From Armatimonadota bacterium (GTDB lineage Bacteria; Armatimonadota; Zipacnadia; Zipacnadales; JABUFB01), in assembly GCA_013314775.1 (NCBI GenBank), contig JABUFB010000008.1:975036-1039035 (forward strand): 64,000 bases of DNA, written 5' to 3'. The notes under the pieces were generated by a model. The model was not told the origin of the DNA. It was given only the letters and a program-made list of their open reading frames with translations, and did not search any database. Numbering within the stretch: position 1 is the first letter of the stretch; each line of letters starts with the position of its first letter. The position numbers and the translations under genes are program-made. Positions 1 through 64,000 of the stretch are shown piece after piece.

Positions 1-776
1 TGTTTGCGGGAGATCCGCAGCATTTTCTCCCGGAACGGATCGCGGGACCAGATCGGCCCGTGTGGCTCCAGGGACAGGTAGCCATCGTACCCGTGCTCGT
101 AGAGGAAAGCCAGCACCTTCGGGAAGGCGATGTCGCCCATGCCCGCAGGGGGCTGAGAGGCCAGTTCGCCGTCGATGTAGAGATGCTCTTTGATGTGGAC
201 GTAACCCACCTTGTCCCCGTGCTTCCGCGCAACTTCCAGGTAATCCGCGCCGTGATGGCACCAGTTGGCCGGATCGTACTTGATCCCCACCTGCGGCAGA
301 TGCTCCCAGACAAGCTCGTACGCCTCCAGGCAAGTGAAGAAGCTGTTGCCGTGGACCGCATACATGGATGTGCTCATGCCGACTTTCTCGGCCTTGTCGA
401 GGAAAGGAGGGAAAACCTTCACGAACTCTGCCGCCTGTTCCGCCAGAGACGCACCTTCAATGGCGCCGCCGCCGGTAATGAGGACGTCCGCCCCGAGGAT
501 CCCGCCAAACTTGATGGCGCGATTCAGCATCTCGTGGGCCTCCGCGCGCACATCAGGGTCGGGCGACAAGTGATTCCACCCCCACAGGCCGATAGCTGAT
601 GCCCCCACACCGTGGCGGTCAAGAATTGCGCGCATGGCCACCACGGTCTCCTCCGTCAGATTCTTGAAGTCCCCCCAGTAATTGTACTCCAGCCCTGCAA
701 AGCCGTGCTCAGCCGCGAATGCCGCATCTGATTCCACGCCTTCAAGGTGATTGTGCCCGATGAACGCCCATTTCAT
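1..776 (-). CDS. Sugar phosphate isomerase/epimerase-like TIM barrel protein (3' end outside window)
   Basis: The minus-strand reading begins MKWAFIGHNHLEGVES at 776 and stays open to the window edge, giving 258 residues without a stop; the C-terminus is outside. The reading has the (beta/alpha)8 'xylose isomerase-like' pattern: a GADVLITGGG strand, a KYDPANWCHHG segment, HIKEHL, and a late GYDGYLSLEPHG. These correspond to the metal-binding Glu/Asp/His positions of sugar phosphate isomerase/epimerase and hydroxypyruvate-isomerase-like families. No signal peptide is visible, so it is probably cytosolic and acts on a sugar released by the secreted glycosidases nearby. The exact substrate cannot be told. 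It is divergent from the DUF4838 gene. Confidence 0.75.
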   Translation of the reverse strand, partial: MKWAFIGHNHLEGVESDAAFAAEHGFAGLEYNYWGDFKNLTEETVVAMRAILDRHGVGASAIGLWGWNHLSPDPDVRAEAHEMLNRAIKFGGILGADVLITGGGAIEGASLAEQAAEFVKVFPPFLDKAEKVGMSTSMYAVHGNSFFTCLEAYELVWEHLPQVGIKYDPANWCHHGADYLEVARKHGDKVGYVHIKEHLYIDGELASQPPAGMGDIAFPKVLAFLYEHGYDGYLSLEPHGPIWSRDPFREKMLRISRK

Positions 777-1035
777 GGTCGCATCCTCCAGGACTGCGTG
801 TTCGGAATGTCAACCGTCCGCGGTGGGTATTCGCCGGAATGTACGGGGCACCTTCGGAGGGATGTGAAAGCAGGCGGGGAAATGGGGTACAGAGGGTTAC
901 CTCGTCGAGCCGACGCTCGACCTACGCGGCGTGGGTGTCGTCTCGCTCAGACCGACCGTCTCGGGCGGCGGTCTGCAGACAACGAGGTGCGTAACAGATT
1001 GGGAGCACGACTTCCCGAAAGCAGGTGGCAAATCG

Positions 1036-3414
1036 ATGAGTCTCCCCCACGCCGTCCTGATGATTGCCCTTCTGATGCTGTTAGTGGCAGCCGCGGGATG
1101 GTCGGACCTCCCCGGCGACCAGCACTGGCGCAATGCGCTCAAACCCACAGGTGAGCCCGGGCCCGAACTGACTCTCGCAAGAAACGGTCAGACCGACTAC
1201 GTAATCGTGATCCCGGAGCAGGAAACTGGGGCGGAACTGAAGGCTGCCCAGGAACTCTCCCATTGGTTGCATGAGATGACCGACGCGGAATACGCGGTGG
1301 TCGATGACAGCGCTCCCAAGCAGCAGCACGAGATCAGTGTGGGCGAAACCAACCGGGTTGTGGGAGAGCCCGCGCAAGACCTGAAGGCGGATGGCTACCA
1401 GATCTGGGTGTGCGGTGAGTCACTAATACTGCGGGGCGGCTCGGGACGTGGACCGATCAACGCAGTGTTCGCGTTCCTCGAAGAGGACCTGGGATGCCGG
1501 TGGTATACCAGGTCGGCCACGCGTATCCTGCACCGGCCAACGCTCAAGGTGCGCCCGGTTCCGCGGGTCTTCGTCCCGAAGCTGACCATCCGCGACCCCT
1601 TCGTCCATGATGCGTTCAACGGCGAGTGGTCTCTGCGCAACCGGACCAATGCCCCCTCTGCACCGGTGCCGGAGGAATGGGGCGGGCATGTGCAGTATGC
1701 ACGATTCGTGCACACCTACAATGAACTGGTTCCACCGGGCAAGTACTTCAAGGATCACCCGGAGATGTTCATGCAGAACGCCGACGGTACGCGCACCGCG
1801 CGGCAGGTCTGCCACACCAATGCAGATACGATCCGAGTAGCGACCGAGACCGCGCTGGCGATTCTGAAAGACCGGCCGAAGGGCGTCATCATCAGTGTCT
1901 CCAAGAATGACGGTGGCGGCTCATGCGTGTGCGAGAACTGCCGCGCCATCGACGAGGCCGAAGGCTCCGATGCCGGCAGCCTGCTGCATTTTGTGAACGC
2001 GGTGGCCGAAGGCATTGAGAAAGAGCGTCCCGACGTGACGGTCTCCACGCTGGCCTATCTTGAGACGTACCTCCCGCCGAAGACAATCCGTCCCAGGCAC
2101 AATGTGGCGATCCGCCTGTGCACTGACCGCTGCATGTGGTCGCGGCCCTTCCGGCCCGCGCGGGAGAGCGAGATCTTCCAGCCCGCGCTGGAGGGTTGGG
2201 CGCGGATCCACGACCGTATTCATATCTGGGACTACGTAGTCAACTTCAGCCATTACTGCGCGCCCATGCCCAACATGCACGCGGTGGCGGACAATATCCG
2301 CAACTTCGTGGAGCACAATGCACAGGGCGTCATGCTGCAAGGAGCCTACCAGAGCCCGGGCAGCGAGCGGGGGCTTATGCGCTGCTGGGTGTGGGCCAAG
2401 CAGCTGTGGAACCCGTCGCTGGACACGGACGCGCTCATGCATGACTTCGTGTACGGCTACTACGGCAAGGCTGCCCCGGCAATCGCCGACTACTACAACC
2501 TGTTGCAGGAGACGGCGCGGGTACATGAAGAGAGCATGAAGGCCCCGGAGGGCGGTATCCGGTACGATATGCGCTCTCCCTTCTTGTCTGCGGACTTCCT
2601 GACCCGCGCCAATGAACTGTTCGACACGGCCGAGGCCCTCGCGGAGAGCGAGGAGATCCTCCACCGGGTGGAACTGGAGCGTCTGCCCATCATTTACGTA
2701 CAGATCATGCGCGGCCCGGCGGAGACCGGCCCAGCATACCCCGGCCTCGTGGACCGATTCGAGACCATCACAAAGCGTGTCGGGATGACCCACATTGCCG
2801 AGGGTCCGCCGGACGTGGAGAGCAAGATCAAGAGCTGGCGCGCGGAGGTCGGGATCCTCGAACAGGTGGCGAGCATCGGCAGGGACGACTGGAAGAGCTG
2901 GGAACTGAGCAATGAGTGGAAATTCGCGAAAGACCCGGAGGGCAAGGGCGTCGCGGAACGCTGGTTCGCGCAGGATCTTGACGCCACAGACTGGGCCACA
3001 GTGCGCAGTGACACCGGGAACGGTTGGGAGAGCCAGGGCTTCGCCGACTACAACGGCTGGGGCTGGTATCGACAGACCTTCACCGTACCCGGGAACATGA
3101 AGGCGAGCAAGGTGAAGCTCTTCTTCGAAGCGGTGGATGAGGACGCGATCGTCTATCTCAACGGTGAGAAAGTCTTCGAACACACCGTCGCCACCACCGG
3201 CCTGCCGCCGGAATCCATCTGGGTAACGCCCTTTGTAGTGGATGTGACCGACAAGCTGAAACTCGACGAACCGAACCAGCTCACCGTGGCCGTGTTCAAC
3301 CGCATCGGCATGGGGGGCGTATACAAGCCGGTGCGCCTGGTTTCCTCTGATCGCCAACTGGACGCGGAGGTCATCGTGCGCCTGCTCAAAGCGGCCAAGG
3401 AGAGAGGGGAATAA
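1036..3414 (+). CDS. Secreted DUF4838-domain, glycosidase-like protein
   Basis: A 792-residue protein. I chose ATG 1036 because it gives a signal peptide (MSLPHAVLMIALLMLLVAAA) and is preceded by AGGTGG seven bases upstream; an in-frame ATG at 931 would add 35 non-signal residues. Order: an N-terminal alpha-glucuronidase-like alpha/beta domain (ELKAAQELSHWLHEMTD), then the DUF4838 TIM-barrel-like region with the hallmark CVCENCRAIDEAEGS and VSTLAYLETYLPP, then a helical part, then a C-terminal beta-galactosidase-type jelly roll (GWGWYRQTFTVPG, VYLNGEKVFEHT). DUF4838 proteins occur in polysaccharide-degrading bacteria and resemble GH67/GH20 enzymes. The activity is unproven and the catalytic residues are not assigned here. 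Confidence 0.82.
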   Translation: MSLPHAVLMIALLMLLVAAAGWSDLPGDQHWRNALKPTGEPGPELTLARNGQTDYVIVIPEQETGAELKAAQELSHWLHEMTDAEYAVVDDSAPKQQHEISVGETNRVVGEPAQDLKADGYQIWVCGESLILRGGSGRGPINAVFAFLEEDLGCRWYTRSATRILHRPTLKVRPVPRVFVPKLTIRDPFVHDAFNGEWSLRNRTNAPSAPVPEEWGGHVQYARFVHTYNELVPPGKYFKDHPEMFMQNADGTRTARQVCHTNADTIRVATETALAILKDRPKGVIISVSKNDGGGSCVCENCRAIDEAEGSDAGSLLHFVNAVAEGIEKERPDVTVSTLAYLETYLPPKTIRPRHNVAIRLCTDRCMWSRPFRPARESEIFQPALEGWARIHDRIHIWDYVVNFSHYCAPMPNMHAVADNIRNFVEHNAQGVMLQGAYQSPGSERGLMRCWVWAKQLWNPSLDTDALMHDFVYGYYGKAAPAIADYYNLLQETARVHEESMKAPEGGIRYDMRSPFLSADFLTRANELFDTAEALAESEEILHRVELERLPIIYVQIMRGPAETGPAYPGLVDRFETITKRVGMTHIAEGPPDVESKIKSWRAEVGILEQVASIGRDDWKSWELSNEWKFAKDPEGKGVAERWFAQDLDATDWATVRSDTGNGWESQGFADYNGWGWYRQTFTVPGNMKASKVKLFFEAVDEDAIVYLNGEKVFEHTVATTGLPPESIWVTPFVVDVTDKLKLDEPNQLTVAVFNRIGMGGVYKPVRLVSSDRQLDAEVIVRLLKAAKERGE

Positions 3415-3470
3415 CACGGGCCGCCGTCAGTATTCTGGTGGCGCTGCCGTGGCGTACTGAAAGCCGCCCT

Positions 3471-3498
3471 TTGCGCACACGGGGCCGGCTGGTACAAT
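3471..3498 (+). promoter_or_regulatory. Putative sigma-70 promoter for the small lipoprotein gene
   Basis: TTGCGC at 3471-3476 and TACAAT at 3493-3498 are separated by 16 bp. They lie about 50 bp before the chosen GTG start at 3545. Match to consensus only; untested. Confidence 0.4.
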
Positions 3499-3544
3499 GG
3501 CCATAACGCGACGTCCATCTGCTCATGGAAAGGGGGCCGTATTC

Positions 3545-4138
3545 GTGTTGAGGATGACCGTTGCAGCAATCGTGACAGCCGTGGTGGTGTCAGGTGCAAT
3601 CGTGACCGGTTGCGCCAAGGTGCAGGAAGCCAAGGAGACCGCACAGGCGGTGGGGGAAGCCGCGCGCTTCTCGAGGGACATGCAGGACGGCAAAGCAACG
3701 ATCAAGGGCAAAGACGGGCAGCAGATGACCATCGAGACAAAGGGCAAGGACGAGAACATGACCGTGACCATGAAGAATGAGAAGGGCGAGGAGTTCACGG
3801 TCGCCGGCGGCAAGGAGATGGACTTGAAGGGTCTCGACATCGAGGTGTACCCGGGCGCCAGGCAGGAAGGCGGCAGCCGGATGAGCGATGAGAAGCTGAC
3901 CCACATCTCCGCGGTATTCAAGACAAGTGACAGCTTCGAGAAAGTCGCCGACTTCTACAAGAAGAAATACCCCGATGCCCAGACTAACGAGATGAACATG
4001 GGTGAGCAGCAGATGCTCATCATGACCGTCGGAGAGGAGCCTAAGGTCAAGAGCATCAGCGTGACCACCGAAGAGGGCACCAAGGACATCAATATCATCC
4101 TCAGCCATGCCATCGACAAGGAGAAGCCATCCGAGTAG
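3545..4138 (+). CDS. Hypothetical lipoprotein
   Basis: About 197 residues from GTG 3545, which has GGAAAGGGGG nine bases upstream; ATG 3554 is the alternative. The N-terminus is a hydrophobic segment ending in a lipobox-like IVTGC, so the protein is probably lipidated and membrane-anchored. The rest is Lys/Glu/Asp-rich and hydrophilic: a charged beta region (KGKDGQQMTIETKGKD), then a compact domain containing DIEVYPGARQEGGS and FKTSDSFEKVADFYKKKYP. The latter resembles small domains seen in many bacterial lipoproteins of unknown role. I do not recognise a function. It ends 37 bp before the superoxide dismutase start on the same strand, so the two may be co-transcribed. Confidence 0.75.
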   Translation: MLRMTVAAIVTAVVVSGAIVTGCAKVQEAKETAQAVGEAARFSRDMQDGKATIKGKDGQQMTIETKGKDENMTVTMKNEKGEEFTVAGGKEMDLKGLDIEVYPGARQEGGSRMSDEKLTHISAVFKTSDSFEKVADFYKKKYPDAQTNEMNMGEQQMLIMTVGEEPKVKSISVTTEEGTKDINIILSHAIDKEKPSE

Positions 4139-4175
4139 GACGGCTCCAAGGACAGACAGAACTGGAGGCGATGAA

Positions 4176-4874
4176 ATGAGTTCAGTGGACAGACGCGCAT
4201 TCGTGGGCGCCATGGGCGCGGGGGCGGTGGGTGTGTTCGCAACGGGGACGGCGCTATTCGGGCAGACCCCGGCAGCGGCACAGGAACTCGCAACGCACCA
4301 GGTCAAGCCGCTGAAGTACCCTTACGATGCGCTCAAAGGCATCTCGAAGCAGGTCGTCACCTGGCACCACGACACTCACTATGCGGGCTACGTGGCCAAG
4401 CGCAATGCCATCGAGAAGCAGCTGGCCGAACTTGGGCCGGGCACGGCGGGGTTCGATGCCCGGGTGTACGCCGGCCTGAAACGATCGGAGAGCTTCAACG
4501 CCAGCGGGATGATCCTCCACGAGATCTACTGGGAGAATCTGGGCGGAGACGGGAAGCCCGGAAATGGCCCGGTGGAGACGCTGATCCGCAACTGCTTCGG
4601 GAGCATTGAGGCCTGGATGGCGGACATGAAAGCCATCGGCAGCCAGGCGACAGGCTGGGCGCTGTGCTGCTACGACCCCAGCGATGCCCGGCTGCATAAC
4701 TACCTGGTGGACCAGCACGAACTGGGCGGCATCTGGGGAGCCAAACCGCTGATCGCACTGGATGTCTTCGAACACGCCTATTACCACGATCAGGGCCCCA
4801 ACCGCGGCGCGTACATGGACCTGTTCTTCCAGAACCTGCACTGGGGACGGATCAATGCGCTGTATACGGGATAG
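4176..4874 (+). CDS. Exported Fe/Mn superoxide dismutase
   Basis: A 232-residue protein converting superoxide to O2 and H2O2. ATG 4176 follows a GGAGG; an overlapping ATG at 4171 runs into a stop at once. The N-terminus SSVDRRAFVGAMGAGAVGV is a twin-arginine-like signal with an AQE cleavage region, so the folded metalloenzyme is probably exported. The metal ligands expected for the family are present: His64 in TWHHDTHYAGY (with His68), His in MILHEIYWENL, and Asp/His in ALDVFEHAYYHDQG. The segment ARLHNYLVDQHELGGIWG is also typical. I cannot decide between Fe and Mn from sequence alone. A GC-rich hairpin follows the stop. Confidence 0.93.
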   Translation: MSSVDRRAFVGAMGAGAVGVFATGTALFGQTPAAAQELATHQVKPLKYPYDALKGISKQVVTWHHDTHYAGYVAKRNAIEKQLAELGPGTAGFDARVYAGLKRSESFNASGMILHEIYWENLGGDGKPGNGPVETLIRNCFGSIEAWMADMKAIGSQATGWALCCYDPSDARLHNYLVDQHELGGIWGAKPLIALDVFEHAYYHDQGPNRGAYMDLFFQNLHWGRINALYTG

Positions 4875-4901
4875 GTCCTGCCCGCGGATGAGCAAAGGTG
4901 C

Positions 4902-4928
4902 GCGGCCCCGGCGAGATGCCGGGGCCGC
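4902..4928. terminator. GC-rich hairpin between convergent genes
   Basis: GCGGCCCCGGC (4902-4912) pairs perfectly with GCCGGGGCCGC (4918-4928) around a 5-nt loop. It lies between the convergent superoxide dismutase and cysteine hydrolase genes. There is no strong T-run, so it may act as a bidirectional, weakly intrinsic terminator. Confidence 0.55.
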
Positions 4929-4996
4929 CTCGTTCGTGTCAACCGTCCAACAGACTATCGCGGGCGTGCTCCCGTGCCAGGCGAACCGCGGATCTC

Positions 4997-5776
4997 TCAA
5001 CCCAACTGCCTGCAAGCCTCGATGAAATCCTCAGTCAGCAGCGTGTCGCCGTAATGGGTCTCGAAATACTGGATGCCCCAGCGCGTGGCGATGCGTTCCG
5101 GGAAGCTTTCCGGAGTCTCCACCCCGAGAGTCGCATCCCGCAACAGGAAAATGCGGTATCCGAAAGGCGCCATGAGTTCGACTCCGCCACCAGCGCGCAG
5201 GATACACATGTCGGTGGCAAAGCCCGTGTACAGCAGGTTCTCGATCCCATGGCGGCGCAGAGCGCGGTCGAATTGACCAGTCTGGTGGACGAAGGGTTCG
5301 CCCGGCTCCGGCGCCACGATCTGCGCCCGGTCCATCCTCCCATAGGGCGAGAGCGTGGCGTAATCTCGCCCATGGGATCTGGCCAGGATCTCCTCGCGCC
5401 AACCGGGTACCACTGGACCGGGCTGATAGGGGTTGTGGACGGGTTCGTCCAGGTCCTGCATGGCTTCGGGGTGTTTCGCGCCGATTGCCGAGCTCTCAAC
5501 ATGGCAGACAAGGATGCCCGCAGCCCGCGCGGCGTCCATTGCGGGGCGGATGCACTCGCGCATGATCCGTTCGGCTTCGCGGAAAGATTCCAGGAACCCC
5601 ATGCCCACGCAGAAGTTGGGGTCAATCTCCGGCCCGCCCTCACAGCCGATGTTCCAGCAATGCATGACCACCAGCGCGGTTTTCAACGGGTCAAGCTCGA
5701 TGGTGTGTGTCTCGTAGCCCGTGTCGGTCAGCGGGATGGTGCGGTAGTAGCGGCCCTCGAAACGCAAATTGCCCAC
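4997..5776 (-). CDS. Isochorismatase-like cysteine hydrolase
   Basis: A 259-residue protein with GTG start at 5776, supported by GGAGG just upstream. The fold markers of the cysteine hydrolase (isochorismatase-like) superfamily are present: the strand ALVVMHCWN, AARAAGILVCHVESS, and the nucleophile loop TGFATDMCILRAGGG with Cys191. The usual catalytic Asp after the first strand (xxxIDxQ) is replaced by His39 in VMHC, and the third catalytic residue, Lys, is not obvious. Relatives hydrolyse amides such as nicotinamide, N-carbamoyl compounds or ureidoacrylate; the substrate here is unknown. It is 20 bp downstream of the polysaccharide deacetylase gene and probably co-transcribed with it. Confidence 0.82.
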   Translation of the reverse strand: MGNLRFEGRYYRTIPLTDTGYETHTIELDPLKTALVVMHCWNIGCEGGPEIDPNFCVGMGFLESFREAERIMRECIRPAMDAARAAGILVCHVESSAIGAKHPEAMQDLDEPVHNPYQPGPVVPGWREEILARSHGRDYATLSPYGRMDRAQIVAPEPGEPFVHQTGQFDRALRRHGIENLLYTGFATDMCILRAGGGVELMAPFGYRIFLLRDATLGVETPESFPERIATRWGIQYFETHYGDTLLTEDFIEACRQLG

Positions 5777-5796
5777 AGTGATCCTCCGTTCCTTGG

Positions 5797-6534
5797 TCAG
5801 GCAGTCTCGCCCGTGATGTACTGGACAACTTCATTGGGTTCGGCAAGCCAGACGTCATCTCCCCCAAGCCGGCAGACAGTCTCGAAGCGCTGCCGGAGTT
5901 CCTCCAGGGTGCAGTCCTTCCAGGGGTGAATCGCCTCGCCCGGTGTGGGACAGTGGCAGTAGTCAATCACCCAGCCCCCGGAGTCGATGGCCTGGTGCAG
6001 CCGCTTGTAGGGATCGAAGGCGGAGTAGAAAGGCGGCGGGTACTCGTGATGCAGGGGACACCGGGCGAGACGGAACAGGTCCATCCCCGGCCGGTTGATA
6101 TCGTCGTAAATGGTGAGAATCCCCCGGTAGCCGAATTCGGGGGCGACTCTCAGCGCCGGAGGATAGCCTTCGTTGTTACCCGGGACGCAGAAGAGAGAGA
6201 CGGGCAGCCCGGTGGCCTGCGCGAGGACTTCCCGGCTCCTGCCCACTTCTTCCAGCGCATTCGCATCGGTAACCGCCGCGTGGGTCATACTGTGGGAGGA
6301 GATTCCCCAGCCCTCGGCATGCAGTGCGTGAAGCTCATCTCTGGACAGGATCATCATCCCGTCATAACTGCTGCCGGGAACGTCTCGGGGTACGCCGATC
6401 TGGCTTGCGACCAGACAGACATGGCCCGGGATGCCGAACTCGCGGTGTACCTGGAGTGCATGCTCGAGCAGGAGCGCACAGCCCTCGTCGTAGGTGATGG
6501 AGTAGACCCAGCGCTTGCCGTCTTTCCAGGCCAT
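5797..6534 (-). CDS. Polysaccharide deacetylase family protein (NodB-like)
   Basis: About 245 residues from ATG 6534 (MAWKDGKRWVYSITYDEGC). An in-frame TTG at 6624 would add 30 residues but lacks a ribosome site. NodB-homology motifs are visible: motif 1 as TYDEG (usually TFDDG) and the zinc motif HSMTH (HxxxH) in WGISSHSMTHAAV. A LFCVPGNNEGYPPALR segment fits the motif-3 region. Such enzymes remove N- or O-acetyl groups from polysaccharides. No signal peptide is apparent with this start, so it may act on small or intracellular substrates. It probably forms a two-gene unit with the cysteine hydrolase downstream. Confidence 0.78.
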   Translation of the reverse strand: MAWKDGKRWVYSITYDEGCALLLEHALQVHREFGIPGHVCLVASQIGVPRDVPGSSYDGMMILSRDELHALHAEGWGISSHSMTHAAVTDANALEEVGRSREVLAQATGLPVSLFCVPGNNEGYPPALRVAPEFGYRGILTIYDDINRPGMDLFRLARCPLHHEYPPPFYSAFDPYKRLHQAIDSGGWVIDYCHCPTPGEAIHPWKDCTLEELRQRFETVCRLGGDDVWLAEPNEVVQYITGETA

Positions 6535-6692
6535 AGGTGGGAACCCCGCGTGCACCGGAGTGGGTACTGCGAGGGGGAGTATTAGACGGAAGGACCGCTG
6601 AGACCTGCGTGAGACGAGAAACAAGCCCGCGGAGGTCGCGGAGCCCGGACGTCATTCATAGCCCGGGCTCCGCGGGAGCGATACGGCTTCGG

Positions 6693-7205
6693 TCATGCCA
6701 CCAGATCTTCGCACTGGCGGCGGATTTGGCGGACGTGATAGGCGACGTTGGCGCTGGTGCAGCCCATCTGCTGAGCGACCTCGCGCCAGGTGTGTCCCTT
6801 CATCAGCCCGTTCAGGACCGTCTGCTGGGTCTCGCTCAGCCCCTCCAGCAGCGTTGCCAGCAGGGCTTCGTCCAGGACAACCCAGGCGGTGTCTTCGCAC
6901 TGCGCCTCGTGGCGATTGTCCTCGGGCTCGGTGCAGCGCCGGCGGCGGGCCCACTTGATGTAGTCCAGCATACGCCAGCGCGCGCGCTTCAGCAGGAACT
7001 GGTCAGGCTGGCCGATCTCGATATCAACCACGTCCAGGCTTTCGAAGACCGCGAACCAGGCCTCGCCCAGCAGGTCGTCGAAGTCCTCGTGACAGCATCG
7101 GGCGTAGTAACGCGCCATGTTGGTCAGCCGCGGGCGCAGCGCTGCCACCAACTGCTGCCGGGCTTCTTTGTCGCCGATTTGAGCACGGCGGACCAGGGTT
7201 TTCAC
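6693..7205 (-). CDS. Sigma-70 family RNA polymerase sigma factor
   Basis: A 170-residue protein from GTG 7205, which has GGGAGG eight bases upstream; an in-frame start farther back (7340) would run through a hairpin and lacks a ribosome site. Region 2 spans roughly RPRLTNMARYYARCCHEDFDDLLGEAW to DQFLLKRARWRMLDYIKW. Region 4 is LSETQQTVLNGLMKGHTWREVAQQMG followed by the recognition helix TSANVAYHVRQIRRQ. Size and layout match ECF-like sigma factors. No anti-sigma factor gene is adjacent. The leader holds a promoter, a possible small reading frame and a perfect hairpin, which suggests regulated expression. Confidence 0.85.
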   Translation of the reverse strand: MKTLVRRAQIGDKEARQQLVAALRPRLTNMARYYARCCHEDFDDLLGEAWFAVFESLDVVDIEIGQPDQFLLKRARWRMLDYIKWARRRRCTEPEDNRHEAQCEDTAWVVLDEALLATLLEGLSETQQTVLNGLMKGHTWREVAQQMGCTSANVAYHVRQIRRQCEDLVA

Positions 7206-7244
7206 CGCAATCCCTCCCGGGATACACCTTCGGACAAAATGAAA

Positions 7245-7275
7245 CGGCCACGAGCCTTTTCTTCGCTCGTGGCCG
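7245..7275 (-). promoter_or_regulatory. Perfect hairpin in the sigma factor leader (possible attenuator)
   Basis: CGGCCACGAGC (7245-7255) and GCTCGTGGCCG (7265-7275) form an 11-bp perfect stem with a 9-nt loop. On the minus strand the stem is followed by TTTCATTTTG, a weak U-rich tail, about 40 nt before the sigma factor start. It could terminate or attenuate transcription entering the gene. Confidence 0.5.
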
Positions 7276-7303
7276 CTTGATTGCGCGGTGTGGTCTTCTG
7301 ACC

Positions 7304-7480
7304 TCAGGTGTCGCCCGGCTCGGGGGCCATCACCTGCCACGAGTTGTCTGCGTTGAGAATGTCAATGACGTGCGCGTGAACGCCTGTGCCCACAATGGAT
7401 GTCGCTTGGCACGCAAGCATGGAGATGTCTCCGCTTCCATGTATCAGTGGCCGATAGGCGGTCAGTCCTGGTGATCTCAC
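7304..7480 (-). CDS. Possible small leader protein upstream of the sigma factor
   Basis: A 58-residue frame from GTG 7480, preceded by AAAGGGGG about ten bases upstream, ending at TGA 7304-7306. It sits between a good promoter (7559-7587) and the hairpin in front of the sigma factor gene. The peptide contains MLACQATSIVGTGVHAHVIDIL and ends in APEPGDT. I recognise no family. It might be a leader peptide, a small regulator, or chance; the promoter and Shine-Dalgarno-like sequence are the only support. Confidence 0.3.
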   Translation of the reverse strand: MRSPGLTAYRPLIHGSGDISMLACQATSIVGTGVHAHVIDILNADNSWQVMAPEPGDT

Positions 7481-7558
7481 GGTGGTGATGCCCCCTTTCT
7501 CTCGCAGGATAAGTTGCTGCCGCGTGGAGCACACAACTGGCGCGCGGCGTATGTTGGG

Positions 7559-7587
7559 ATTATAGCCTGGGGAACGGGAATTGATAA
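7559..7587 (-). promoter_or_regulatory. Putative promoter driving the sigma factor leader transcript
   Basis: On the minus strand TTATCA (7587-7582) and a perfect TATAAT (7564-7559) are 17 bp apart. Transcription would start near 7552, giving a leader of nearly 350 nt before the sigma factor start. Confidence 0.5.
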
Positions 7588-7740
7588 GGGCGGGCGAAAA
7601 AAAGTTGTTCCATGCAGGTGGCAGCAGCGGACGGGACAGTGAAGCCGCTACGAAACCGCAGGAAAGGACGGCCTCACAGACGAAATGGAGTATGGAAGAC
7701 GGCACATAACCTTGCCGCTGAAGGCGGAGAGGATTGACAT

Positions 7741-10700
7741 ATGAGACCCATCGTGACAATGGTCCTCGTACTCCCAATGGCCGCTGGATGTCTGGCACAA
7801 GGCCGGTTCAGCACGAGCGCACTGCAGTGGGAGATGCGCGCGGGCACCATCACCTCCCTGCGCACTGCAAGGGGCGATGTGTTGGCGGCAGGTTCGGAAG
7901 ACCGAGTACTCTCCGGGCTGAGACGGCTGGAGGGCGACCTGACCCCGGCGGCTGAAACGGGCGAGGTCGCACAGGCAGAGCTACCCGCGGAGCGATCTTG
8001 GCCGGAACTGACCGGCAAGGGCAAGGGCACCATGACCGTGCACATCGAGGCGGATTCCAGCGGCGCAGGCCTGGTGCTGAGGCAGTCCGGCGACAGCGAC
8101 CCGGGTCTCTACGCCGTGCGCTGGGGCATCACGGGCATTCCGCTGGATTACAGCATTCTCGTGCCGGGGCACAGCGGCCTGAGACTCACCCGTGACGCAC
8201 CCGGCTCGTCCTTCGAGTACCCGTATCCCATGGGTTGGGAGGCCCAGTTCGTCATTGTCGAGGGCGAGGGCGGTGGCTTCTGGGTATGGGCCGAGGATCC
8301 GCTGAGCCGGTACAAGACGCTGCGGGTCTGGAAGCGCGCCGATTGCTGGGAGCTGGCCTTCGAGACCCAGAATCTCGCGCCTTTCGCGGACAAGACGGAG
8401 ATCGAGAGCGTGAAATGGCGTCTGGCAGCATACCGGGGCGACTGGCGAGTGCCCGCGCGGCAGTACCGCGACTGGGCGCACACGGCTTTCGGGCTTACGC
8501 CAATAGAGGACCAGCAGCCGGAGTGGGTCAAGGACATCCGCCTGCTGGTGATCTGCGGCATGGACCTGGACCTGCTGGATGTCATGGCCGAGAAGTTCGA
8601 CGCGACCCAGACTTGCCTCTACGTCCCCGACTGGCGGTTGGATGGTTATGATCGCAATTACCCCGACTACACCGCGAAAGAGGGCCTGGCAGCGTTTCTC
8701 AACCGCGCCCACGAACTGGGCTTTCGTGTGATGCTGCATGTGAACTATTTCGGCTGCGACCCGAAAAACCCCGAGTACGAGCGGTTCGAGAAGTACCACA
8801 CCCGCGATCCTTTCAGCGGCGAGAAGCTCTGGTGGACGTGGCCTTACCCCCACAAGCTCAAGGCGGGTGAGGAACCAGCCATCAAGTTCGCGTACATCAA
8901 CCCGGCCAGCAGCGAATGGCGCAAGTTATTCGTGTCGCGCATGGTGGAACTGTGTACCAAGTACCCCGTGGATGCCCTCCACCTGGACCAGACACTTTGC
9001 ATCTGGAACCACGCGGGCGGGTTGGTGGATGGGATGACCATGGCCGAGGGGAACATCGCCGAGCACCGGGAGCTTCGGCTGGCGCTCCCCCATGTTGCGC
9101 TATCGGGCGAGGGGCTCAATGAGGTGACCTTCCGGCACGAAGCTTTCGCACAGCGCCACGCATGGGGGCTGAATCACAGCGAGGGCACCTGGCACACTTC
9201 GTGGCTGCGGTGCGCGCACGCGGTCTCCTCGTACCTGCTGCGGCCATACACCATCATCAACGGATATCTGGGGCAATGCCCACCCGGGAACTCGCAACTG
9301 TATGCGGCCTGGATGGAGGCTTACAGCCACTGGGGCGTCATCCCTACGTGGTCGCGGCCCACGGTGAACTCGCTCGAGTCCCCGGTGGGCTTTGAGCGGC
9401 AACTCATGACCGAAGCGCGCTTCTACCACAGCCAGCGGCTTGACCCGGACACTGACGGCGACTGGCCCGCGGGCACGCGTTTCGCCTTCCGAGGCGCAGA
9501 CGGCACGCCGGCGTGGTACGTCTCCGACCAGGGCTTCGCGCTGCTCTCAGGACAGGAACGAAAAACGGTCTCCCGCACAATCACGGGCGTGAGGAGCTAC
9601 ACAGGGGCAGGGTCGGTTGAGGGCTGGAGGGCATATAACGAGCGCGAGGTCTTCGGGCTGGACCCCTCAAGCTGGTACGCGGTGAGCCCCGAACCGGGTG
9701 ACCCGCAGGCCTTCCACGTGACCTCGCTCCCGCCGGATACCCGGCCTTCAGGGATCACGCTGCATCCGGACGTGGCGGTCATCAGCACCCAGGACACCGG
9801 AAGATCGGTGGCCCGATTTGCGGACCTCATCGACAGAGCGCGCACCGGGTACACGGTCTACGATGGCGGCGGCGAGGAGTTCACGGGCGCCCTCGGCGGG
9901 ACGGACTGCGGCGCGCACTTCCAGCTCACCGGCACCGACCTCTTCTCCCTGCACCCGCCCTGGCGAGCCCAGCGGAAGAACCCCGCTACCGGAGTGCTCG
10001 AAGCATCCGGCACCGGGACGGTCTATGCGAGGTTCCAGGTCAACCTGCCTGCTGAGGGCGAGCCGAAGTTCGTCAGCCGCGTCTTCATGGATAAGGGCGC
10101 AATCGGCCCCGGCAAGACAGATGGCGTGACCTTTACCGTGGAGGTGTCGGATGGCGAGACGACGCTCAAGGCCTGGAAACACGCCACCGCGTCGGAACCT
10201 GTGCCGCTGGAACTGGACCTGGCGGAGCTTCGTGGCAAGTCGGTCACGGTCACTCTCACCGGTGATACCGGACCGAGCAAGCAGGCGACTTTCGACTGGG
10301 GCCGGTGGGAGAACCCGCGCATCGAACGCCACCGCCAGACGCCGAGTGTAATGACGCTGGTTTCCCCCATCCCCTGGCGCTATGCCCTGGGCAAGGGCGA
10401 GCTGGAACTGAAGCGTACCGGGGAGACCACCTACGAGGTGTCCGCGGTCTTCCCGGGCGCGATATGCCTGGTGTCGGGCGATCCGCTGGCAGTCGACCCA
10501 CCCTGCGACATGACGAAGCTACCGTTCTCTGTGGGGTTCGTATCCGAGTCGGGCGAGGAACTGCGCAGCCCGCAGTACGCGGGAGCATCGGTTGCGGCAG
10601 CGACCGTGGGTGGGGTGAGCCGCAAGGGATTCACCGCGCATCCGCCCAACCAGGGGCAGACACACATGCAATTCCTGGCGCATCTCGCGGAGACCCTGGG

Positions 10701-10950
10701 GACCTTCCACAGCTTCGTAGGCCTGCGGGATGGTTCGCAGTCGGATGGCTGTATCTTCCGGGTGCTGGTGAACGGGGAGGAAGTCGCAAGCCGGAAGATG
10801 GTTCCGGGGCAGTGGGGTGAGATCTCGGCGGACCTCACCCCGTGGGCGAAGAAGACCATACTGCTCTCGCTGGTGACTGATTCAGACGGCCCCTTCAACT
10901 TCGACTGGGCGATGTGGGGAGAGCCGAGGGTGGATGTGGTGAGGAAGTAG
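7741..10950 (+). CDS. Large secreted DUF6259-like glycoside hydrolase-type protein
   Basis: A 1069-residue protein from ATG 7741, with GGAGAGG ending eight bases upstream. A short hydrophobic N-terminus (MRPIVTMVLVLPMAAGCLAQ) is a signal peptide, possibly a lipoprotein signal (AAGC). An N-terminal beta-sandwich (about 20-260) precedes a TIM-barrel-like region (about 260-600) with VYVPDWRLDGYDRNYPDY, ELGFRVMLHVNYFGCDP and YPVDALHLDQTLCIWNH, the pattern of DUF6259 and related clan GH-D/GH-A proteins. Aspartates in PDW and HLDQT are candidate active-site residues. The C-terminal 350 residues are beta-rich, with two similar jelly-roll repeats ending FDWGRWENPRI and FDWAMWGEPRV. It probably degrades a polysaccharide outside the cell; the substrate is unknown. 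Confidence 0.78.
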   Translation: MRPIVTMVLVLPMAAGCLAQGRFSTSALQWEMRAGTITSLRTARGDVLAAGSEDRVLSGLRRLEGDLTPAAETGEVAQAELPAERSWPELTGKGKGTMTVHIEADSSGAGLVLRQSGDSDPGLYAVRWGITGIPLDYSILVPGHSGLRLTRDAPGSSFEYPYPMGWEAQFVIVEGEGGGFWVWAEDPLSRYKTLRVWKRADCWELAFETQNLAPFADKTEIESVKWRLAAYRGDWRVPARQYRDWAHTAFGLTPIEDQQPEWVKDIRLLVICGMDLDLLDVMAEKFDATQTCLYVPDWRLDGYDRNYPDYTAKEGLAAFLNRAHELGFRVMLHVNYFGCDPKNPEYERFEKYHTRDPFSGEKLWWTWPYPHKLKAGEEPAIKFAYINPASSEWRKLFVSRMVELCTKYPVDALHLDQTLCIWNHAGGLVDGMTMAEGNIAEHRELRLALPHVALSGEGLNEVTFRHEAFAQRHAWGLNHSEGTWHTSWLRCAHAVSSYLLRPYTIINGYLGQCPPGNSQLYAAWMEAYSHWGVIPTWSRPTVNSLESPVGFERQLMTEARFYHSQRLDPDTDGDWPAGTRFAFRGADGTPAWYVSDQGFALLSGQERKTVSRTITGVRSYTGAGSVEGWRAYNEREVFGLDPSSWYAVSPEPGDPQAFHVTSLPPDTRPSGITLHPDVAVISTQDTGRSVARFADLIDRARTGYTVYDGGGEEFTGALGGTDCGAHFQLTGTDLFSLHPPWRAQRKNPATGVLEASGTGTVYARFQVNLPAEGEPKFVSRVFMDKGAIGPGKTDGVTFTVEVSDGETTLKAWKHATASEPVPLELDLAELRGKSVTVTLTGDTGPSKQATFDWGRWENPRIERHRQTPSVMTLVSPIPWRYALGKGELELKRTGETTYEVSAVFPGAICLVSGDPLAVDPPCDMTKLPFSVGFVSESGEELRSPQYAGASVAAATVGGVSRKGFTAHPPNQGQTHMQFLAHLAETLGTFHSFVGLRDGSQSDGCIFRVLVNGEEVASRKMVPGQWGEISADLTPWAKKTILLSLVTDSDGPFNFDWAMWGEPRVDVVRK

Positions 10951-11031
10951 CAGGGGGGACGCCACTTGGCTGATGCCGCCAGAGCGGGTTCAATTGATTC
11001 GGCGATTCGCTTTGTGTCCCCGGAGTTAGCG

Positions 11032-11371
11032 ATGATCGACGCACTGGCGGCGAAGCTCGACGGTGTTGCGGCGCTGTGCCGACGGTACGGCGTGAACAGG
11101 CTGGAAGTCTTCGGGTCAGCGGCGGCAGGGGGGGGGCGATCCGTCGCGTTCCGACATCGACTTCATCGTGGAGTTCCAGCCTGACGAGCCGATGGGCCCG
11201 TGGATGTCACGGTACTTCAGCTTCCGGGATGACCTCGCTGCCCTTTTGGGCCGGTCGGTGGACCTGGTGATGGCGAATTCGCCGGGGCTGAAGAACCCCT
11301 ACTTCGCGCGTGAAGTGCGCCGCTCGCGGAGGCTGGTGTATTCGGCCCAAGACGCCCAAGTGGCTGGATGA
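11032..11371 (+). pseudogene. mntA: MntA-type nucleotidyltransferase antitoxin, frameshifted at a G9 tract
   Basis: ATG 11032 has GGAG six bases upstream and starts MIDALAAKLDGVAALCRRYG. The reading goes into the nucleotidyltransferase motif VFGSAAAGG and then breaks at nine consecutive G residues (11128-11136). With eight Gs the frame continues as DPSRSDIDFIVEFQPDEPMGPW, restoring the GSxxxG...SDxD motif of MNT-domain antitoxins, and runs to the stop at 11371. MntA enzymes AMPylate the HepT toxin. The break may be a sequencing or assembly error, a real mutation, or slippage-mediated on/off switching. It overlaps the HepT frame. Confidence 0.7.
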
Positions 11372-11693
11372 CATCCGTCGCTTAGGCGAGTTCATCCGTG
11401 ATGCTACCCTGGGGAGGTCACTCAGTAAGTACCGCTCTGATCCACTGCTGCAAGCTGCGGTGGAGAGGCACTTCGAGATAATCGGCGAGGCGATGGGGCG
11501 CATTGCGCGGGACGACCTGGAGACGGCGTCCGGCATCGACGACTACCAACATGTCATTGCATTCCGCAACGTACTGATCCACGGCTATGACGTTGTGGCA
11601 CCCGACGAAGTGTGGCGCATCGCTGAGGACAGTCTGCCCCGACTGCTTGAGCAAGTGCGCGCCCTGCTGTCCGACACCCAATCGGAAGCCTGA
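11310..11693 (+). CDS. hepT: HepT-like HEPN ribonuclease toxin (DUF86)
   Basis: About 127 residues. GTG 11310 is the longest start and overlaps the antitoxin reading; the conserved family part begins around PKTPKWLDDIRRLGEFIRD, so the true start may be slightly later. The family signature is clear: HFEIIGEAMGRI, then FRNVLIHGYDVV, which carries the RX4HXY catalytic motif (Arg86, His91, Tyr93). In characterised HepT proteins this motif cuts RNA and its Tyr is modified by MntA. If the frameshift in mntA is real, the toxin would lose its partner, so either the shift is an artefact or the toxin is tolerated. Confidence 0.85.
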   Translation: MKCAARGGWCIRPKTPKWLDDIRRLGEFIRDATLGRSLSKYRSDPLLQAAVERHFEIIGEAMGRIARDDLETASGIDDYQHVIAFRNVLIHGYDVVAPDEVWRIAEDSLPRLLEQVRALLSDTQSEA

Positions 11694-11762
11694 ACGCTCC
11701 CTCGCAGGTCCCCGCGCAACTGTCGGCGAACACTCCCCTATTCACCCGCGGGGACCCCATCC

Positions 11763-13697
11763 ATGCACGGCGTCTCGGCACGCGCAGTCATTATCGGGAC
11801 CGTCTGCGTCAGCATTCTCGGGCTGCTGATCCCCTACAGCGACCTGAAGCTGCAGGGCACCTGGATTGCCGCCTGCCACCTGCCCATCGGCGTTTTCGTC
11901 ATCCAGTTCCTGCTCATCGTCGTGGTCAACTCCGCCCTGCGGCTGCTTGTGCGGAAGTTCGCTCTGAAGGCCGGAGAACTGCTGGCCGTGTACGCGATGA
12001 TGCTCGTCGGCAGCGGCATCCCCTCCTTCGGGCTCACCGAGTACCTCTTCCCCACTCTCGCCGGAATGCGCTACTTCGCCACCGTCGAGAACAAGTGGGA
12101 GCCGACCTTCTTCCATCTCGTGCCGGACTGGATCGCGCCCACGGATGCTCGCGCTGCTCTGGATTTCTTCGAGGGCCTGCACCCAGGCGAGCCAATCCCC
12201 TGGGATGCCTGGCTCACGCCGATCCTCGCCTGGACGGCGCTGGCAGCGATCATGCTTTTCCTGATGGCCTGCGTGAGCGCGGTTTTCCGACGCCAGTGGG
12301 TGGAGAACGAGCATCTCATCTTCCCATTGGTGCAGCTTCCTCTGGACATGGTGGACGGCCTGGAGACCGGCATATTGCCGCCTTTCTTCCGCAACCGCCT
12401 CATGTGGATCGGCGCGCTGATCCCAATCATTATCCACTCCTGGAACGGCTTCCACCACTATTTCCCCGCCATCCCGCATATCACGCTCCAGGTGCCGCTG
12501 AATCAGTACTTCCGGGTTCAGCCGTGGAACCACGTGGGCATCATCATGCTCTGGCTGCATTTCTCGATCGTCGGGTTCAGCTATCTGCTTTCGTCCGAAC
12601 TTTCCTTCAGTCTGTGGTTCTTCTTCATTCTCTTCAACCTGGAGTCCGTGGCGCTTGCAGCCTTGGGTGTTGAGGTGCCGCCGATCCCGAACTACCCGAC
12701 GCGGGCACAGGCCGCGCTGCAGATGCTGGGCGCGTTCTTTGTGATCTTCGGCTACATGGTGTATCTCGTGCGGGGGCAGATCCGGCAGATGGTCGCCGCG
12801 GCGCTGGGTGGGCTGAAGCGCCCGGGGGAAGATCACGAGCCGCTGCCCTCATGGCTGCTGGTATGGGGAATCGTGGTGGGTGTGGCGCTGTTCGCGGCCT
12901 GGTGTTCGCAGGCCGGGATGTCCGTCTGGTTCTCGCTGACCAGCCTGTTCCTGTACTTCGCGACAGCACTGGTTCTCACGCGGCTTGTGGCCGAAGGTGG
13001 CCTGTTGTTCATCCAGGCGCCCTTCCGGCCCACCGACATCTTCCAGACCTTCGTGGGCCTGCGGTGGATCGCCCCGAACAACCTGGTTGCCGCAACCTTC
13101 GTCGAGCGCGTCTTCATGTTCGACCTGCGCACGTTCCCGATGCCCAGCATAATGGACTCGTACAAGCTAGCACATGCAAGTGACGTGAATGTGCGCAGGC
13201 TCATGCCCGCCCTGGCCCTGGCTGCTCTCGCGGCCATCGCGGCCAGCTACTACTCGGTCATCACCACCTGTTACCAGAATGGCGCAGTCACGCTTTCAAG
13301 CTGGTTCTGCGTGGCCAGCCCTCAGCAGCCCTTCCAGACGCTGGTCTCCTGGATCGACGCCCCGAAACCGCCGAACCTGATGAGCATCGTGTTCGTGCTC
13401 ATCGGGATGGCGATCACGGTGGGCCTGTCCATCGCCCGGGTGCAGTTCACCTGGTGGCCCTTCCACCCGCTGGGATATGCCATGGGCCCCAGCTGGCCGC
13501 TGATTCAGCTCTGGTCGTCGGTTCTTCTCGGCTGGCTGATGAAAGTGGTGCTCCTGCGGTACGGTTCGGGCAAGACCTACCGGCGCGCCCGGCCGCTGTT
13601 CCTCGGGCTGGTGGTTGGTGAGTTTCTGATCGCCGGCGTCTGGGTGATCGTGTCGGCGGTTACAGGAACGCGAGGGTACCGGTTTTTCCTCACTTGA
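11763..13697 (+). CDS. DUF6785-family polytopic membrane protein
   Basis: A 644-residue protein with many hydrophobic segments, beginning at residues 8-25 (VIIGTVCVSILGLLIPY) and 40-60 (PIGVFVIQFLLIVVVNSAL) and ending near LFLGLVVGEFLIAGVWVIV. I estimate 12-14 membrane spans. The stretch RQWVENEHLIFPLVQLPLDM and the GSGIPSFGLTEYLFP loop are characteristic of DUF6784/DUF6785 proteins, which are common in Armatimonadota and Planctomycetota and distantly resemble oligopeptide-type transporters. No substrate is known. It lies among carbohydrate genes, so sugar or oligosaccharide transport is a reasonable but unproven guess. Confidence 0.75.
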   Translation: MHGVSARAVIIGTVCVSILGLLIPYSDLKLQGTWIAACHLPIGVFVIQFLLIVVVNSALRLLVRKFALKAGELLAVYAMMLVGSGIPSFGLTEYLFPTLAGMRYFATVENKWEPTFFHLVPDWIAPTDARAALDFFEGLHPGEPIPWDAWLTPILAWTALAAIMLFLMACVSAVFRRQWVENEHLIFPLVQLPLDMVDGLETGILPPFFRNRLMWIGALIPIIIHSWNGFHHYFPAIPHITLQVPLNQYFRVQPWNHVGIIMLWLHFSIVGFSYLLSSELSFSLWFFFILFNLESVALAALGVEVPPIPNYPTRAQAALQMLGAFFVIFGYMVYLVRGQIRQMVAAALGGLKRPGEDHEPLPSWLLVWGIVVGVALFAAWCSQAGMSVWFSLTSLFLYFATALVLTRLVAEGGLLFIQAPFRPTDIFQTFVGLRWIAPNNLVAATFVERVFMFDLRTFPMPSIMDSYKLAHASDVNVRRLMPALALAALAAIAASYYSVITTCYQNGAVTLSSWFCVASPQQPFQTLVSWIDAPKPPNLMSIVFVLIGMAITVGLSIARVQFTWWPFHPLGYAMGPSWPLIQLWSSVLLGWLMKVVLLRYGSGKTYRRARPLFLGLVVGEFLIAGVWVIVSAVTGTRGYRFFLT

Positions 13698-13825
13698 CCC
13701 CGCAGAGCAGAGGCACCTCCGAACGCCCCCGTCAGTGGCATCACCAGGGACGGGCCGAGGTCCCGCGGGATCGGAGCCACGTGCCCGACCGTCTCCTGCA
13801 TCTGTACACGGCAGCCATTTAGGCA

Positions 13826-13854
13826 TTGACAAGTAAGTTAGATATCTATAACAT
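13826..13854 (+). promoter_or_regulatory. Putative promoter of the pseudopilin gene
   Basis: A perfect TTGACA (13826-13831) is followed after 17 bp by TAACAT (13849-13854), or after 15 bp by TATAAC. The surrounding DNA is markedly AT-rich for this genome. It would start transcription about 270 nt before the coding sequence. Confidence 0.5.
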
Positions 13855-13949
13855 CTGGGCGTTGCTGGATAAGCATGTAATCCGAGCGAAGAGGAGATGG
13901 TGCCGATGGCAGTACGGGAGCCGGACCTGGGCGCTACCGCAAAGTAAGA

Positions 13950-13979
13950 GGGCACACGACGTTGCAGCGCCGTGTGCCC
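13950..13979 (+). promoter_or_regulatory. Leader hairpin upstream of the pseudopilin gene
   Basis: GGGCACACG (13950-13958) and CGTGTGCCC (13971-13979) form a perfect 9-bp stem with a 12-nt loop. It lies within the predicted leader transcript and has no T-run, so it is not a standard terminator. Confidence 0.45.
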
Positions 13980-14063
13980 GGGAGAGGATTGGACAAGCCA
14001 ACCCTGCGTAACCACACTATACATCATCAGAACCGGTTTGTCCATCCAGAACCCATGCAGCAG

Positions 14064-14100
14064 TCCGTTCGCGGCCTGCGCCTGCGCGACCACGAACGGA
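14064..14100 (+). promoter_or_regulatory. Second leader inverted repeat before the pseudopilin gene
   Basis: TCCGTTCG (14064-14071) and CGAACGGA (14093-14100) are perfect 8-nt complements around a GC-rich 21-nt spacer, 30 nt before the start codon. It may hold or release the ribosome site downstream. Confidence 0.4.
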
Positions 14101-14129
14101 GTTGTGATCACCCTACTGGAGGGACAGCC

Positions 14130-14822
14130 ATGTTGCCCGAACGTCACCGCCGCGGATTCACACTGATCGAACTGCTCGTGGTGATCGCGATCATCGCGAT
14201 CCTCGCGGCAATCCTCTTCCCCGTGTTCGCACGAGCGCGGGAGAAGGCGCGCCAGGCCTCATGTCTGAGCAATATGAAGCAGTGGGGGCTGGCCATGATG
14301 ATGTACGCCCAGGACTACGACGAGATGCTGCCCATTACCATGGAGGTGGACGCCCATGGCGCCTCGACGGTCCTCTCCGCGTGGTGGGGCGCCATCGACC
14401 CCTACGTCAAGAACCGCCAGTTGCGCTGGTGCCCCTCGGATCCCGACAAGAGTGACCCGAACCTGTGGGGGAGCTACCTGATGAACGGGATGCTCAGCGC
14501 CGGTGCACGTTCCCTGAACGCTTCGGACAAGCCTGCGGAGACGATCTTGATGGCCGAACGGCAGCGCGGCTGGGCGTCGATGCCCGACAACGACCCGTCC
14601 GACCCCATGAGCCCCTATTACGACCTGTGCTACGACAGTTGGCTGCCCAACGGGAACTGGTACACCGGAACCATCGCCTGGCCGCCTGTGTTCGGGGACC
14701 TGCTGGACACTGAGAGGCATAATGGGGGCCAGAACTTCGCATTCATGGATGGGCACGCGAAGTGGATGCGGTGGAACGAGGCCGTGAAGTCGGCCAGCGA
14801 CAATCTGCACGACCTGCACTGA
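14130..14822 (+). CDS. DUF1559-like type II secretion pseudopilin
   Basis: A 230-residue protein from ATG 14130 with GGAGGGA upstream. The N-terminus [18 protein letters not shown] carries the prepilin peptidase site (G before FTLIE, with Glu at mature position 5) and one hydrophobic helix ending [19 protein letters not shown]. The globular part has [20 protein letters not shown] and ends with [13 protein letters not shown], the H-X9-DG-type C-terminal signature of this expanded family. Such proteins are processed by prepilin peptidase and displayed or assembled at the envelope; their individual roles are largely unknown. The conserved wording is a strong Armatimonadota-type marker. It appears to be a single-gene unit with a long leader and a downstream hairpin. 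Confidence 0.9.
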
Positions 14823-14839
14823 GCGAAGCCTACCACAAA

Positions 14840-14871
14840 GAGGGCCGCCTGGACATTGCCGGGCGGCCCTC
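14840..14871. terminator. Hairpin terminator between convergent genes
   Basis: GAGGGCCGCC (14840-14849) pairs with GGCGGCCCTC (14862-14871), a 10-bp perfect stem. It is followed by GCATTTGCTCT and lies between the pseudopilin gene and the end of the heparinase-like gene. Confidence 0.6.
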
Positions 14872-14891
14872 GCATTTGCTCTGACACATGC

Positions 14892-17318
14892 CTACTGCCC
14901 CGCCAGTTGTTCCCCCTGGAATGACGCGAAACTCCCGCCCTGGGTGAAGACCCGCTGGACCTTCCCGGCCGCGTCCAGCACCACGCAGGCGCAGTCGCCA
15001 TCGGTTGACAGGCCACCGAACGCAATTGGCTGGTCCCCGCTCTTGCGCCAGACCACAAGGGCTTTCCCGTCCGCGAGTTCCAGTTCGCAACCAAGGGAGG
15101 TATCGGTCGCCTCAGCCCGGGCAGCTGTGGGCGCATCCTGTTCGGGATCCATGAGGGGGCGCAGAACCGTGACGAAATCCCGGGCCGCAGACGGTTCCGT
15201 GGTGGCTGCAGTGAGATGCCACTGGGTCAGCTTCACCCCACGGCCGGGCGGCGGGTCGAACTGGTTGGTCTGGCTGATCTCCAGGCCCCGGGGGAGCACG
15301 ATCTGCGCCACCGCGCCGCTGGTTTCCTTCTCGCTGTGGGCTCGGATGCTCTGGCCATCCACCTGCATCTCGCGGGGCGAGTGCAGGAGCCACTGAAAGG
15401 TCGCCGGCTGCGGAGCCTCCAGGACATCAAACAGGATAAGTGCTTCCGGCTTGATGAACAGGCAGGCGCGGGTGAACCGGTTGAGCCGGCCCTCATACGC
15501 AGGCGCCGCTTCACCCACGGTGTAGTCGAAGTTGGGCGAGGTGGTGAACTGTGTGATCTCGCCCTGGCGCGCATTCGAGTGCGGGCGCTGGCCCTGGCCG
15601 TCCACCAAGACCGAGTTGACGCTGCGGGTCTGCCACATCCACTTGGAATGATGTGGGCTGCCGTACAGGTCCCGGCGTCCGGTGTAGATGAACACCGGAT
15701 CGCCCTTCACGCTGAGCAGGAAGGCATTCTGTGACTCGTACCCGTGGCTCTGGCTGCCCATGGGGCTGCTCTTCATCATGAACTGCACGTCATTGTCGCG
15801 GTTGATGAGGTCATTGTGGAACACGGCGACCCCGATACCCGGGAAGAGCTTGGAGGAAGGCAGATCTACGGGCGCCTTCGCCTCGACCGGCGGCAAGCTG
15901 CCGTAGATGAAGCCCATGTAGCCACCGGGCAGGTCCGCGGCCCTGGATTGCTCGGCCAGCCATTTCCAGTAGCCGTTGCCAGCCATGCGGGCGAAAATGC
16001 TGATGAGCGAACCGCAACGCTGGGCGGTGAAGCCGTAGGTCAGGTCGCCGAACCCGCCCATGGTCTCCCCCGGCGGCACCACATAAAGTGGGAAATCCCC
16101 GGCCTTCGAGAAGAAGGGCTTCTGGTAGCCGTCGATGCCGAAAATCGGCTTCATGTGAGCGAGCCACCAGGTGACTTTGCTCTGATAGCTGGTGTAGTAC
16201 GAGATACCCTCGTGCCAACCGCCCTCATCGTCGTTCCAGACGGGATACGAGTTGAAGAAGACATTCATTGCAAACCAGGCCCAGTCTTCAGCTCCCGGGA
16301 CCTCGCCCATGAACGCGCAGGCTACCTCGCCCAGTTTGTGCCAGGCGCGGTTCGAGTGACTGTTGTACGGCATCCAGATATGACGCCGGCCGGACAGATG
16401 GTCGTACATCTCCTTCCCGCGCACTGCCATGCAGGCGCGCACGGCTTCTCGGTCTTTCTCCGACAGGTAGTCGTATATCCAGGTGTAGGTCCGCGAAGCC
16501 AGGTACGAGAAAGGCATGCCGGCCTCGTCATTGTACCGGTAGCCGGTGGCGCCCTTCGGGTCCCACTTCACAGCTTCGAGCAGGATCCGGCGCGCTTCGG
16601 CGGCGTACTTCTCCTCGCCGCCGATCATGTACGCGAAGGCCAGCGTGGCCGATGCGTCCAGCGCCGCAACCACCCGCTCGCGATTGCCCCACCAGATCTT
16701 CGCCCAACCGTCGGGGTCCTTGATGCGCATGTCCGCGTAGGGGTATTTCGGTGGTTCGGTGACATCAGGCGGCTTGGCAAGGAGCGCCTCGCAGCGCTTG
16801 ACAATGCCCTGCCAGGACTCATTCAGGCGGCCATTGGCAAGCTCACGAAACTCCTGCACGCCTTCGGGCCGCACGAACAGGCGCGGGTGGGACTTGGGTA
16901 CGCGGCCCAGGAGTTCAGCCCGATCCGGCATGGGAAACTTGCGAGAGGTCTCGTCGATGCGGAAACTGCGCACGCTGCTCCATGGCGACTGCTCGCCGTC
17001 CTTGTTTGCGAACCGGAAGCGCCAAAAGTACTCGCCGGGACCGAAAGACATCGGTGGGCAGTGGCAGTAAAGCGTGAGGTCTGTCGCCTCATGCACAATT
17101 CGTGCGAAATCGGCATCGGCAGCAATCTGGATGGAATAGGAAGCAGCCTCGGTCTGGGGGCGCCAGACGAAGCCGGGCGGGTCCACCGCTGACAATGAGC
17201 CGTCGAAGGGTCGGAATCCCCACTCGCCCTCGCGGGCAGGGGTCTCGTCGGGGGGATCCAGCGCGAATGCACAGGTCGACAGCAACACGAGCGGGAGCAT
17301 CAGGCAGAGGATGCGCAT
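14892..17318 (-). CDS. Secreted heparinase II/III-like polysaccharide lyase (DUF4962 type)
   Basis: An 808-residue protein. ATG 17318 gives a signal peptide (MRILCLMLPLVLLSTCAFA). An N-terminal fibronectin-like/DUF4962 domain (about 25-145, GPGEYFWRFRFANKDGEQSPW) leads into an alpha/alpha toroid (about 150-480) with SHPRLFVRPEGV, MPYNSHSNRAWHKLGEVACAF and DDEGGWHEGISYYTSY. The C-terminal half is the beta-sandwich Heparinase_II_III domain (SQSHGYESQNAFLLSVKGDP, SVLVDGQGQRPHS). The Asn/His-rich toroid loop and the SHGYESQNAF segment correspond to catalytic regions in uronate lyases. It likely cleaves a uronic-acid-containing polysaccharide outside the cytoplasm. It is 38 bp downstream of paaK but functionally distinct. 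Confidence 0.85.
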   Translation of the reverse strand: MRILCLMLPLVLLSTCAFALDPPDETPAREGEWGFRPFDGSLSAVDPPGFVWRPQTEAASYSIQIAADADFARIVHEATDLTLYCHCPPMSFGPGEYFWRFRFANKDGEQSPWSSVRSFRIDETSRKFPMPDRAELLGRVPKSHPRLFVRPEGVQEFRELANGRLNESWQGIVKRCEALLAKPPDVTEPPKYPYADMRIKDPDGWAKIWWGNRERVVAALDASATLAFAYMIGGEEKYAAEARRILLEAVKWDPKGATGYRYNDEAGMPFSYLASRTYTWIYDYLSEKDREAVRACMAVRGKEMYDHLSGRRHIWMPYNSHSNRAWHKLGEVACAFMGEVPGAEDWAWFAMNVFFNSYPVWNDDEGGWHEGISYYTSYQSKVTWWLAHMKPIFGIDGYQKPFFSKAGDFPLYVVPPGETMGGFGDLTYGFTAQRCGSLISIFARMAGNGYWKWLAEQSRAADLPGGYMGFIYGSLPPVEAKAPVDLPSSKLFPGIGVAVFHNDLINRDNDVQFMMKSSPMGSQSHGYESQNAFLLSVKGDPVFIYTGRRDLYGSPHHSKWMWQTRSVNSVLVDGQGQRPHSNARQGEITQFTTSPNFDYTVGEAAPAYEGRLNRFTRACLFIKPEALILFDVLEAPQPATFQWLLHSPREMQVDGQSIRAHSEKETSGAVAQIVLPRGLEISQTNQFDPPPGRGVKLTQWHLTAATTEPSAARDFVTVLRPLMDPEQDAPTAARAEATDTSLGCELELADGKALVVWRKSGDQPIAFGGLSTDGDCACVVLDAAGKVQRVFTQGGSFASFQGEQLAGQ

Positions 17319-17356
17319 GGGGTCACCTGTCTGTGTGGGGACGAGGCCCCGAGGTG

Positions 17357-18670
17357 TCATATCTTCCGATTGTCAATGACGACAGCGCGCTTCTCCCCGT
17401 TCGCCGAAAGGGAGCGCGGTTCGGTGATGTGTACACCGATCTCGAAGCCAAAAACGCGCAACAGCCGCTCCTCCAGGTCGCGATCCAGGCGCTCGATGGC
17501 GCGAATCGTGTCCTCGGACAAGACGCTGGAGAGCTCGACCTCGACTCGGAGGGTGTCTTCTGCTCCACGGCGTTCGGCGATCATGCGGAAATTCGGCCCG
17601 AGACCAGGTGCCTGGTCGATGACCGCCGCGATGTCTTCGGGGAATATGTTGCGGCCATGGATGATGACCATGTCGTCAGTCCGGCGACGAACATTGGCCA
17701 TACGCGCGAAGGTCCGGCCGCAGGCACAAGGCTCGAGGTCGATGGAGGAGATATCGCCGGTGCGATAGCGCAGGACCGGCATGGCCTCTTTGTGAACGGT
17801 AGTGAAAACGAGCTCGCCTTCTTCGCCGGGGGGCAGTACCTCTCCGGTTTCGGGATCAATGACTTCGACAATGAAGTGGTCCTCCGCGACGTGAAGTCCG
17901 CAGCGGAATTCGCACTCTCCCGATACACCAGGCCCGCCGACCTCAGCAAGACCGTAGATGTCCGTGGCTCGGATGCGCAGGCGTTCTTCGATTTCTTGCC
18001 GTGTTCTTTGCGACCACGGTTCCCCGCCGAACAGGCCCACTCGCAGGCACAGGGAACTGGGCGCCACTCCAACTTCATCCATGGCCTGCGCAATCTGCAG
18101 GGCGTAGCTGGGAATACCGACGAGGGCAGTGGTTCGAAAGTCTTGCATGACTTTGACCTGGCTCTCAATGTCCGCGCTGGACACGGGAAGGACCGACGCG
18201 CCGATCAGTTCGGCTCCCTGATGCAGGCCGAAGCCGCCGCTGAACAGCCCATAACCGAAGAAGATCTGCACCACGTCGTCCTTCGTGACGCCACCAGCCA
18301 CGAGATTCCGCGCGACCAGTTCTGTCCAGTCCTCGAGATCGTTGCGTGTGTAGCCGACCACAGTGGACAGTCCGGTTGTTCCGCTGGAAGAGTGGATGCG
18401 CACGACCTCGCGAAGAGGCAGAGCGAACATACCGTACGGGTACGCGTCGCGCATATCCTGCTTGGTGGTGAAGGGCAGTTTGCGCAGATCTTCGAGGCTC
18501 GCGATGTCCTCCGGTACGAGGTCGTTGACCTCGAACATACGGCGATAATGCCGGACATTGCGATACGCGCGGTTCATGGTCGCCTGGAGGCGTTCGAGCT
18601 GAAGTTGCTCGATCTCTCGGCGCGGCATTGTCTCGCGTTCGGGATTCCAGATGGCCCCTTCTCTCATCAT
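17357..18670 (-). CDS. paaK: Phenylacetate-CoA ligase-like acyl-CoA synthetase
   Basis: A 437-residue adenylate-forming enzyme, the usual length for PaaK. ATG 18670 follows GGAGGTG. The ATP-binding loop HSSSGTTGLSTVVGYT is at 93-108; later motifs include DIYGLAEVGGPG, LVFTTVHKEAMPVLRYRTGD and the hinge region FARMANVRRRTDDMVIIHGRNIFP. The C-terminal domain (GLGPNFRMIAERRG to FGFEIGVHIT) is PaaK-like. It would activate an aryl or aryl-acetic acid with ATP and CoA. It is the last gene of a minus-strand operon with a complete Liv-type transporter, 49 bp after livF, which suggests that an imported aromatic acid is trapped as a CoA thioester. Exact substrate unknown. Confidence 0.9.
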   Translation of the reverse strand: MMREGAIWNPERETMPRREIEQLQLERLQATMNRAYRNVRHYRRMFEVNDLVPEDIASLEDLRKLPFTTKQDMRDAYPYGMFALPLREVVRIHSSSGTTGLSTVVGYTRNDLEDWTELVARNLVAGGVTKDDVVQIFFGYGLFSGGFGLHQGAELIGASVLPVSSADIESQVKVMQDFRTTALVGIPSYALQIAQAMDEVGVAPSSLCLRVGLFGGEPWSQRTRQEIEERLRIRATDIYGLAEVGGPGVSGECEFRCGLHVAEDHFIVEVIDPETGEVLPPGEEGELVFTTVHKEAMPVLRYRTGDISSIDLEPCACGRTFARMANVRRRTDDMVIIHGRNIFPEDIAAVIDQAPGLGPNFRMIAERRGAEDTLRVEVELSSVLSEDTIRAIERLDRDLEERLLRVFGFEIGVHITEPRSLSANGEKRAVVIDNRKI

Positions 18671-18719
18671 GGGGCACCTCCTGCGCGGCTGGTTGGTGGA
18701 TCAGGGACGACGCCGCTCA

Positions 18720-19460
18720 TCACACCTCATCGTAATCCTTACCCAGGTATGCGCGGCGAACCTCGCGGTCGCGCATGAGCTCTGTTGCGGTTCCTTCGAG
18801 CACCACGCGGCCTGTCTCAAGCACGTAGCCGCGGTCTGCGATCTTCAGCGCTGCCGCAGCGTTCTGTTCGACCAGGAGCACCGTGGTGCCGTGCTCCGCG
18901 CGCAGGGACGATACTGTGGCGAGGATATCTTTCACGATAAGAGGCGCGAGACCCATCGACGGCTCGTCCAGCAGGAGCAGACGCGGGCGAGACATGAGCG
19001 CCCGGGCGATCGCCAGCATCTGCTGTTGTCCCCCACTGAGTGAGCCGGCGCGCTGCTGGAGGCGCTCACGCAAGATAGGGAACATGTCGAGCATGCGCTC
19101 CATGTCCTCGGCGACTCCCCGTCTATCTCCGCGGCGGAGACGAACATATCCGCCCATGGTCAGGTTATCACGCACCGACAGTTCACCGAAGATCTGGCGG
19201 CCTTCGGGCACCTGTGTCAGTCCCATTCCCACGATGGTCTCAGGACGCGCATGACTGATGTCCTTGCCGGCATACTCCACAGTCCCGCCGCGGCCGCAGA
19301 CGATCCTGCAGATGCTGTTGAGCGTGGTGGTTTTCCCCGCACCATTGGCACCGAGCAGAGCCACGATCTCGCCCTCGTTCACGTGCAGGGAGACGGACTT
19401 CAGGACCTGAAGCGGCCCGTAGAATGTGTTCAGGCTAGTCACGCGCAAGAGAGTGGACAC
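18720..19460 (-). CDS. livF: Branched-chain amino acid-type ABC transporter ATP-binding protein LivF
   Basis: A 246-residue ATPase that powers a Liv-type importer. Walker A GANGAGKTT is at 37-45, the signature LSGGQQQMLAIARAL lies near 139, and Walker B is LLLLDEPSMGLAP. The LivF-specific stretch GMGLTQVPEGRQIF is present. It starts 10 bp after the end of livG. The pairing with PaaK suggests the system may carry an aromatic or other carboxylate rather than leucine. Confidence 0.95.
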   Translation of the reverse strand: MSTLLRVTSLNTFYGPLQVLKSVSLHVNEGEIVALLGANGAGKTTTLNSICRIVCGRGGTVEYAGKDISHARPETIVGMGLTQVPEGRQIFGELSVRDNLTMGGYVRLRRGDRRGVAEDMERMLDMFPILRERLQQRAGSLSGGQQQMLAIARALMSRPRLLLLDEPSMGLAPLIVKDILATVSSLRAEHGTTVLLVEQNAAAALKIADRGYVLETGRVVLEGTATELMRDREVRRAYLGKDYDEV

Positions 19461-19470
19461 AAGTCTGACC

Positions 19471-20241
19471 TCAGTCTTCCTCGCCCAGATAAGCAGCGAT
19501 CACCCTCGGGTCCTTCTGTACATCCTGGGGCTTGCCGTCAGCAATCTTCCGGCCGTGGTCGAGCACAACAACGCGGTCCGACACCCCCATGACCATACTC
19601 ATGTCGTGCTCTATGAGCGCCACCGTGAGGCCGAGGTCTCGTCGCAGGTTGGCGACCAATGCCGAGAGCGACGCGGTCTCGCGTGTGGTAAGCCCCGCGG
19701 CGGGCTCATCAAGCAAGACCAGCCGCGGCTCCATGCCGATGACACGCCCAAGTTCCAGGAGGCGCTGGTAGCCTACGGTTAGGTTGCCTGCGGGCTCATG
19801 TGCGCGTTCAGCCAGCCCCACGAGTTCCAGAATCTCCATACCTCGAGCTCGCAAGCGGCTTTCCTCGCGACGAGCTGACGGCAAGGTAAGGGCGGCCGCA
19901 AGCATCCCGGCCCTGCCCCTGCTGTGGCACCCCACGAGGACGTTCTCGAGCACCGTCATATGGCCGAAGATCTGCAAGTTCTGGAAGGTCCTTGCGATAC
20001 CCAGGCTCGACATGCGGTGGGCAGGTAGGTGCACGATTGACTGTCCGTCGAAGGCGATATCGCCGCTGGTGACCGGGAATATGCGCGAGACAAGGTTGAA
20101 CAGAGTGGTTTTCCCCGCGCCGTTGGGGCCGATGATGGCGAGGATCTCGCCCTCGTAGACGTCGAAGCTCACGTCCTCAAGCGCGTGAACGCCGCCGAAG
20201 CTCTTGGCAACGTGGTCCACCTCCAGCAGCGCCTTAGCCAT
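19471..20241 (-). CDS. livG: Branched-chain amino acid-type ABC transporter ATP-binding protein LivG
   Basis: A 256-residue ATPase from ATG 20241; this codon overlaps the livM stop (ATGGCTAA), which implies translational coupling. An in-frame TTG at 20247 is less likely. Walker A is GPNGAGKTT and Walker B is LVLLDEPAAGL. The signature sequence is LTVGYQRLLELGRVI, where LTVGY replaces the usual LSGGQ; this degenerate form is common in LivG. HALEDVSFDVYEGEILAI and the C-terminal IEHDMSMVMGVSDRVVVLD are family-typical. Confidence 0.95.
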   Translation of the reverse strand: MAKALLEVDHVAKSFGGVHALEDVSFDVYEGEILAIIGPNGAGKTTLFNLVSRIFPVTSGDIAFDGQSIVHLPAHRMSSLGIARTFQNLQIFGHMTVLENVLVGCHSRGRAGMLAAALTLPSARREESRLRARGMEILELVGLAERAHEPAGNLTVGYQRLLELGRVIGMEPRLVLLDEPAAGLTTRETASLSALVANLRRDLGLTVALIEHDMSMVMGVSDRVVVLDHGRKIADGKPQDVQKDPRVIAAYLGEED

Positions 20242-21211
20242 TGGCAACCACGCCCTTGCGACCGATCCTGTCCGTCACGCGGCGGATGATGTCTGCCAGT
20301 CCGGCGGGCATGAAGATGACAAAGAGGATCAGCATCAGTCCGTACACAACGGTATTCAGGTCCTTGATGGCCTCATACCGTTCGATCTGCTGGCCCAGGA
20401 TAGTCATCAACGCGGCCCCCAGGAGAGCGCCCCAGACACTGCGGGAGCCACCGACGATCACGAAGACGATGAGTTGCACCGAGAAGGTCAGGCCGAAGGG
20501 ATCGGGGCTGATGAAGCCAATGTAGTGCGCGTAAAGGCTTCCCGCAACACTGGCAAACGTGGCGCTGAGCACAAAAACCATCAGTTTGTATCGCGAGACA
20601 TCAATGCCGCAGGCCTGAGCGGCGACTTCGCTGTCGTGGATCGCCCGCAGCGCCCGCCCGACGCGGGAATTGACCACGTTTGCGGAGATGGCGAGAGCCA
20701 TGATCGTGATAGCCCAGATCAGCAGGAAATTCAGTTTGTCGCCCTTGATGGCGAGGGACCCGAACTGCAGCGGCGGGATGGCTGCGATCCCGCCAAAGCC
20801 GCCGGTGAGGTCCCCTCCCTCGTGGAAAATGATCTGGACGATGACGCCAAACCCCAGGGTTGCCATGGCCAGATAGTGCCCGTGGAGTTTGAGCGCGGGC
20901 CTGCCGATGGTGATCGCGACGGCGGAGGTCAGGGCAATGCCCGCCAGCATGGCCAGCCAGGGACTCGTGTGGTAACGTGTAGTGAGGATGGCGGATGTAT
21001 ACGCCCCCAGTCCGTAGAAAGCCGCATGACCCAGCGATGCCTGACCGGCATAGCCCAAGAGCAGGCACAGGCCCAGTGACATGATGGCATAAAGGCCGAT
21101 GGTTGCGCCCACGAACTGCACGTAGGTGCTGCGCACCACAAGCGGGAAAGCCGCCACGCATGCGGCTAGGACGAGGTACGGCCAGATTTCACGAAGCGTC
21201 CTGCGTATCAT
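20234..21211 (-). CDS. livM: Liv-type ABC transporter permease LivM
   Basis: A 325-residue inner-membrane permease with about nine hydrophobic segments starting at IWPYLVLAACVAAFPLVV. The LivM signatures GYAGQASLGHAAFYGLGAYTS and IHDSEVAAQACGIDVSRYK (the cytoplasmic loop that couples to the ATPase) are present, as is FVIVGGSRSVWGALLGA. It lies 27 bp after livH and overlaps livG by 8 bp. Confidence 0.95.
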   Translation of the reverse strand: MIRRTLREIWPYLVLAACVAAFPLVVRSTYVQFVGATIGLYAIMSLGLCLLLGYAGQASLGHAAFYGLGAYTSAILTTRYHTSPWLAMLAGIALTSAVAITIGRPALKLHGHYLAMATLGFGVIVQIIFHEGGDLTGGFGGIAAIPPLQFGSLAIKGDKLNFLLIWAITIMALAISANVVNSRVGRALRAIHDSEVAAQACGIDVSRYKLMVFVLSATFASVAGSLYAHYIGFISPDPFGLTFSVQLIVFVIVGGSRSVWGALLGAALMTILGQQIERYEAIKDLNTVVYGLMLILFVIFMPAGLADIIRRVTDRIGRKGVVANG

Positions 21212-21238
21212 GGCATCCGGGCGAGAGGCGTCGTAGCC

Positions 21239-22123
21239 TCAGAGGCCCTCCCGGTCAGTATTGCGGCCAAGGATTCCGCTCGGCCGCACGAACAAGACGA
21301 CCATCAGGATGAGAAGTGCGAAAGCGTCCTTATATCCGGAACTGATGAGTCCCGCCCCGAGTGATTCCAGAACCCCGATGAGCGCGCCCCCCACCACCGC
21401 GCCGATCCCATTCCCCAGGCCTCCCACGATCGCTGCGCAGAAACCTTTGACCGCCAGGGGTGCGCCGCTGCTGCTGCGCATCAGGGTCTTCGGAGTGAGC
21501 ACGACGCCGGCCAGGCCGCTGATACCCGCGCTCAACGCGAAGGCCAGCAGGGTCATGCGCTCCACATTGACGCCGGCGAGACGCGCTGCGGCCTTGTTGA
21601 TGGCACAGGCACGCATTGCTTTGCCGGCCACCGTGTAGTTGAAGAACACCTGGGTCGCGATGACGATGATGAGGGCGGTTCCGGCAATCCAGATCTCCTG
21701 GGACTCGAGAGCGGCGGGCCCAACGCGGATGATTTCATCGCCGCTGAAAGCCGGCAGCTTCTGGGCGTTTGGTCCCCACAGGAGCTTGGCGACCCCACGC
21801 AGGAGCATGGAGGCGCCGATGGTGATCGTGATCATGGAGATGACAGACTGGCCGCTGACCGGCCGCACCGCAAGGCGCTCCAGCAGCAGCCCCACGGCGG
21901 CCACAATGAGTGCGGCCACCACAACAGCAACGGCAAGGGGAACGTGGACGGCCACCAGGGAGACGGCAATCAGCCCGCCGAGCATGACGAACTCGCCCTG
22001 GGCGAAATTGATCACCCCCGTGGCATTGTAGATAATGTTGAACCCCATGCCCACGATCCCGTAGATCGTGCCCATCGCCAGACCGGAAAGGGTTAGCTGG
22101 AGAAGTTTCCCGGCGAGATCCAT
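21239..22123 (-). CDS. livH: Liv-type ABC transporter permease LivH
   Basis: A 294-residue permease from ATG 22123 (MDLAGKLLQLTLSGLAMGTIYG); a start at 22174 would add 17 hydrophilic residues. LivH hallmarks are GFNIIYNATGVINFAQGEFVMLGG, CAINKAAARLAGVNVERM (coupling loop) and GVVLTPKTLM. About eight membrane segments. It forms a heterodimeric channel with LivM. It is separated from livK by a 154-bp gap with a strong hairpin. Confidence 0.95.
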   Translation of the reverse strand: MDLAGKLLQLTLSGLAMGTIYGIVGMGFNIIYNATGVINFAQGEFVMLGGLIAVSLVAVHVPLAVAVVVAALIVAAVGLLLERLAVRPVSGQSVISMITITIGASMLLRGVAKLLWGPNAQKLPAFSGDEIIRVGPAALESQEIWIAGTALIIVIATQVFFNYTVAGKAMRACAINKAAARLAGVNVERMTLLAFALSAGISGLAGVVLTPKTLMRSSSGAPLAVKGFCAAIVGGLGNGIGAVVGGALIGVLESLGAGLISSGYKDAFALLILMVVLFVRPSGILGRNTDREGL

Positions 22124-22202
22124 GCGGTGCGTTTCGCTCGTGATCGGATGGACTGGAAGGCACGACAGGCTCACGCTGGTCGGCCGTTATCCAGTAGTGG
22201 AA

Positions 22203-22232
22203 GCCAGGCGACCCGGTGGCGGGTCGCCTGGC
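22203..22232 (-). terminator. Strong intercistronic hairpin between livK and livH
   Basis: GCCAGGCGACCCG (22203-22215) and CGGGTCGCCTGGC (22220-22232) form a 13-bp perfect stem with a 4-nt loop. It follows the binding-protein gene and precedes livH. Such hairpins often allow partial termination or protect the upstream mRNA, giving more binding protein than permease. There is no T-run. Confidence 0.6.
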
Positions 22233-22277
22233 CTGTTCTCATGGCGAGCTATTGTACAGGAAATGCGGCCGGTGTCG

Positions 22278-23531
22278 CTACTCTGCCAGTTTCCACTGAC
22301 CGCCTTCGATCTTGACCCAGACGAAGGCATCCTTGGTCAGACCGTTGTGGTCCTCGGCGGAGTAATTGAAGACGCCCGCGGTGCCCACGAATCCGGTAGT
22401 CGCCTCGATGGCGTCGCGGACCTTGGCCGGATCGTCGCTGCCCGCCGCCTCAATGGCCTTGGCAACGATGTGCAGGGCGTCATATGCATGCCCGGCGAAG
22501 GTGTCGGCGTCCCGGTCATACTTAGCCTTGAACGCCTCCGCGAATTCCTTCAGAACCGGCTTCTGTTGATGGTCATCCGGCACGGACTGCCAGACGATGA
22601 GCCGACCGGCCGGGAGCATCACGCCCTCGGCAGCTTCACCCGCAAGCTCGATGAACTTGGCATTGGCAACACCGTGGCTCTGTATGAGGGGAACGGTGAT
22701 CCCAAGTTTCTTGACACCCTTCGCGACACTTGCCGGGCCCGGATTGGTGCCCCAGCAGATGATCGCTTCGGGATTCTTGCCCTTGATATTCGTCAGCTGC
22801 GGGGTCATGTCGGTATCTTCGCCGCCGAACTTCTCGCTGGCAAGCAGCTCGATACCCGCTTCCTTGAACTGCTTCTCCATCTGCTGCTGACCGCTCTCGC
22901 CGAAGGGATTGGCCACGTAGATGGAGGCAACCTTCTTGATCTTATTGGCCTTCAGCCAATCGACGATCTTCGCAACTGCCAGCAGGTCGGTCTGCGGAAC
23001 CGCGAAAACGTAGGAGAAGACCGGATCGGTGATGGTGCGTCCAGCTGCGCAGGAGACCAGCGGAACGCCGGCGTCCTGGCACATCTGCTTGATCGCCATG
23101 GTGGCTGGGGTGCCGCTCGGACCGATGATTGCACAGACCTTCTCGGTCTCGATGAGCTTCTTCGCCGCCATAACGGCTTCGGTGTTCTCGCTCTTATCGT
23201 CCTCGATGATGACCTCAACCGGCCGGCCAAGGATGCCGCCCTTCTCGTTGATCTGCTCGGCGATCATCTCTGCGGCCATCTTCTCGGGTTCACCCAGCGG
23301 GGCGGTGGGGCCGGTTACGCTGAAAATCGCACCGATCTTGATAGGCTCTCCCGATGGCTTTGCACCGCCGGTGCCGGTTTCGGGACCTACCCCTGCAGGT
23401 GGTACCACGGAAGGCCCGCCTCCCTGCGGCGTTCCCTGAGGCGTCGACTTCGGACAACCCGCTACCACGAGAATGCCCAGCACCGCTAAGGTGACGAGCA
23501 ACGGCAATACGACCCTGGCTGAGTGGAACAT
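22278..23531 (-). CDS. livK: Liv-type periplasmic/lipoprotein substrate-binding protein
   Basis: A 417-residue protein from ATG 23531 with GGGAGG upstream. It has a lipoprotein signal ending LVVAGC (Cys26), a Gly/Pro/Thr linker to about residue 62, and a type I periplasmic-binding fold: IKIGAIFSVTGPTAPLGEPEKMAAEM, VIIEDDKSENTEAVMAAKKLI, IIGPSGTPATMAI, FAGHAYDALHIVAKAI. It would capture the substrate and deliver it to LivHM. The residues that set specificity cannot be read with confidence; linkage to paaK argues for an aromatic carboxylate. Confidence 0.93.
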   Translation of the reverse strand: MFHSARVVLPLLVTLAVLGILVVAGCPKSTPQGTPQGGGPSVVPPAGVGPETGTGGAKPSGEPIKIGAIFSVTGPTAPLGEPEKMAAEMIAEQINEKGGILGRPVEVIIEDDKSENTEAVMAAKKLIETEKVCAIIGPSGTPATMAIKQMCQDAGVPLVSCAAGRTITDPVFSYVFAVPQTDLLAVAKIVDWLKANKIKKVASIYVANPFGESGQQQMEKQFKEAGIELLASEKFGGEDTDMTPQLTNIKGKNPEAIICWGTNPGPASVAKGVKKLGITVPLIQSHGVANAKFIELAGEAAEGVMLPAGRLIVWQSVPDDHQQKPVLKEFAEAFKAKYDRDADTFAGHAYDALHIVAKAIEAAGSDDPAKVRDAIEATTGFVGTAGVFNYSAEDHNGLTKDAFVWVKIEGGQWKLAE

Positions 23532-23582
23532 ACAACGTCCTCCCTTGGGGTATATTGCGCTGGTGCTGCCGGTGCGCTCACC

Positions 23583-23595
23583 TATCGCAACGATA
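23583..23595. promoter_or_regulatory. Short palindrome upstream of livK
   Basis: TATCG-CAA-CGATA is a 5-bp-arm inverted repeat about 50 bp before the livK start, a plausible operator position. Short enough to be chance. Confidence 0.2.
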
Positions 23596-23685
23596 AGCCG
23601 CGACTACTTGCTTTTCGACAAAGATTGCTTCTTCACCTTCTGACTGTCAGGAAAACAAGAAAGCTGCTCCCGGATCAATTGTCGC

Positions 23686-24693
23686 CTACTTCAGAGGCCG
23701 CGGGGAAGCGTAACTGGGGGGCAGGACCGAGGCGATCAACGCCAGGTCCGCGTCCCCCAGACGCCACCCCGCCGCGGAAGCGGACTCTTCGATCTGGTCT
23801 GGGCGCTTCGCTCCACAAATGGCGCAGGTCACCCCTGCCTGCTGCAGGACCCAGTTTATCGCCGTCTGCGCCGGGGTTCGCCCGATACGCGATGCCAGTG
23901 CCTTCAGGTGCTCCACGAATTCCAGATTGCGCTCGAAGGCACCCTCGGCGAACAGAGGGCTTCTGGATCGCACATCAGAGGCGTCCGGCCGGTAATCCGC
24001 CGAGAACTTGCCGGTGAGAAGCCCCTGAGCCATGGGGCCGTACGCCATGACGCCAATGCCCTGCTGAGCGCAGAAGTCCAGGGTGGACGGCACGTGCTCG
24101 CGGTAGAAGAGGTTGACGGGGATCTGATTTGAGATGAGGGGGCCCATGCCCAGGACGCGCCGGAGGTCATCGATGCCGAAGTTGGAGACACCCACGAACC
24201 GAGCCTTGCCGGACTGCCGGATCTCATGCAGCGCACCCACGGAATCCTCGATGGGAATCTCCGGGTCGGGCCAGTGGAGCTGGTACAGATCCACGTAGTC
24301 CGTTCGCAGACGCCGAAGACTGAGGTCGATGGCTTCGTGCAGCCACGCGGGGCTCCCGTCGCTCCAGAAGGACCCGTCCGCACGCACCCGACGGCCACCC
24401 TTGGTGGCAATGATAACCTTGTCCCGGACCCCGGCCAGGGCCGAGCCCAGTACTTCTTCGGAGTGACCGTTGCCGTACACGTCAGCGGTATCGAAGAAAT
24501 TGATGCCCAGATCGAAAGCTCTCTGCGCGGCAGCCGCGGTCTGAGCATCATCCACCTCGCCCCAGCCTGTCGCGCCCATTGCCCATGAGCCGAAGCAGAT
24601 TCGCGAGACCTCCGGGCCACCATTGCCGAGTTGAGCGTATTCCATGAAGGTATCAGCAACCTCCTGTCCGGGAGCACCGTCCATGCCAATCAT
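23686..24693 (-). CDS. Aldo/keto reductase
   Basis: A 335-residue (beta/alpha)8 NADPH-dependent oxidoreductase of the general 'L-glyceraldehyde 3-phosphate reductase/YhdN-like' type. The catalytic tetrad is complete: Asp68 and Tyr73 in NFFDTADVYGNG, Lys98 in IIATKGG, His140 in LYQLHWPDP. VGVSNFG and AYGPMAQGLLTGKF are typical cofactor and substrate loops. ATG 24693 follows the protease stop by 7 bp; the conserved part begins at MEYAQLGNGG (24645), so the true N-terminus may be shorter. No signal peptide. It may be co-transcribed with the protease but its role in that cluster is doubtful. Confidence 0.9.
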   Translation of the reverse strand: MIGMDGAPGQEVADTFMEYAQLGNGGPEVSRICFGSWAMGATGWGEVDDAQTAAAAQRAFDLGINFFDTADVYGNGHSEEVLGSALAGVRDKVIIATKGGRRVRADGSFWSDGSPAWLHEAIDLSLRRLRTDYVDLYQLHWPDPEIPIEDSVGALHEIRQSGKARFVGVSNFGIDDLRRVLGMGPLISNQIPVNLFYREHVPSTLDFCAQQGIGVMAYGPMAQGLLTGKFSADYRPDASDVRSRSPLFAEGAFERNLEFVEHLKALASRIGRTPAQTAINWVLQQAGVTCAICGAKRPDQIEESASAAGWRLGDADLALIASVLPPSYASPRPLK

Positions 24694-24700
24694 GCGCCCC

Positions 24701-25465
24701 CTATTTCTTCAGCGGCTCCCAGACGTGCTTGAAGCGGGATGTGGGCAGGGTCAGGTAGGTTGCCGCATTTTCGCTGCCCATTGAGATGATGCCGACGACC
24801 TCGCCTCGGTCTGTTGTGCACGGGCCACCACTCATGCCCTGCACCGTCCGGGCATCGGTGTTGAAGGCAATGGCCCCTTGCTCGCCGCCGCGCATGACGG
24901 TGGTTACGTGACCCGGCTCCACGCGAACGTTGGGCCCGTAGTAGCTCTGAGCAAGCTCTTCGCCCAAGGGGAAGCCGGCCACGAAGACCCTCGTGCCTTC
25001 AGTGACCTGGTCGCTGCCAATCACGGGCAGCGTGGGCAGAGGATGGTCTGCTTCGAGCTTCAACAGGGCATAGTCCTTACCAATCTCCGAAGGATGCGGA
25101 CCTGCGGGCGTGCCCACGTGCTCGGTGCAGGTAGCCGCGATCTTCTCGGCGTCCTTCTGCCCACTCTTGAAGACCGCGATGATCTCGCCGCACTTGCCGC
25201 CCTTCACCACATGGGCGGCCGTGAGCACGTAACCGTCTTCTCGAATGATGACCCCGCTGCCCTGGGTATCGCCGTCCACGATGATCCAGACCGTGGCGAG
25301 CTTGATCCGCTCAACCACGTCACTGGGACCGAAGAAGGCGTAGCCTACCGCGACACCCGCACACACGAGCGCCAATAGTATGCCGAGGAACAGCGCCAGG
25401 CCGGTCTTGGGGATCAGCCCCGAGTCCAGGGAGCCGCCGATGAGCCGGGGACTATAGTAGGACAT
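24701..25465 (-). CDS. Membrane-anchored trypsin-like (S1/HtrA-type) serine protease
   Basis: A 254-residue protein with a cytoplasmic stub, one transmembrane helix (about 22-45, GLALFLGILLALVCAGVAVG) and a chymotrypsin-fold domain outside. The triad is intact: His85 in VLTAAHVV, Asp131 in GKDYALLKL, Ser212 in GMSGGP. There is no PDZ domain, unlike classic DegP/HtrA. It lies 127 bp after the tubulin-like gene on the same strand, at the end of the Hsp70/tubulin cluster. Membrane anchoring next to a vWA lipoprotein suggests a surface processing or quality-control role; substrate unknown. Confidence 0.85.
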   Translation of the reverse strand: MSYYSPRLIGGSLDSGLIPKTGLALFLGILLALVCAGVAVGYAFFGPSDVVERIKLATVWIIVDGDTQGSGVIIREDGYVLTAAHVVKGGKCGEIIAVFKSGQKDAEKIAATCTEHVGTPAGPHPSEIGKDYALLKLEADHPLPTLPVIGSDQVTEGTRVFVAGFPLGEELAQSYYGPNVRVEPGHVTTVMRGGEQGAIAFNTDARTVQGMSGGPCTTDRGEVVGIISMGSENAATYLTLPTSRFKHVWEPLKK

Positions 25466-25592
25466 GCCGATGCACCCCTGTACAGGAACGGGTGTATGTC
25501 AGACGGCGAATGACAGATGGCCTGACCGGGGGACTGGCATCGCGGCTCGCCGCCGTCTGCCAAGCGGGTGCCTGTGCCCCCATGCAGCGCCC

Positions 25593-28500
25593 TCAGTCCG
25601 TATACGGCACAAAAGACATGTTGCAGTTCGGACAGGACGGCGGGATCGACTGGACCTCCGGGCCCAGGAAGATCCCGCAGTTGCGGTTCCGGCAGTAATA
25701 TCCCGGGCGCCGTCCCATCGGCGGATCGAGCACGTGGTCCGCGTACGGGTGTCGATCAATCTTCGACTGCTCTTCACTGATCAGGTCAAAATGGTCTTCA
25801 AAGCCGCGGATAACATTGGCCGCTCGGGCGTCGTCCAGATCACGCAGGCCGAGCCGTGCCATTTCGTGGGTGCGCGCCTCGCCAGTGTCGGTGATCTCGA
25901 TGCGCCCCTTGACCGCCGTGGTGATGCGCAGGGCCTCAGGCTTACCCATCTCGTTGATGCGGTCCTGGATCATCTGCGCCAACACCGTGCGGGTCTCATT
26001 GCGGTAGGCCAGTTCGCCGACGCTCACCCCGAAGTCGGTGGGCAAGGTAAGCAGGCGGCGAGGCATCCCGGGCGCCTGAGCAAGCTCCATGCTGAACTCC
26101 TGGCGCTCCTGGGAGTAACTGAGCAGCCCCAGCAGAATCGCACCAACAAAGAACTGCTCGGCTTCGCGGATGTCTCTCTCGCCCGGCGGACGCGGGCGCA
26201 CCCCGGTACGGGCAAAAGCGGTCATCTCCTGTACCCGGCCTGCCACCGCACGAACGCCCTGGATCTTCTCTTCGCGCTCGGCAATGTCATACCCGCGGAT
26301 GATCCGAGTTGGATAAGCCGCCCGCTCACGCAAGAGAATGACCATGTAGGGATCTTGCACTTCCTGCAGCCACTTGTCGGTCCCCGGAGAGGTGAAACCT
26401 GTACGTCCCGCGGCAGCATTGACCGCATCGGTCAGCGCCGCCTTGAATTCCGGCCAGGCATCGGGATCCTGGGCGCCGCTGAAGAAGGCCCACCACCCAT
26501 CACGCGGATTGATCGGGTCGATGTCCGAATACTTGGGGTGCTGCAGGTTGAGTTCGGCAAGCTCCATGCCCTCGTCCACAACCTGGTTGATCTCGGCGGA
26601 GAGCCCGGCCGACTTGACCGCAGCCTCCTGGAAACGCTCGATCACCCGCTCGTCGTAGATGATGGGTGGAGTACCCGCGGGCGCGCGGCGTCGGTAGCGG
26701 TCGCGGATGTGCTCGCAGATGGCGTTCACATAACGCATCTGAACCAGCCCGCCGCGGGCGGCGTCGGTGGGGCAGGTGGAAGTGAAAGGCCGGCTGTCGT
26801 CATTGTCCAGGGGCGCACGAAAAGCAGCGTCGATCTCCTGGACACGCGTGGGTTCCAGCAACCCGCGCAGGAACTTGTCCCGGGTGCCGTCGTCCGGGTC
26901 CTTCATCACGCGATCCATCTTCAGGTCTACGACCTGCTCGCTGAACAGCATGCTTGTCCGGCGATCCAACGGTCGGGCCATGATCGCCGCATAGGCCCCG
27001 GTGGCCTCGTCGTGCCACTTGCCAAGGTACTCCAGCAGGTGGGTCAGACGAGCATCCAGGGCGGCAAGCACCGGGCGCGCCAAGTCGTTGTACAGATCCT
27101 TCTTGGCCGCCAGGAGTATGGCCTCGGCCGCCCGGTTGTATGTCTCGCAGACCATCACCCGGGGCTTGAGCATCTCGCGCCGCGCCGCGTGTTCGTTGAG
27201 CCAGCGAAAGCCGTAGATCGGCGGGATTCTCAGGAGCCAGTCCCCTCGCACAGCCTTGATGGCCTGGCGGGCATCGTCAAGCGTGTAGCCGGGAACCTTG
27301 GTGGCCGCAAGTTCCGCGTCGATACGTTTCAGTTCGGCCGTGAGCGCCTGGCGCAAGGCTCGCACCAGGCCCAGCGCGTATCGCGGACCCTGATCAAGGC
27401 GGAAGACCCGGGGCATAAGCCAGTCCACCACGGCCTGCTCCAGCCAGCGCGTGTTGCGCAGACGTCTTGTGTTGTACTCGACGCACTTCGTGAAGTACCC
27501 ATCAGGCCGGAGTGCGCCATCCAGCTTCTGCTCGAGGTCTTGGAAGGATTCATCGGAGAACTCGTCGGCGAAGGTGCGCCGGATCTGCTCGTTCATCCAG
27601 TCCTGGGGGCGGATTCCACCGGCCACATCCCGCAGGTCTTCCGGCACTTCGGTGAGCTGAAGCAGCAGGCCGTCGTCGGCGGCGCGGGTCGCTCCCACTC
27701 CCACGAGGCTCAGCAGGTCGTGAACATCCCTGTCGCTGGGGTCCTGAGGCTGAGCACCGTCGGAGTGGACCCGGTCGGCGGCTACATGCAACCAGCTCTC
27801 GATGAACTCCGACACTGTACGGTGGTAGCAGGCCTGGTGGCAGACGTCGGCAGGGAACTCGATGGAGGAGACCCCAAAAGTCAGAAAGCGCAGAGGGTAG
27901 CCATCCAGGTCGTACTCCGCCATGTCGGGGCCGAAATCGACTCGGCGCGACTGGGCCTCCTGGGTCTGGGCGATGACATCCACGTAGACGTATTCGGAGA
28001 TACGCCGCAGGAAGTCAGAGAAGCCGATTTCACCCCGCGGCCCAGACGGCGAGACGAGGTAGCAGTAATCGTAGCAGGCCGCGCGCGTACGCACTGGGAC
28101 CTGTTGTGGGAACTTGGCCTCGTACACCACCCCGCTGCGGTTGTAGAAGTCCAGCTCTGACAGAAGCGCCGCGGTGTTGCGGGTGAACTGCCGCTCGCTG
28201 GTGGCATCCTGCCGAGCAATCGCGAGAATCCCGATGCGTTCAGCCTGAACGCCTTCATTCCGGAGTATCTCGTGAACGATGTAACCCATGTCAATGAATA
28301 CGCCCGCACCGGTCCCGCCGCAACTCGAGGAGATGACATAGACCCTCGCCGGGCCCACCTGCACCTCATTGTCGGGGTCGATACCAAGCTGGGTCTTGAT
28401 TTGGGCATCGGTTACGGTGCTGACCCTTGAAGCCTTGTTCGCCACCTGGTTCCACATCTGCTGGAAACTCTGAGATGCCAGGAAAGCGAGACGGCCGAAC

Positions 28501-28841
28501 ATGCGCACGCCCTGGGCGCCTTGCTGGAACCCGCCCTTGTCGGCCCGTTTGAGTGCGTCCATGTCCACCCAGCTCTTCAGGCCGATATGCTCGAACTCCT
28601 CGGGATTGGTCATCATCCGCGCAACCTGATCGGGATGCGGGTTGATGAGAATCCCGTCAGGCCCCGCTGCATCCGGGTTGTTATTGTCCGTATCAACGAA
28701 GAGGAACTGGACGAACGGCAGGCGGCTGACATTGCCGTAGCGCCATTCCAGGCGCTCGCGGAGCATCCGCGCGACAGATGTCCCCGTGCCGCCGAGGGCG
28801 ATGACGAAGACCGGATTGAAGGTCGTAGGCATGCGCTGCAT
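25593..28841 (-). CDS. Very large tubulin/FtsZ-superfamily GTPase (Tubulin_2-like) with C-terminal zinc ribbon
   Basis: A 1082-residue protein, far longer than FtsZ or TubZ. The N-terminus PVFVIALGGTGTSVARMLRERL has the first nucleotide loop of the tubulin fold, and SSSCGGTGAGVFIDMG (about 171-186) is the tubulin/FtsZ G-box GGTGxG. The order resembles the family Pfam calls 'tubulin-like' (Tubulin_2). I did not find a clear T7 catalytic loop. The long middle part is helical, with ILLRERAAYPTRI and IREAEQFFVGAILLGLLSYS. The C-terminus ends in a zinc ribbon, CRNRNC followed by CPNC. ATG 28832 with GGGGG ten bases upstream is an alternative start. It is the largest product of the Hsp70/vWA operon and may form GTP-dependent filaments. 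Confidence 0.8.
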   Translation of the reverse strand: MQRMPTTFNPVFVIALGGTGTSVARMLRERLEWRYGNVSRLPFVQFLFVDTDNNNPDAAGPDGILINPHPDQVARMMTNPEEFEHIGLKSWVDMDALKRADKGGFQQGAQGVRMFGRLAFLASQSFQQMWNQVANKASRVSTVTDAQIKTQLGIDPDNEVQVGPARVYVISSSCGGTGAGVFIDMGYIVHEILRNEGVQAERIGILAIARQDATSERQFTRNTAALLSELDFYNRSGVVYEAKFPQQVPVRTRAACYDYCYLVSPSGPRGEIGFSDFLRRISEYVYVDVIAQTQEAQSRRVDFGPDMAEYDLDGYPLRFLTFGVSSIEFPADVCHQACYHRTVSEFIESWLHVAADRVHSDGAQPQDPSDRDVHDLLSLVGVGATRAADDGLLLQLTEVPEDLRDVAGGIRPQDWMNEQIRRTFADEFSDESFQDLEQKLDGALRPDGYFTKCVEYNTRRLRNTRWLEQAVVDWLMPRVFRLDQGPRYALGLVRALRQALTAELKRIDAELAATKVPGYTLDDARQAIKAVRGDWLLRIPPIYGFRWLNEHAARREMLKPRVMVCETYNRAAEAILLAAKKDLYNDLARPVLAALDARLTHLLEYLGKWHDEATGAYAAIMARPLDRRTSMLFSEQVVDLKMDRVMKDPDDGTRDKFLRGLLEPTRVQEIDAAFRAPLDNDDSRPFTSTCPTDAARGGLVQMRYVNAICEHIRDRYRRRAPAGTPPIIYDERVIERFQEAAVKSAGLSAEINQVVDEGMELAELNLQHPKYSDIDPINPRDGWWAFFSGAQDPDAWPEFKAALTDAVNAAAGRTGFTSPGTDKWLQEVQDPYMVILLRERAAYPTRIIRGYDIAEREEKIQGVRAVAGRVQEMTAFARTGVRPRPPGERDIREAEQFFVGAILLGLLSYSQERQEFSMELAQAPGMPRRLLTLPTDFGVSVGELAYRNETRTVLAQMIQDRINEMGKPEALRITTAVKGRIEITDTGEARTHEMARLGLRDLDDARAANVIRGFEDHFDLISEEQSKIDRHPYADHVLDPPMGRRPGYYCRNRNCGIFLGPEVQSIPPSCPNCNMSFVPYTD

Positions 28842-28907
28842 ACCCCCAGAAACGAAGACAGGTACAGTTGACGCGTCCGGCAGTTCGGCTGAAGCACGCC
28901 GTTCAGA

Positions 28908-29273
28908 CTACCACGCAGTATCCATTTTCCTGGGCCGGGGCCAGATAGCCCAGATCAGGATCAACTTGATGAGGACCACGGCCATGAGCAGGATGAAGTC
29001 GCCGATGACGCCGGAGGTTGGGCCCGGGCTGTAGCGCCACCAGACGAAGTACTCCTGGAGGTCCGGGAACACAAACAGCACACCGATGGCGAACAGGATG
29101 ATGCCGTAGGTGTATCCCAGCCGGATCGACAGTCCCGCAGCAAGTGCGCACAGGCCGTAGAACACCCAGTAGATGAACAGGGTCAGGAGCCAGCAGCCCA
29201 CTCCCACGGCCACCAGCAAGCCCAGGTCACGGGGCTGTCGGATCATCGCGAACAGATAGAGGATGTTTTCCAA
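28908..29273 (-). CDS. Small polytopic membrane protein of the Hsp70/tubulin cluster
   Basis: A 121-residue protein with four likely membrane segments: GLLVAVGVGCWLLTLFIYWV, YGLCALAAGLSIRLGYTYGI, IILFAIGVLFVFP, and DFILLMAVVLIKLILIWAIW. The C-terminus PRPRKMDTAW is basic and probably cytoplasmic. No family recognised. It lies 49 bp after the vWA gene and 66 bp before the tubulin-like gene, so it may anchor the cytosolic assembly to the membrane. Confidence 0.75.
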   Translation of the reverse strand: MENILYLFAMIRQPRDLGLLVAVGVGCWLLTLFIYWVFYGLCALAAGLSIRLGYTYGIILFAIGVLFVFPDLQEYFVWWRYSPGPTSGVIGDFILLMAVVLIKLILIWAIWPRPRKMDTAW

Positions 29274-29322
29274 GGCGCGTCCCTCCCCGCGCTGGGCGGT
29301 GCGGTCAGGCTGGTCTGCAGAT

Positions 29323-30642
29323 TCAGCCGACGATACAGCCGATGAGCACGATCAGGGCCGTGATCATGCCGATGATCGGCCCAGTATTGGTGGCGAAGAA
29401 GTCCGCCGCGTGAATGTCCAGAGACTGCTCGCCGGGCACGCCGTCGATGGCGATACGCAATGTGACCGGCTTGCCCAGCGGCACGCTGAGTTCGGTGCGG
29501 CCGTCATTGAGGCGAACCCCCCGCCGGGCAGTCACCACTATCTGCGGCCCTTTGCCTTCAAAAGCCGCCAGCGGCCGGTCGTCCAGGCCGGGCACGGGAA
29601 GGAAGACCACCCCGCGCGGGCTGATTCCCCGGCCGGACTGTACAAGGATGCGTCCCCCGAAGGCGCGGATGGTCTCGCGGGTGTCACCCAGGAGCAGCCG
29701 GTGCCGCCACGCCAGAGGCAGGCCGAGCAGGGCAACCAAAGACAGGATGGCCACGATCATAAACACGATCCGCCAGCCCGAGTAGTCAGGTGGCGGCGGC
29801 GGTATGTAGGTAGTGGCGGGCGCGGTGACGGTCGTCTGGGCTTCCACGCGCTTGCGATCCACCCCGTCGGCCCGGGCGTAGTCTGCGTCAGGGCCGATGA
29901 TGCGGTGCAGGATGATCTGTCTGCCCTCACTGGTACCGTACTTCCCGGCCGCAAACTCCCCGTCATCGCCGGCAAAATCCTTGCGCAGGGCTTCGAGGCG
30001 CTCCCGAGTGTACTTCTGCTTGCCGAAGGCCATGTCGGGGGTGTACGTGTCCGAAAAGATCAGGACTACCGGGCACAGCTTCCCGCCAGTGTCCTTCCAG
30101 AGCTTCAGAGCGCGCTCCATGCAGTAGCCCCGGGCATCCAGGACATTGCTGCCCCGGCTTTCGGGGTCCACGAGACTCTCCAGGCCTTCCAGAGCGTGGG
30201 TGAGGTTTTCGCGGGCTTCATCCGGATCGTCGTAGTCGAAGGTGCTCACGTTGTTCTCGCGAATGCGGCTGTCCCACGGGATGACAACGATCCTGTCCCC
30301 TGGGCAGAAGAAGAAGCCGCACATGTCGGTGAGGACCTTGATCGTGTCTTCAAGAACACCTTTGGCGTGAGCGCTGCCCGAGACGTCGATTCCCAGCGCA
30401 AAGGCCCCATTGACCGAACTCAGATGCGGAGCGGCGGAGAGCAGGTCGTCGCGGATACGGTCAAAGGTAGCAAAGGCATCAGTGCGCTCGATTACCGGCT
30501 TCGGCGCAGGCCCGGGTTTCGGAGGCGGTGGAGGCGGGGCAGGCGTAGACTTCCCGGCCAGCAGGACGCAGCCGGGAAGGGAACTGACGAACGCAAGAGC
30601 CATGCTGACCAGCGCCGACAACGTGACAAGCCGCCTGCTCAT
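29323..30642 (-). CDS. vWA-domain lipoprotein with extra membrane segments
   Basis: A 439-residue protein from ATG 30642. A lipoprotein signal ends LPGC (Cys25), followed by a Pro-rich linker (about 34-49) and a von Willebrand A domain with an intact MIDAS start DVSGS (86-90; FALGIDVSGSAHAKG) and VVLIFSDTYTPD. A second Pro-rich stretch leads to a hydrophobic helix (GWRIVFMIVAILSLVALLGL), then a beta-rich domain (ILVQSGRGISPRGVVFLPVPG) and a C-terminal hydrophobic segment (IIGMITALIVLIGCIVG). vWA domains bind partners through a metal. The gene begins 4 bp after the upstream beta-propeller gene ends, so they are tightly coupled. Confidence 0.8.
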   Translation of the reverse strand: MSRRLVTLSALVSMALAFVSSLPGCVLLAGKSTPAPPPPPPKPGPAPKPVIERTDAFATFDRIRDDLLSAAPHLSSVNGAFALGIDVSGSAHAKGVLEDTIKVLTDMCGFFFCPGDRIVVIPWDSRIRENNVSTFDYDDPDEARENLTHALEGLESLVDPESRGSNVLDARGYCMERALKLWKDTGGKLCPVVLIFSDTYTPDMAFGKQKYTRERLEALRKDFAGDDGEFAAGKYGTSEGRQIILHRIIGPDADYARADGVDRKRVEAQTTVTAPATTYIPPPPPDYSGWRIVFMIVAILSLVALLGLPLAWRHRLLLGDTRETIRAFGGRILVQSGRGISPRGVVFLPVPGLDDRPLAAFEGKGPQIVVTARRGVRLNDGRTELSVPLGKPVTLRIAIDGVPGEQSLDIHAADFFATNTGPIIGMITALIVLIGCIVG

Positions 30643-30646
30643 ACGT

Positions 30647-32104
30647 TCACGTCTTCGGGACCGTGTAAGCAAAGACCTCACCTGTGGTCATGTCCCCCAG
30701 CAGCAATAGCCGGTCCGATGCGGCAAGGAAGGCGCGTCCTGAACCGGGCGCCGCCAGTGTCGGCCGGGCACGCGTGGCAGAATGCACCATACGCGGTGCA
30801 AGATCGCCCGGGGCCCCCAGGAGCGATGCCAGCCACACGCCGGGGTCATTGTCGCGCTCCAGCAACAGAAGCGTGTCCATCGCCATATCGCCCGTGGCGT
30901 CTATCCCGTGAAACACGGAGACCGGCGGACTCGCCGGCCGCCCCAGGTCGAACTGGTAGAAATCGCGCACATCATCGTAGAAAAAGGCCAGGCGACGCCC
31001 CACCCGCGGGCCGATCAGTGACGGGCGAGTGCCCGGCATACGGCCGAGTGCAACAGTTCCGTCCCTGAGTGACACCCGTACCAGCGCCGTTCCCCGGTCC
31101 TGGCTGAATGAAAGCAGGACGGCGTATTGGCCGGTCACTGCAGGTACAGACACATAGTCATACACATCATTCGACCAGAATGTGCCAGGTTCCTCCATCC
31201 CCGACATGGACAGTCGCAGCAGGTTGCCGGACCCATCACGCAGCAGGAATGCGTCGTCGGTTGCAGCGGGCCAGCCAACGGGCTGCTCGCGTCTTCCCGG
31301 ATGCGCCGGCACATCCGTAGCCCGAAGCAATCCCCGCTCACCCCGGCAGAGAGCGCACGTGTCGTACAGGCGCAGGAGAAGCTCCCCGGAAGGCCCGGTT
31401 GAGCAGATGAGCAGACGGTCATCGACGATGCCGGCCTTGTGATCGCGGCCTTCCAGGGGCACTTCGAAGCACGGGTCGCCGTCGCCGATGAAGCAAGCCG
31501 CGAGCCGATCACCAACCACCGCGTAAAGGTACCGCTCGGAAACCTGGATGTCCGCGTACTCATGTGTCCCGGGAGTCAGCAACGGGTGCTGGGTCCACAG
31601 GTCAAGATCCCTACCGGTGTCCTCGCTGACGCAGCGAACCGCACCCCGCGCAGTGGGGAAGTACACTCGCCCGAAGGCGCAGACAGGCCGACCGACTGGC
31701 TCACCAAGCCGCCAGACAAGAGGCTCGCGGGGTTCCGAACCCTCCCCCGCGAGATGCACCCGACCGGTCCGGTGCATATTAGCCAGCGGCCCTCGGGAGC
31801 CGTCGCGGATATGCCGCACCGGTCCCGCACAGCCTTCAGGGCAGTTCAGTGGCTGGTCCGCGGTCACGAGAACCGGGTGGCGGCACCGCGCACACTGGAC
31901 GTACAGCGCGCCACAACGAGGACAGGCGCATTCATCCGCGACCCTGAGGAGCGCACCGGGGCGCGACGGGCACGCCTGGCACTCGAACACCTGGGCGCAG
32001 CCGCAGTGCGGGCAGTAGCGGTGGGTCGCCGAGGGCGGCTCGATGGTCGCCCGGCAGTGCGGGTTGTGGCAACGCTCCATGTCGTAGAGCTCGATCTCCA
32101 GCAT
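30647..32104 (-). CDS. Zinc-ribbon plus beta-propeller (PQQ/WD-like) protein
   Basis: A 485-residue protein. The first 95 residues carry several CxxC-type pairs (RYCPHCGCAQ, FECQACPS, CACPRCGALYVQCARC, NCPEGC), which read as two or three zinc ribbons. The remainder (about 130-485) is a repetitive beta-strand pattern such as PVCAFGRVYFPTARGAVRCV, ERYLYAVVGDRLAACFIG and DDAFLLRDGSGNLLRLSM, typical of a PQQ/WD-like propeller. No catalytic motif or signal peptide. It is probably a cytosolic scaffold of the Hsp70/tubulin system. It starts 6 bp after the GrpE-like gene. Confidence 0.72.
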   Translation of the reverse strand: MLEIELYDMERCHNPHCRATIEPPSATHRYCPHCGCAQVFECQACPSRPGALLRVADECACPRCGALYVQCARCRHPVLVTADQPLNCPEGCAGPVRHIRDGSRGPLANMHRTGRVHLAGEGSEPREPLVWRLGEPVGRPVCAFGRVYFPTARGAVRCVSEDTGRDLDLWTQHPLLTPGTHEYADIQVSERYLYAVVGDRLAACFIGDGDPCFEVPLEGRDHKAGIVDDRLLICSTGPSGELLLRLYDTCALCRGERGLLRATDVPAHPGRREQPVGWPAATDDAFLLRDGSGNLLRLSMSGMEEPGTFWSNDVYDYVSVPAVTGQYAVLLSFSQDRGTALVRVSLRDGTVALGRMPGTRPSLIGPRVGRRLAFFYDDVRDFYQFDLGRPASPPVSVFHGIDATGDMAMDTLLLLERDNDPGVWLASLLGAPGDLAPRMVHSATRARPTLAAPGSGRAFLAASDRLLLLGDMTTGEVFAYTVPKT

Positions 32105-32110
32105 CGCGTA

Positions 32111-32818
32111 CTACTCCTGCCCGGATCTCTTGCGTCCGAGAACGCCGCCATCCAGCCTGTCACTGGGGATGTCATCCAGATCCGGCAGCGTAGGCAACAC
32201 GCCCCCTTCCGCGGCATAGCGGATGACCTCGGCCCGCACCAGCACGTCGTCACCCAGGAGCCAACCCGCATCTTCCACCGAACAGACCGTATTGTCCAGG
32301 GCGGGATCTTGTGCCACACGCGTTTCGACGACCTCGTGGCGCACCGGATCGATCCGATCCCCCGGACGCACGAGCATGATGCTGAGGCCGAGATCGCCGG
32401 CCAGCTGTTCGGCTGCAGCGGCGCGGGCCCGCATTATCGCCGCATCGAGCCGGGCGAGAGCCTCGTCCGTAGCGGGACCTTCATTCGAGGGCGAAAGAAC
32501 AGCAGCCAGCCTGCGCAGGCCCTGGGCAAGGGTCGGGGTGTCGCGAGGACCGGAGAGCTTGCGCATTACCTGAGTCTCGAGATCATCAAGGCCGGCTTCG
32601 CGGAAGGCCAGGGATTCAGCCGCGGCGCCCTGCGACCGAGCGTCCGCAAGCAGAAGGCGCGCCTCCGCGAGTGCAGTACGAAACGGCGCATCACTTGCAG
32701 CGTCAGGGGCGCGGTCAAGGTCATCCAGACGCTTGCGCAGGCCATCCACGTCAAACTGTCCCAGCCGCCGGGTGAGATCATTCATGTCGCCCGCGGCGGA
32801 TGTGTCTTGGTCGTTCAT
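32111..32818 (-). CDS. GrpE-like protein (putative nucleotide exchange factor)
   Basis: A 235-residue protein from ATG 32818, which has GGGGGAG six bases upstream. The N-terminal two thirds is helical and Leu/Ala/Asp-rich, consistent with coiled coil. The C-terminal region LVRPGDRIDPVRHEVVETR, then WLLGDDVLVRAEVIRYA, matches the beta-domain pattern of GrpE (G..FDP..HEAV ... lLRPA.V.V). GrpE exchanges nucleotide on DnaK/Hsp70, and the Hsp70-like gene is immediately upstream, so partnership is likely. Similarity is partial; it could be a GrpE-derived regulator. The repeat element at 32839-32942 lies just upstream. Confidence 0.65.
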   Translation of the reverse strand: MNDQDTSAAGDMNDLTRRLGQFDVDGLRKRLDDLDRAPDAASDAPFRTALAEARLLLADARSQGAAAESLAFREAGLDDLETQVMRKLSGPRDTPTLAQGLRRLAAVLSPSNEGPATDEALARLDAAIMRARAAAAEQLAGDLGLSIMLVRPGDRIDPVRHEVVETRVAQDPALDNTVCSVEDAGWLLGDDVLVRAEVIRYAAEGGVLPTLPDLDDIPSDRLDGGVLGRKRSGQE

Positions 32819-32838
32819 GGGCGGCTCCCCCTGCATCA

Positions 32839-32942
32839 CAGCCCGCGAGTCGGGCGGCAACATCTAGCCACGGGTGGAGTGGAGCGAAGCGGAACACAAC
32901 CCGTGGATTCGGTCGATCTAGCTGAGCCCCAAAGGGGCGGCA
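32839..32942. repeat. Dispersed structured repeat, copy A
   Basis: About 104 bp starting CAGCCCGCGA and ending GGGGCGGCA, closely matching 38111-38221. It contains three self-complementary parts: GCCCGCGA/TCGGGCGG, CCACGGGT/ACCCGTGG (loop about 23 nt) and GCCCC-AAA-GGGGC. It sits between the Hsp70-like and GrpE-like genes, inside the operon. It resembles a REP/MITE-like non-coding repeat. Confidence 0.75.
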
Positions 32943-32999
32943 GAATTCGGAAGACGCAGCGCACTGGATAGAGGCACCCTTTCACCACCGCCCAATGCC

Positions 33000-35534
33000 T
33001 CACAACCTCAGCGCCGCCTCGCGCGGGATTGCCGTCTCCCCCTCCAGAAACGCGGCACGCCACCAAAAACACTGGTCGCTGCCATACTCCGCGCTGATCA
33101 CAAGCTGGCGCGGCTCAGGCGCAGGATTGCGCACATGATGGATCGAAATCGCGCCTTCAGGGCCATCCGGCGCGTAATTGGCCCGCAACTCCACCCGCAG
33201 ATCCTCACGTGCCCCAATGCGCAGGGCGCGTTCGGTACTGATCCCCGGCAGAGCGCCCCGTGGGCACAGGCGCTGGCGGACGAATTCGTCCCCCGATTCC
33301 GGATCGGCCACCACCAGGTCCAAGTCGCAGGCGAGAATGCCGTCCACGCGGTAGTCGTAGTACAGGGATGCCCCTCGTGCAACATTCACCGTGCAGTCTG
33401 CCGGCGTCGCGACCACGACGCGCTGGGACTTTCCCAGGGCATCGTACAAGCGTGGCGCAATGACGGGTATCTGCCCGGTGCCGCCGGTGATGAACAGGAA
33501 CGTGATGTCTCCCCTGCGCAGCCCGGCATCGGAGAGCATCTGGGCCAGCGAGCGAATGCGCGCCCGGGCTGTAAGGGTCATTTCGCGCCACAATGCCTGC
33601 CGCAGTCGGTCATCCAGAGCCGCATTGAGATTCGGGAAGAAGAGCGCCGGGTCGGGCATGATCCCGGCGCTGCAGATGCTTTCCAGGAACGGGACCACCA
33701 GGCGCTCCACGTGAGCGGGGCTGATCTGGAAGGAGCCCAGGTCGGTGTGGAACTCGCGAACCGCCGATGGTGCGCCGGGCAGGAAAAGGCTCTCCTTGAG
33801 CCGCCGACACTCCTCGCGCGCCGCGTGGATGGACAGGGGCCGATCCATCCCCGGCAGTTTCATCAGCGCCCGGGCACCATCCCATCCGAAACGCACCTGG
33901 TCCGCGCGCTGATCCAGGAGCCACGACAGGAGCAAGTCGTCCACGGTGTCTCCACCGAAACGGTAACCGGCTGCACAGCGCTGGACGGCCCGGAATGTGC
34001 CGTCCGAAACCGCCACCTGCAAGACCGCGACGTCTGTAGTCCCCGCTCCGCAGTCGAAGACGAGTATCAGCTCCCCGTCCTGCAGATGATAGGTTCGGCC
34101 GTCGAAGGTGTAGTCGCCTCGGCGCAGGCTATGCATGAGGTCCAGCGCCGCGCACTCGGGTTCGCTGGGGGTGAGTATGTCCTCGACTGCCAGACCCGCC
34201 ATCTCGGCTGCCCGGAGGGTATGATCCCGTTGGCTGGCGTAAGCAGCCGCGTCTTCCATGACCGGAAGCGTGAGGACAAGCCGAGCATCCATGTCCACCT
34301 GCCCACGGAAGGGCCCGGCGGCGCGAACTTCGTCCATGAGGTAGCGCATGAACTCTGCGACCATCTGTACAGGCGACAACTCGCGGCCACCAGGAAGGCT
34401 CACGGTCTGCTCGGCCGCGGCGCCTCTCAGGCGGGTTTTCATCGATTCAACCACCATCTGCCCCGGGCCTTCAGCTCCTGCGGCAACCACAACATTGTGC
34501 CCACAAAGGGGGACGGGAGAATCTGCGCGGTATAAGATGGCCGAGCGCGTCGTGGTTGCGGTGCGTTCCGCTGAGCCGGGAGCCATCGGCCACAGGACCG
34601 GGCGAGGTTCGCGGTCTCGCGGGTCCACCCAGTTGTCGGTATAGTAGACCGCAGACTTCGCGGTTCCGAAGTCCAAACCCAGGGTCCAGCGCTGCACGAT
34701 GTCGGGCTCATCCCGGCGAAACTCGGCATACAAGAGGAGGGTTTTCGGGGCGCGCCCACAATCAATATTCAGGCGCGCCACCCCTTGGAAATCGTCCCGG
34801 GCACGCAGAATCAGGAGCCGCACGGATCCCGCAGGGACGATGGTGCTGGTCTCGGACCCCAGCGGAACCGGGGCTGCGTCCTCGAAGGTGATCTCCAGCA
34901 CATCATCAGCCGGGCTTGTCGGGGGCTCTTCCCACCCCGCACGGATCCCCTCCGGTATCGGGCCCAGCGACACCGTCGCGCCGGTTCCACCGAGATTGCG
35001 CACAGGCACCCGAATCTCGCGAGTGCGCGCGGTGAAGACCACCAGCTCAGCGCCCACGATGATCTCGGCCTTCCCAAGGCGCCGCAGCGGAACTTCCAGG
35101 CGCCAGGTCCGCCAGCGGTGATGGGTCGGGTCCCACGGGCGAGGCTCGTCGGGGCGTGTGCCGCCGCGATCAGAGGAGCTGATCTCGAGCACCAGGAAAC
35201 GCGCATCCGCAGGCAATGATTCGGGATCAACGCCCACCCGCAGGCTGTTGTCTGTCGCTCCGGGTGCAAGGCGGCGTTCGGGAAGCTCCGTCGTGCGTTG
35301 GTGCTGAAGCGTGACGAGATGTCCCCAGGGCTGGTCCGGGCCCACGCGGACCCGGTACTCCACGTATCCCGCGCCCACATTGCGCAGGACAAGGGGTGCG
35401 GTGGAGTCCCCCGCATCCGCAACGCCAAGCTCGCGCCCGGGAAGCTCAGCCTCCAGTCGACCGGCCGGCCAGCCACAATGGGGGCAGAAGTTCACCGCGC
35501 GCCCTGTTTCAAAGCCGCAGGTAGGGCAGTTCAT
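33000..35534 (-). CDS. Hsp70/actin-fold ATPase with N-terminal zinc ribbon
   Basis: An 844-residue protein from ATG 35534. It starts with a zinc ribbon (CPTCGF...CPHCGW, residues 3-22), followed by about 250 residues of beta-sandwich-like sequence (LVLRNVGAGYVEYRVRVG). The actin/Hsp70 ATPase core is at about 284-720: phosphate-1 LGLDFGTAKS (285-294), phosphate-2 VFDCGAGTTD (492-501), connecting GGDT, and the adenosine motif FLFITGGTGQ. A beta-rich C-terminus follows (IGAREDLRVELRANYAPDG). It is unlike housekeeping DnaK, which has no zinc ribbon or N-terminal extension. It is the first gene of the tubulin/vWA operon. The likely role is an ATP-driven clamp or assembly factor. Confidence 0.83.
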   Translation of the reverse strand: MNCPTCGFETGRAVNFCPHCGWPAGRLEAELPGRELGVADAGDSTAPLVLRNVGAGYVEYRVRVGPDQPWGHLVTLQHQRTTELPERRLAPGATDNSLRVGVDPESLPADARFLVLEISSSDRGGTRPDEPRPWDPTHHRWRTWRLEVPLRRLGKAEIIVGAELVVFTARTREIRVPVRNLGGTGATVSLGPIPEGIRAGWEEPPTSPADDVLEITFEDAAPVPLGSETSTIVPAGSVRLLILRARDDFQGVARLNIDCGRAPKTLLLYAEFRRDEPDIVQRWTLGLDFGTAKSAVYYTDNWVDPRDREPRPVLWPMAPGSAERTATTTRSAILYRADSPVPLCGHNVVVAAGAEGPGQMVVESMKTRLRGAAAEQTVSLPGGRELSPVQMVAEFMRYLMDEVRAAGPFRGQVDMDARLVLTLPVMEDAAAYASQRDHTLRAAEMAGLAVEDILTPSEPECAALDLMHSLRRGDYTFDGRTYHLQDGELILVFDCGAGTTDVAVLQVAVSDGTFRAVQRCAAGYRFGGDTVDDLLLSWLLDQRADQVRFGWDGARALMKLPGMDRPLSIHAAREECRRLKESLFLPGAPSAVREFHTDLGSFQISPAHVERLVVPFLESICSAGIMPDPALFFPNLNAALDDRLRQALWREMTLTARARIRSLAQMLSDAGLRRGDITFLFITGGTGQIPVIAPRLYDALGKSQRVVVATPADCTVNVARGASLYYDYRVDGILACDLDLVVADPESGDEFVRQRLCPRGALPGISTERALRIGAREDLRVELRANYAPDGPEGAISIHHVRNPAPEPRQLVISAEYGSDQCFWWRAAFLEGETAIPREAALRL

Positions 35535-35583
35535 CGGTCTCTCTGAGCCGCGCAAACCGTGTGCAAGCGGCGCGTGCATGCTG

Positions 35584-35589
35584 TATAAT
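35584..35589 (+). promoter_or_regulatory. Putative -10 element for the glycyl radical enzyme gene
   Basis: A perfect TATAAT at 35584-35589 lies 46 bp before the chosen ATG. The -35 region about 17-18 bp upstream (TGTGCA) is a poor match. Confidence 0.45.
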
Positions 35590-35635
35590 TCGGCTTTAGC
35601 AACGTGTGATCCAGACGCGAATGGAGCACGAACGT

Positions 35636-37762
35636 ATGACGGCCACCCAAAGAGTTCGACGTCTCCGGGAGGTTGCCCTCTCCCGAAATGTGCGCTGGTC
35701 CTGGCAGCGCGAACTGTTCGAGGGCGAAGCGTGGATGCAGACCGTGGGCGATCTCTGGTGGATCCGGCGCAAGGGCCACAAGGACGCCCATATCCTGCGC
35801 AATCTGGACGTGGTCATCGACCCCGACGAATTGATCGTGGGCAAGGCTACCCAACGCGACCCGAATGCGGAGGAGGCGATGCGGCTCGAAAAGGCCCGGC
35901 AATTCATGTCCGGACAGCCCCGAGCGGTAGGCCAGAACGGGCACATGGCCATCGACTATGAGAAACTGCTGGCTCTCGGCTGCAGAGGGATCCAGAGCCA
36001 GATAGACGCCCGAATTGGGGAACTGAAGCCCTCGCACCCCGAGGATCAACGAAAGATCGTGTTCCTCCAGGCAGCGAGGGAGGCCTTGGAGGGCGTCTGC
36101 GACCTGTCCCGCCGTTACGCGGAGCATGCCCGGAAGCTTGCCGAAAATGAACAGGATCCGACCCGACGCGCAGAACTGGTGGAGATCGCCGATATCTGCG
36201 AGCGCGTTCCGGCAGGGCCGGCGGCGACCTTCCATGAGGCGCTCCAGTCTGTCCACCTGCTGACTTTCGCTATCCAGTACGCGGACAACATCGTGCTCCT
36301 GTGCCCCGGCCGCATGGACCGGTGGCTGAACAAGTACTATCAGCGGGATCTCGCGGAGGGCCGCATCACCCCCGAGCAGGCGCAGGAACTGATTGACTGC
36401 TTCTACATCATGATCAACGAAGTCGTGCCCCGCGGGCTGGCGGTGGGTGTGATGGTGGGGGGCCAGGATTCCGACGGGCAGGACGTCACCAACCCGATCT
36501 CCCACATGTGCCTGCAAGCCGTTGAGAACACCGCCCTCATCTATCCTACGCTGGGCATCTGCTGGCACGAGGGAACGCCCGACGACCTGCTGGACCTGGG
36601 TTGCCGACTCATGGCCGGCGGCCGCGCGAACCCCGCCGTTTTCAATGATGACGTGATCGCCCGAGGCCTCCTGCGGGCCGGCGTGAGCAAAGACCGTGCC
36701 CACGAGTATATCAACTCCACCTGTGTCGAGATCTCCCCCATCGCATCCAGCAATGTCTGGGTGGCAAGCCCTTACTTCAACTTGACAGGATTGCTGCTGG
36801 AGACAATCAGCGCATTCGTGGGGCGAGGGGAAAAACCGTCTTTCAGGGCACTGTACAGCGCGTACCGCAAGCGGATTGCGAACGCGATCCGGGACGCAGT
36901 TACCGCTCAGAATGAATACCGGGAATCTCGCGAGCGTTTCGGGGGTTATCCGCTGTTGTCGTGTTTTGTCAATGACTGTTTGGAGCGCGGCCTGGACATC
37001 GACCACGGCGGCGCGAGACACAACTGGATCGAATGCTCCTTCGTGGGTCTGGCGAACGTTGTGGACTCGCTCATGGTGATCCGAGAGTTCGTCTACGAGC
37101 GAAAGAGCATCACGCTTTCGGGCCTGAAGACTGTATTGGACAACGATTTTGCGGAATGTGAGGACACCCGCCAGTGTTTCCTCAACCACCCGGCGAAGTA
37201 CGGCAACGACCATGAAGAGGCCGATGCCCTGGCCCGTGAGTTCACCGAGTTTCTCACCCGCGAATGCCTGAAGCACCGGGTGCGACTCAATGACCGCTTC
37301 TATCCCGGGTTCTTCTGCTGGATCATGCACGAGCGTCTGGGTTCGGAAACCGGAGCTTCTCCGGATGGGCGCAAGGCGGGAGTCGCTTTCGCGGACGGCG
37401 CCGGACCCGCTCAGGGCCGAGAACGCAAAGGGCCGACCGCGGCGATAAAATCCACGACGAAATGGGACCACACCCCCTGTCTCGGCGGGCTCGTGCTCAA
37501 CCTCAAGTTCAGCCCGAAGGCCCTCACAACTGATGCCGACCGGTGGAAACTGGCCGAACTCATCAAGGCGTACATGCGCTTAGGCGGGCAGGAAGTGCAG
37601 ATCAACTGCGTGAGCCGGGAGACCCTCCTCGCAGCGCGTGAAAGGCCGCAGGACTACCGGGACCTGGTGGTGCGCATTGCAGGATACACGGACTACTTTA
37701 CCGGGCTGGCTCCAGGGATGCAGGACGAAGTCATCTCGCGTACCGAGTTTGGTGAAGTCTAG
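35636..37762 (+). CDS. Pyruvate formate-lyase-like glycyl radical enzyme
   Basis: A 708-residue protein from ATG 35636, which has GGAG nine bases upstream. Both radical sites are present: the thiyl Cys363 in NSTCVEISPIASS and the C-terminal glycyl loop RIAGYTDYFTGL with Gly683, followed by QDEVISRTEF. The fold signature GGQDSDGQDVTNPISHMCL is also there. The CVEI context is shared by PFL-like, glycerol/diol dehydratase-like and other members, so the substrate is unclear; it need not make formate. The enzyme must be activated by a radical-SAM activase, but none is adjacent. Oxygen sensitivity implies anoxic growth phases. Confidence 0.88.
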   Translation: MTATQRVRRLREVALSRNVRWSWQRELFEGEAWMQTVGDLWWIRRKGHKDAHILRNLDVVIDPDELIVGKATQRDPNAEEAMRLEKARQFMSGQPRAVGQNGHMAIDYEKLLALGCRGIQSQIDARIGELKPSHPEDQRKIVFLQAAREALEGVCDLSRRYAEHARKLAENEQDPTRRAELVEIADICERVPAGPAATFHEALQSVHLLTFAIQYADNIVLLCPGRMDRWLNKYYQRDLAEGRITPEQAQELIDCFYIMINEVVPRGLAVGVMVGGQDSDGQDVTNPISHMCLQAVENTALIYPTLGICWHEGTPDDLLDLGCRLMAGGRANPAVFNDDVIARGLLRAGVSKDRAHEYINSTCVEISPIASSNVWVASPYFNLTGLLLETISAFVGRGEKPSFRALYSAYRKRIANAIRDAVTAQNEYRESRERFGGYPLLSCFVNDCLERGLDIDHGGARHNWIECSFVGLANVVDSLMVIREFVYERKSITLSGLKTVLDNDFAECEDTRQCFLNHPAKYGNDHEEADALAREFTEFLTRECLKHRVRLNDRFYPGFFCWIMHERLGSETGASPDGRKAGVAFADGAGPAQGRERKGPTAAIKSTTKWDHTPCLGGLVLNLKFSPKALTTDADRWKLAELIKAYMRLGGQEVQINCVSRETLLAARERPQDYRDLVVRIAGYTDYFTGLAPGMQDEVISRTEFGEV

Positions 37763-38110
37763 GCTGGAGGCTACAGAGGAGATTGACTGGCGGCGACTGT
37801 TGCATCCGGGGGCCCGGGATGCGTCCCGGGGTCGACGGTTCGGCAGGTACCGCTGGAATCACAGCCCCGGCAAGAACCCGGCTCATTGAAACTTGTGGCG
37901 GGGAAGATGACTCTTCTGGTCGCAGATGAGGCGACCTGCTACTCCCGAACCCTGCTCTCCGGGCGCGCTTCGGTCTTGCAGACATCTACGCGTGATCTGG
38001 TCGCTGGCCCGAGCGTCTCTGGGTCTGCCGAAATCAGGCGCTCGCCTTGCTTGAAACAAGTTGCGCTGGTCCTTGGGTGCTGGAGTCTCCCTGTTGGGCC
38101 CTCTGCCTCG

Positions 38111-38221
38111 CAGCCCGCGAAGCGGGCGGCAGCCCATAGCCACGGGTGGAGTGGAGCAAAGTGGAACGGAACCCGTGGACTCGGTGCATATCAGATCGCG
38201 TGAGCCCCCAACGGGGCGACA
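38111..38221. repeat. Dispersed structured repeat, copy B
   Basis: About 111 bp, CAGCCCGCGAAGCGGGCGG through GTGAGCCCCCAACGGGGCGACA, colinear with 32839-32942 with scattered substitutions and a small internal insertion. The same three potential stem-loops are kept (GCCCGCGAAGCGGGC; CCACGGGT/ACCCGTGG-like arms; CCCC/GGGG). Confidence 0.75.
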
Positions 38222-38571
38222 CACGTGACGGGGCCGTATTCCAGGACCATCGGTTTTGCAGCGTGCGTGCCTGCCTCGTGTGTGGCCCGCGTCCGGTGCG
38301 CGGGGAACGGCCTGTCTCCCCATCGGGCGCTCAAGGCCATCGCCGGGCGGCAATTCGGGTGCTTCCGCCTGGGGGTACAGGCTGGCCCTCATTCAGTGGG
38401 CTGCGGGGCAAGAGCTCCGGGCGAAGGGCGCGCTGAACGCGGATTGGCCTCGGCTGGCACGCTTCCCACAGGACCGATGTTCTCGCCCCCTTTCGGGTTG
38501 CGATCCTTGAGTTTCGACAGATATTATCTTGAGGCAGCATGGAGGGGAGGCCAGTACTCGTCCCAGGGCGT

Positions 38572-38600
38572 TTGACGGTGCATTTCGCCGGTGTTATACT
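38572..38600 (+). promoter_or_regulatory. Strong sigma-70-like promoter
   Basis: TTGACG (38572-38577), a 17-bp spacer, and TATACT (38595-38600), 63 bp before the start of the membrane protein gene that leads into hisS. It is the best consensus match in the window. Confidence 0.6.
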
Positions 38601-38663
38601 CTCCAAAGCGTGAAATGCTTCGCGGCCGCTTTCGGGCGGCTGCGTTCTTGTCAGCCTACTATC

Positions 38664-39245
38664 ATGCGCAGACAGTCCCAACTGGACGAACGAGTGTCCG
38701 AAGCACGCAGGCAGATGCAGCGCACATGGCTCATGTGGGGCCTTGGTCCGCTCTGCGTCGCCACCGTCCTGATGTTCACCTCCAGCGCGGTGTGGGCCAG
38801 CCCTGCCAACGTGGACGAGCACATTCTTGAGCGCGGCTTCCAAGCGGTCCTCGCCATCTGTTCCGCCCTGTTTCTCACGGGATTCTGGCTGGATGGCCGA
38901 TGGACCAACCCGGACCGGATCGCCCACAGGATCTGGACCGCCACCTGCAACGGCGAGTTCGTTCCCACGCGCAGCCAACTGGCGGGTCACGCTTCCATTG
39001 CCTTCAGCGATGTCGCCGGGTCTGCGAAGCTCTTGACCATCATCGGCGGGGCAATTGCAGCGGCTGCGGTGATATCCGTCTGGGCCGGGCTTCGTATGAC
39101 CGACGGCGCCCAATTGCTTCTGCTGGGCCTGTCCTACCAGGTCTTCGTGCTTTCGCGACACCCGCGGTACGAAGAGATTCTGTCCGCAGCCGTCCGTGGC
39201 GAACTGGTGTTCGTCGACGCGCCCGACCACAATAATAACGACTAG
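38664..39245 (+). CDS. Small four-helix membrane protein
   Basis: A 193-residue protein from ATG 38664 (MRRQSQLDERVSEARRQMQRTW), about 57 bp downstream of a predicted transcription start. There are four hydrophobic segments: WGLGPLCVATVLMFTSSAVW, AVLAICSALFLTGFWL, LLTIIGGAIAAAAVISVWAG and LLLLGLSYQVFVL. Short loops contain RWTNPDRIAHRIWTATC and RHPRYEEILSAAVRGE. No family recognised. It precedes hisS by 93 bp and may be co-transcribed with it. Confidence 0.7.
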   Translation: MRRQSQLDERVSEARRQMQRTWLMWGLGPLCVATVLMFTSSAVWASPANVDEHILERGFQAVLAICSALFLTGFWLDGRWTNPDRIAHRIWTATCNGEFVPTRSQLAGHASIAFSDVAGSAKLLTIIGGAIAAAAVISVWAGLRMTDGAQLLLLGLSYQVFVLSRHPRYEEILSAAVRGELVFVDAPDHNNND

Positions 39246-39338
39246 CGGCAATGCGCGGGCGACCAGTCCGCCGCGCAGCGCCGCATTCCAAGCCCGCGTG
39301 ACCCGCGGGCAGTTTCATGTTTGGGGGAGGTCCCCAGA

Positions 39339-40610
39339 ATGAAGTACCAGCGCCCCAGGGGGCTCCAGGACATATTGCCCGACCGCGCGGGGGAGTGGCA
39401 GTTCGCCGAAGCGACTTTCCGGCGCATCTGCGGGCTGTACCGCTATGAGGAAATCCGCACGCCGATCTTCGAGGACACCGACCTGTTTATCCGTGCCGTG
39501 GGTAAGGAAACCGACATCGTCTCCAAGGAGATGTACACTTTCGAGGACCGCAGTGGCCACAGCCTCACTCTTCGGGCCGAGGGCACCGCGCCCACAATCC
39601 GCGCATACCTTGAGAACAACCTGCGCGGTCAGGATCTCGAGCGCCTTGTGAAACTGTATTACATCGGCCCGATCTTCCGCTATGACCGCCCCCAAGCGGG
39701 GCGTTACAGGCAGCACCACCAGTGTGGGCTGGAGGCCATCGGCAGTCAGAACCCCGCGGTGGATGCCGAGATCATCGATCTTGCACTCACGTTCATGGGC
39801 GAACTGGGCATCCACGATGTCACGCTGAAGCTGAATTCAGTGGGCTGTCCGGTGTGTCGTCCGACCATCGAGAGCAACTTGCGCGCCTACCTGCGGCCCC
39901 ATCTCGAGCAGCTTTGCGGTCTGTGCCAGACACGGTACGAGACCAACCTTCTGCGAGTGCTGGACTGCAAGAACCCGCACTGCCAAGAGCTTCTCTCGGA
40001 CGATGATGTGACCGCGGTCACCACGGCCATGATCTGCGACGAGTGTCGAGAGCATTTTGAGCAGGTACAGGCACACCTGACCGCCCTGGGCATCACTTTC
40101 AGGCTGGACCCGCGGCTGGTGCGGGGCCTTGACTACTACACGAAAACCGCTTTTGAGTTCGTCGCCGAGGGTATCGGCGCCCAGAGCAGCATCGGTGGCG
40201 GCGGCAGGTACGATGGTCTCGTCGAGCAGTGCGGCGGGCCTGCAACTCCCGGCGTGGGCATCGGTATGGGCCTGGAGCGCCTGCTTCTCGTGCGCGAGGC
40301 CCTGGGCCTTGTCCCCCACTCCAGACCCCGCCACGGGTGCCTGGTCATCACCATTGGCGATGCCGCCTGGACCGAAGGCATCAAGCTCGTGGCTGAACTG
40401 CGCAAGGCGGGAATCGAGGCGGAGCTGGATTACCGCCAGCGTTCCATGCGCGCCCAGATGAAGTTCGCCAACAGTCATGATTTCGCCACTGTGGTGATCC
40501 TGGGCGAGGATGAGATGGCTCGGGGCGTGGTGAGCCTGCGTAACCTGGAGACGGCGGAGCAGGTGGAAGTGACGCGGGAGGAACTGGTCAGCAGACTGCA
40601 AGGCAGGTGA
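39339..40610 (+). CDS. hisS: Histidine-tRNA ligase
   Basis: A 423-residue class II synthetase that charges tRNA-His. ATG 39339 follows GGGGGAGG by eight bases. Motif 2 TLRAEGTAPTIRAY is at 77-90. The histidine-binding motif RGLDYYTKTAFEF, GGGGRYDGL, and motif 3 with GIGMGLERLLL are all present. The C-terminal anticodon-binding domain runs from PRHGCLVITIGDAAW to NLETAEQVEVTREEL. It overlaps the next gene by 4 bp (GTGA). Confidence 0.97.
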   Translation: MKYQRPRGLQDILPDRAGEWQFAEATFRRICGLYRYEEIRTPIFEDTDLFIRAVGKETDIVSKEMYTFEDRSGHSLTLRAEGTAPTIRAYLENNLRGQDLERLVKLYYIGPIFRYDRPQAGRYRQHHQCGLEAIGSQNPAVDAEIIDLALTFMGELGIHDVTLKLNSVGCPVCRPTIESNLRAYLRPHLEQLCGLCQTRYETNLLRVLDCKNPHCQELLSDDDVTAVTTAMICDECREHFEQVQAHLTALGITFRLDPRLVRGLDYYTKTAFEFVAEGIGAQSSIGGGGRYDGLVEQCGGPATPGVGIGMGLERLLLVREALGLVPHSRPRHGCLVITIGDAAWTEGIKLVAELRKAGIEAELDYRQRSMRAQMKFANSHDFATVVILGEDEMARGVVSLRNLETAEQVEVTREELVSRLQGR

Positions 40611-41128
40611 GCCCGTTGATCTGTCCGGCTTGCGGTCAGAATGTAAACGGAACTGGCGAGTCCGGCGCGTGTCCCTTGTGTGGCGCGCAGTTGATGGCCG
40701 GTCGGCGCGAGGTTACGTTCCTCTACGTCTTGACCAGCGCCTTTTTCGCATCCCTGCTGGTGTACGGCGCACTTGCCTTCATAGTGGAGTCCGCCGTCGA
40801 CCGCGGAGAACCGGGATCCCCCGTACTCCGATATGCCGTCCTCGGGATGAGCGTGTTTCTGCTGGTGGCGATTACGACAGTCGAGCGCTTCCTCCTGCCG
40901 GGAGAGACGGTTGCCGCGGTTCGCACCTGCGCTATCGTACAGGCGGCATTTGCGGACGCTATCGCTGTATGCGGGCTGGTGCTCTTTCTCACTGGCGAGA
41001 GTATTGAGTGGTTCGTGCTCCATCTTGGCCTGGCGGCTGCCGGGTTCATCTACCTGGCCACACGTATTCCGCACTACTCACGGCTGATGGAGAAGTACAT
41101 CATCGAAAGCAAATCTGGCGACCATTGA
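40607..41128 (+). CDS. Zinc-ribbon membrane protein coupled to hisS
   Basis: A 173-residue protein starting at GTG 40607 inside the hisS stop (GTGA), so translation is probably coupled. The N-terminus has a zinc ribbon, CPACGQ...CPLCGAQ, followed by four hydrophobic segments (FLYVLTSAFFASLLVYGALAF, VLGMSVFLLVAITTV, AAFADAIAVCGLVLFL, VLHLGLAAAGFIYLA). The tail RIPHYSRLMEKYIIESKSG is hydrophilic. No function is recognised. It sits between hisS and aspS and is likely in the same operon. Confidence 0.75.
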   Translation: MSPLICPACGQNVNGTGESGACPLCGAQLMAGRREVTFLYVLTSAFFASLLVYGALAFIVESAVDRGEPGSPVLRYAVLGMSVFLLVAITTVERFLLPGETVAAVRTCAIVQAAFADAIAVCGLVLFLTGESIEWFVLHLGLAAAGFIYLATRIPHYSRLMEKYIIESKSGDH

Positions 41129-41172
41129 ACCCGGCCGCCTTCGCCATACCTATGCATCCACGGAGGGCTGCA

Positions 41173-42960
41173 ATGTCCGAACCCACTTTCCTCAAGCGCA
41201 CACAGCGCTGCGGCGAGCTGCGCGAAGATCACATCGGCCAGGAAGTCGTCCTCAACGGCTGGGTCCACCGCTGGCGCGATCATGGCGGCGTCGTCTTCGT
41301 CGACCTGCGCGACCGCTACGGCATCGTGCAGGTGGTTTTCGACCCGCAGGATGCCCCCGAGGCCCACGCTCTGGCCCACCAGATGCGCAGCGAGTTCGTG
41401 GTCGCCGTGTCCGGCGTCGTCCAGCGCCGGCCGGCGGGCACCGAGAACGCCAGCATGCCCACGGGTATGGTGGAAGTGCGTGTGGCGAAGGCCGAGGTGC
41501 TCAATGCCGCTGCCACGCCGCCTTTCTACATCGCCGACCAGACGGAGACCGATGAACTGGTGCGCATGAAGTACCGGTACATCGACCTGCGCGGCGAGCG
41601 AATGCAGCGCAATCTCGCGATCCGCGCCAGGGCAACCGCGGCTGCGCGTCGGTACCTGGACGGTCTCGACTTCATGGAGATCGAGACCCCGCTTCTTTTC
41701 CAGCCCACCCCCGAGGGTGCCCGGGATTACCTCGTACCCAGTCGCGTGAACCCCGGGCGGTTCTACGCGCTGCCCCAGTCGCCGCAGATTCTCAAGCAGC
41801 TTCTCATGGTCAGCGGCATGGATCGCTATTACCAGATCGCCCGCTGTCTGAGGGATGAGGACCTGCGGGCAGACCGCCAGCCCGAGTTCACCCAGGTGGA
41901 CATCGAGATGTCCTTCGTGGAGCGCGACGACGTGATGAATATGGTCGAAGGCCTCTTCGCCGCCATGTTCCGCGAGGCTCTCGGAGTAGAAGTTGAGACC
42001 CCCTGGGTGCGCTTGAGCTACGCGGAGGCCATGGCGAAGTATGGAACCGACAAGCCGGACTTGCGTTTCGGAATGGAGTTTGTGGACCTGGGCGAGATCG
42101 TGAAGGAGGCGGATTTCAAGGTCTTCCGGACCGTGCTGGCCACTGGCGGGCAGGTGAAAGGTATTTGTGCGAAGGGCTGCGGCGGGTACCCGAGGGCGCA
42201 ACTGGACAAGCTCACCGAATTCGCCCAGAGCCACAAGGCCAAGGGCCTGGCGTGGATGCGGGTCACCGATGAGGGCGTGGACTCCCCCATCGCCAAGTTC
42301 TTCACCGAAGAGCAGCTCTCCGCGATCATCGGAGCCTTCGGCGCCGAAGCCGGCGACCTGCTGCTCATGGTCGCCGATAGCCCGGCGGTGGTTGCCGAAG
42401 CGCTGGACTGGATCCGGCGCGAGATGGCGCGGCGGGAGAACCTGATCCCGGAGGGCGTCTACAAGTTCGCGTGGATCACCGATTTCCCCATGTTCGAGTG
42501 GGATGAGGATGAGAAGCGTTGGGACGCCATGCACCACCCCTTCACCATGCCGCACCCAGATGACTGGGAACTGCTGGACAGCGACCCGGGCAAGGTACGC
42601 GCCCTGGCCTATGATGTGTCCCTCAACGGGAACGAGGTTGCGGGCGGAAGCATCCGAATCCACCGCCCGGACATTCAGGGCAAGGCTTTCGCGGTGCTGG
42701 GAATCGACGAGGAAGAAGCGGCGAAGCGGTTCGGTTTCCTGCTGGAGGCCTTCAAGTACGGCGCGCCGCCCCATGGCGGGATAGCCCTCGGCCTGGACCG
42801 CATCGTGGCGATCATGTGCAATGAGGACAGTATTCGCGACGTCATCGCGTTCCCGAAAACCCAGCGAGCCCAGTGTCTCATGTCCGGCGCACCGGGGATC
42901 GCGGACGCGAAGCAGATCAAGGAACTGCACATCAAGCTTGACCTGCCCGTGAGCATATAG
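41173..42960 (+). CDS. aspS: Aspartate-tRNA ligase
   Basis: A 595-residue bacterial-type AspRS, from ATG 41173 with GGAGGG upstream. An N-terminal OB-fold anticodon domain (NGWVHRWRDHGGVVFVDLRDRYG) precedes motif 1 region YIDLRGERMQRNL and motif 2 RCLRDEDLRADRQPEFTQVD. The bacterial GAD insertion is present (roughly residues 300-410; FRTVLATGGQVKGICAKG), followed by motif 3 GIALGLDRIVAIM. I cannot tell from sequence alone whether it also charges tRNA-Asn. An imperfect hairpin at 42971-43008 follows the stop. Confidence 0.97.
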   Translation: MSEPTFLKRTQRCGELREDHIGQEVVLNGWVHRWRDHGGVVFVDLRDRYGIVQVVFDPQDAPEAHALAHQMRSEFVVAVSGVVQRRPAGTENASMPTGMVEVRVAKAEVLNAAATPPFYIADQTETDELVRMKYRYIDLRGERMQRNLAIRARATAAARRYLDGLDFMEIETPLLFQPTPEGARDYLVPSRVNPGRFYALPQSPQILKQLLMVSGMDRYYQIARCLRDEDLRADRQPEFTQVDIEMSFVERDDVMNMVEGLFAAMFREALGVEVETPWVRLSYAEAMAKYGTDKPDLRFGMEFVDLGEIVKEADFKVFRTVLATGGQVKGICAKGCGGYPRAQLDKLTEFAQSHKAKGLAWMRVTDEGVDSPIAKFFTEEQLSAIIGAFGAEAGDLLLMVADSPAVVAEALDWIRREMARRENLIPEGVYKFAWITDFPMFEWDEDEKRWDAMHHPFTMPHPDDWELLDSDPGKVRALAYDVSLNGNEVAGGSIRIHRPDIQGKAFAVLGIDEEEAAKRFGFLLEAFKYGAPPHGGIALGLDRIVAIMCNEDSIRDVIAFPKTQRAQCLMSGAPGIADAKQIKELHIKLDLPVSI

Positions 42961-42970
42961 GTCTGAAAGC

Positions 42971-43008
42971 GGCATCCCCGGCGCGGACACTTCCGGGCCG
43001 GGGGCGCC
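42971..43008 (+). terminator. Imperfect hairpin after aspS
   Basis: GGCATCCCCGGC (42971-42982) pairs with GCCGGGGGCGCC (42997-43008) with one mismatch and one G-U pair, about 10 bp after the aspS stop. No T-run. Confidence 0.4.
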
Positions 43009-43048
43009 ATGCTGACGCCGGACAAGATGGCCGGTATGGGGGCATCAG

Positions 43049-43720
43049 GTGGAAAGACGCCCCAGGCAGAACAAGCCAGATAGCCCTGACGGAACGGGCC
43101 TCGGGCCGGGTGAAGCGACGCCCCCGGCGCCGAGCCTGCTCGTGTTGGTGAACTTCGCATTGGTCGTGATGGTTCTCGGAACGGTTGGCACCGTCTACTT
43201 TGGGCTCCGCTGTGCGCGTCCCCATGACCCGGGCATTCGGCCCGCCCGAATCCAGGACCTCGATCCCCGTCGGAACCCCGCCGACCGCGCAATCATCGAC
43301 TCCGGCAAGCCCCCTGAGCAACCCCGGTCATCGCGCGGTCCAGGCTTGCCTGTGCGCCGCGGGCTGCTTCTGTCTGTTGCGTTCCTGGCTGCGGGATTCG
43401 GCGTAGCTGTCTTCGGCGCGACGCGGGAGCACCTCGAACCCATCATCCTGGCGCGACGGAATGGGCTGCCTCCGCCACGACAGGAGGTACTCAAGGCCCT
43501 GCACAACCTGGCGATGGCGCTTGCAATGGTGATGGGCGTCGCGGGCGCAACCGGCTACATCATGGCGGAAGGCGCCCGGTCGCCGTATCGCGACCTTCGC
43601 ATTCCCGCGGCGATGGTGCTCCTCGCTGCCGTCGCGGCCCTGAGGGCTCTCCAGCGGTGGACGCCATTCGCCACCGGTCCGCAGCCGGCCTACAGGAAAC
43701 GACGGCCACCTGGAACCTGA
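43049..43720 (+). CDS. Hypothetical membrane protein
   Basis: A 223-residue frame from GTG 43049, preceded by GGGGGCATCA. It has four hydrophobic segments: LLVLVNFALVVMVLGTVGTVY, GLLLSVAFLAAGFGVAVFGA, LAMALAMVMGVAGATGYIM and AAMVLLAAVAALRAL. A Pro/Arg-rich loop of about 50 residues lies between the first two. N- and C-termini are basic. No family recognised. The hydrophobic periodicity supports a real gene; the start codon is uncertain. Confidence 0.6.
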   Translation: MERRPRQNKPDSPDGTGLGPGEATPPAPSLLVLVNFALVVMVLGTVGTVYFGLRCARPHDPGIRPARIQDLDPRRNPADRAIIDSGKPPEQPRSSRGPGLPVRRGLLLSVAFLAAGFGVAVFGATREHLEPIILARRNGLPPPRQEVLKALHNLAMALAMVMGVAGATGYIMAEGARSPYRDLRIPAAMVLLAAVAALRALQRWTPFATGPQPAYRKRRPPGT

Positions 43721-43730
43721 GCCTGCGACC

Positions 43731-45323
43731 TCAGTCCCACCCCAGCGTCTCAAGGCCGTCAGCCTTGACCCGGAAGCGCTTCACACGCACCGCGCTGCCG
43801 GCACCCTCCTCGTAGTAGATCACCAGGATCGTTCCGTCCTTGAGTTCCACCGTCGCCGGGTACGCGCCGCCAACCGTGTCAATCAGGTACGGTCCCTGCC
43901 ATGTGCGACACTCATCGCGGCTGATGTACATGGAGGTCTGCGGGAGGCGCTGGGTCATCACAATCGCGCCGGTGCTCAGGCGGTAGAGGTGAGGCGCGTG
44001 GCCTTTGAAACCGATGTCATACGCCGGGCTCCAGGTCAGCCCCATATCGGTGCTGGTGGCATAGTGCATGTTCACTGAACTGCTGCGCAGGGCCGCCCAG
44101 AGGATGCCGTCGCGGCAGAGAATGACGTCGGTCTCGGCGTCGAGGTTGAGCTTCTTCTCGCGACCGATGGGAACCGGCTCCGACCAGGTCTTTCCGCCGT
44201 CGGTTGATCGTGTCACGCCACCGTAGCTGTACCCGTCTTCGCCACGATACGTGCCCAGCAGCAGTGTGCCGTCGGGCATCTCGCGCACCGGCGCGGAGCA
44301 GACCCAGGGCTCAGGCGCGAATTGCACGGGGGTGGTGTCCCACGTCTTCCCGCCGTCGCTCGAGAAGACCGCTTCGGCGCCCCAGTGCCTGTACCCTCCC
44401 CCCTCTTTGGGCATGAGCGAGAAGAAAGTGCAGACCAGTCGGCCGTCCCTCAGCTGGGCGATGTGGGGGTCGCGGTTGTCCCGGTCGTCGTCGAAGAGGA
44501 TCTCCGGCGCGGTCCAGGTGCGACCTTCGTCGCTGGAACGCACGGTGCAGATGCGCCCACCCTTCGGCCAGTTATCGGTGGGGATGGACACGTGCCCGTA
44601 TCCCGCATAGAAGACGGCGATGATGTCACCATTCAGCATACGGCAGGCGTCCGGAAACGCCTGGTATGAACCGGCGGCTTCACCCCGTGAGATGATCTTG
44701 TGCGGCGGGGTCTCGTCCTTCAAAGTCTCCGGCATTTCGGCGGCCACTCCTTCGATCTTCAGATTGCGGAACTCGGCGCTTCCCTGACTGGTGCCCAGGC
44801 CAACGTACCCGGCCTTGATATTCGGGTCGGTCGCTTGCAGCACCTGCTGGTCGTTTACGGAAGCGGTGATGGTCTCACCGATGCAATCCACCTTGACGCG
44901 GAACCAGTCGCCGTCGGGCAGGTTGCAGGCCGCTCGCGCTATCTCGCCCCAGGTATTGCCCGGTGTGGAGCGCACCAGAATCGCGTTGTTGCTGCGCGTG
45001 TCCAGATGCAGCCAGTAGTACGACATGGTCCCGGATGCGCGGAACAGAACGGCCGCTGCGCGTACTCCGGGGCCTTCGACCTTCACGCTGGCTTCGAATG
45101 TGATCGTCAGGTCGCTGAATGCGCCGGTGGTGAGGATGGCCTTCGTGCCGCCGTCGGTGGAGGTCTGCGCCAGCGTACCATCTCCCATCGTCCAGTTGCC
45201 CCCAATAAACCTCCACTGCGTCTCATTCCCGGGAGCGAAGACAGGTTCCAGCACCGTCTGCGCCGCGCCAATATCGCAAGTCACCACAATGGCGGCGAAC
45301 CAAGGCAGCAATGTGCGCAACAT
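43731..45323 (-). CDS. Secreted sialidase-like (Asp-box) protein with N-terminal jelly roll
   Basis: A 530-residue protein from ATG 45323 with AAAGGGGAAGG upstream. The signal peptide is MLRTLLPWFAAIVVTCDIGAA. Residues 25-195 form a concanavalin-like/DUF1080-type jelly roll (ITFEASVKVEGPGVRAAAVLF, WFRVKVDCIGETITASVN). The rest is a six-bladed BNR propeller with Asp boxes SSDEGRTW, SSDGGKTW, STDGGKTW, STDMGLTW and a degenerate SRDECRTW. FPDACRMLNGDIIAVFYAGY corresponds to the region of the substrate-binding Arg in exo-sialidases. It may be an exo-glycosidase on sialic acid-like or other sugars; activity is not certain. Confidence 0.83.
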   Translation of the reverse strand: MLRTLLPWFAAIVVTCDIGAAQTVLEPVFAPGNETQWRFIGGNWTMGDGTLAQTSTDGGTKAILTTGAFSDLTITFEASVKVEGPGVRAAAVLFRASGTMSYYWLHLDTRSNNAILVRSTPGNTWGEIARAACNLPDGDWFRVKVDCIGETITASVNDQQVLQATDPNIKAGYVGLGTSQGSAEFRNLKIEGVAAEMPETLKDETPPHKIISRGEAAGSYQAFPDACRMLNGDIIAVFYAGYGHVSIPTDNWPKGGRICTVRSSDEGRTWTAPEILFDDDRDNRDPHIAQLRDGRLVCTFFSLMPKEGGGYRHWGAEAVFSSDGGKTWDTTPVQFAPEPWVCSAPVREMPDGTLLLGTYRGEDGYSYGGVTRSTDGGKTWSEPVPIGREKKLNLDAETDVILCRDGILWAALRSSSVNMHYATSTDMGLTWSPAYDIGFKGHAPHLYRLSTGAIVMTQRLPQTSMYISRDECRTWQGPYLIDTVGGAYPATVELKDGTILVIYYEEGAGSAVRVKRFRVKADGLETLGWD

Positions 45324-45337
45324 GCAACCTTCCCCTT

Positions 45338-45670
45338 TCAGTAAAGCCGGACTTCGTCGATTTCCACGCGATCGGCGCCGTTTGTGGCAAGCACCGTGAT
45401 CGTAACTTCCGCCACCGGCGAGGTGAGACCTTCCGGTGCCCGGTGAAGGGTGAGACGCTGGTAGTTTACTGGGACGTCAGCCCACAAATGGTGCGAACCA
45501 TCTTGCAGCACCACTTCGATGCGGTAATCCTGGGCGCATTCGGATGCGCGGTGAAAGCCGGGCATGTTGAAGTAGGAGCGGTGGAAATTGAGGTCCCAGA
45601 GGATCTGAACGGTTTGCAGGGGGTGCGGTGCGGCGAGAACCAGCCGCAACCACTGTGGCGCTGGACCGGC
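45338..45670 (-). pseudogene. Discoidin (F5/8 type C)-like C-terminal remnant
   Basis: In the frame one base off the PAP2 gene, the sequence from about 45670 to the TGA at 45338 reads QWLRLVLAAPHPLQTVQILWDL, then YRIEVVLQDGS, VNYQRLTLHRAPEG and ADRVEIDEVRLY. This is the C-terminal two thirds of a galactose-binding-like discoidin domain. Its N-terminal strands are missing. The sialidase-like gene follows 14 bp later. It is either the tail of a gene truncated by a deletion or the second half of a PAP2-discoidin fusion broken by a frameshift. Confidence 0.55.
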
Positions 45671-46347
45671 ATGACGCCGGGAGGGGCAAGCGGCAGTTCG
45701 AGACGCGCCACCAGCAGGGAGCCGACGAGAATGCCGATGCCGGCGCCGGCGAGCACATCCGCCGGGAAGTGACGTGCGAGTGCGACCCGTGACACAGCGA
45801 CAAGAATGCCCCAGGACCAGAAGAAAGCCGCATAGCGGGGATAGAGAGCCACGCAGAAGGCGGCCACGAGGAAGGCGTTCGCGGTATCCCCGGAGGGGAA
45901 CGAGTGCCAGTCTCCGGCGTCGGACAGCGGGGAAAAAACGAGGGCGAACTGCTCCGTATCCGGACGCGCCCTGCCCACCAGGTGCTTGACGGTCTCCACG
46001 ACCAGCGTCGTGATCACCCCGCCGATCACGGAGAAGTATGCCACGCGCCACCGGCGGAGGCGAGAGCAGGCCAGAATCGATCCCAGGAGAACCAGATTAG
46101 CGGCAGCGCGTCCGGATCGGCTCAGGAATAAGAAGACCCCATCCGGAACGATACTGTCAGCCGAACTGGAGAACCAACGTGCCAGCGTGGCATCCAGAGG
46201 GATCAGGAGCATGGCCAACAGAAGCAGGAAAGCGCAACTGGGGACGCCCGGAGCCGTCAGGACCGAAACTGCGGAGACTACGAGGCGGCGCGCGAGGCGA
46301 TGCTGAATGGTAGCCTGGAGGGCATCGTGCATGGGTGCCGGCATCAC
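45466..46347 (-). CDS. PAP2-family membrane phosphatase with aberrant C-terminus
   Basis: A 293-codon frame (GTG 46347 or ATG 46344, after GAGGAG). Six hydrophobic segments and the three PAP2 motifs are present: KHLVGRARP (C1), FPSGDTA (C2, with Asp where PSGH usually has His), and SRVALARHFPAD (C3). Relatives dephosphorylate undecaprenyl pyrophosphate, phosphatidic acid or similar lipids on the outer membrane face. The native protein seems to end near residue 229 (VMPVQ). The last 64 codons (RHSGCGWFSPHRTP...) are Ser/Thr/Cys/Pro-rich and overlap a discoidin-like reading in another frame, so the true C-terminus is doubtful. Confidence 0.8.
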   Translation of the reverse strand: MMPAPMHDALQATIQHRLARRLVVSAVSVLTAPGVPSCAFLLLLAMLLIPLDATLARWFSSSADSIVPDGVFLFLSRSGRAAANLVLLGSILACSRLRRWRVAYFSVIGGVITTLVVETVKHLVGRARPDTEQFALVFSPLSDAGDWHSFPSGDTANAFLVAAFCVALYPRYAAFFWSWGILVAVSRVALARHFPADVLAGAGIGILVGSLLVARLELPLAPPGVMPVQRHSGCGWFSPHRTPCKPFRSSGTSISTAPTSTCPAFTAHPNAPRITASKWCCKMVRTICGLTSQ

Positions 46348-46767
46348 TCCTCTTGTTGTTGTGTTGTCATCGTTACACTGGGTAGTTCAGTGATCTGCCC
46401 CGGATGATTCTGCTGCGCCCCGGCCCGGCTTGAGTGTTGTGCCCCATGCGCCCGTGTGTACTCTATGCGTCCGGCATTAGGGACGGATAATCTCTGCGTT
46501 AAGCTTGCGTTGCATCGGCCAGGAAGGGTCTTCGTGGTCTCACCGCGAGAAGGGTTGGGTGCGAGACGAGGCGAATGTTGCAGGATGCCGCGCGGACAAG
46601 TGCGGCCTCACTTCACCGAAATTCGGCAGGTCTTTCGCTGCCGAAAGGGGAATATCGCTGTGGGATGGTGGCGGGCATCACTGCGTGTGCCCGAAGCCCC
46701 GCCGACAACTGACTGCCTGTTTGGCGGAGGGATCACGGTCCGACATTCCCAGAAAAGGGGGAGCGCC
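46348..46767. other. 420-bp divergent intergenic region
   Basis: Lies between the divergent PAP2 and transketolase genes. I see no credible gene, strong promoter or repeat; GATAAT near 46486 is a possible -10 for the transketolase unit. Confidence 0.4.
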
Positions 46768-47604
46768 ATGGACGAGATGACGATTCCCGAGCTGAGACGA
46801 AGGGCGAACCACGTACGCCAGCACGTGCTGGAGATGATCCATGCCGGCGGCTCCGGCCATCCCGGCGGTAGTCTCTCCGCAGTGGACTTTGTCGTCGCCC
46901 TGTACTTCCGCCAGTTGAGGTTCCACCCCGAAGATCCAAAATGGCCCGACCGGGACCGCGTGTACTGGTCTAAGGGCCACGTCGCCCCGCTGATCTACAC
47001 CATCAACCATGAGGCCGGGTACATTCCCGAAGGCGAACTGTGCACCCTCCGGCAACTGGGCAGCGTCCTCCAGGGCCATCCGGCGGCGGACAAGTGCCCA
47101 TGTCTCGAAGTTTCATCCGGCTCCCTGGGACAGGGCCTGTCGGTTGCCGTCGGCGCCGCGCTGGGTCTGAGGATGGACGGCTCAGATGCCCGCGTCTACT
47201 GCATCATGGGCGACGGAGAGCAACAGGAGGGGCAGATCTGGGAGGGCGTAATGAGCGCCGCCCATTTCGGCCTGGACAATCTCTGCGGCATCGTGGACGT
47301 GAACCGTCTGCAGATCGACGGGTTCACGAAGGATGTCATGAACATCGACCCGCTCCCAGACAAGTACCGTGCCTTCAACTGGAATGTTGTGGAGTTCGAT
47401 GGTCACGATATGGAGGCTTGCGTGGACGCCTTTGATGCAGCGAAGGCTCATAAAGGCGGCCCCACGGTGCTTCTGGCCCATACCGTGAAAGGCAAGGGCG
47501 TGTCGTTCATGGAGAATGTTGCCGACTGGCACGGCAAGTGCCCGAACGCAGAGGAGCTTGCGTTGGCGCTGCAGGAGCTCCGGGAACAGGAGGCAGCCCT
47601 GTGA
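46768..47604 (+). CDS. Transketolase, N-terminal (thiamine diphosphate-binding) subunit
   Basis: A 278-residue subunit from ATG 46768 with AAAAGGGGGAG upstream. It corresponds to the first half of transketolase: HAGGSGHPGGSLSAVDF, YWSKGHVAPLIY and the ThDP motif beginning GDGEQQEGQIWEG (148-160) and ending in Asn179 of DVNRLQIDG. Together with the next gene it transfers two-carbon ketol groups in the non-oxidative pentose phosphate pathway. Split transketolases are common in archaea and several bacterial phyla. The stop overlaps the next start (GTGA). Confidence 0.95.
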   Translation: MDEMTIPELRRRANHVRQHVLEMIHAGGSGHPGGSLSAVDFVVALYFRQLRFHPEDPKWPDRDRVYWSKGHVAPLIYTINHEAGYIPEGELCTLRQLGSVLQGHPAADKCPCLEVSSGSLGQGLSVAVGAALGLRMDGSDARVYCIMGDGEQQEGQIWEGVMSAAHFGLDNLCGIVDVNRLQIDGFTKDVMNIDPLPDKYRAFNWNVVEFDGHDMEACVDAFDAAKAHKGGPTVLLAHTVKGKGVSFMENVADWHGKCPNAEELALALQELREQEAAL

Positions 47605-48584
47605 CCAGAATCGCCTCTCACCTTGCGTACCGATACGGGACCAAGCTGGACGAGAAGCCCACCCGGGACGGTTACGGGGAGGCGCTGGTGGACCTTGGCC
47701 ACTCAAACCCGAATGTTGTAGTCATGGACGCGGACCTGGCCAAGTCAACGCGCACCGAGTGGTTCTGGAAGCAGTTTCCGGAGCGGTTTTTCGACGCGGG
47801 GATCGCCGAACAGAATATGCTCTGCATGTGCGCGGGGCTTGCCTGCACCGGGAAGATCCCCTTTGCCAGCACCTACGGCGTCTTCGTGGCAGGCCGTGCC
47901 TGGGATCAGATTCGCACAACGATCTGCTACACGAATCTGAACGTGAAAATCGGCGGCGCGCACGGCGGGATTTCAGTTGGCCCGGATGGCGCAACCCACC
48001 AGGCATTGGAGGAGATAGCACTCATGCGGGTGCTGCCGAACATGACAGTGCTCTCTCCCGCCGACTACCTGCAGACCCGCCGCTGCGTGCACCTGGCAGC
48101 GGAGATGCATGGGCCGGTCTACATCCGCTTCGGGCGCGAGCCGATCCCGATCATCACGACCGATGACACCCCCCTGGAACTGGGGAAGGGCGATGTGTAC
48201 CGCGACGGTTCGGACGCGTCGATTATCGCCACCGGTCCCATGGTCAAGATAGCCCTGGACGCGGCCGAGGAACTGGCCCAGGAGGGGCTGGACGTGCGAG
48301 TGATCAATATCCACACGATCAAGCCCATCGACGCCGAGATCATCGAGCAGGCCGCGCGCGAGACCGGGGCCATCGTCACCGCCGAGGAGCACCAGGTTAT
48401 GGCAGGCTTCGGCAGCGCGGTCGCAGAAGTCGTGGTACAGCGATACCCGGTGCCAATGGGGTTCATCGGCATCCAGGACCGGTTCGGCGAATCCGGCCAA
48501 CCCGAGGAACTCATGGACGTCTTTGGACTCATGCCACGCGACATCAAGGCGGCAATCAGACAGGTCCTGGAGCGAAAAGGTTAG
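47601..48584 (+). CDS. Transketolase, C-terminal subunit
   Basis: A 327-residue partner subunit starting at GTG 47601 inside the stop of the previous gene, so translation is coupled. It has the pyrimidine-binding domain with the catalytic Glu70 in FFDAGIAEQNML, GGAHGGISVGPDGATHQALEE, and the C-terminal transketolase domain (VINIHTIKPIDAEI, VTAEEHQVMAGFGSAVAE). No ribosome site is needed if re-initiation occurs. A hairpin (48615-48655) follows the stop. Confidence 0.95.
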   Translation: MTRIASHLAYRYGTKLDEKPTRDGYGEALVDLGHSNPNVVVMDADLAKSTRTEWFWKQFPERFFDAGIAEQNMLCMCAGLACTGKIPFASTYGVFVAGRAWDQIRTTICYTNLNVKIGGAHGGISVGPDGATHQALEEIALMRVLPNMTVLSPADYLQTRRCVHLAAEMHGPVYIRFGREPIPIITTDDTPLELGKGDVYRDGSDASIIATGPMVKIALDAAEELAQEGLDVRVINIHTIKPIDAEIIEQAARETGAIVTAEEHQVMAGFGSAVAEVVVQRYPVPMGFIGIQDRFGESGQPEELMDVFGLMPRDIKAAIRQVLERKG

Positions 48585-48614
48585 CAGGGACGGAGGGAGC
48601 GCACGTCCGGCAAA

Positions 48615-48655
48615 GGGACCGGCACCCCACGCGAGCGTGTGTTGGAGCCGGTCCC
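48615..48655 (+). terminator. Nested hairpin after the transketolase genes
   Basis: GGGACCGGC (48615-48623) pairs with GCCGGTCCC (48647-48655); the loop holds a second small hairpin CACGC-GAG-CGTGT-like. It is followed by CCTCTGCTGG rather than a T-run. Confidence 0.5.
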
Positions 48656-48708
48656 CTCTGCTGGATGCCGTGCAGGACCGTGGTGGGCGGGCAAGTGAGG
48701 CAAACGCA

Positions 48709-49125
48709 ATGGACGCGGGTTACGAGTTCGTCGAGCACACCGCGGATTACGCCATCAGGGTCTGGGCCGAGGATTTCCCAGGGCTCATCGAGAAAGCGCT
48801 GGAAGGTCTGATCCACCTCATGGCCGACGTTGAGGGACTCTCGGGCCGGGAAGCCCGCCTATTCGAGGTCTCCGGCGAGAGCCGCGAGCAGGTGCTCGTG
48901 CGGGCCCTCAGGGAACTCCTTCTGCTCGAGGATGACGGTCTGCTCCCGGTAAGAGCCCAGGTCATCGCAGCCACTGACAACGAGGCCCATTTCGAAGTGA
49001 GTTGCATGCCCCTGGACGAAGTTCGCGACCGCCTGGAAGCGGGCGTCAAAGCGGTCACGTACCACGACCTGCACATCAGGCAGACGATTGAGGGGCTGGC
49101 CGTGGACATCGTGTTCGACACCTGA
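48709..49125 (+). CDS. Archease-like protein
   Basis: A 138-residue protein from ATG 48709, with GAGG eight bases upstream. The family pattern is clear: YEFVEHTADYAIRVWAED at the N-terminus, LIHLMADVE, then ALRELLLLEDDGLLPVRAQV, VKAVTYHDLHI and a C-terminal DIVFDT with the metal-binding Asp. Archease helps RtcB RNA ligase turn over by promoting guanylylation. No rtcB gene is in the window, so the partner must be elsewhere. It is convergent with the alpha-galactosidase-like gene (8-bp gap). Confidence 0.88.
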   Translation: MDAGYEFVEHTADYAIRVWAEDFPGLIEKALEGLIHLMADVEGLSGREARLFEVSGESREQVLVRALRELLLLEDDGLLPVRAQVIAATDNEAHFEVSCMPLDEVRDRLEAGVKAVTYHDLHIRQTIEGLAVDIVFDT

Positions 49126-49133
49126 GCGGACTA

Positions 49134-51518
49134 CTATGTGTCGGAGCGCCCGTCCTCTTCCGCGCCCCCGATGAACTTGAACCCCACCTGCCAGTCCAGA
49201 GGTTGGTCCCCAAAGTGCAATCGGACCCCGATGATCAGGCAAGACGAACGCGCGTCCTTCGCGATCCACAAGCCGCGCGGGTCTGCGACCTGAAGGCCCG
49301 GCGGGGCGATGATGAACACGTTCCCGCACTCCCCTGCCGGACGACTCGCAGTCCCTGAAAGCGTCATCGTGTCATCGTTCCAGGCCACGCCGGACAGCTC
49401 GAACTGCCCCTGCTGGGTGTGCATGTCGGTGGATAAGACCCACGGATGCGGTAGTACTTCGCGGATGCGGTACAGGCGCGCAGAATGGGGCGGCACCTGG
49501 GCGATGAACCCGCCAGAGACGGTCTGCAGGTATTGTTCGTTCCAAAACTCCCAGAGCCGGAACTCGCCGTCCTCGGGCAGTCCCAGGACGCCAAGATCAA
49601 CCGGCAGGCTCAGTGGCTCGGAGCCGTAGTTGAGCACTCCGACGACATCCCACTCATCCCAGTCCGTGACGATATGCTGGTGGAAGAGCCGGGGGTAATC
49701 GGGCGCGGGACGCTCGAACAGGTCCACAGGCCTGGCGACCTGCGCGCAGCGCGGGAACACCTTGCGAATCAGCGCCAGGCGCTCCTCGGCGATGCGGTCG
49801 ATGTCATCCCCCAGCATCACCGGTCCACCACACAGACCGAAAATGGTGGCAGTGATCTGCGCCTCGCACAGGGGAATCGGCTTGTCCACGGTCATGACGT
49901 TCCCCGAGTCATTGATGTACAGCTTGCGATGGGTGAAGTACGTCCCGGCCATGTTGTCTGAAGCGTGTCGGTGAGAGGTCCAGAAGTCTGCAGAGTTGAT
50001 GACGAAAGTAGCGGGGAAGAAATAGGACTCCGGCGCGATGGCGCGGCCTTCGCCGTAGTCATTGCCTACGCGGCAGGCATCCACGAAGCCTACGTTCTGC
50101 AGCGTCGGTCCGGAACTGGACAGGAGATAGGTCTCCGGGCCGGCAGCCTTGCGGATTGTTTCCAGGCCCGCGCGAAGCACCTGCGGGCCTTTCACAAGGG
50201 AGCGGTCATGGTAGCCGTCGTAGGGCATGCCTCCGGTGGAACCGGCCACGGCATTCAGGAAATCCACCATGTAATAGCGGACGCCCCAATCACGGTAGGT
50301 CGTGAACACCCGAGTGAGGAAATCGCGGGTCTTGGGATGGGTCGGATCCAGCGAGTACATGCAGGGACGCTGGGCGCGGGGAAGATTGGCGGCCTCACCG
50401 TAACGCCATTCCGGGCAGCCGACGACCGGCTCACCATTGAGGGTTAGCATGGCGTCGCGCATCTCGGCACAAAGGTCCGTCAGAGAACTGGCTACCCAAA
50501 ACGCCCCGCACCAGAACCCGAGCTTGAACCCGAGCGCGCCCAGCTGATCCACCAACCATTCGTGACCGGATGGGAAGTTATTGAAGTCCCACTCCAGCCA
50601 GTTCCCCGGCAGACCGCGGTCGATGTTGGCAATGCTGACCCAGACGTACCCGATGTCGCATCCGGGGAGGCGCTCGCGAATCGCCCGGACATTGCGTATC
50701 ACCACGTCCTCACAGCGCTCGGAGTTGAAGGCATCCACCCACGACCAGCCAAGCCACCCCGCCGGGGTCTCCGCGGGGAAGTTGGGCTGGTACCTGGCCG
50801 CGACGCGATCCGCCCAGCGGTGCAGGGAGGCGTGGGTATCCGTGCGCGACTCCAGCATGAGGGTCTCGGATGCGATGCTGTCACCGGGTTGGAGCGCAAA
50901 CCCCTCGAAATCGCTGACACATTCGAGTTGCGCAATCCCACTCCCTGCTTGGTATCCGAGCAGGTGGAACGTGGTGGTGGTGTCGTATGAGACGAAGCCG
51001 CAGTGCAGTGCACGACCTGCGCCGGCGCTCACCATGTGCATGATGGTGGCAGCGCGGCCGAGACCGTCAATGTCCCGTGCCCGGCGAACCTGAACGTGAC
51101 CGGTGGTGCCCGCGCTCTCCAGGAAGACCAGGTCCTCTTCCCCACCTCGCACAAAGACCCGTCCGTCGTCAGGCTGGACAGCGAGGAGGCTGCAGCGGCC
51201 GAGGACTATCGGCTCGCAGCACTCGTTCACAATGACCGAGGACAGCAGCAGCGTCTCCGCATCGGCACTCAAGGCTACCTGAATATCCCATCGGAAGCCC
51301 ATGTTCGGGAACCGTGCCGTAATTGTGGCTGTCTCACTGGGTCCCGCGTCGGTACTTTCGAGTCCTTCGGCACCCGACAGCCGCAGGCGCTCACCGTTGA
51401 CCCAGACTTCGGGGCAGGTGTCGATAGTGACTGCGCCATTGCCGCACGACAGGTGCAGCATCCCCTGCGCAGCATCGAAGCGCGCGAGATCCCAGGTCTC
51501 CGAGGGGGTGGGCTGCAT
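49134..51518 (-). CDS. GH36-like alpha-galactosidase
   Basis: A 794-residue protein from ATG 51518, which has GGAG nine bases upstream; TTG 51527 is less likely. An N-terminal beta-supersandwich (about 1-250) precedes a TIM barrel with GWLGWSWVDAFN, LGFKLGFWCGAFWVAS, and the presumed nucleophile Asp419 in YYMVDFLNA. The presumed acid/base Asp487 is in CRVGNDYGEG. A C-terminal beta domain follows (DVVGVLNYGSEPLSLPVDLG, FWNEQYLQTVSGGF). There is no signal peptide, so it is probably cytoplasmic and acts on imported alpha-galactosides. The specificity is inferred from fold only. Confidence 0.82.
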   Translation of the reverse strand: MQPTPSETWDLARFDAAQGMLHLSCGNGAVTIDTCPEVWVNGERLRLSGAEGLESTDAGPSETATITARFPNMGFRWDIQVALSADAETLLLSSVIVNECCEPIVLGRCSLLAVQPDDGRVFVRGGEEDLVFLESAGTTGHVQVRRARDIDGLGRAATIMHMVSAGAGRALHCGFVSYDTTTTFHLLGYQAGSGIAQLECVSDFEGFALQPGDSIASETLMLESRTDTHASLHRWADRVAARYQPNFPAETPAGWLGWSWVDAFNSERCEDVVIRNVRAIRERLPGCDIGYVWVSIANIDRGLPGNWLEWDFNNFPSGHEWLVDQLGALGFKLGFWCGAFWVASSLTDLCAEMRDAMLTLNGEPVVGCPEWRYGEAANLPRAQRPCMYSLDPTHPKTRDFLTRVFTTYRDWGVRYYMVDFLNAVAGSTGGMPYDGYHDRSLVKGPQVLRAGLETIRKAAGPETYLLSSSGPTLQNVGFVDACRVGNDYGEGRAIAPESYFFPATFVINSADFWTSHRHASDNMAGTYFTHRKLYINDSGNVMTVDKPIPLCEAQITATIFGLCGGPVMLGDDIDRIAEERLALIRKVFPRCAQVARPVDLFERPAPDYPRLFHQHIVTDWDEWDVVGVLNYGSEPLSLPVDLGVLGLPEDGEFRLWEFWNEQYLQTVSGGFIAQVPPHSARLYRIREVLPHPWVLSTDMHTQQGQFELSGVAWNDDTMTLSGTASRPAGECGNVFIIAPPGLQVADPRGLWIAKDARSSCLIIGVRLHFGDQPLDWQVGFKFIGGAEEDGRSDT

Positions 51519-51623
51519 GGCGATCAACTCCGGGCAGAAATATGGTGAGCGAGGGCAGGATGAGGGGGTTGTTCCGCTGTGGGACGCGAGTGACCTTCAG
51601 AGGTGACCCCTATCGCCAGCAAG

Positions 51624-53180
51624 CTAGCGCGCTCCTCCCTGACGCCACGGAGAGCCGGCTTCGCCTTTCTTCGCGGTCATCGAGACTTCCGGCAACTCCA
51701 GCTTGGTCTTTCGGGTGGATCGTGCTGCGCGAGCAAGGGCCCGTTGGCTCACTGGAACCGGTTCGGTCACCAGCTCGGGCACCGAAAACGTCTTCAGGTA
51801 GCCGTCGTAGAAGTCCGCTTTCCGCTGAGGCAGGATCACCGGCTTGCTGAAGTTGCCGGCCTCATCCACGTGGCTGAAAAAGGTGCGGGTGAACAGACCG
51901 TCCAGGCGTTTACTGCTGAAAGCCACCCAGCGGCCATCATGAGACCACGAGTGCCAGGACTCCGACCACTGGCTGTTCAGCTCCTTGAGCTCCCGGCGTT
52001 TCCCTGTCTGCAGGTCCAGCAACCACAGATCGCTGCTGGGCTGAAGCACGGGAAAGCATCCGTAGTCTGTCTGGCAATACATGAGCCAGCGACCGTCGGG
52101 AGAAGGCCTCGGCAAAAGGATACTCTTGCCGGCATCGCGGGCCGAGATCACCGTCTTCACCGGGCCCCACTTGCCGGTATCCGGATCGTAACTTGCGCTA
52201 CGCAGGTCGTAGCGCACCTCGTCGTAACGCTCCGGAGGCATGGTGTCTCGGTCACTCCAGAGTATGGGCGCGCTGCAGAAGTAGAGCGTCTTCCCGTCCG
52301 CTGACCAAGCCGGGTAGGTCTCCAGGCGATCCTGCTCGGCCAGTTGGGGGGGCGCTGCGACCTTGTGGGTGCGGGCGTCGAAGATCATGAGGTCCGAATC
52401 CAGGTCCACCACATCCCGCACCTCCTGCCGGGCGGTGTGGAAGAACTGGCGCACCTTGTTCGAAGAGTATGCCGCGACATTGCCGGACGGATGCCATGAA
52501 GTGTACGTCCAGCCCGTGCCGAGGGGCTCGATGCGCCCCTTATCCACCATCAGGGTTGAGACGCCGTGGGCTGAACTGCGGATACCCACCGTCATCCGGT
52601 CTGTCTTGTTCGCAGAGAACGAGTGACAATTCGTGCAGCCCCAGCTGAAATGCGAACCGTGGAGTACCGTGCGCTGTCCCCACCCTGTCAAGTCTCGCTG
52701 GTACAGACCCACATCGCGCCACAGATTGTAGATCGGAGTGATCTGGCGGTGCACCAGGTAGCGGTCGATCTCGCTGTCTGCCACGGACACCTTCAACGGA
52801 GCGAATCGGTGCCAGTCGCCTCCGGTCCGGACTGCGATGACCACCAGAAGGTCCTTCCCGCGATTGCTTTCGAGAAGCGTGCGCCATTGCCGGATCGGTA
52901 TCTCGATCCCGGGGGATTGGCTGCTGACAGTGACGGGACTGCCGTTGTCGCCGGCGATCTTGACCAGGTACGCGTCGCCCGGCTCATGCACAGCGAAATT
53001 GATGGGCGCAAAGTTCGCGGGCACAGTCACTCCCGAGTAGTCCGGACTGATCTCCGGCAGACGGTGAATGAGCGTGGCGCTCTCGAGCGGGGACGAATCG
53101 GGCGCGCAACTGCAGCCCGCGAGAAGAGCCAGGCCGCCGGGAAAGACCAGCAGGAGTAATCCGCGAAGGAGATGGGTCAT
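51624..53180 (-). CDS. TolB-like propeller lipoprotein with a c-type heme motif
   Basis: A 518-residue lipoprotein (LALLAGC, Cys23). The N-terminal part has FAVHEPGDAYLVKIAG and LLVVIAVRTGGDWHRFAPLK. A CxxCH heme-attachment motif is at 182-186 (WGCTNCHSF). The remainder is a PD40/TolB-type propeller (TYPAWSADGKTLYFCSAP, LPRPSPDGRWLMYCQTD, WHSWSHDGRWVAFSSKRLDG). It overlaps the preceding DUF6057 gene by 4 bp. A similar pair is known to me from Bacteroidota, without an assigned role. It may be a heme-containing surface protein acting in electron transfer or as a sensor. Confidence 0.8.
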   Translation of the reverse strand: MTHLLRGLLLLVFPGGLALLAGCSCAPDSSPLESATLIHRLPEISPDYSGVTVPANFAPINFAVHEPGDAYLVKIAGDNGSPVTVSSQSPGIEIPIRQWRTLLESNRGKDLLVVIAVRTGGDWHRFAPLKVSVADSEIDRYLVHRQITPIYNLWRDVGLYQRDLTGWGQRTVLHGSHFSWGCTNCHSFSANKTDRMTVGIRSSAHGVSTLMVDKGRIEPLGTGWTYTSWHPSGNVAAYSSNKVRQFFHTARQEVRDVVDLDSDLMIFDARTHKVAAPPQLAEQDRLETYPAWSADGKTLYFCSAPILWSDRDTMPPERYDEVRYDLRSASYDPDTGKWGPVKTVISARDAGKSILLPRPSPDGRWLMYCQTDYGCFPVLQPSSDLWLLDLQTGKRRELKELNSQWSESWHSWSHDGRWVAFSSKRLDGLFTRTFFSHVDEAGNFSKPVILPQRKADFYDGYLKTFSVPELVTEPVPVSQRALARAARSTRKTKLELPEVSMTAKKGEAGSPWRQGGAR

Positions 53181-55018
53181 TGCTCGCCCACCCCCGATCT
53201 GCCGAAGACGAAATAATGGAAGTACGTGTTGCCGAATGCCTTCGCGACTTGCGCGGCGGACACGGTGCCCAGGCCTGACTGGACATTCCGGGCCGCCTGG
53301 GTGAAAAGCTCGAACTGCCGCACGATTTCCGGGTCCAGAGACCGCCCGTGCAGATCCACCTTCTCGCCTGTTTGGCTCTCGTACAGCAAGATCGCTTCCT
53401 GGTAATGGCGCGGAATCTTGGCGAAGCCCACAGCATCCAGCCGGCCGATGTTCTCGGCAACCTTATCAAGCTGGCGATTGAGCAGGTATACCGCCATGAG
53501 GTACTCGAAAGCCGCCGGATTCGCCGGATTGGCATCAAGCAAGGACAGGCAATGGCTCTCAAGCGACAGTTCGACATCCGGCGCATCCCGGGTCTGCCGC
53601 ACCTGTCGCAGCACCTGGATCATCCGATCTTTGTCCAGGTTGGGGTCGTGCTCCATGCGCTCCAGTATGCCCTTGGCCCACGCGCGCCGCGAGAGGTTGT
53701 GGGTCAGAGCGTGCAGGAAATGCCGCGCGGTGTCGCTGCGTCCTTTCGCGAGATTTGCCATGGTCAAGAGACGCAGAACTGCCGCGTGCTCACCCCACTG
53801 CTCGAGTGACTCGTGCATCATGTGCTCGACCTGGCTGACCAACCCGAGGCGCAGGTAGATATCCCCGATCTGGAAGGCGGCCATCTGGCGCATGTCCCGA
53901 ACCTGCCCGGGCGCGAGCCACGGACCACAGACCATGCCCAGCAGCAGGCCCTCGGACGCCTGCGGATAGGAGAACATGGCGTCAGGAAGCTGGCCGGTCT
54001 CGAACAGCGCGCGGTTGATATGGGTACAGATACCCAGTGTGTAGTCCTCGGGTGACAGAGACTTCGCCACCCTGAGGAGCCCCTCGAAGTCACTCGCGCT
54101 GGCTCGGGAGGCGATCTGCAGGGAGTTGTACTCGCGACGATCCATGCAGACCTCTCCCGTCCCGACCAGAAGCAGCGCCAGCAGTACGGGCCCGGCGACG
54201 GCGCTCAGGCCGCTGCGGGTGCGAGCGATTGCCGGAGCGCCTCCCGTACCTATACACCACAGCACCGCCAGCGCAGGAACCGATGCATACAGGAGGATTT
54301 GGAGCGCTGACTCCAGCGGATCGCGCACCATGAGACGCATGTAGAGCGGACGGAAGGCGACCTCCGGCGCGAAATCCAGCACCAGCACGCCCCAGGCGTA
54401 GGGCAGCGCCTCGGCAGCCAGGAGCCAGAGCAGCCCGCCAAGCCGACCACCACGCCGCCACTCCAACAAGGCAGCGACCGCGGCGAAGATCGCGAACATT
54501 CCTCCTGTAAGCACGCAGACGACCACGGACAGCAGCAGCGCCGTCGCAAGTCGTCTCGCAGGGGGCCGGCTCCCGGTGCGCACGAGCAGTACACCTGCTG
54601 CCAGCGCGATGAGCAGAGCGACCACACCAAACAAGTTCGTGCTGAACCGGACGACCAGTCCCAGATACGCCAGCGCGGGAAGGCCTGCGACCCAACCGGG
54701 AGATCTGCCTGACAGCCCTTTCACCAGCGCATTCGTCAGGAGGGCCAGGAGGGTCGTGAGGGCTGCAATGAGCAGGATCGCCGCCCACTGCCAGCGGTAC
54801 AGTTGGGCCAGGAAGGCCCCAATATACTCCGCCGGGCCGCCGGGCAAAGCGAGGATGCGCCACAAGAACGTCGCAGTCGTGGCGAATGGCGGGAAGTCGG
54901 GGCCCGCCTCAAATCCCTGATGGGGCTCCACGCGAAACCGCAGATACGCAACCAGCGCGGCCAGCACGAAGATCCAGCCGGCTGTGTTCTTGCGGCCTGT
55001 TGCGATAGGCTGAGCCAT
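53177..55018 (-). CDS. DUF6057-like membrane protein with TPR-like C-terminus
   Basis: A 613-residue protein from ATG 55018, with GGAG nine bases upstream. The N-terminal half has about nine membrane segments (GWIFVLAALVAYLRF, WQWAAILLIAALTTLLALLTNAL, VVALLIALAAGVLLVR, LLLSVVVCVLTGGMFAIFAAVAALL and others). The C-terminal 280 residues are helical and TPR-like (AAVLRLLTMANLAKGRSDTAR, FEYLMAVYLLNRQLDKVAENI) and probably soluble. The layout fits DUF6057. It is translationally coupled (ATGA) to the TolB-like heme protein, so they likely act together at the envelope. Confidence 0.78.
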   Translation of the reverse strand: MAQPIATGRKNTAGWIFVLAALVAYLRFRVEPHQGFEAGPDFPPFATTATFLWRILALPGGPAEYIGAFLAQLYRWQWAAILLIAALTTLLALLTNALVKGLSGRSPGWVAGLPALAYLGLVVRFSTNLFGVVALLIALAAGVLLVRTGSRPPARRLATALLLSVVVCVLTGGMFAIFAAVAALLEWRRGGRLGGLLWLLAAEALPYAWGVLVLDFAPEVAFRPLYMRLMVRDPLESALQILLYASVPALAVLWCIGTGGAPAIARTRSGLSAVAGPVLLALLLVGTGEVCMDRREYNSLQIASRASASDFEGLLRVAKSLSPEDYTLGICTHINRALFETGQLPDAMFSYPQASEGLLLGMVCGPWLAPGQVRDMRQMAAFQIGDIYLRLGLVSQVEHMMHESLEQWGEHAAVLRLLTMANLAKGRSDTARHFLHALTHNLSRRAWAKGILERMEHDPNLDKDRMIQVLRQVRQTRDAPDVELSLESHCLSLLDANPANPAAFEYLMAVYLLNRQLDKVAENIGRLDAVGFAKIPRHYQEAILLYESQTGEKVDLHGRSLDPEIVRQFELFTQAARNVQSGLGTVSAAQVAKAFGNTYFHYFVFGRSGVGEQ

Positions 55019-55248
55019 CTGACGAATCTCCGGGCAGAAGTCGGACGGTATGTTGTACGGACATGCCGACGTTTCCGGGACAACTCTCAAGCGCGTCTGT
55101 GTTCATTGACGATTCCACGTCAGACTGGCGATTCCCTCCCGCCCCTGAAGTCTGACGCCGGTGCTCGCATCGTGAGGAGGAGGTCTCGGCGCTACGCGGG
55201 GCGTAGAATCCCCGTGTGAGATGACGATCCTCAGGAGGCCTTCCAAGC

Positions 55249-58200
55249 ATGCGCACACTTGCGCTCCTGGCCCTGTTCGCCTGCGCGGCCTGTCTGGCTG
55301 CCGATGATACCGTGTTCGAAGACAGGTTCGCAGATCCTGGTCTGTCCGCCGACTGGGAGCAGGTCGCGGGAAGCTGGGGAATCCACGACGGGCAACTTGC
55401 CAACGCCGAGGCCGTACCCTCCACGGTTCTCGCCGTCTCGACGACCTGGGACCACTACACTCTCGAGGTGCGGATGAAGACCGACCAGCCCGGCGCGAGG
55501 CCCTGGAGCGTGGCACGGATACTGTTCCGGTACAATGACCAAGGGACCCACTACTACCTGGTGCTGCACCAGGGCGGCACGCTGGAGCTTGGCAAGGAGC
55601 AGGGCGGCGTGCATATGCCCGGGCTGGCGACCGCCCGGAATGCCGGCGACCCGCTGGACTGGCGACAAGTGAGGATCAGCGCCGACGGGCCGCGAATCCG
55701 CGCATCGGTTGATGGCCGCGAGTTCATCGACTTCACCGACCCCTCCCCCATTCCCAGCGGTCGGATTGGGCTGGACGCATTCCAGGGATCGATGGTGCGG
55801 TTCGACGACGTGCGCCTGTCCAGCGCGACGCTGGCCCAGCGAACACGCGATGGGGAGGATGCCATGCGAAGCACCCTTCAGAGCGTCGGTTACACAAGGT
55901 CCCCCCGGGGAAATGTGGCGATCTTCCGCGATAGCGCCGTTCCGTTGGAAGAGAGCGCGCCCTCGGACCCGGAGCACGTCGCGCAGATGGTGCGGCGAAC
56001 CGGATGCGGGGCCACATTCCTGACGGCAGCCCAGATGGCGGTCCCCGGAGTGCTTGCGAAGGCCAACTTCGACGTCCTGGTGCTGCCGTATGGATCGGCT
56101 TTCCCGCGTGAGGCGGTTCCGGCGCTCAAGGAGTTCCTGCGCCAGCGCGGGAGCCTTCTGAGCACCGGCGGGTACTTCGGGGACAATCTCTACGGCTCCC
56201 GCGAAGTGCCGGAAGCAGAGAGACTCCTGGGCAACCCGGGGTTCGAGGACGGACTCGCCAACTGGAGCGCAAGCCACGAAACTGATGGCCTGAGGGTCGA
56301 AGCCGTCCGCGAACCAGTGCGGTCGGGTGAGGGCGCCGTCGGTATCGCGGTCACCGATCAGGCGAAGGTCGACTTCTACAGCGCGCTGCAACGTGTGGAT
56401 GGCGTAAAGCCGAGGCAGGATGTTCTCCTCACCGCCTGGGTCAAGACCGAGACCCTCAAGGATGGCGTGGGCGCGTATATCGCGATGAGCTACTTCGGGG
56501 CGGACGGTGTGCGCATCTCATGGTCTCAGTCCTCACCGATCGCCACAACGCAGGATTGGACGCGACTGCAGGTGCGGGGGACGATCCCTGCCGGAACCGA
56601 GTACGTTACGGTGAACCTGCTGCTGAACGGTCGCGGCCGGGCGTGGTTTGACGACGTTGAACTGGTGAACGACACGGGCGGTGAGTTCTGCCTGAACACC
56701 CGCGAGGGGGACATCCACGGGCCGGGCAACTCCCTGCGCGTGCGTCCTGACCAGATCGGGGTGTTCGACCCGTCGTATCGGCTGGAGCAGGTCACCTCAC
56801 TGCGCACCAGCCCGGGGCAGTTGGTCACCGACGCGGCGCTCGAGGTGACGGGAGAGGTCGGCGGGTACTCCGCGTCGGGGATGTTCATCGGCAACGGGAA
56901 CCCGGTGAAAGCGGCCACGCACGCGCGCCCGATCTACCTGTTGGACGCATTCGACCGCGCCGGGAATCTCCGGGGACGCGCCGGCGCTCTGATCCGTAAC
57001 TACCTGGGAGCCTACGCGGGCTCGGACTGGGCAGTCTTCGGGGTGAATAGCGCTGACCTCTTCGCGCCGGCCAGTCCTGAAGCCGGGAAGCTCTTCGGCG
57101 ATACTCTCCGAGCCATGCTGGACAAGACATACCTCGCCGAGGTGCATCCGGAATTCGCCTGCTACCGCGAGGGCGAACCGGTGACGGTCGAGGCCCTGAT
57201 TGCCAACTATATGCCACAGGAGCGGAATGCGCAGGTACGGTTCGTGGTACACGCCGGCCGGTCGGATGATCCTGCGGCATTCGAGACCGTGCAGAGCGTC
57301 TCGCTGCCCGCGGGATCCAAGACGACGGTCCGTACCACCTGGCAGCCGGGTTCTTTCGCGACCGACTTCTTCACCGTCAGCGCGGCGCTCATCCTGGATG
57401 GGCAGACAACCGACCGGCACGAGAATGCATTCGTGGTCTGGCGCGATGACGAGCTAAGCAGGGCCCCGCGGTGGACCACCAAGGACGCGTATCTAGCAAG
57501 AGACGGCGAGACCGCGTTCCTCTGCGGCACCGGCGATGCAGGCTACCCGTACCACGCCGAGAGCGAGAACCCGCTGGTCTGGGACGAGCAGTTCCGCCTC
57601 ATGCGGGACATGGGCCTGCGCTACTACCGCTGCATGCACTTCTTCGGCGACTACCCCGCGAACAAGTCACTGGAGTCCCTGGACGACCTGCCGAAAGAGC
57701 AGCTTCGCAGGCTCGACGCCCTGGTCTACCTTGCCCACAAGCACGGCCTGGGGTTCCTGTTCGTGAACAATGTGGGCCTGCAGCTTGCGCGGGATGATGA
57801 CGCGGACCTCCAGGGCCGCAGGCGTGCCCTGAGCCTGCTTGCGCAACGCTACGCGAAGGCTGGCGGCTTCATGTTCAACATGGACCACCAGGAGTTCATC
57901 CGCGCTGGAGGGCCGGGTGTGGACGAAGCATTCCGCAGGTTCCTCCAGACGAAGTATGCGGACTACCCGGCACTCGCGCACGCCTGGGGCCTGGACGCGA
58001 CCGGGAGCTTTGCGGATGTGAAGTTCGACGAGAACGCGGCGCGGGCTGACGCGTGGGGAAGCGCGCGCGGGATGGATACCGGAGAGTTCCTCTGCACATA
58101 CCGGGACGCGTGGCGGCAGAACGCAAGCACGGCCATCCACGAGGGCAACCGGGGGGCCCTCTACTGTCAGGACTTCAGCATGTACTGGTGGCCGGATTTC

Positions 58201-59754
58201 ATGTGGCCGCGGCCCGATGTGCTGGCGGATATCGACATGACCAGCGCCCACTTCTACGGCGACCAATTCCGGTTCCCGCACCAGCTGAAGCGCGCAGACA
58301 TGCAGGTGCTCGGCAAGCCCCTTGGTCAGACGGAGTTCGGCATCCTGACCCATCCGGCATGGGCGGGGCACCGCGACTGCCGCCTGACCCACGATGGCGC
58401 CGATGAGTTCTTCATGATGGCGACCCACTACTGCCTGGGCGTCGGCGCCACGATGATGTCCAACTGGAACTGGAAGGAGAATAAGGAGTGCATCTTCCCA
58501 TGGTCCATCGCGCACCATGACCTCGTGCCCAAGGAGCACCTGCGGGCCTACCGCAATGCGGCGGTTTTGTTCTCCGGCATCCGCCCTAGATACGAGCCGC
58601 CGGAGGTGTTCGTGGTGGTCCCCAACGCACACCTGCGCACCAACAAGGTCGGGCAGGTTGACGGCGCGGTGCGGGACTGCATCGACCGGCTCATGCGCCG
58701 ACGGGTGCGCTTCGGGCTGATCGGTGAGGAGCATCTGGACAGTCTTCCGCAGTCCGCGCGGGCGCTCTTCTATCCGGTGCCCTTCTGTCCGGAAGACAGC
58801 GTCTTCGCGGAACTCATTGCGTTCGTCGAGAAGGGCGGCCATCTTTACTTCAGCGGAGACATCACCTTCGACCCGTCCTGCAGACGCGCCCGGGAAGAAC
58901 GGCTGGAGACCCTCGCAGGTTGCCGGTTCACAACGCAGAACTACCCGCACCTTGAGGTCCTCGCGGGACGGCCCGGAGAGCCGTGCATCCGGGTGGAAGC
59001 AACCACTGGTAATGTTCTGGTGGACTTCGAGAGCGGACCGCGTCTGGTGCTGAATGAACTGGGCGGCGGGCAGGTTCTGTTCGCACCCGACCCCATCGAG
59101 GCCCGTGCAGGGACGTTGCAGCTCGAAGCGGAAGCTCCGCACGCGGGAGCGGGCGACCCGTACGAACTGCTGCTGTCCCTGGCGGAGGTGGAGCGGATCC
59201 CGTTGGCCCCACCGGACAGCGCGATCCACTCCTTCCAGCACGCCACCCAGGAGGGCGGGACGATCTACGTCCTTTTCAACACCGCGGAAGAGCCGAAGAG
59301 GGCGACGCTGACCCACGCCGGACGCAGCCTCGAACTCACGCTGACCCCCAAGCGACCGGCACTGGCGCATTTCGACGCAAGGGGAGCGCTGGTCGCGGTG
59401 GAGTGCCAGGAGGAGGCGTCGCTGGACGGCGACCTGCTCTGGTTCGGCTCGGGGCACTTCGCGCTGATGTCCCTTGATGGCGCGGACCTCGGGGGCGAGC
59501 CTTACCTCATCGCGGTGCTGGCGATCGGGACCGGTCAGGCGCGCATCTCGTGTGCGTCGGGGATCGGCGACGCGCTCGTGCAGCACGGGCAGTTCAGCGA
59601 TCTGCACTGGCAGGCCCTGGGTGAGGAGCCGCGCGGTGATGGAGTGCCGACAGTGACGGCCAGTGAGGAGCGCCGCTCAACCGTCTCGCTGGTGTGTCCC
59701 CGGGGACGTCTTCCCGAGGCCGCGCGGCTGATCGAGGGGCTCGTGCAGCGATGA
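55249..59754 (+). CDS. 1501-residue secreted multidomain GH42-like glycosidase
   Basis: From ATG 55249 with AGGAGG ten bases upstream and a signal peptide (MRTLALLALFACAACLAA). Domain order: DUF1080-like jelly roll (about 20-195), Rossmann-like segment (220-315), CBM4/9-like carbohydrate-binding domain (about 325-475; NPGFEDGLANWSASHETDG), beta-rich linker domains, a GH42-type TIM barrel (about 745-1110), a GATase-like trimerisation domain (about 1120-1250; LFYPVPFCPEDSVFAEL) and C-terminal beta domains. Candidate catalytic Glu882 (NMDHQEF) and Glu1029 (LGQTEFG) match the GH42 acid/base and nucleophile positions, although the usual NE is QE. FRRFLQTKYADYPALAHAWG is typical. It probably acts on beta-galactosides or a related glycan outside the cell. 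Confidence 0.8.
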   Translation: MRTLALLALFACAACLAADDTVFEDRFADPGLSADWEQVAGSWGIHDGQLANAEAVPSTVLAVSTTWDHYTLEVRMKTDQPGARPWSVARILFRYNDQGTHYYLVLHQGGTLELGKEQGGVHMPGLATARNAGDPLDWRQVRISADGPRIRASVDGREFIDFTDPSPIPSGRIGLDAFQGSMVRFDDVRLSSATLAQRTRDGEDAMRSTLQSVGYTRSPRGNVAIFRDSAVPLEESAPSDPEHVAQMVRRTGCGATFLTAAQMAVPGVLAKANFDVLVLPYGSAFPREAVPALKEFLRQRGSLLSTGGYFGDNLYGSREVPEAERLLGNPGFEDGLANWSASHETDGLRVEAVREPVRSGEGAVGIAVTDQAKVDFYSALQRVDGVKPRQDVLLTAWVKTETLKDGVGAYIAMSYFGADGVRISWSQSSPIATTQDWTRLQVRGTIPAGTEYVTVNLLLNGRGRAWFDDVELVNDTGGEFCLNTREGDIHGPGNSLRVRPDQIGVFDPSYRLEQVTSLRTSPGQLVTDAALEVTGEVGGYSASGMFIGNGNPVKAATHARPIYLLDAFDRAGNLRGRAGALIRNYLGAYAGSDWAVFGVNSADLFAPASPEAGKLFGDTLRAMLDKTYLAEVHPEFACYREGEPVTVEALIANYMPQERNAQVRFVVHAGRSDDPAAFETVQSVSLPAGSKTTVRTTWQPGSFATDFFTVSAALILDGQTTDRHENAFVVWRDDELSRAPRWTTKDAYLARDGETAFLCGTGDAGYPYHAESENPLVWDEQFRLMRDMGLRYYRCMHFFGDYPANKSLESLDDLPKEQLRRLDALVYLAHKHGLGFLFVNNVGLQLARDDDADLQGRRRALSLLAQRYAKAGGFMFNMDHQEFIRAGGPGVDEAFRRFLQTKYADYPALAHAWGLDATGSFADVKFDENAARADAWGSARGMDTGEFLCTYRDAWRQNASTAIHEGNRGALYCQDFSMYWWPDFMWPRPDVLADIDMTSAHFYGDQFRFPHQLKRADMQVLGKPLGQTEFGILTHPAWAGHRDCRLTHDGADEFFMMATHYCLGVGATMMSNWNWKENKECIFPWSIAHHDLVPKEHLRAYRNAAVLFSGIRPRYEPPEVFVVVPNAHLRTNKVGQVDGAVRDCIDRLMRRRVRFGLIGEEHLDSLPQSARALFYPVPFCPEDSVFAELIAFVEKGGHLYFSGDITFDPSCRRAREERLETLAGCRFTTQNYPHLEVLAGRPGEPCIRVEATTGNVLVDFESGPRLVLNELGGGQVLFAPDPIEARAGTLQLEAEAPHAGAGDPYELLLSLAEVERIPLAPPDSAIHSFQHATQEGGTIYVLFNTAEEPKRATLTHAGRSLELTLTPKRPALAHFDARGALVAVECQEEASLDGDLLWFGSGHFALMSLDGADLGGEPYLIAVLAIGTGQARISCASGIGDALVQHGQFSDLHWQALGEEPRGDGVPTVTASEERRSTVSLVCPRGRLPEAARLIEGLVQR

Positions 59755-59789
59755 TCCACGCAGACCACCATTCATCCAGGAGAGCAGAC

Positions 59790-61307
59790 ATGATTGGATT
59801 CGCACTGACGGTGGGGCTGATCGCCGTCCTGTTGGCGACGGCCGCACAGGCGCAGGATGGCCCGGCGGAGACCCTCGCGGAGGCTATCCTGGATCGGCTT
59901 GGGGCGCAGGGGCTGTGGCCAAGCTGCCCCGCGACGACAGACGGCGCGGTTCCGGCGTCTGACTATGCGCACCTGGTGATTCGCGGCGAGTGGAATGAGC
60001 GCTGGCCTGACGGCGCGGGCGGCATGAAGACGGTTGCAGTGCGCGGCGAGCTGTGGAGCGCCGCAATCCAGGCTGCCCTGGACGCACACGCGAAGGTGCT
60101 GATACCGGCGCGCCCGGAGCCGTACTACCTGGACGCGCCGCTGGTGCTAAAGTTCGGGCAGACGCTGATCGCTGACCCCGAGGCCGAACTGCGCCTGAAG
60201 CCCGGTACCAACACGTGCCTGGTCCGCAACGCAAATCCAGTGAGCGGCTGGCCCGGGCCTGTTCCCGAGACCTCGCCGGACACAGACATCACCATCCAGG
60301 GCGGCATCTGGACCGACCTTGCCACAGCGCCGGCCGAATCCAACGGCAACGGCCGGGGCAGCGTGGACAGGGCGAATTCGGTGCCCGGGGCCTATGGCAT
60401 CATCGTGCTCACCAACGTGGCGCGGGTTGTGGTGCGCGACCTCGTGGTTCGCCAGTCGCGGCCATTCGGGGTCCATCTCACGAATGCTCGCGACTTTCTG
60501 GTGGAGAACCTGCGGTTCGAAGACCACCGCCGCGACGGCGTGCATGTGAATGGTCCCGCATCCTACGGGCTGGTGCGCGGGATCAGCGGTGTCACCGGGG
60601 ACGACATGGTGGCTTTGAATGCCTGGGACTGGCAGGCATCCACCATGACCTTCGGCAGGATTCACCACGTCCTGGTGGAGGATGTCACGGGGCGCGAATT
60701 GTCGGCGGAGTCATCCGGACCGGTGCCTGACGGTTCCGCGGAGATCCGCCTGCTCCCGGGTTACAAGCGCTTCCCGGATGGCGCGAAACTCGCCTGTCCC
60801 ATCGAAGACGTTCTCATCCGCCGCATCCGATCGATCCGCACGCTCAAGATGTACGACCAGCCGAATCTGGAGATGGGGCGAGACCTGGACTTCTCCCAGC
60901 CCATCGGCGAGATGCGCGGCATCTTCGTGCGGGACGCGGTGACCGTGCCCACGCATGAGGCGCTGGCGCAGGTCCACAGCAACGTGGACGGGCTGGACAT
61001 TGCCAACGTGGTGCTCCAGGCCTCCGCGCTGCCGGACGGCTACGCGCTGGTGAGTGTAGGCCCGCTGTCGGCCGTCTACAAGCACAATCCGGCTGACCCG
61101 GCCACCTGGGTCGAGATCTTCTCGCCGGACAAGGACTGCACCGTGCGCAACCTCAGCCTGAGCCGGATTTCGCTTCAGCCCCCGGACGGCGAAAGACAGG
61201 CGCTGGACGCCGACGCGCTGATCAGGGTCATCGAGCAGAAACCCAACCCGGACTACCCCCGCAGCCAGCCGAAGGGTGGCACAGGCAGGGGCCATCTGGT
61301 TCAGTAG
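59790..61307 (+). CDS. Secreted right-handed beta-helix protein (pectate lyase/GH28-like fold)
   Basis: A 505-residue protein from ATG 59790 with AGGAGA upstream and a signal peptide (MIGFALTVGLIAVLLATAAQAQ). The body has the repetitive short-strand pattern of a parallel beta-helix: DITIQGGIWTD, VARVVVRDLVVRQSRPFGVHL, NARDFLVENLRFEDHRRDGVHV, YGLVRGISGVTGDDMVALN. The GVHV...GDDMVALN stretch recalls GH28 polygalacturonase and pectate-lyase-superfamily active regions (GDD). It begins 35 bp after the GH42-like gene and is probably in the same operon, which suggests a joint attack on one polysaccharide. Confidence 0.8.
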   Translation: MIGFALTVGLIAVLLATAAQAQDGPAETLAEAILDRLGAQGLWPSCPATTDGAVPASDYAHLVIRGEWNERWPDGAGGMKTVAVRGELWSAAIQAALDAHAKVLIPARPEPYYLDAPLVLKFGQTLIADPEAELRLKPGTNTCLVRNANPVSGWPGPVPETSPDTDITIQGGIWTDLATAPAESNGNGRGSVDRANSVPGAYGIIVLTNVARVVVRDLVVRQSRPFGVHLTNARDFLVENLRFEDHRRDGVHVNGPASYGLVRGISGVTGDDMVALNAWDWQASTMTFGRIHHVLVEDVTGRELSAESSGPVPDGSAEIRLLPGYKRFPDGAKLACPIEDVLIRRIRSIRTLKMYDQPNLEMGRDLDFSQPIGEMRGIFVRDAVTVPTHEALAQVHSNVDGLDIANVVLQASALPDGYALVSVGPLSAVYKHNPADPATWVEIFSPDKDCTVRNLSLSRISLQPPDGERQALDADALIRVIEQKPNPDYPRSQPKGGTGRGHLVQ

Positions 61308-61324
61308 AGAAACCTGGACGAGAC

Positions 61325-61668
61325 GTGAGAACGCGTTCGGAGGCCCCCTTGCTGATCGCGCTTCCTGCACTGTCTGCGTTGTTGTTCGCGCAGGGAGCCG
61401 TGGCACAGCCGATCATCCAGAACCCGTCCTTCGAGAAGTTGGATGAGACCGGAATGCCCGACGGCAGCCGCGTGTACAGGTTCGACGGCGATCAGCCCGT
61501 CTGGGTGGTCTGGAATGCACTGCGCGACAGCGAGGTTACCGTGGACGTGGGCGATGCGAGCGTCTTCCCGTGCGACCTGTAAGGGGCGAAACTCACGGCC
61601 GTGCCACAGACCGGGAAGGTGACCGTTCGCGCGGGCATGGAGCCGGTCTATCTCGCACCCGCCAGGTG
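61325..61668 (+). pseudogene. Decayed secreted glycosidase remnant
   Basis: The frame opens with a signal peptide (MRTRSEAPLLIALPALSALL) and the start of a CBM-like domain (NPSFEKLDETGMPDGSR), then jumps to sequence typical of a glycosidase C-terminus (VYRFDGDQPVWVVWNALRD). It meets a stop at 61580-61582 (CDL*GAKL), after which the same frame continues as LTAVPQTGKVTVRAGMEPVYLAPAR to a second stop. The TAA probably replaced a Tyr codon. The middle, presumably catalytic, part is gone. It lies 17 bp after the beta-helix gene, so it was once the third gene of that unit. Confidence 0.65.
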
Positions 61669-61814
61669 AGTGCCGGAACGTAGCCCAGACGGCGCCTTGC
61701 CATTGCCGACGGCGTTCGCTTCCGGAAAGGAAGGGAGTACTTCGCGGTCACTCCGGGTATGGGTAACGGACAGGAGGGGCATCTCAGCGCCGTTACCAGC
61801 CGGAGGTGGTCGCC

Positions 61815-62717
61815 TTGACCTATGCGAAGCAGGCCGTGCTTGCCGTAGTGATCTCGCTGGTTGCCGTTGGTGTTATACTCGTGACCTGTCCGGGATGTGG
61901 TGGTGGAGATGATGGTGGAGCGGCACAGACCGCTCGTCTCTCGGTTGCGATAACAGACGCGAGTGGCCCCTTTGCTGAAGTGCATCTCTCCGTGGTCGCC
62001 GTCCGGGTGGTCCGTCTTGGCAGTGGCAGCGCCCCAACGGGACCCGGCCTTCCCCTCATCGCAAGTTTCTCCCCGGCGCGGCAAGTCAGTGTTCTTGATC
62101 TTGCCTACCAGCAGGAAATACTCGGAACGGCGAGCGTGCCCGTGGGCACCTACGAACAAGTCAGACTGGTGGTGGCTCCCAACGTGTCAGGGCAGCCGCC
62201 CGCGAACTATGTGACCTTGCTGTCAGACCCCACAACGAAACTCCCCCTTGATACCCCCAGTGGCGAGACGGCGGGACTCAAGGTCCTGGGGCGTTTTGAG
62301 GTCCAGCCGGGCGTTGCCAACGCCATTGTTCTCGACTTCGATCCGTCACGGGCGATCGTCACCGCAGGCCAGAGCGGCAAGTACCTGTTCAAGCCCACAG
62401 GCATACGCATCGTCGATGTCAGCCAGACGCTGCCGAACTATGGGTCGCTCTCGCTGACTGTGGACCCTGCGTCCGCCTGGCCGGACGCCATGGTCTACGT
62501 CACGCCTATGGGCAGCAGCGTCCCGATCGCAGCCGGCACGGTGAACACCAGTGATGGCTCTTTCCGGGCATTCCTGCCCTCGGGCCAGTATTCCGTAAGC
62601 ATCACCGCTTCCGGATTCCAGACGTACAACACAGCGCTCCTGGCGCCACCGATCTACTACCCGGTAGCTATTGGGGCAGACACGCCGGTAGGCACGGTAA
62701 CACTGGCTGCGCCATAG
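61815..62717 (+). CDS. DUF4382-domain lipoprotein
   Basis: About 300 residues from TTG 61815, which has GGAGG eight bases upstream; GTG 61806 overlaps that site and is less likely. A hydrophobic N-terminus (VLAVVISLVAVGVILVTC) ends in Cys residues compatible with a lipobox. The DUF4382 domain follows (ARLSVAITDASGPFAEVHLSVVAVRV, VPVGTYEQVRLVV, FEVQPGVANAIVLDFDPSRAI). A small C-terminal carboxypeptidase-regulatory/SpaA-like beta domain (GSFRAFLPSGQYSVSITASGFQTYN) is seen. It is a surface protein of unknown function. Confidence 0.78.
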   Translation: MTYAKQAVLAVVISLVAVGVILVTCPGCGGGDDGGAAQTARLSVAITDASGPFAEVHLSVVAVRVVRLGSGSAPTGPGLPLIASFSPARQVSVLDLAYQQEILGTASVPVGTYEQVRLVVAPNVSGQPPANYVTLLSDPTTKLPLDTPSGETAGLKVLGRFEVQPGVANAIVLDFDPSRAIVTAGQSGKYLFKPTGIRIVDVSQTLPNYGSLSLTVDPASAWPDAMVYVTPMGSSVPIAAGTVNTSDGSFRAFLPSGQYSVSITASGFQTYNTALLAPPIYYPVAIGADTPVGTVTLAAP

Positions 62718-62782
62718 CTTCCATCGGGTTGGGTATGCTGCAGTGTCGGACGTACCACAAAAGCCAGAAAGGGGTGGACGAG

Positions 62783-63619
62783 ATGAGTAGGAGCTGGAAA
62801 GCAGTCCTGGCAGCCGCGGCCATCTTCGTAATGGCCGCAGTTCTGGGAACGGCGGCGAGGTCATTCGTTGCCGGGAGTTCCCAAGCGGCCTACGCCGATC
62901 CCCCGGCGCGATACAGCGCTGGCGCCGATCTGGGTGTGACCGTATGGCCTGAGATGTTGGGTGGCCGCGAAGTGGCGACAATCGTTGTCAATGGCGTGGC
63001 CGTCATGCGAATGCGGCAGAAGTACGGTAGCTGGAGCCCGTCCGACCGGGCGAAGATGGTGGCTGACCGGCTTCGGCCGCTGTTGGCTCAGGGCCTGCAA
63101 CCCTCCGACATTCGCTCGGCCCGGTCTCGCGGTTCGTACGTCGTCCGGGCGCGAGGGGTGGACCTGGTCACCGTGATGCCATTTGACGCACAGCTCGTAG
63201 ACTCATCGCGGGCTGAACTCGCCGAAGCCTGGGCGAAGAACCTCCGGATCGCGATGAGACGCAACGCCACAGTGACCGGCGGCGTTGGGACCATCGAAGG
63301 CGTGAACTATCAGGAGGCAGATGGCCAGTACTCCGGCTATCCCTCCACGCCCAGCGCCGAATGGAGGCCGCCCGAACGGTACGATGACCGGTACGTGCCC
63401 ATCGTGAGCGTGCTGTCCGGCTTCAAGCTGGGTGTTGCACGGGTCAACGGGCCTGTCTCGAAGCTCCAGCATGTGCAGGCTGTCGCGCAGCTCGAGACCC
63501 ACTGGAAGGACATACTCGAGATCGACATATTCGTGCCCATCTCAACGGAAGTCCCCGGAAAGACCCTGGATCGCGTGGAAGGCTGCGCGGTCACGGGCTT
63601 CGTGGACTACGACTTCTGA
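62783..63619 (+). CDS. Secreted hypothetical protein, domain shared with the next gene
   Basis: A 278-residue protein from ATG 62783, preceded by AAAGGGGTGG. The N-terminus (SRSWKAVLAAAAIFVMAAVLGTAA) is a signal peptide or anchor. The middle resembles an adenylate-like alpha/beta domain (GREVATIVVNGVAVMRMRQKYG, KMVADRLRPLLAQGLQPSDI). The C-terminal part VPIVSVLSGFKLGVARVNGP to LDRVEGCAVTGFVDYDF resembles the next gene product. No family recognised. It ends 14 bp before the next start. Confidence 0.7.
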   Translation: MSRSWKAVLAAAAIFVMAAVLGTAARSFVAGSSQAAYADPPARYSAGADLGVTVWPEMLGGREVATIVVNGVAVMRMRQKYGSWSPSDRAKMVADRLRPLLAQGLQPSDIRSARSRGSYVVRARGVDLVTVMPFDAQLVDSSRAELAEAWAKNLRIAMRRNATVTGGVGTIEGVNYQEADGQYSGYPSTPSAEWRPPERYDDRYVPIVSVLSGFKLGVARVNGPVSKLQHVQAVAQLETHWKDILEIDIFVPISTEVPGKTLDRVEGCAVTGFVDYDF

Positions 63620-63633
63620 AGGAGGCTGCCGAC

Positions 63634-64000
63634 ATGACACGCACAAAGCGTTTCACAGGTATCAGTGCGCTGGTTGCCGCGGGCTTCCTGGTGGGCGTCC
63701 TCGCCGGCCCGCCGGCGGCGCAGGCGATTGATGTGGGCGATATCCTCAAAGGAGGCGGCATCGCGGCCGTGGTGTCGATCTTCGGCGATGAGATAAACAG
63801 CTTCATCAACACGATCCTCCTGCAGCGCGAGGCGGAGATCAAGCAGATGACCAAGGTCGTTCCCGTGGTTCGAGTCGGTGGGGGCGGCGGGGGAACGGCA
63901 GTGGGCGCGGTGCAGGTTCAGGGACCGCGTGAGCAGGTCCGTCTCGTGCAGGCGGTGGTGGAAGTTGAGCTGAAGGTCGGCAACCGAGTGCGCGGCCGGG
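63634..64000 (+). CDS. Secreted hypothetical protein (3' end outside window)
   Basis: ATG 63634 follows AAGGAGG. At least 122 residues, open at the window edge. There is a signal peptide (ISALVAAGFLVGVLAGPPAAQA), an amphipathic stretch (GGGIAAVVSIFGDEINSFINTILLQREAEI) and then VPVVRVGGGGGGTAVGAVQVQGPREQVRLVQAVVEVELKVGNRV, which parallels the C-terminal part of the preceding protein. Function unknown. Confidence 0.7.
   Translation, partial: MTRTKRFTGISALVAAGFLVGVLAGPPAAQAIDVGDILKGGGIAAVVSIFGDEINSFINTILLQREAEIKQMTKVVPVVRVGGGGGGTAVGAVQVQGPREQVRLVQAVVEVELKVGNRVRGR

Follow-up and report, generated by a model that had tools for sequence, protein, structure and literature searches.

What might a bacterium do with an operon that places a giant tubulin-fold GTPase beside an Hsp70-like ATPase, a GrpE-like protein and several membrane proteins? 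The question is raised by an Armatimonadota bacterium, of which a 64,000-nucleotide stretch of DNA (hereafter the window) was analysed. Seven co-directional minus-strand genes lie at 24701-35534, encoding, from first to last, Hsp70, GrpE-like, propeller, vWA, small membrane, tubulin, and protease proteins (Table 1). A sequence-only reading had described them as an envelope-linked machine with two polymer-type NTPases, and all seven open reading frames, together with the motifs that it named in the Hsp70-like, tubulin-like, vWA, and protease proteins, were found in the sequence. Its remark that several genes are only 4-6 bp apart holds for two junctions but not for the others: successive gaps measure 136, 6, -35, 49, 66, and 127 bp, the -35 bp overlap of the propeller and vWA genes becoming +4 if an internal ATG is the vWA start. 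Because it recurs in divergent genomes, the operon is a real arrangement and not a product of chance. No RNA elements were found, and promoter and terminator scans gave results no better than shuffles. The answer developed here, which we regard as evenly balanced between right and wrong, is that the operon encodes a tubulin switch, tethered to the membrane and gated by a chaperone, that reacts when the envelope is perturbed.

Table 1. Features of the seven-gene operon, listed from first to last gene.
Feature	Length	Coordinates	Strand	Basis
Hsp70-family ATPase	844 aa	33000..35534	-	PF00012 (E 1.3e-13), motifs, AF2 model, DnaK matches
GrpE-like protein	250 aa	32111..32863	-	family profile to PDB GrpE, hhalign
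Zinc-ribbon and BamB-like propeller protein	485 aa	30647..32104	-	family profiles, hydropathy
vWA lipoprotein	up to 452 aa	29323..30681	-	family profile, alignment A6, hydropathy
Small membrane protein	121 aa	28908..29273	-	hydropathy, homologues
Tubulin_2 / FtsZl1 giant tubulin-fold GTPase	1082 aa	25593..28841	-	PF13809 (E 1.6e-46), AF2, structure matches
Trypsin-like serine protease, one N-terminal TM	254 aa	24701..25465	-	PF13365 (E 2.6e-25), triad alignment, hydropathy

The earlier assignment of the largest protein to the tubulin superfamily was borne out. Its Tubulin_2 domain scored 159.6 bits against a cut-off of 27, its glycine-rich T1 and T4 loops (LGGTG and SSCGGTGAG) are conserved in alignments A1/A4, and its AF2 model (pLDDT 77, pTM 0.71) matched CetZ1 (VIA Z 25.8, rmsd 4.2, 309 of 330 CetZ1 residues) as well as tubulin and FtsZ. 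A PDB sequence profile search with the tubulin alignment returned coiled-coil noise only. The predicted layout consists of a GTPase domain (~1-360), a helical/coiled-coil insertion (~361-780), and a second tubulin-like domain (~780-890), with a C-terminal four-Cys zinc ribbon (1050-1073) whose cysteines are supported by alignment A3; the model thereby suggests a complete tubulin fold interrupted by a helical insertion of ~400 residues. The protein is a predicted GTPase and may form GTP-dependent filaments.

Of the two polymer-type NTPases originally proposed, the tubulin fold stands, but the actin-type ATPase must be recast. Its ATPase motifs (LDFGTAKS, DCGAGTTD, and ITGGTG) are present, the phosphate-1/phosphate-2 motifs DFGT and DCGAGTTD and the adenosine GG being invariant in alignment A2, but actin-type polymerisation is unsupported because the protein is modelled as a lidless Hsp70; the GrpE-like protein that accompanies it argues for a chaperone or switch and against a filament of the actin type. 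The HSP70 Pfam profile scored 50.5 bits (cut-off 20.6). An N-terminal four-Cys zinc ribbon and beta-rich regions precede a nucleotide-binding domain (~281-730) and a substrate-binding beta domain (~730-838), and both of these domains of the AF2 model matched DnaK (Z ~27). In the predicted model, the strands of the beta domain (737-831) have moderate-to-good pLDDT and matches reach approximately DnaK residue 502; the alpha-helical lid is absent, the protein stopping at 844 right after the beta domain without C-terminal helices. The low mean confidence of the model (pLDDT 54.7) counts against a chaperone-gated switch, whereas the modelled substrate-binding beta domain and the separation of the tubulin-linked Hsp70 clade from DnaK count in its favor. 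Model confidence is also low in the N-terminal beta regions, where an FNIII component was sought. An alternative in-frame start, an ATG upstream at 35579, is possible for this gene.

On the window protein alone, the GrpE Pfam profile scored 18.8 bits, under its cut-off of 25.8; the GrpE assignment is nevertheless upheld, because the family profile matches PDB GrpE (E 3.7e-9; hhalign 97%) and homologues from a sister genome (26.4 bits) and another relative (28.2 bits) exceed the cut-off. Its C-terminal GrpE beta domain (DPxxHE ... GW ... VRAEV) is conserved, which favors the switch, and we infer that the protein is the predicted nucleotide-exchange partner of the Hsp70-like ATPase. Canonical DnaK, GrpE, and FtsZ are encoded elsewhere in the same genome, a further point for the switch; the seven-gene set is therefore an addition, and a canonical housekeeping role for the operon’s Hsp70 or GrpE is ruled out. 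The propeller protein has no significant Pfam match in the window, and its family profile matches BamB (E 1.6e-5) and zinc-ribbon proteins (E 0.008); it contains no hydrophobic segment and is likely cytosolic. The small membrane protein, whose homologues adjoin tubulin in 7 families, had been credited with four helices, of which three are clear in hydropathy and the fourth is uncertain.

The vWA gene probably starts at 30642, and its product combines a lipobox (LPGC), a vWA domain with DxSxS in a MIDAS-type motif (DVSGSA), a TM segment at ~305-323, an Ig-like domain, and a C-terminal TM segment (434-452). No Pfam match in the window protein was significant; the family profile matched ITIH vWA domains (E 1e-4), in keeping with the MIDAS-bearing lipoprotein described before. 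The protease belongs to Trypsin_2 and, as had been noted, retains an intact H/D/S triad (TAAHVV / KDYALL / GMSGGP). This triad is degenerate in several homologues and the second phosphate motif is gone from the Hsp70-like proteins of Bacteroidota, so catalysis by protease and Hsp70 is not universally required, a point against the switch. Three products are predicted to be membrane-bound, namely the vWA protein (through its lipobox and two further hydrophobic segments), the TM protein, and the protease, and sister operons add a MotA/ExbB-OmpA pair resembling Zorya ZorAB; both observations support the proposed link to the envelope.

Across 56 Armatimonadota tubulin loci, a vWA gene stands beside tubulin in 29, and a co-directional Hsp70 gene lies less than 10 kb from tubulin in 18, which represent 8 families; the Tubulin_2 neighbourhoods, whose survey the sequence-only reading had proposed, thus retain the partners. 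Several observations here favor a switch: the order PROP-VWA-TM-TUB(-PROT), with HSP(-GRPE) upstream or downstream, recurs in many divergent loci; tubulin and Hsp70 distances correlate (rho 0.889, 0 of 2000 permutations), a congruence that also partly reflects shared species history; a separate Hsp70/GrpE-tubulin association with DnaK-type Hsp70s occurs in G203/G204; Bacteroidota possess a parallel operon of Hsp70-like, vWA, tubulin, and protease genes; and the ZorAB-like modules occur in sister operons. Counting against it, the window itself lacks the MotA/OmpA pair and contains no recognisable toxic effector. A phage-borne origin was rejected (0 matches in 50,697 phage records); plasmid matches numbered six, all distant.

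Sequence and predicted structure give a set that is inherited together: a vWA lipoprotein and a serine protease, both predicted to face outward, the small TM protein, and, in the cytosol, the tubulin-fold GTPase, lidless Hsp70, GrpE-like protein, and zinc-ribbon propeller. The vWA protein and protease would sense or process an envelope ligand (damage, phage or neighbour contact), and the predicted inner segment of the vWA protein and the TM protein would relay the signal inward. With the GrpE-like factor driving its cycle, Hsp70 would use its substrate-binding beta domain to keep tubulin or its coiled-coil insertion assembly-incompetent until the signal makes it let go. The freed GTPase might then assemble beneath the membrane on a scaffold of propeller and zinc-ribbon proteins, altering the envelope by sealing, remodelling or growth arrest. 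A bolder and distinctly unlikely extension would make FtsZl1 operons a widespread envelope-breach defence, in which a giant split-fold tubulin, under Hsp70/GrpE control, assembles where the membrane is damaged once it is triggered by one of several interchangeable outward sensors (either vWA with a trypsin-like domain or a motor resembling ZorAB); bacteria would then have their own form of regulated cytoskeletal immunity.

Alternatively, and possibly, though we are inclined to doubt it, the operon is a biological-conflict system (anti-phage or kin-conflict) akin to GAP1-N2/DO-GTPase systems, its GTPase pair lost or replaced and the tubulin/Hsp70 assembly serving as effector. Themes 1 and 2 of those systems share its parts (Kaur et al., 2020; PMC7159879), DO-GTPase relatives adjoin FtsZl1 in Firmicutes (L084, L095, L104, L108), and a locus of the same phylum (L149) has a complete GAP1-N2/HSP70/GrpE system with an Hsp70-vWA fusion that recurs beside tubulin in L039. 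However, the Armatimonadota tubulin loci searched had no DO-GTPase or GAP1 relative nearby, the Hsp70s of GAP1 systems are not the closest ones to the window Hsp70, and the flanks look metabolic, with no defence gene identified in them.

The 2010 proposal of a constitutive membrane-remodelling cytoskeleton, in which FtsZl1 filaments give the inner membrane its shape or vesiculate it while Hsp70/GrpE do no more than fold or take apart the large tubulin, appears rather unlikely for this operon. It was made for FtsZl1-vWA operons (Makarova and Koonin, 2010; PMC2875224) and gains from the predicted full tubulin fold, from TolQR/Pal-like MotA/ExbB-OmpA partners in relatives, which also suit envelope mechanics, and from retention of the tubulin gene in all four surveyed genomes of family f1. 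An accessory role better suits the patchy occurrence of Tubulin_2 genes (80 of 291 phylum genomes), the plasmid copies in Deinococcus, the degenerating protease and ATPase motifs, and the kinship with predicted conflict systems; between constitutive remodelling and a response to conflict or envelope damage, we favor the latter. That Hsp70, GrpE-like protein, and protease are simply a folding and quality-control set serving vWA and tubulin, without signalling, we consider very unlikely: a predicted substrate-binding domain and a trypsin/HtrA-type protease with one TM would suit it, but the genes are kept where the protease active site (several operons) or the Hsp70 motif (Bacteroidota) is lost, which suggests binding or structural roles.

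Co-inheritance supplies a concrete, testable partner list for the FtsZl1 proteins, whose role has been a question since 2010. The predicted split fold may show where the remainder of the tubulin fold lies, which was asked that year, and the MotA/ExbB-OmpA link recasts the “OmpA” genes of FtsZl1 operons as likely stator-type modules and connects these operons with a known class of phage-sensing modules.

Literature searches returned no paper on the full gene set, in agreement with the earlier statement that no functional description of it was known; nor, DO-GTPase systems aside, did they yield an account of a tubulin-family protein of bacteria paired with its own dedicated Hsp70/GrpE set. The two halves of the gene set already correspond to predicted systems. 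With the DnaK/GrpE pair, the operon shares the ATPase motifs, the Hsp70 nucleotide-binding and substrate-binding beta domains, and the GrpE C-terminal beta domain, but its Hsp70 lacks the alpha lid, carries the added N-terminal domains, and forms a separate clade. No AAA+ family match was obtained in any of the seven proteins, so the set lacks the MoxR ATPase of a vWA-MoxR ternary system. The ZorAB-type module, which needs peptidoglycan binding for anti-phage activity (PMC11890865), has look-alikes only in sister operons, where a MotA/TolQ/ExbB protein with a coiled-coil tail and an OmpA/MotB-type protein score to ZorA/ZorB models, the sole models compared; none of the window’s seven proteins matched the pair in PADLOC-DB. 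FtsZl1-vWA operons, predicted to remodel membranes, share the tubulin family (of which the window protein is a member), the vWA partner, and membrane proteins; a P-loop GTPase and protein kinase are reported there (PMC2875224), both lacking in the seven-gene set. The text consulted names no Hsp70, GrpE-like protein, zinc-ribbon propeller, or trypsin-like protease as a partner. In DO-GTPase/GAP1-N2 systems, tubulin with vWA (theme 1) and HSP70 with GrpE (theme 2) were called non-overlapping and tied to a DO-GTPase, GAP1, and an FNIII protein (PMC7159879). The window shares both pairs, zinc ribbons, and membrane proximity; membership is ruled out, since no DO-GTPase or GAP1 lies in the cluster. 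One marginal DO-GTPase2 match sits at the end of another contig, where a missing GAP1 is possible, and the assembly contains no GAP1-M. The parts of the operon are thus in print (2010, 2020), and its novelty is the merging of both themes without the GTPase or GAP1.

The operon, read from sequence alone as seven minus-strand genes, is present in the window with all seven open reading frames, which encode, in order, Hsp70-like (Pfam HSP70, E 1.3e-13), GrpE-like, zinc-ribbon propeller, vWA lipoprotein, small TM, tubulin-like (Tubulin_2, E 1.6e-46) and protease (Trypsin_2, E 2.6e-25) products. Successive intergenic gaps are 136, 6, -35, 49, 66, and 127 bp, the overlap at the propeller/vWA junction becoming a 4-bp gap if an internal ATG is used. 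Flanking the operon are an aldo/keto-reductase-like gene, 7 bp past the protease gene, and genes of a branched-chain amino-acid ABC transporter; the latter also adjoin it in genomes G255 and G256. Upstream lies a divergent glycyl-radical-enzyme-like gene (assigned by reading the sequence), and none was found near the tubulin gene in relatives.

The weaker assignments were examined as families. The window's GrpE-like protein alone matches GrpE under the Pfam cut-off; copies in a sister genome (26.4 bits) and in G203 (28.2 bits) clear it. The ten-protein family profile matched PDB GrpE (E 3.7e-9) and aligned at 97% probability with GrpE extracted from relatives, a set whose few non-GrpE sequences would be expected to weaken the match, not to produce it. 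The vWA profile matched inter-alpha-trypsin-inhibitor vWA domains (E 1e-4) and the propeller profile BamB (E 1.6e-5). The operon is an additional set in a genome (6.12 Mb, 37 contigs) with its own DnaK (contig C6), GrpE (C2), and FtsZ (C1), and the window's copy is its only Tubulin_2 gene.

The predicted structure of the tubulin-like protein (36 sequences, pLDDT 77.3, pTM 0.71) resembles CetZ1 (VIA Z 25.8, 309/330 residues, rmsd 4.2), tubulins (Z about 22), and FtsZ (Z 21.7). Matches run from residue 8-9 to 844-889, with the GTPase domain ending near residue 360; most simply, the tubulin fold is predicted to be split by a helical, coiled-coil insertion at about 361-780. Makarova and Koonin found the T6-H7 elements and similarity of the C-terminal domain not identifiable in this family, FtsZl1 (PMC2875224). 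In the five closest members a four-cysteine motif at the C-terminus is invariant; most of the distant members lack it. The Hsp70-like model is weaker (pLDDT 54.7, better in parts of the nucleotide-binding core and the C-terminal beta domain); it matches DnaK over both domains (Z about 27), with no lid at its C-terminal end. By hydropathy, no hydrophobic segment occurs in the Hsp70-like, GrpE-like, propeller, or tubulin-like proteins; the protease has one at its N-terminus, the vWA protein a signal/lipobox plus segments 305-323 and 434-452, and the TM protein three. The vWA domain and protease would thereby lie outside and the remaining proteins inside.

The operon is a real, conserved, multi-gene system. 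Tubulin relatives occur in 80 of the 291 genomes of the phylum, Armatimonadota; neighbourhoods up to 20 kb were searched with iterated profiles, followed by a final count over 56 loci. On the same strand and within 10 kb of the tubulin gene lie at least 29 vWA, 20 propeller, 18 Hsp70, 13 TM, 11 protease, and 9 GrpE-like genes, all of them minimum counts, as many contigs are short (the G254 locus is in two pieces); absences are weak evidence, since refined profiles recovered members that early rounds missed. The neighbouring Hsp70s span 8 families. Hsp70 genes occur at about four loci per 6.1 Mb; by our estimate, therefore, the chance of one falling in any random 20 kb is about 1%, and fewer than one is expected. 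The propeller-vWA-TM-tubulin(-protease) order is intact in six loci (L052, L055, L056, L062, L068, L051); Hsp70(-GrpE) lies upstream in the window, L052, L057, L043, L044, L039, and L040, and downstream in L056, L059, L061, L062, and L051. The Hsp70 gene of families f17 and f18 is followed by a gene for a long, conserved coiled-coil protein, in some cases split. Many loci that lack the Hsp70 partners (L033, L034, L037, L045-L049, L160, and L161) have, right next to the first Tubulin_2 gene, another that encodes a shorter paralogue of about 650-940 aa.

Tree distances of tubulin and Hsp70 are correlated over the 14 loci that hold the two genes together (Spearman 0.889, 0/2000 permutations), a value that includes shared species history. 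The window-type Hsp70 falls in a group of tubulin-linked Hsp70s (support 0.96) that is separate from both DnaK and the Hsp70s of a GAP1-type system. In G203/G204 the Hsp70s, including one in G204 with a fused vWA domain, lie nearer DnaK, which suggests that the association arose more than once.

The window protease keeps an intact triad, which is degenerate in L059, L061, L051, and the second copy in L056, where tandem proteases follow the tubulin gene, one with an intact triad and the other without H and S. Outside the phylum, a single row of genes in Bacteroidota loci L087, L097, and L103 encodes an Hsp70-like protein, a coiled-coil protein, two more proteins (with weak vWA matches in L087), the tubulin, and a protease; in these Hsp70-like proteins, which are perhaps pseudo-ATPases, the second phosphate motif is lost (DMGGATxN). 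A protease gene also closely follows tubulin in alphaproteobacterial L105, L107, and L112.

Coordinates of the operon, its flanks, and related features in surveyed loci
Locus	Positions	Feature
Window	24701-35534	Operon, minus strand
Window	20237-24693	ABC transporter and aldo/keto-reductase-like genes
Window	35606-37762	Glycyl-radical-enzyme-like gene
L056	12518-14301	Tandem proteases
L056	16828-18828	Coiled-coil protein after Hsp70
L062	2752-5130	Coiled-coil protein after Hsp70
L061	11630-13323	Coiled-coil protein after Hsp70
L059	6832-9306	Coiled-coil protein after Hsp70
L064	12615-14962	MotA/TolQ/ExbB, coiled-coil tail (mostly + OmpA)
L065	12977-15478	MotA/TolQ/ExbB, coiled-coil tail (mostly + OmpA)
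L043	5771-8042	MotA/TolQ/ExbB, coiled-coil tail (mostly + OmpA)
L157	12390-13973	MotA/TolQ/ExbB, coiled-coil tail (mostly + OmpA)
L167	10829-12680	MotA/TolQ/ExbB, coiled-coil tail (mostly + OmpA)
L087	1808-5383	Bacteroidota Hsp70-like beside FtsZl1
L097	1-3012	Bacteroidota Hsp70-like beside FtsZl1
L103	1-2835	Bacteroidota Hsp70-like beside FtsZl1
L148	9211-10359	DO-GTPase2-like gene

From domain content, topology, and co-inheritance, we infer that a membrane-tethered tubulin may assemble, gated by the chaperone, upon an envelope signal. In the DO-GTPase/GAP1-N2 systems described by Kaur et al., tubulin and HSP70/GrpE form separate themes (PMC7159879). Neither the GTPase nor GAP1 was found in the window; four Firmicutes loci, where the identical search detects DO-GTPase relatives next to FtsZl1, act as a positive control. 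A single marginal DO-GTPase2-like gene is present in the window's genome, at the extreme end of contig C11, its downstream neighbours missing from the assembly; this gene might act in trans. Within Armatimonadota, G266 carries elsewhere in its genome a complete DO-GTPase2/GAP1-N2/FN3/HSP70/GrpE system of textbook type, with an Hsp70-vWA fusion (L149, contig C49).

No defence family in PADLOC-DB fits the whole operon, only trypsin-like or Hsp70-like segments being matched. Each part can be placed in a known family, and the combination is a variant for which the literature searched gave no description. FtsZl1 had been partnered with vWA, GTPase, kinase, and OmpA (Makarova and Koonin, PMC2875224). 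In several other FtsZl1 operons (L064, L065, L043, L157, weakly L155, and Deinococcus plasmids) a MotA/TolQ/ExbB protein, mostly with a long coiled-coil tail, stands right behind tubulin, in several cases with an OmpA-domain protein; these modules are probably the earlier 'OmpA' partners. The L051 OmpA protein matches ZorB (E 3.3e-24), and the anti-phage activity of the Zorya ZorAB pair depends on the ZorA tail and on binding to peptidoglycan (PMC11890865); the MotA/ExbB-OmpA pairs of FtsZl1 operons are like ZorAB in module, but not in system.
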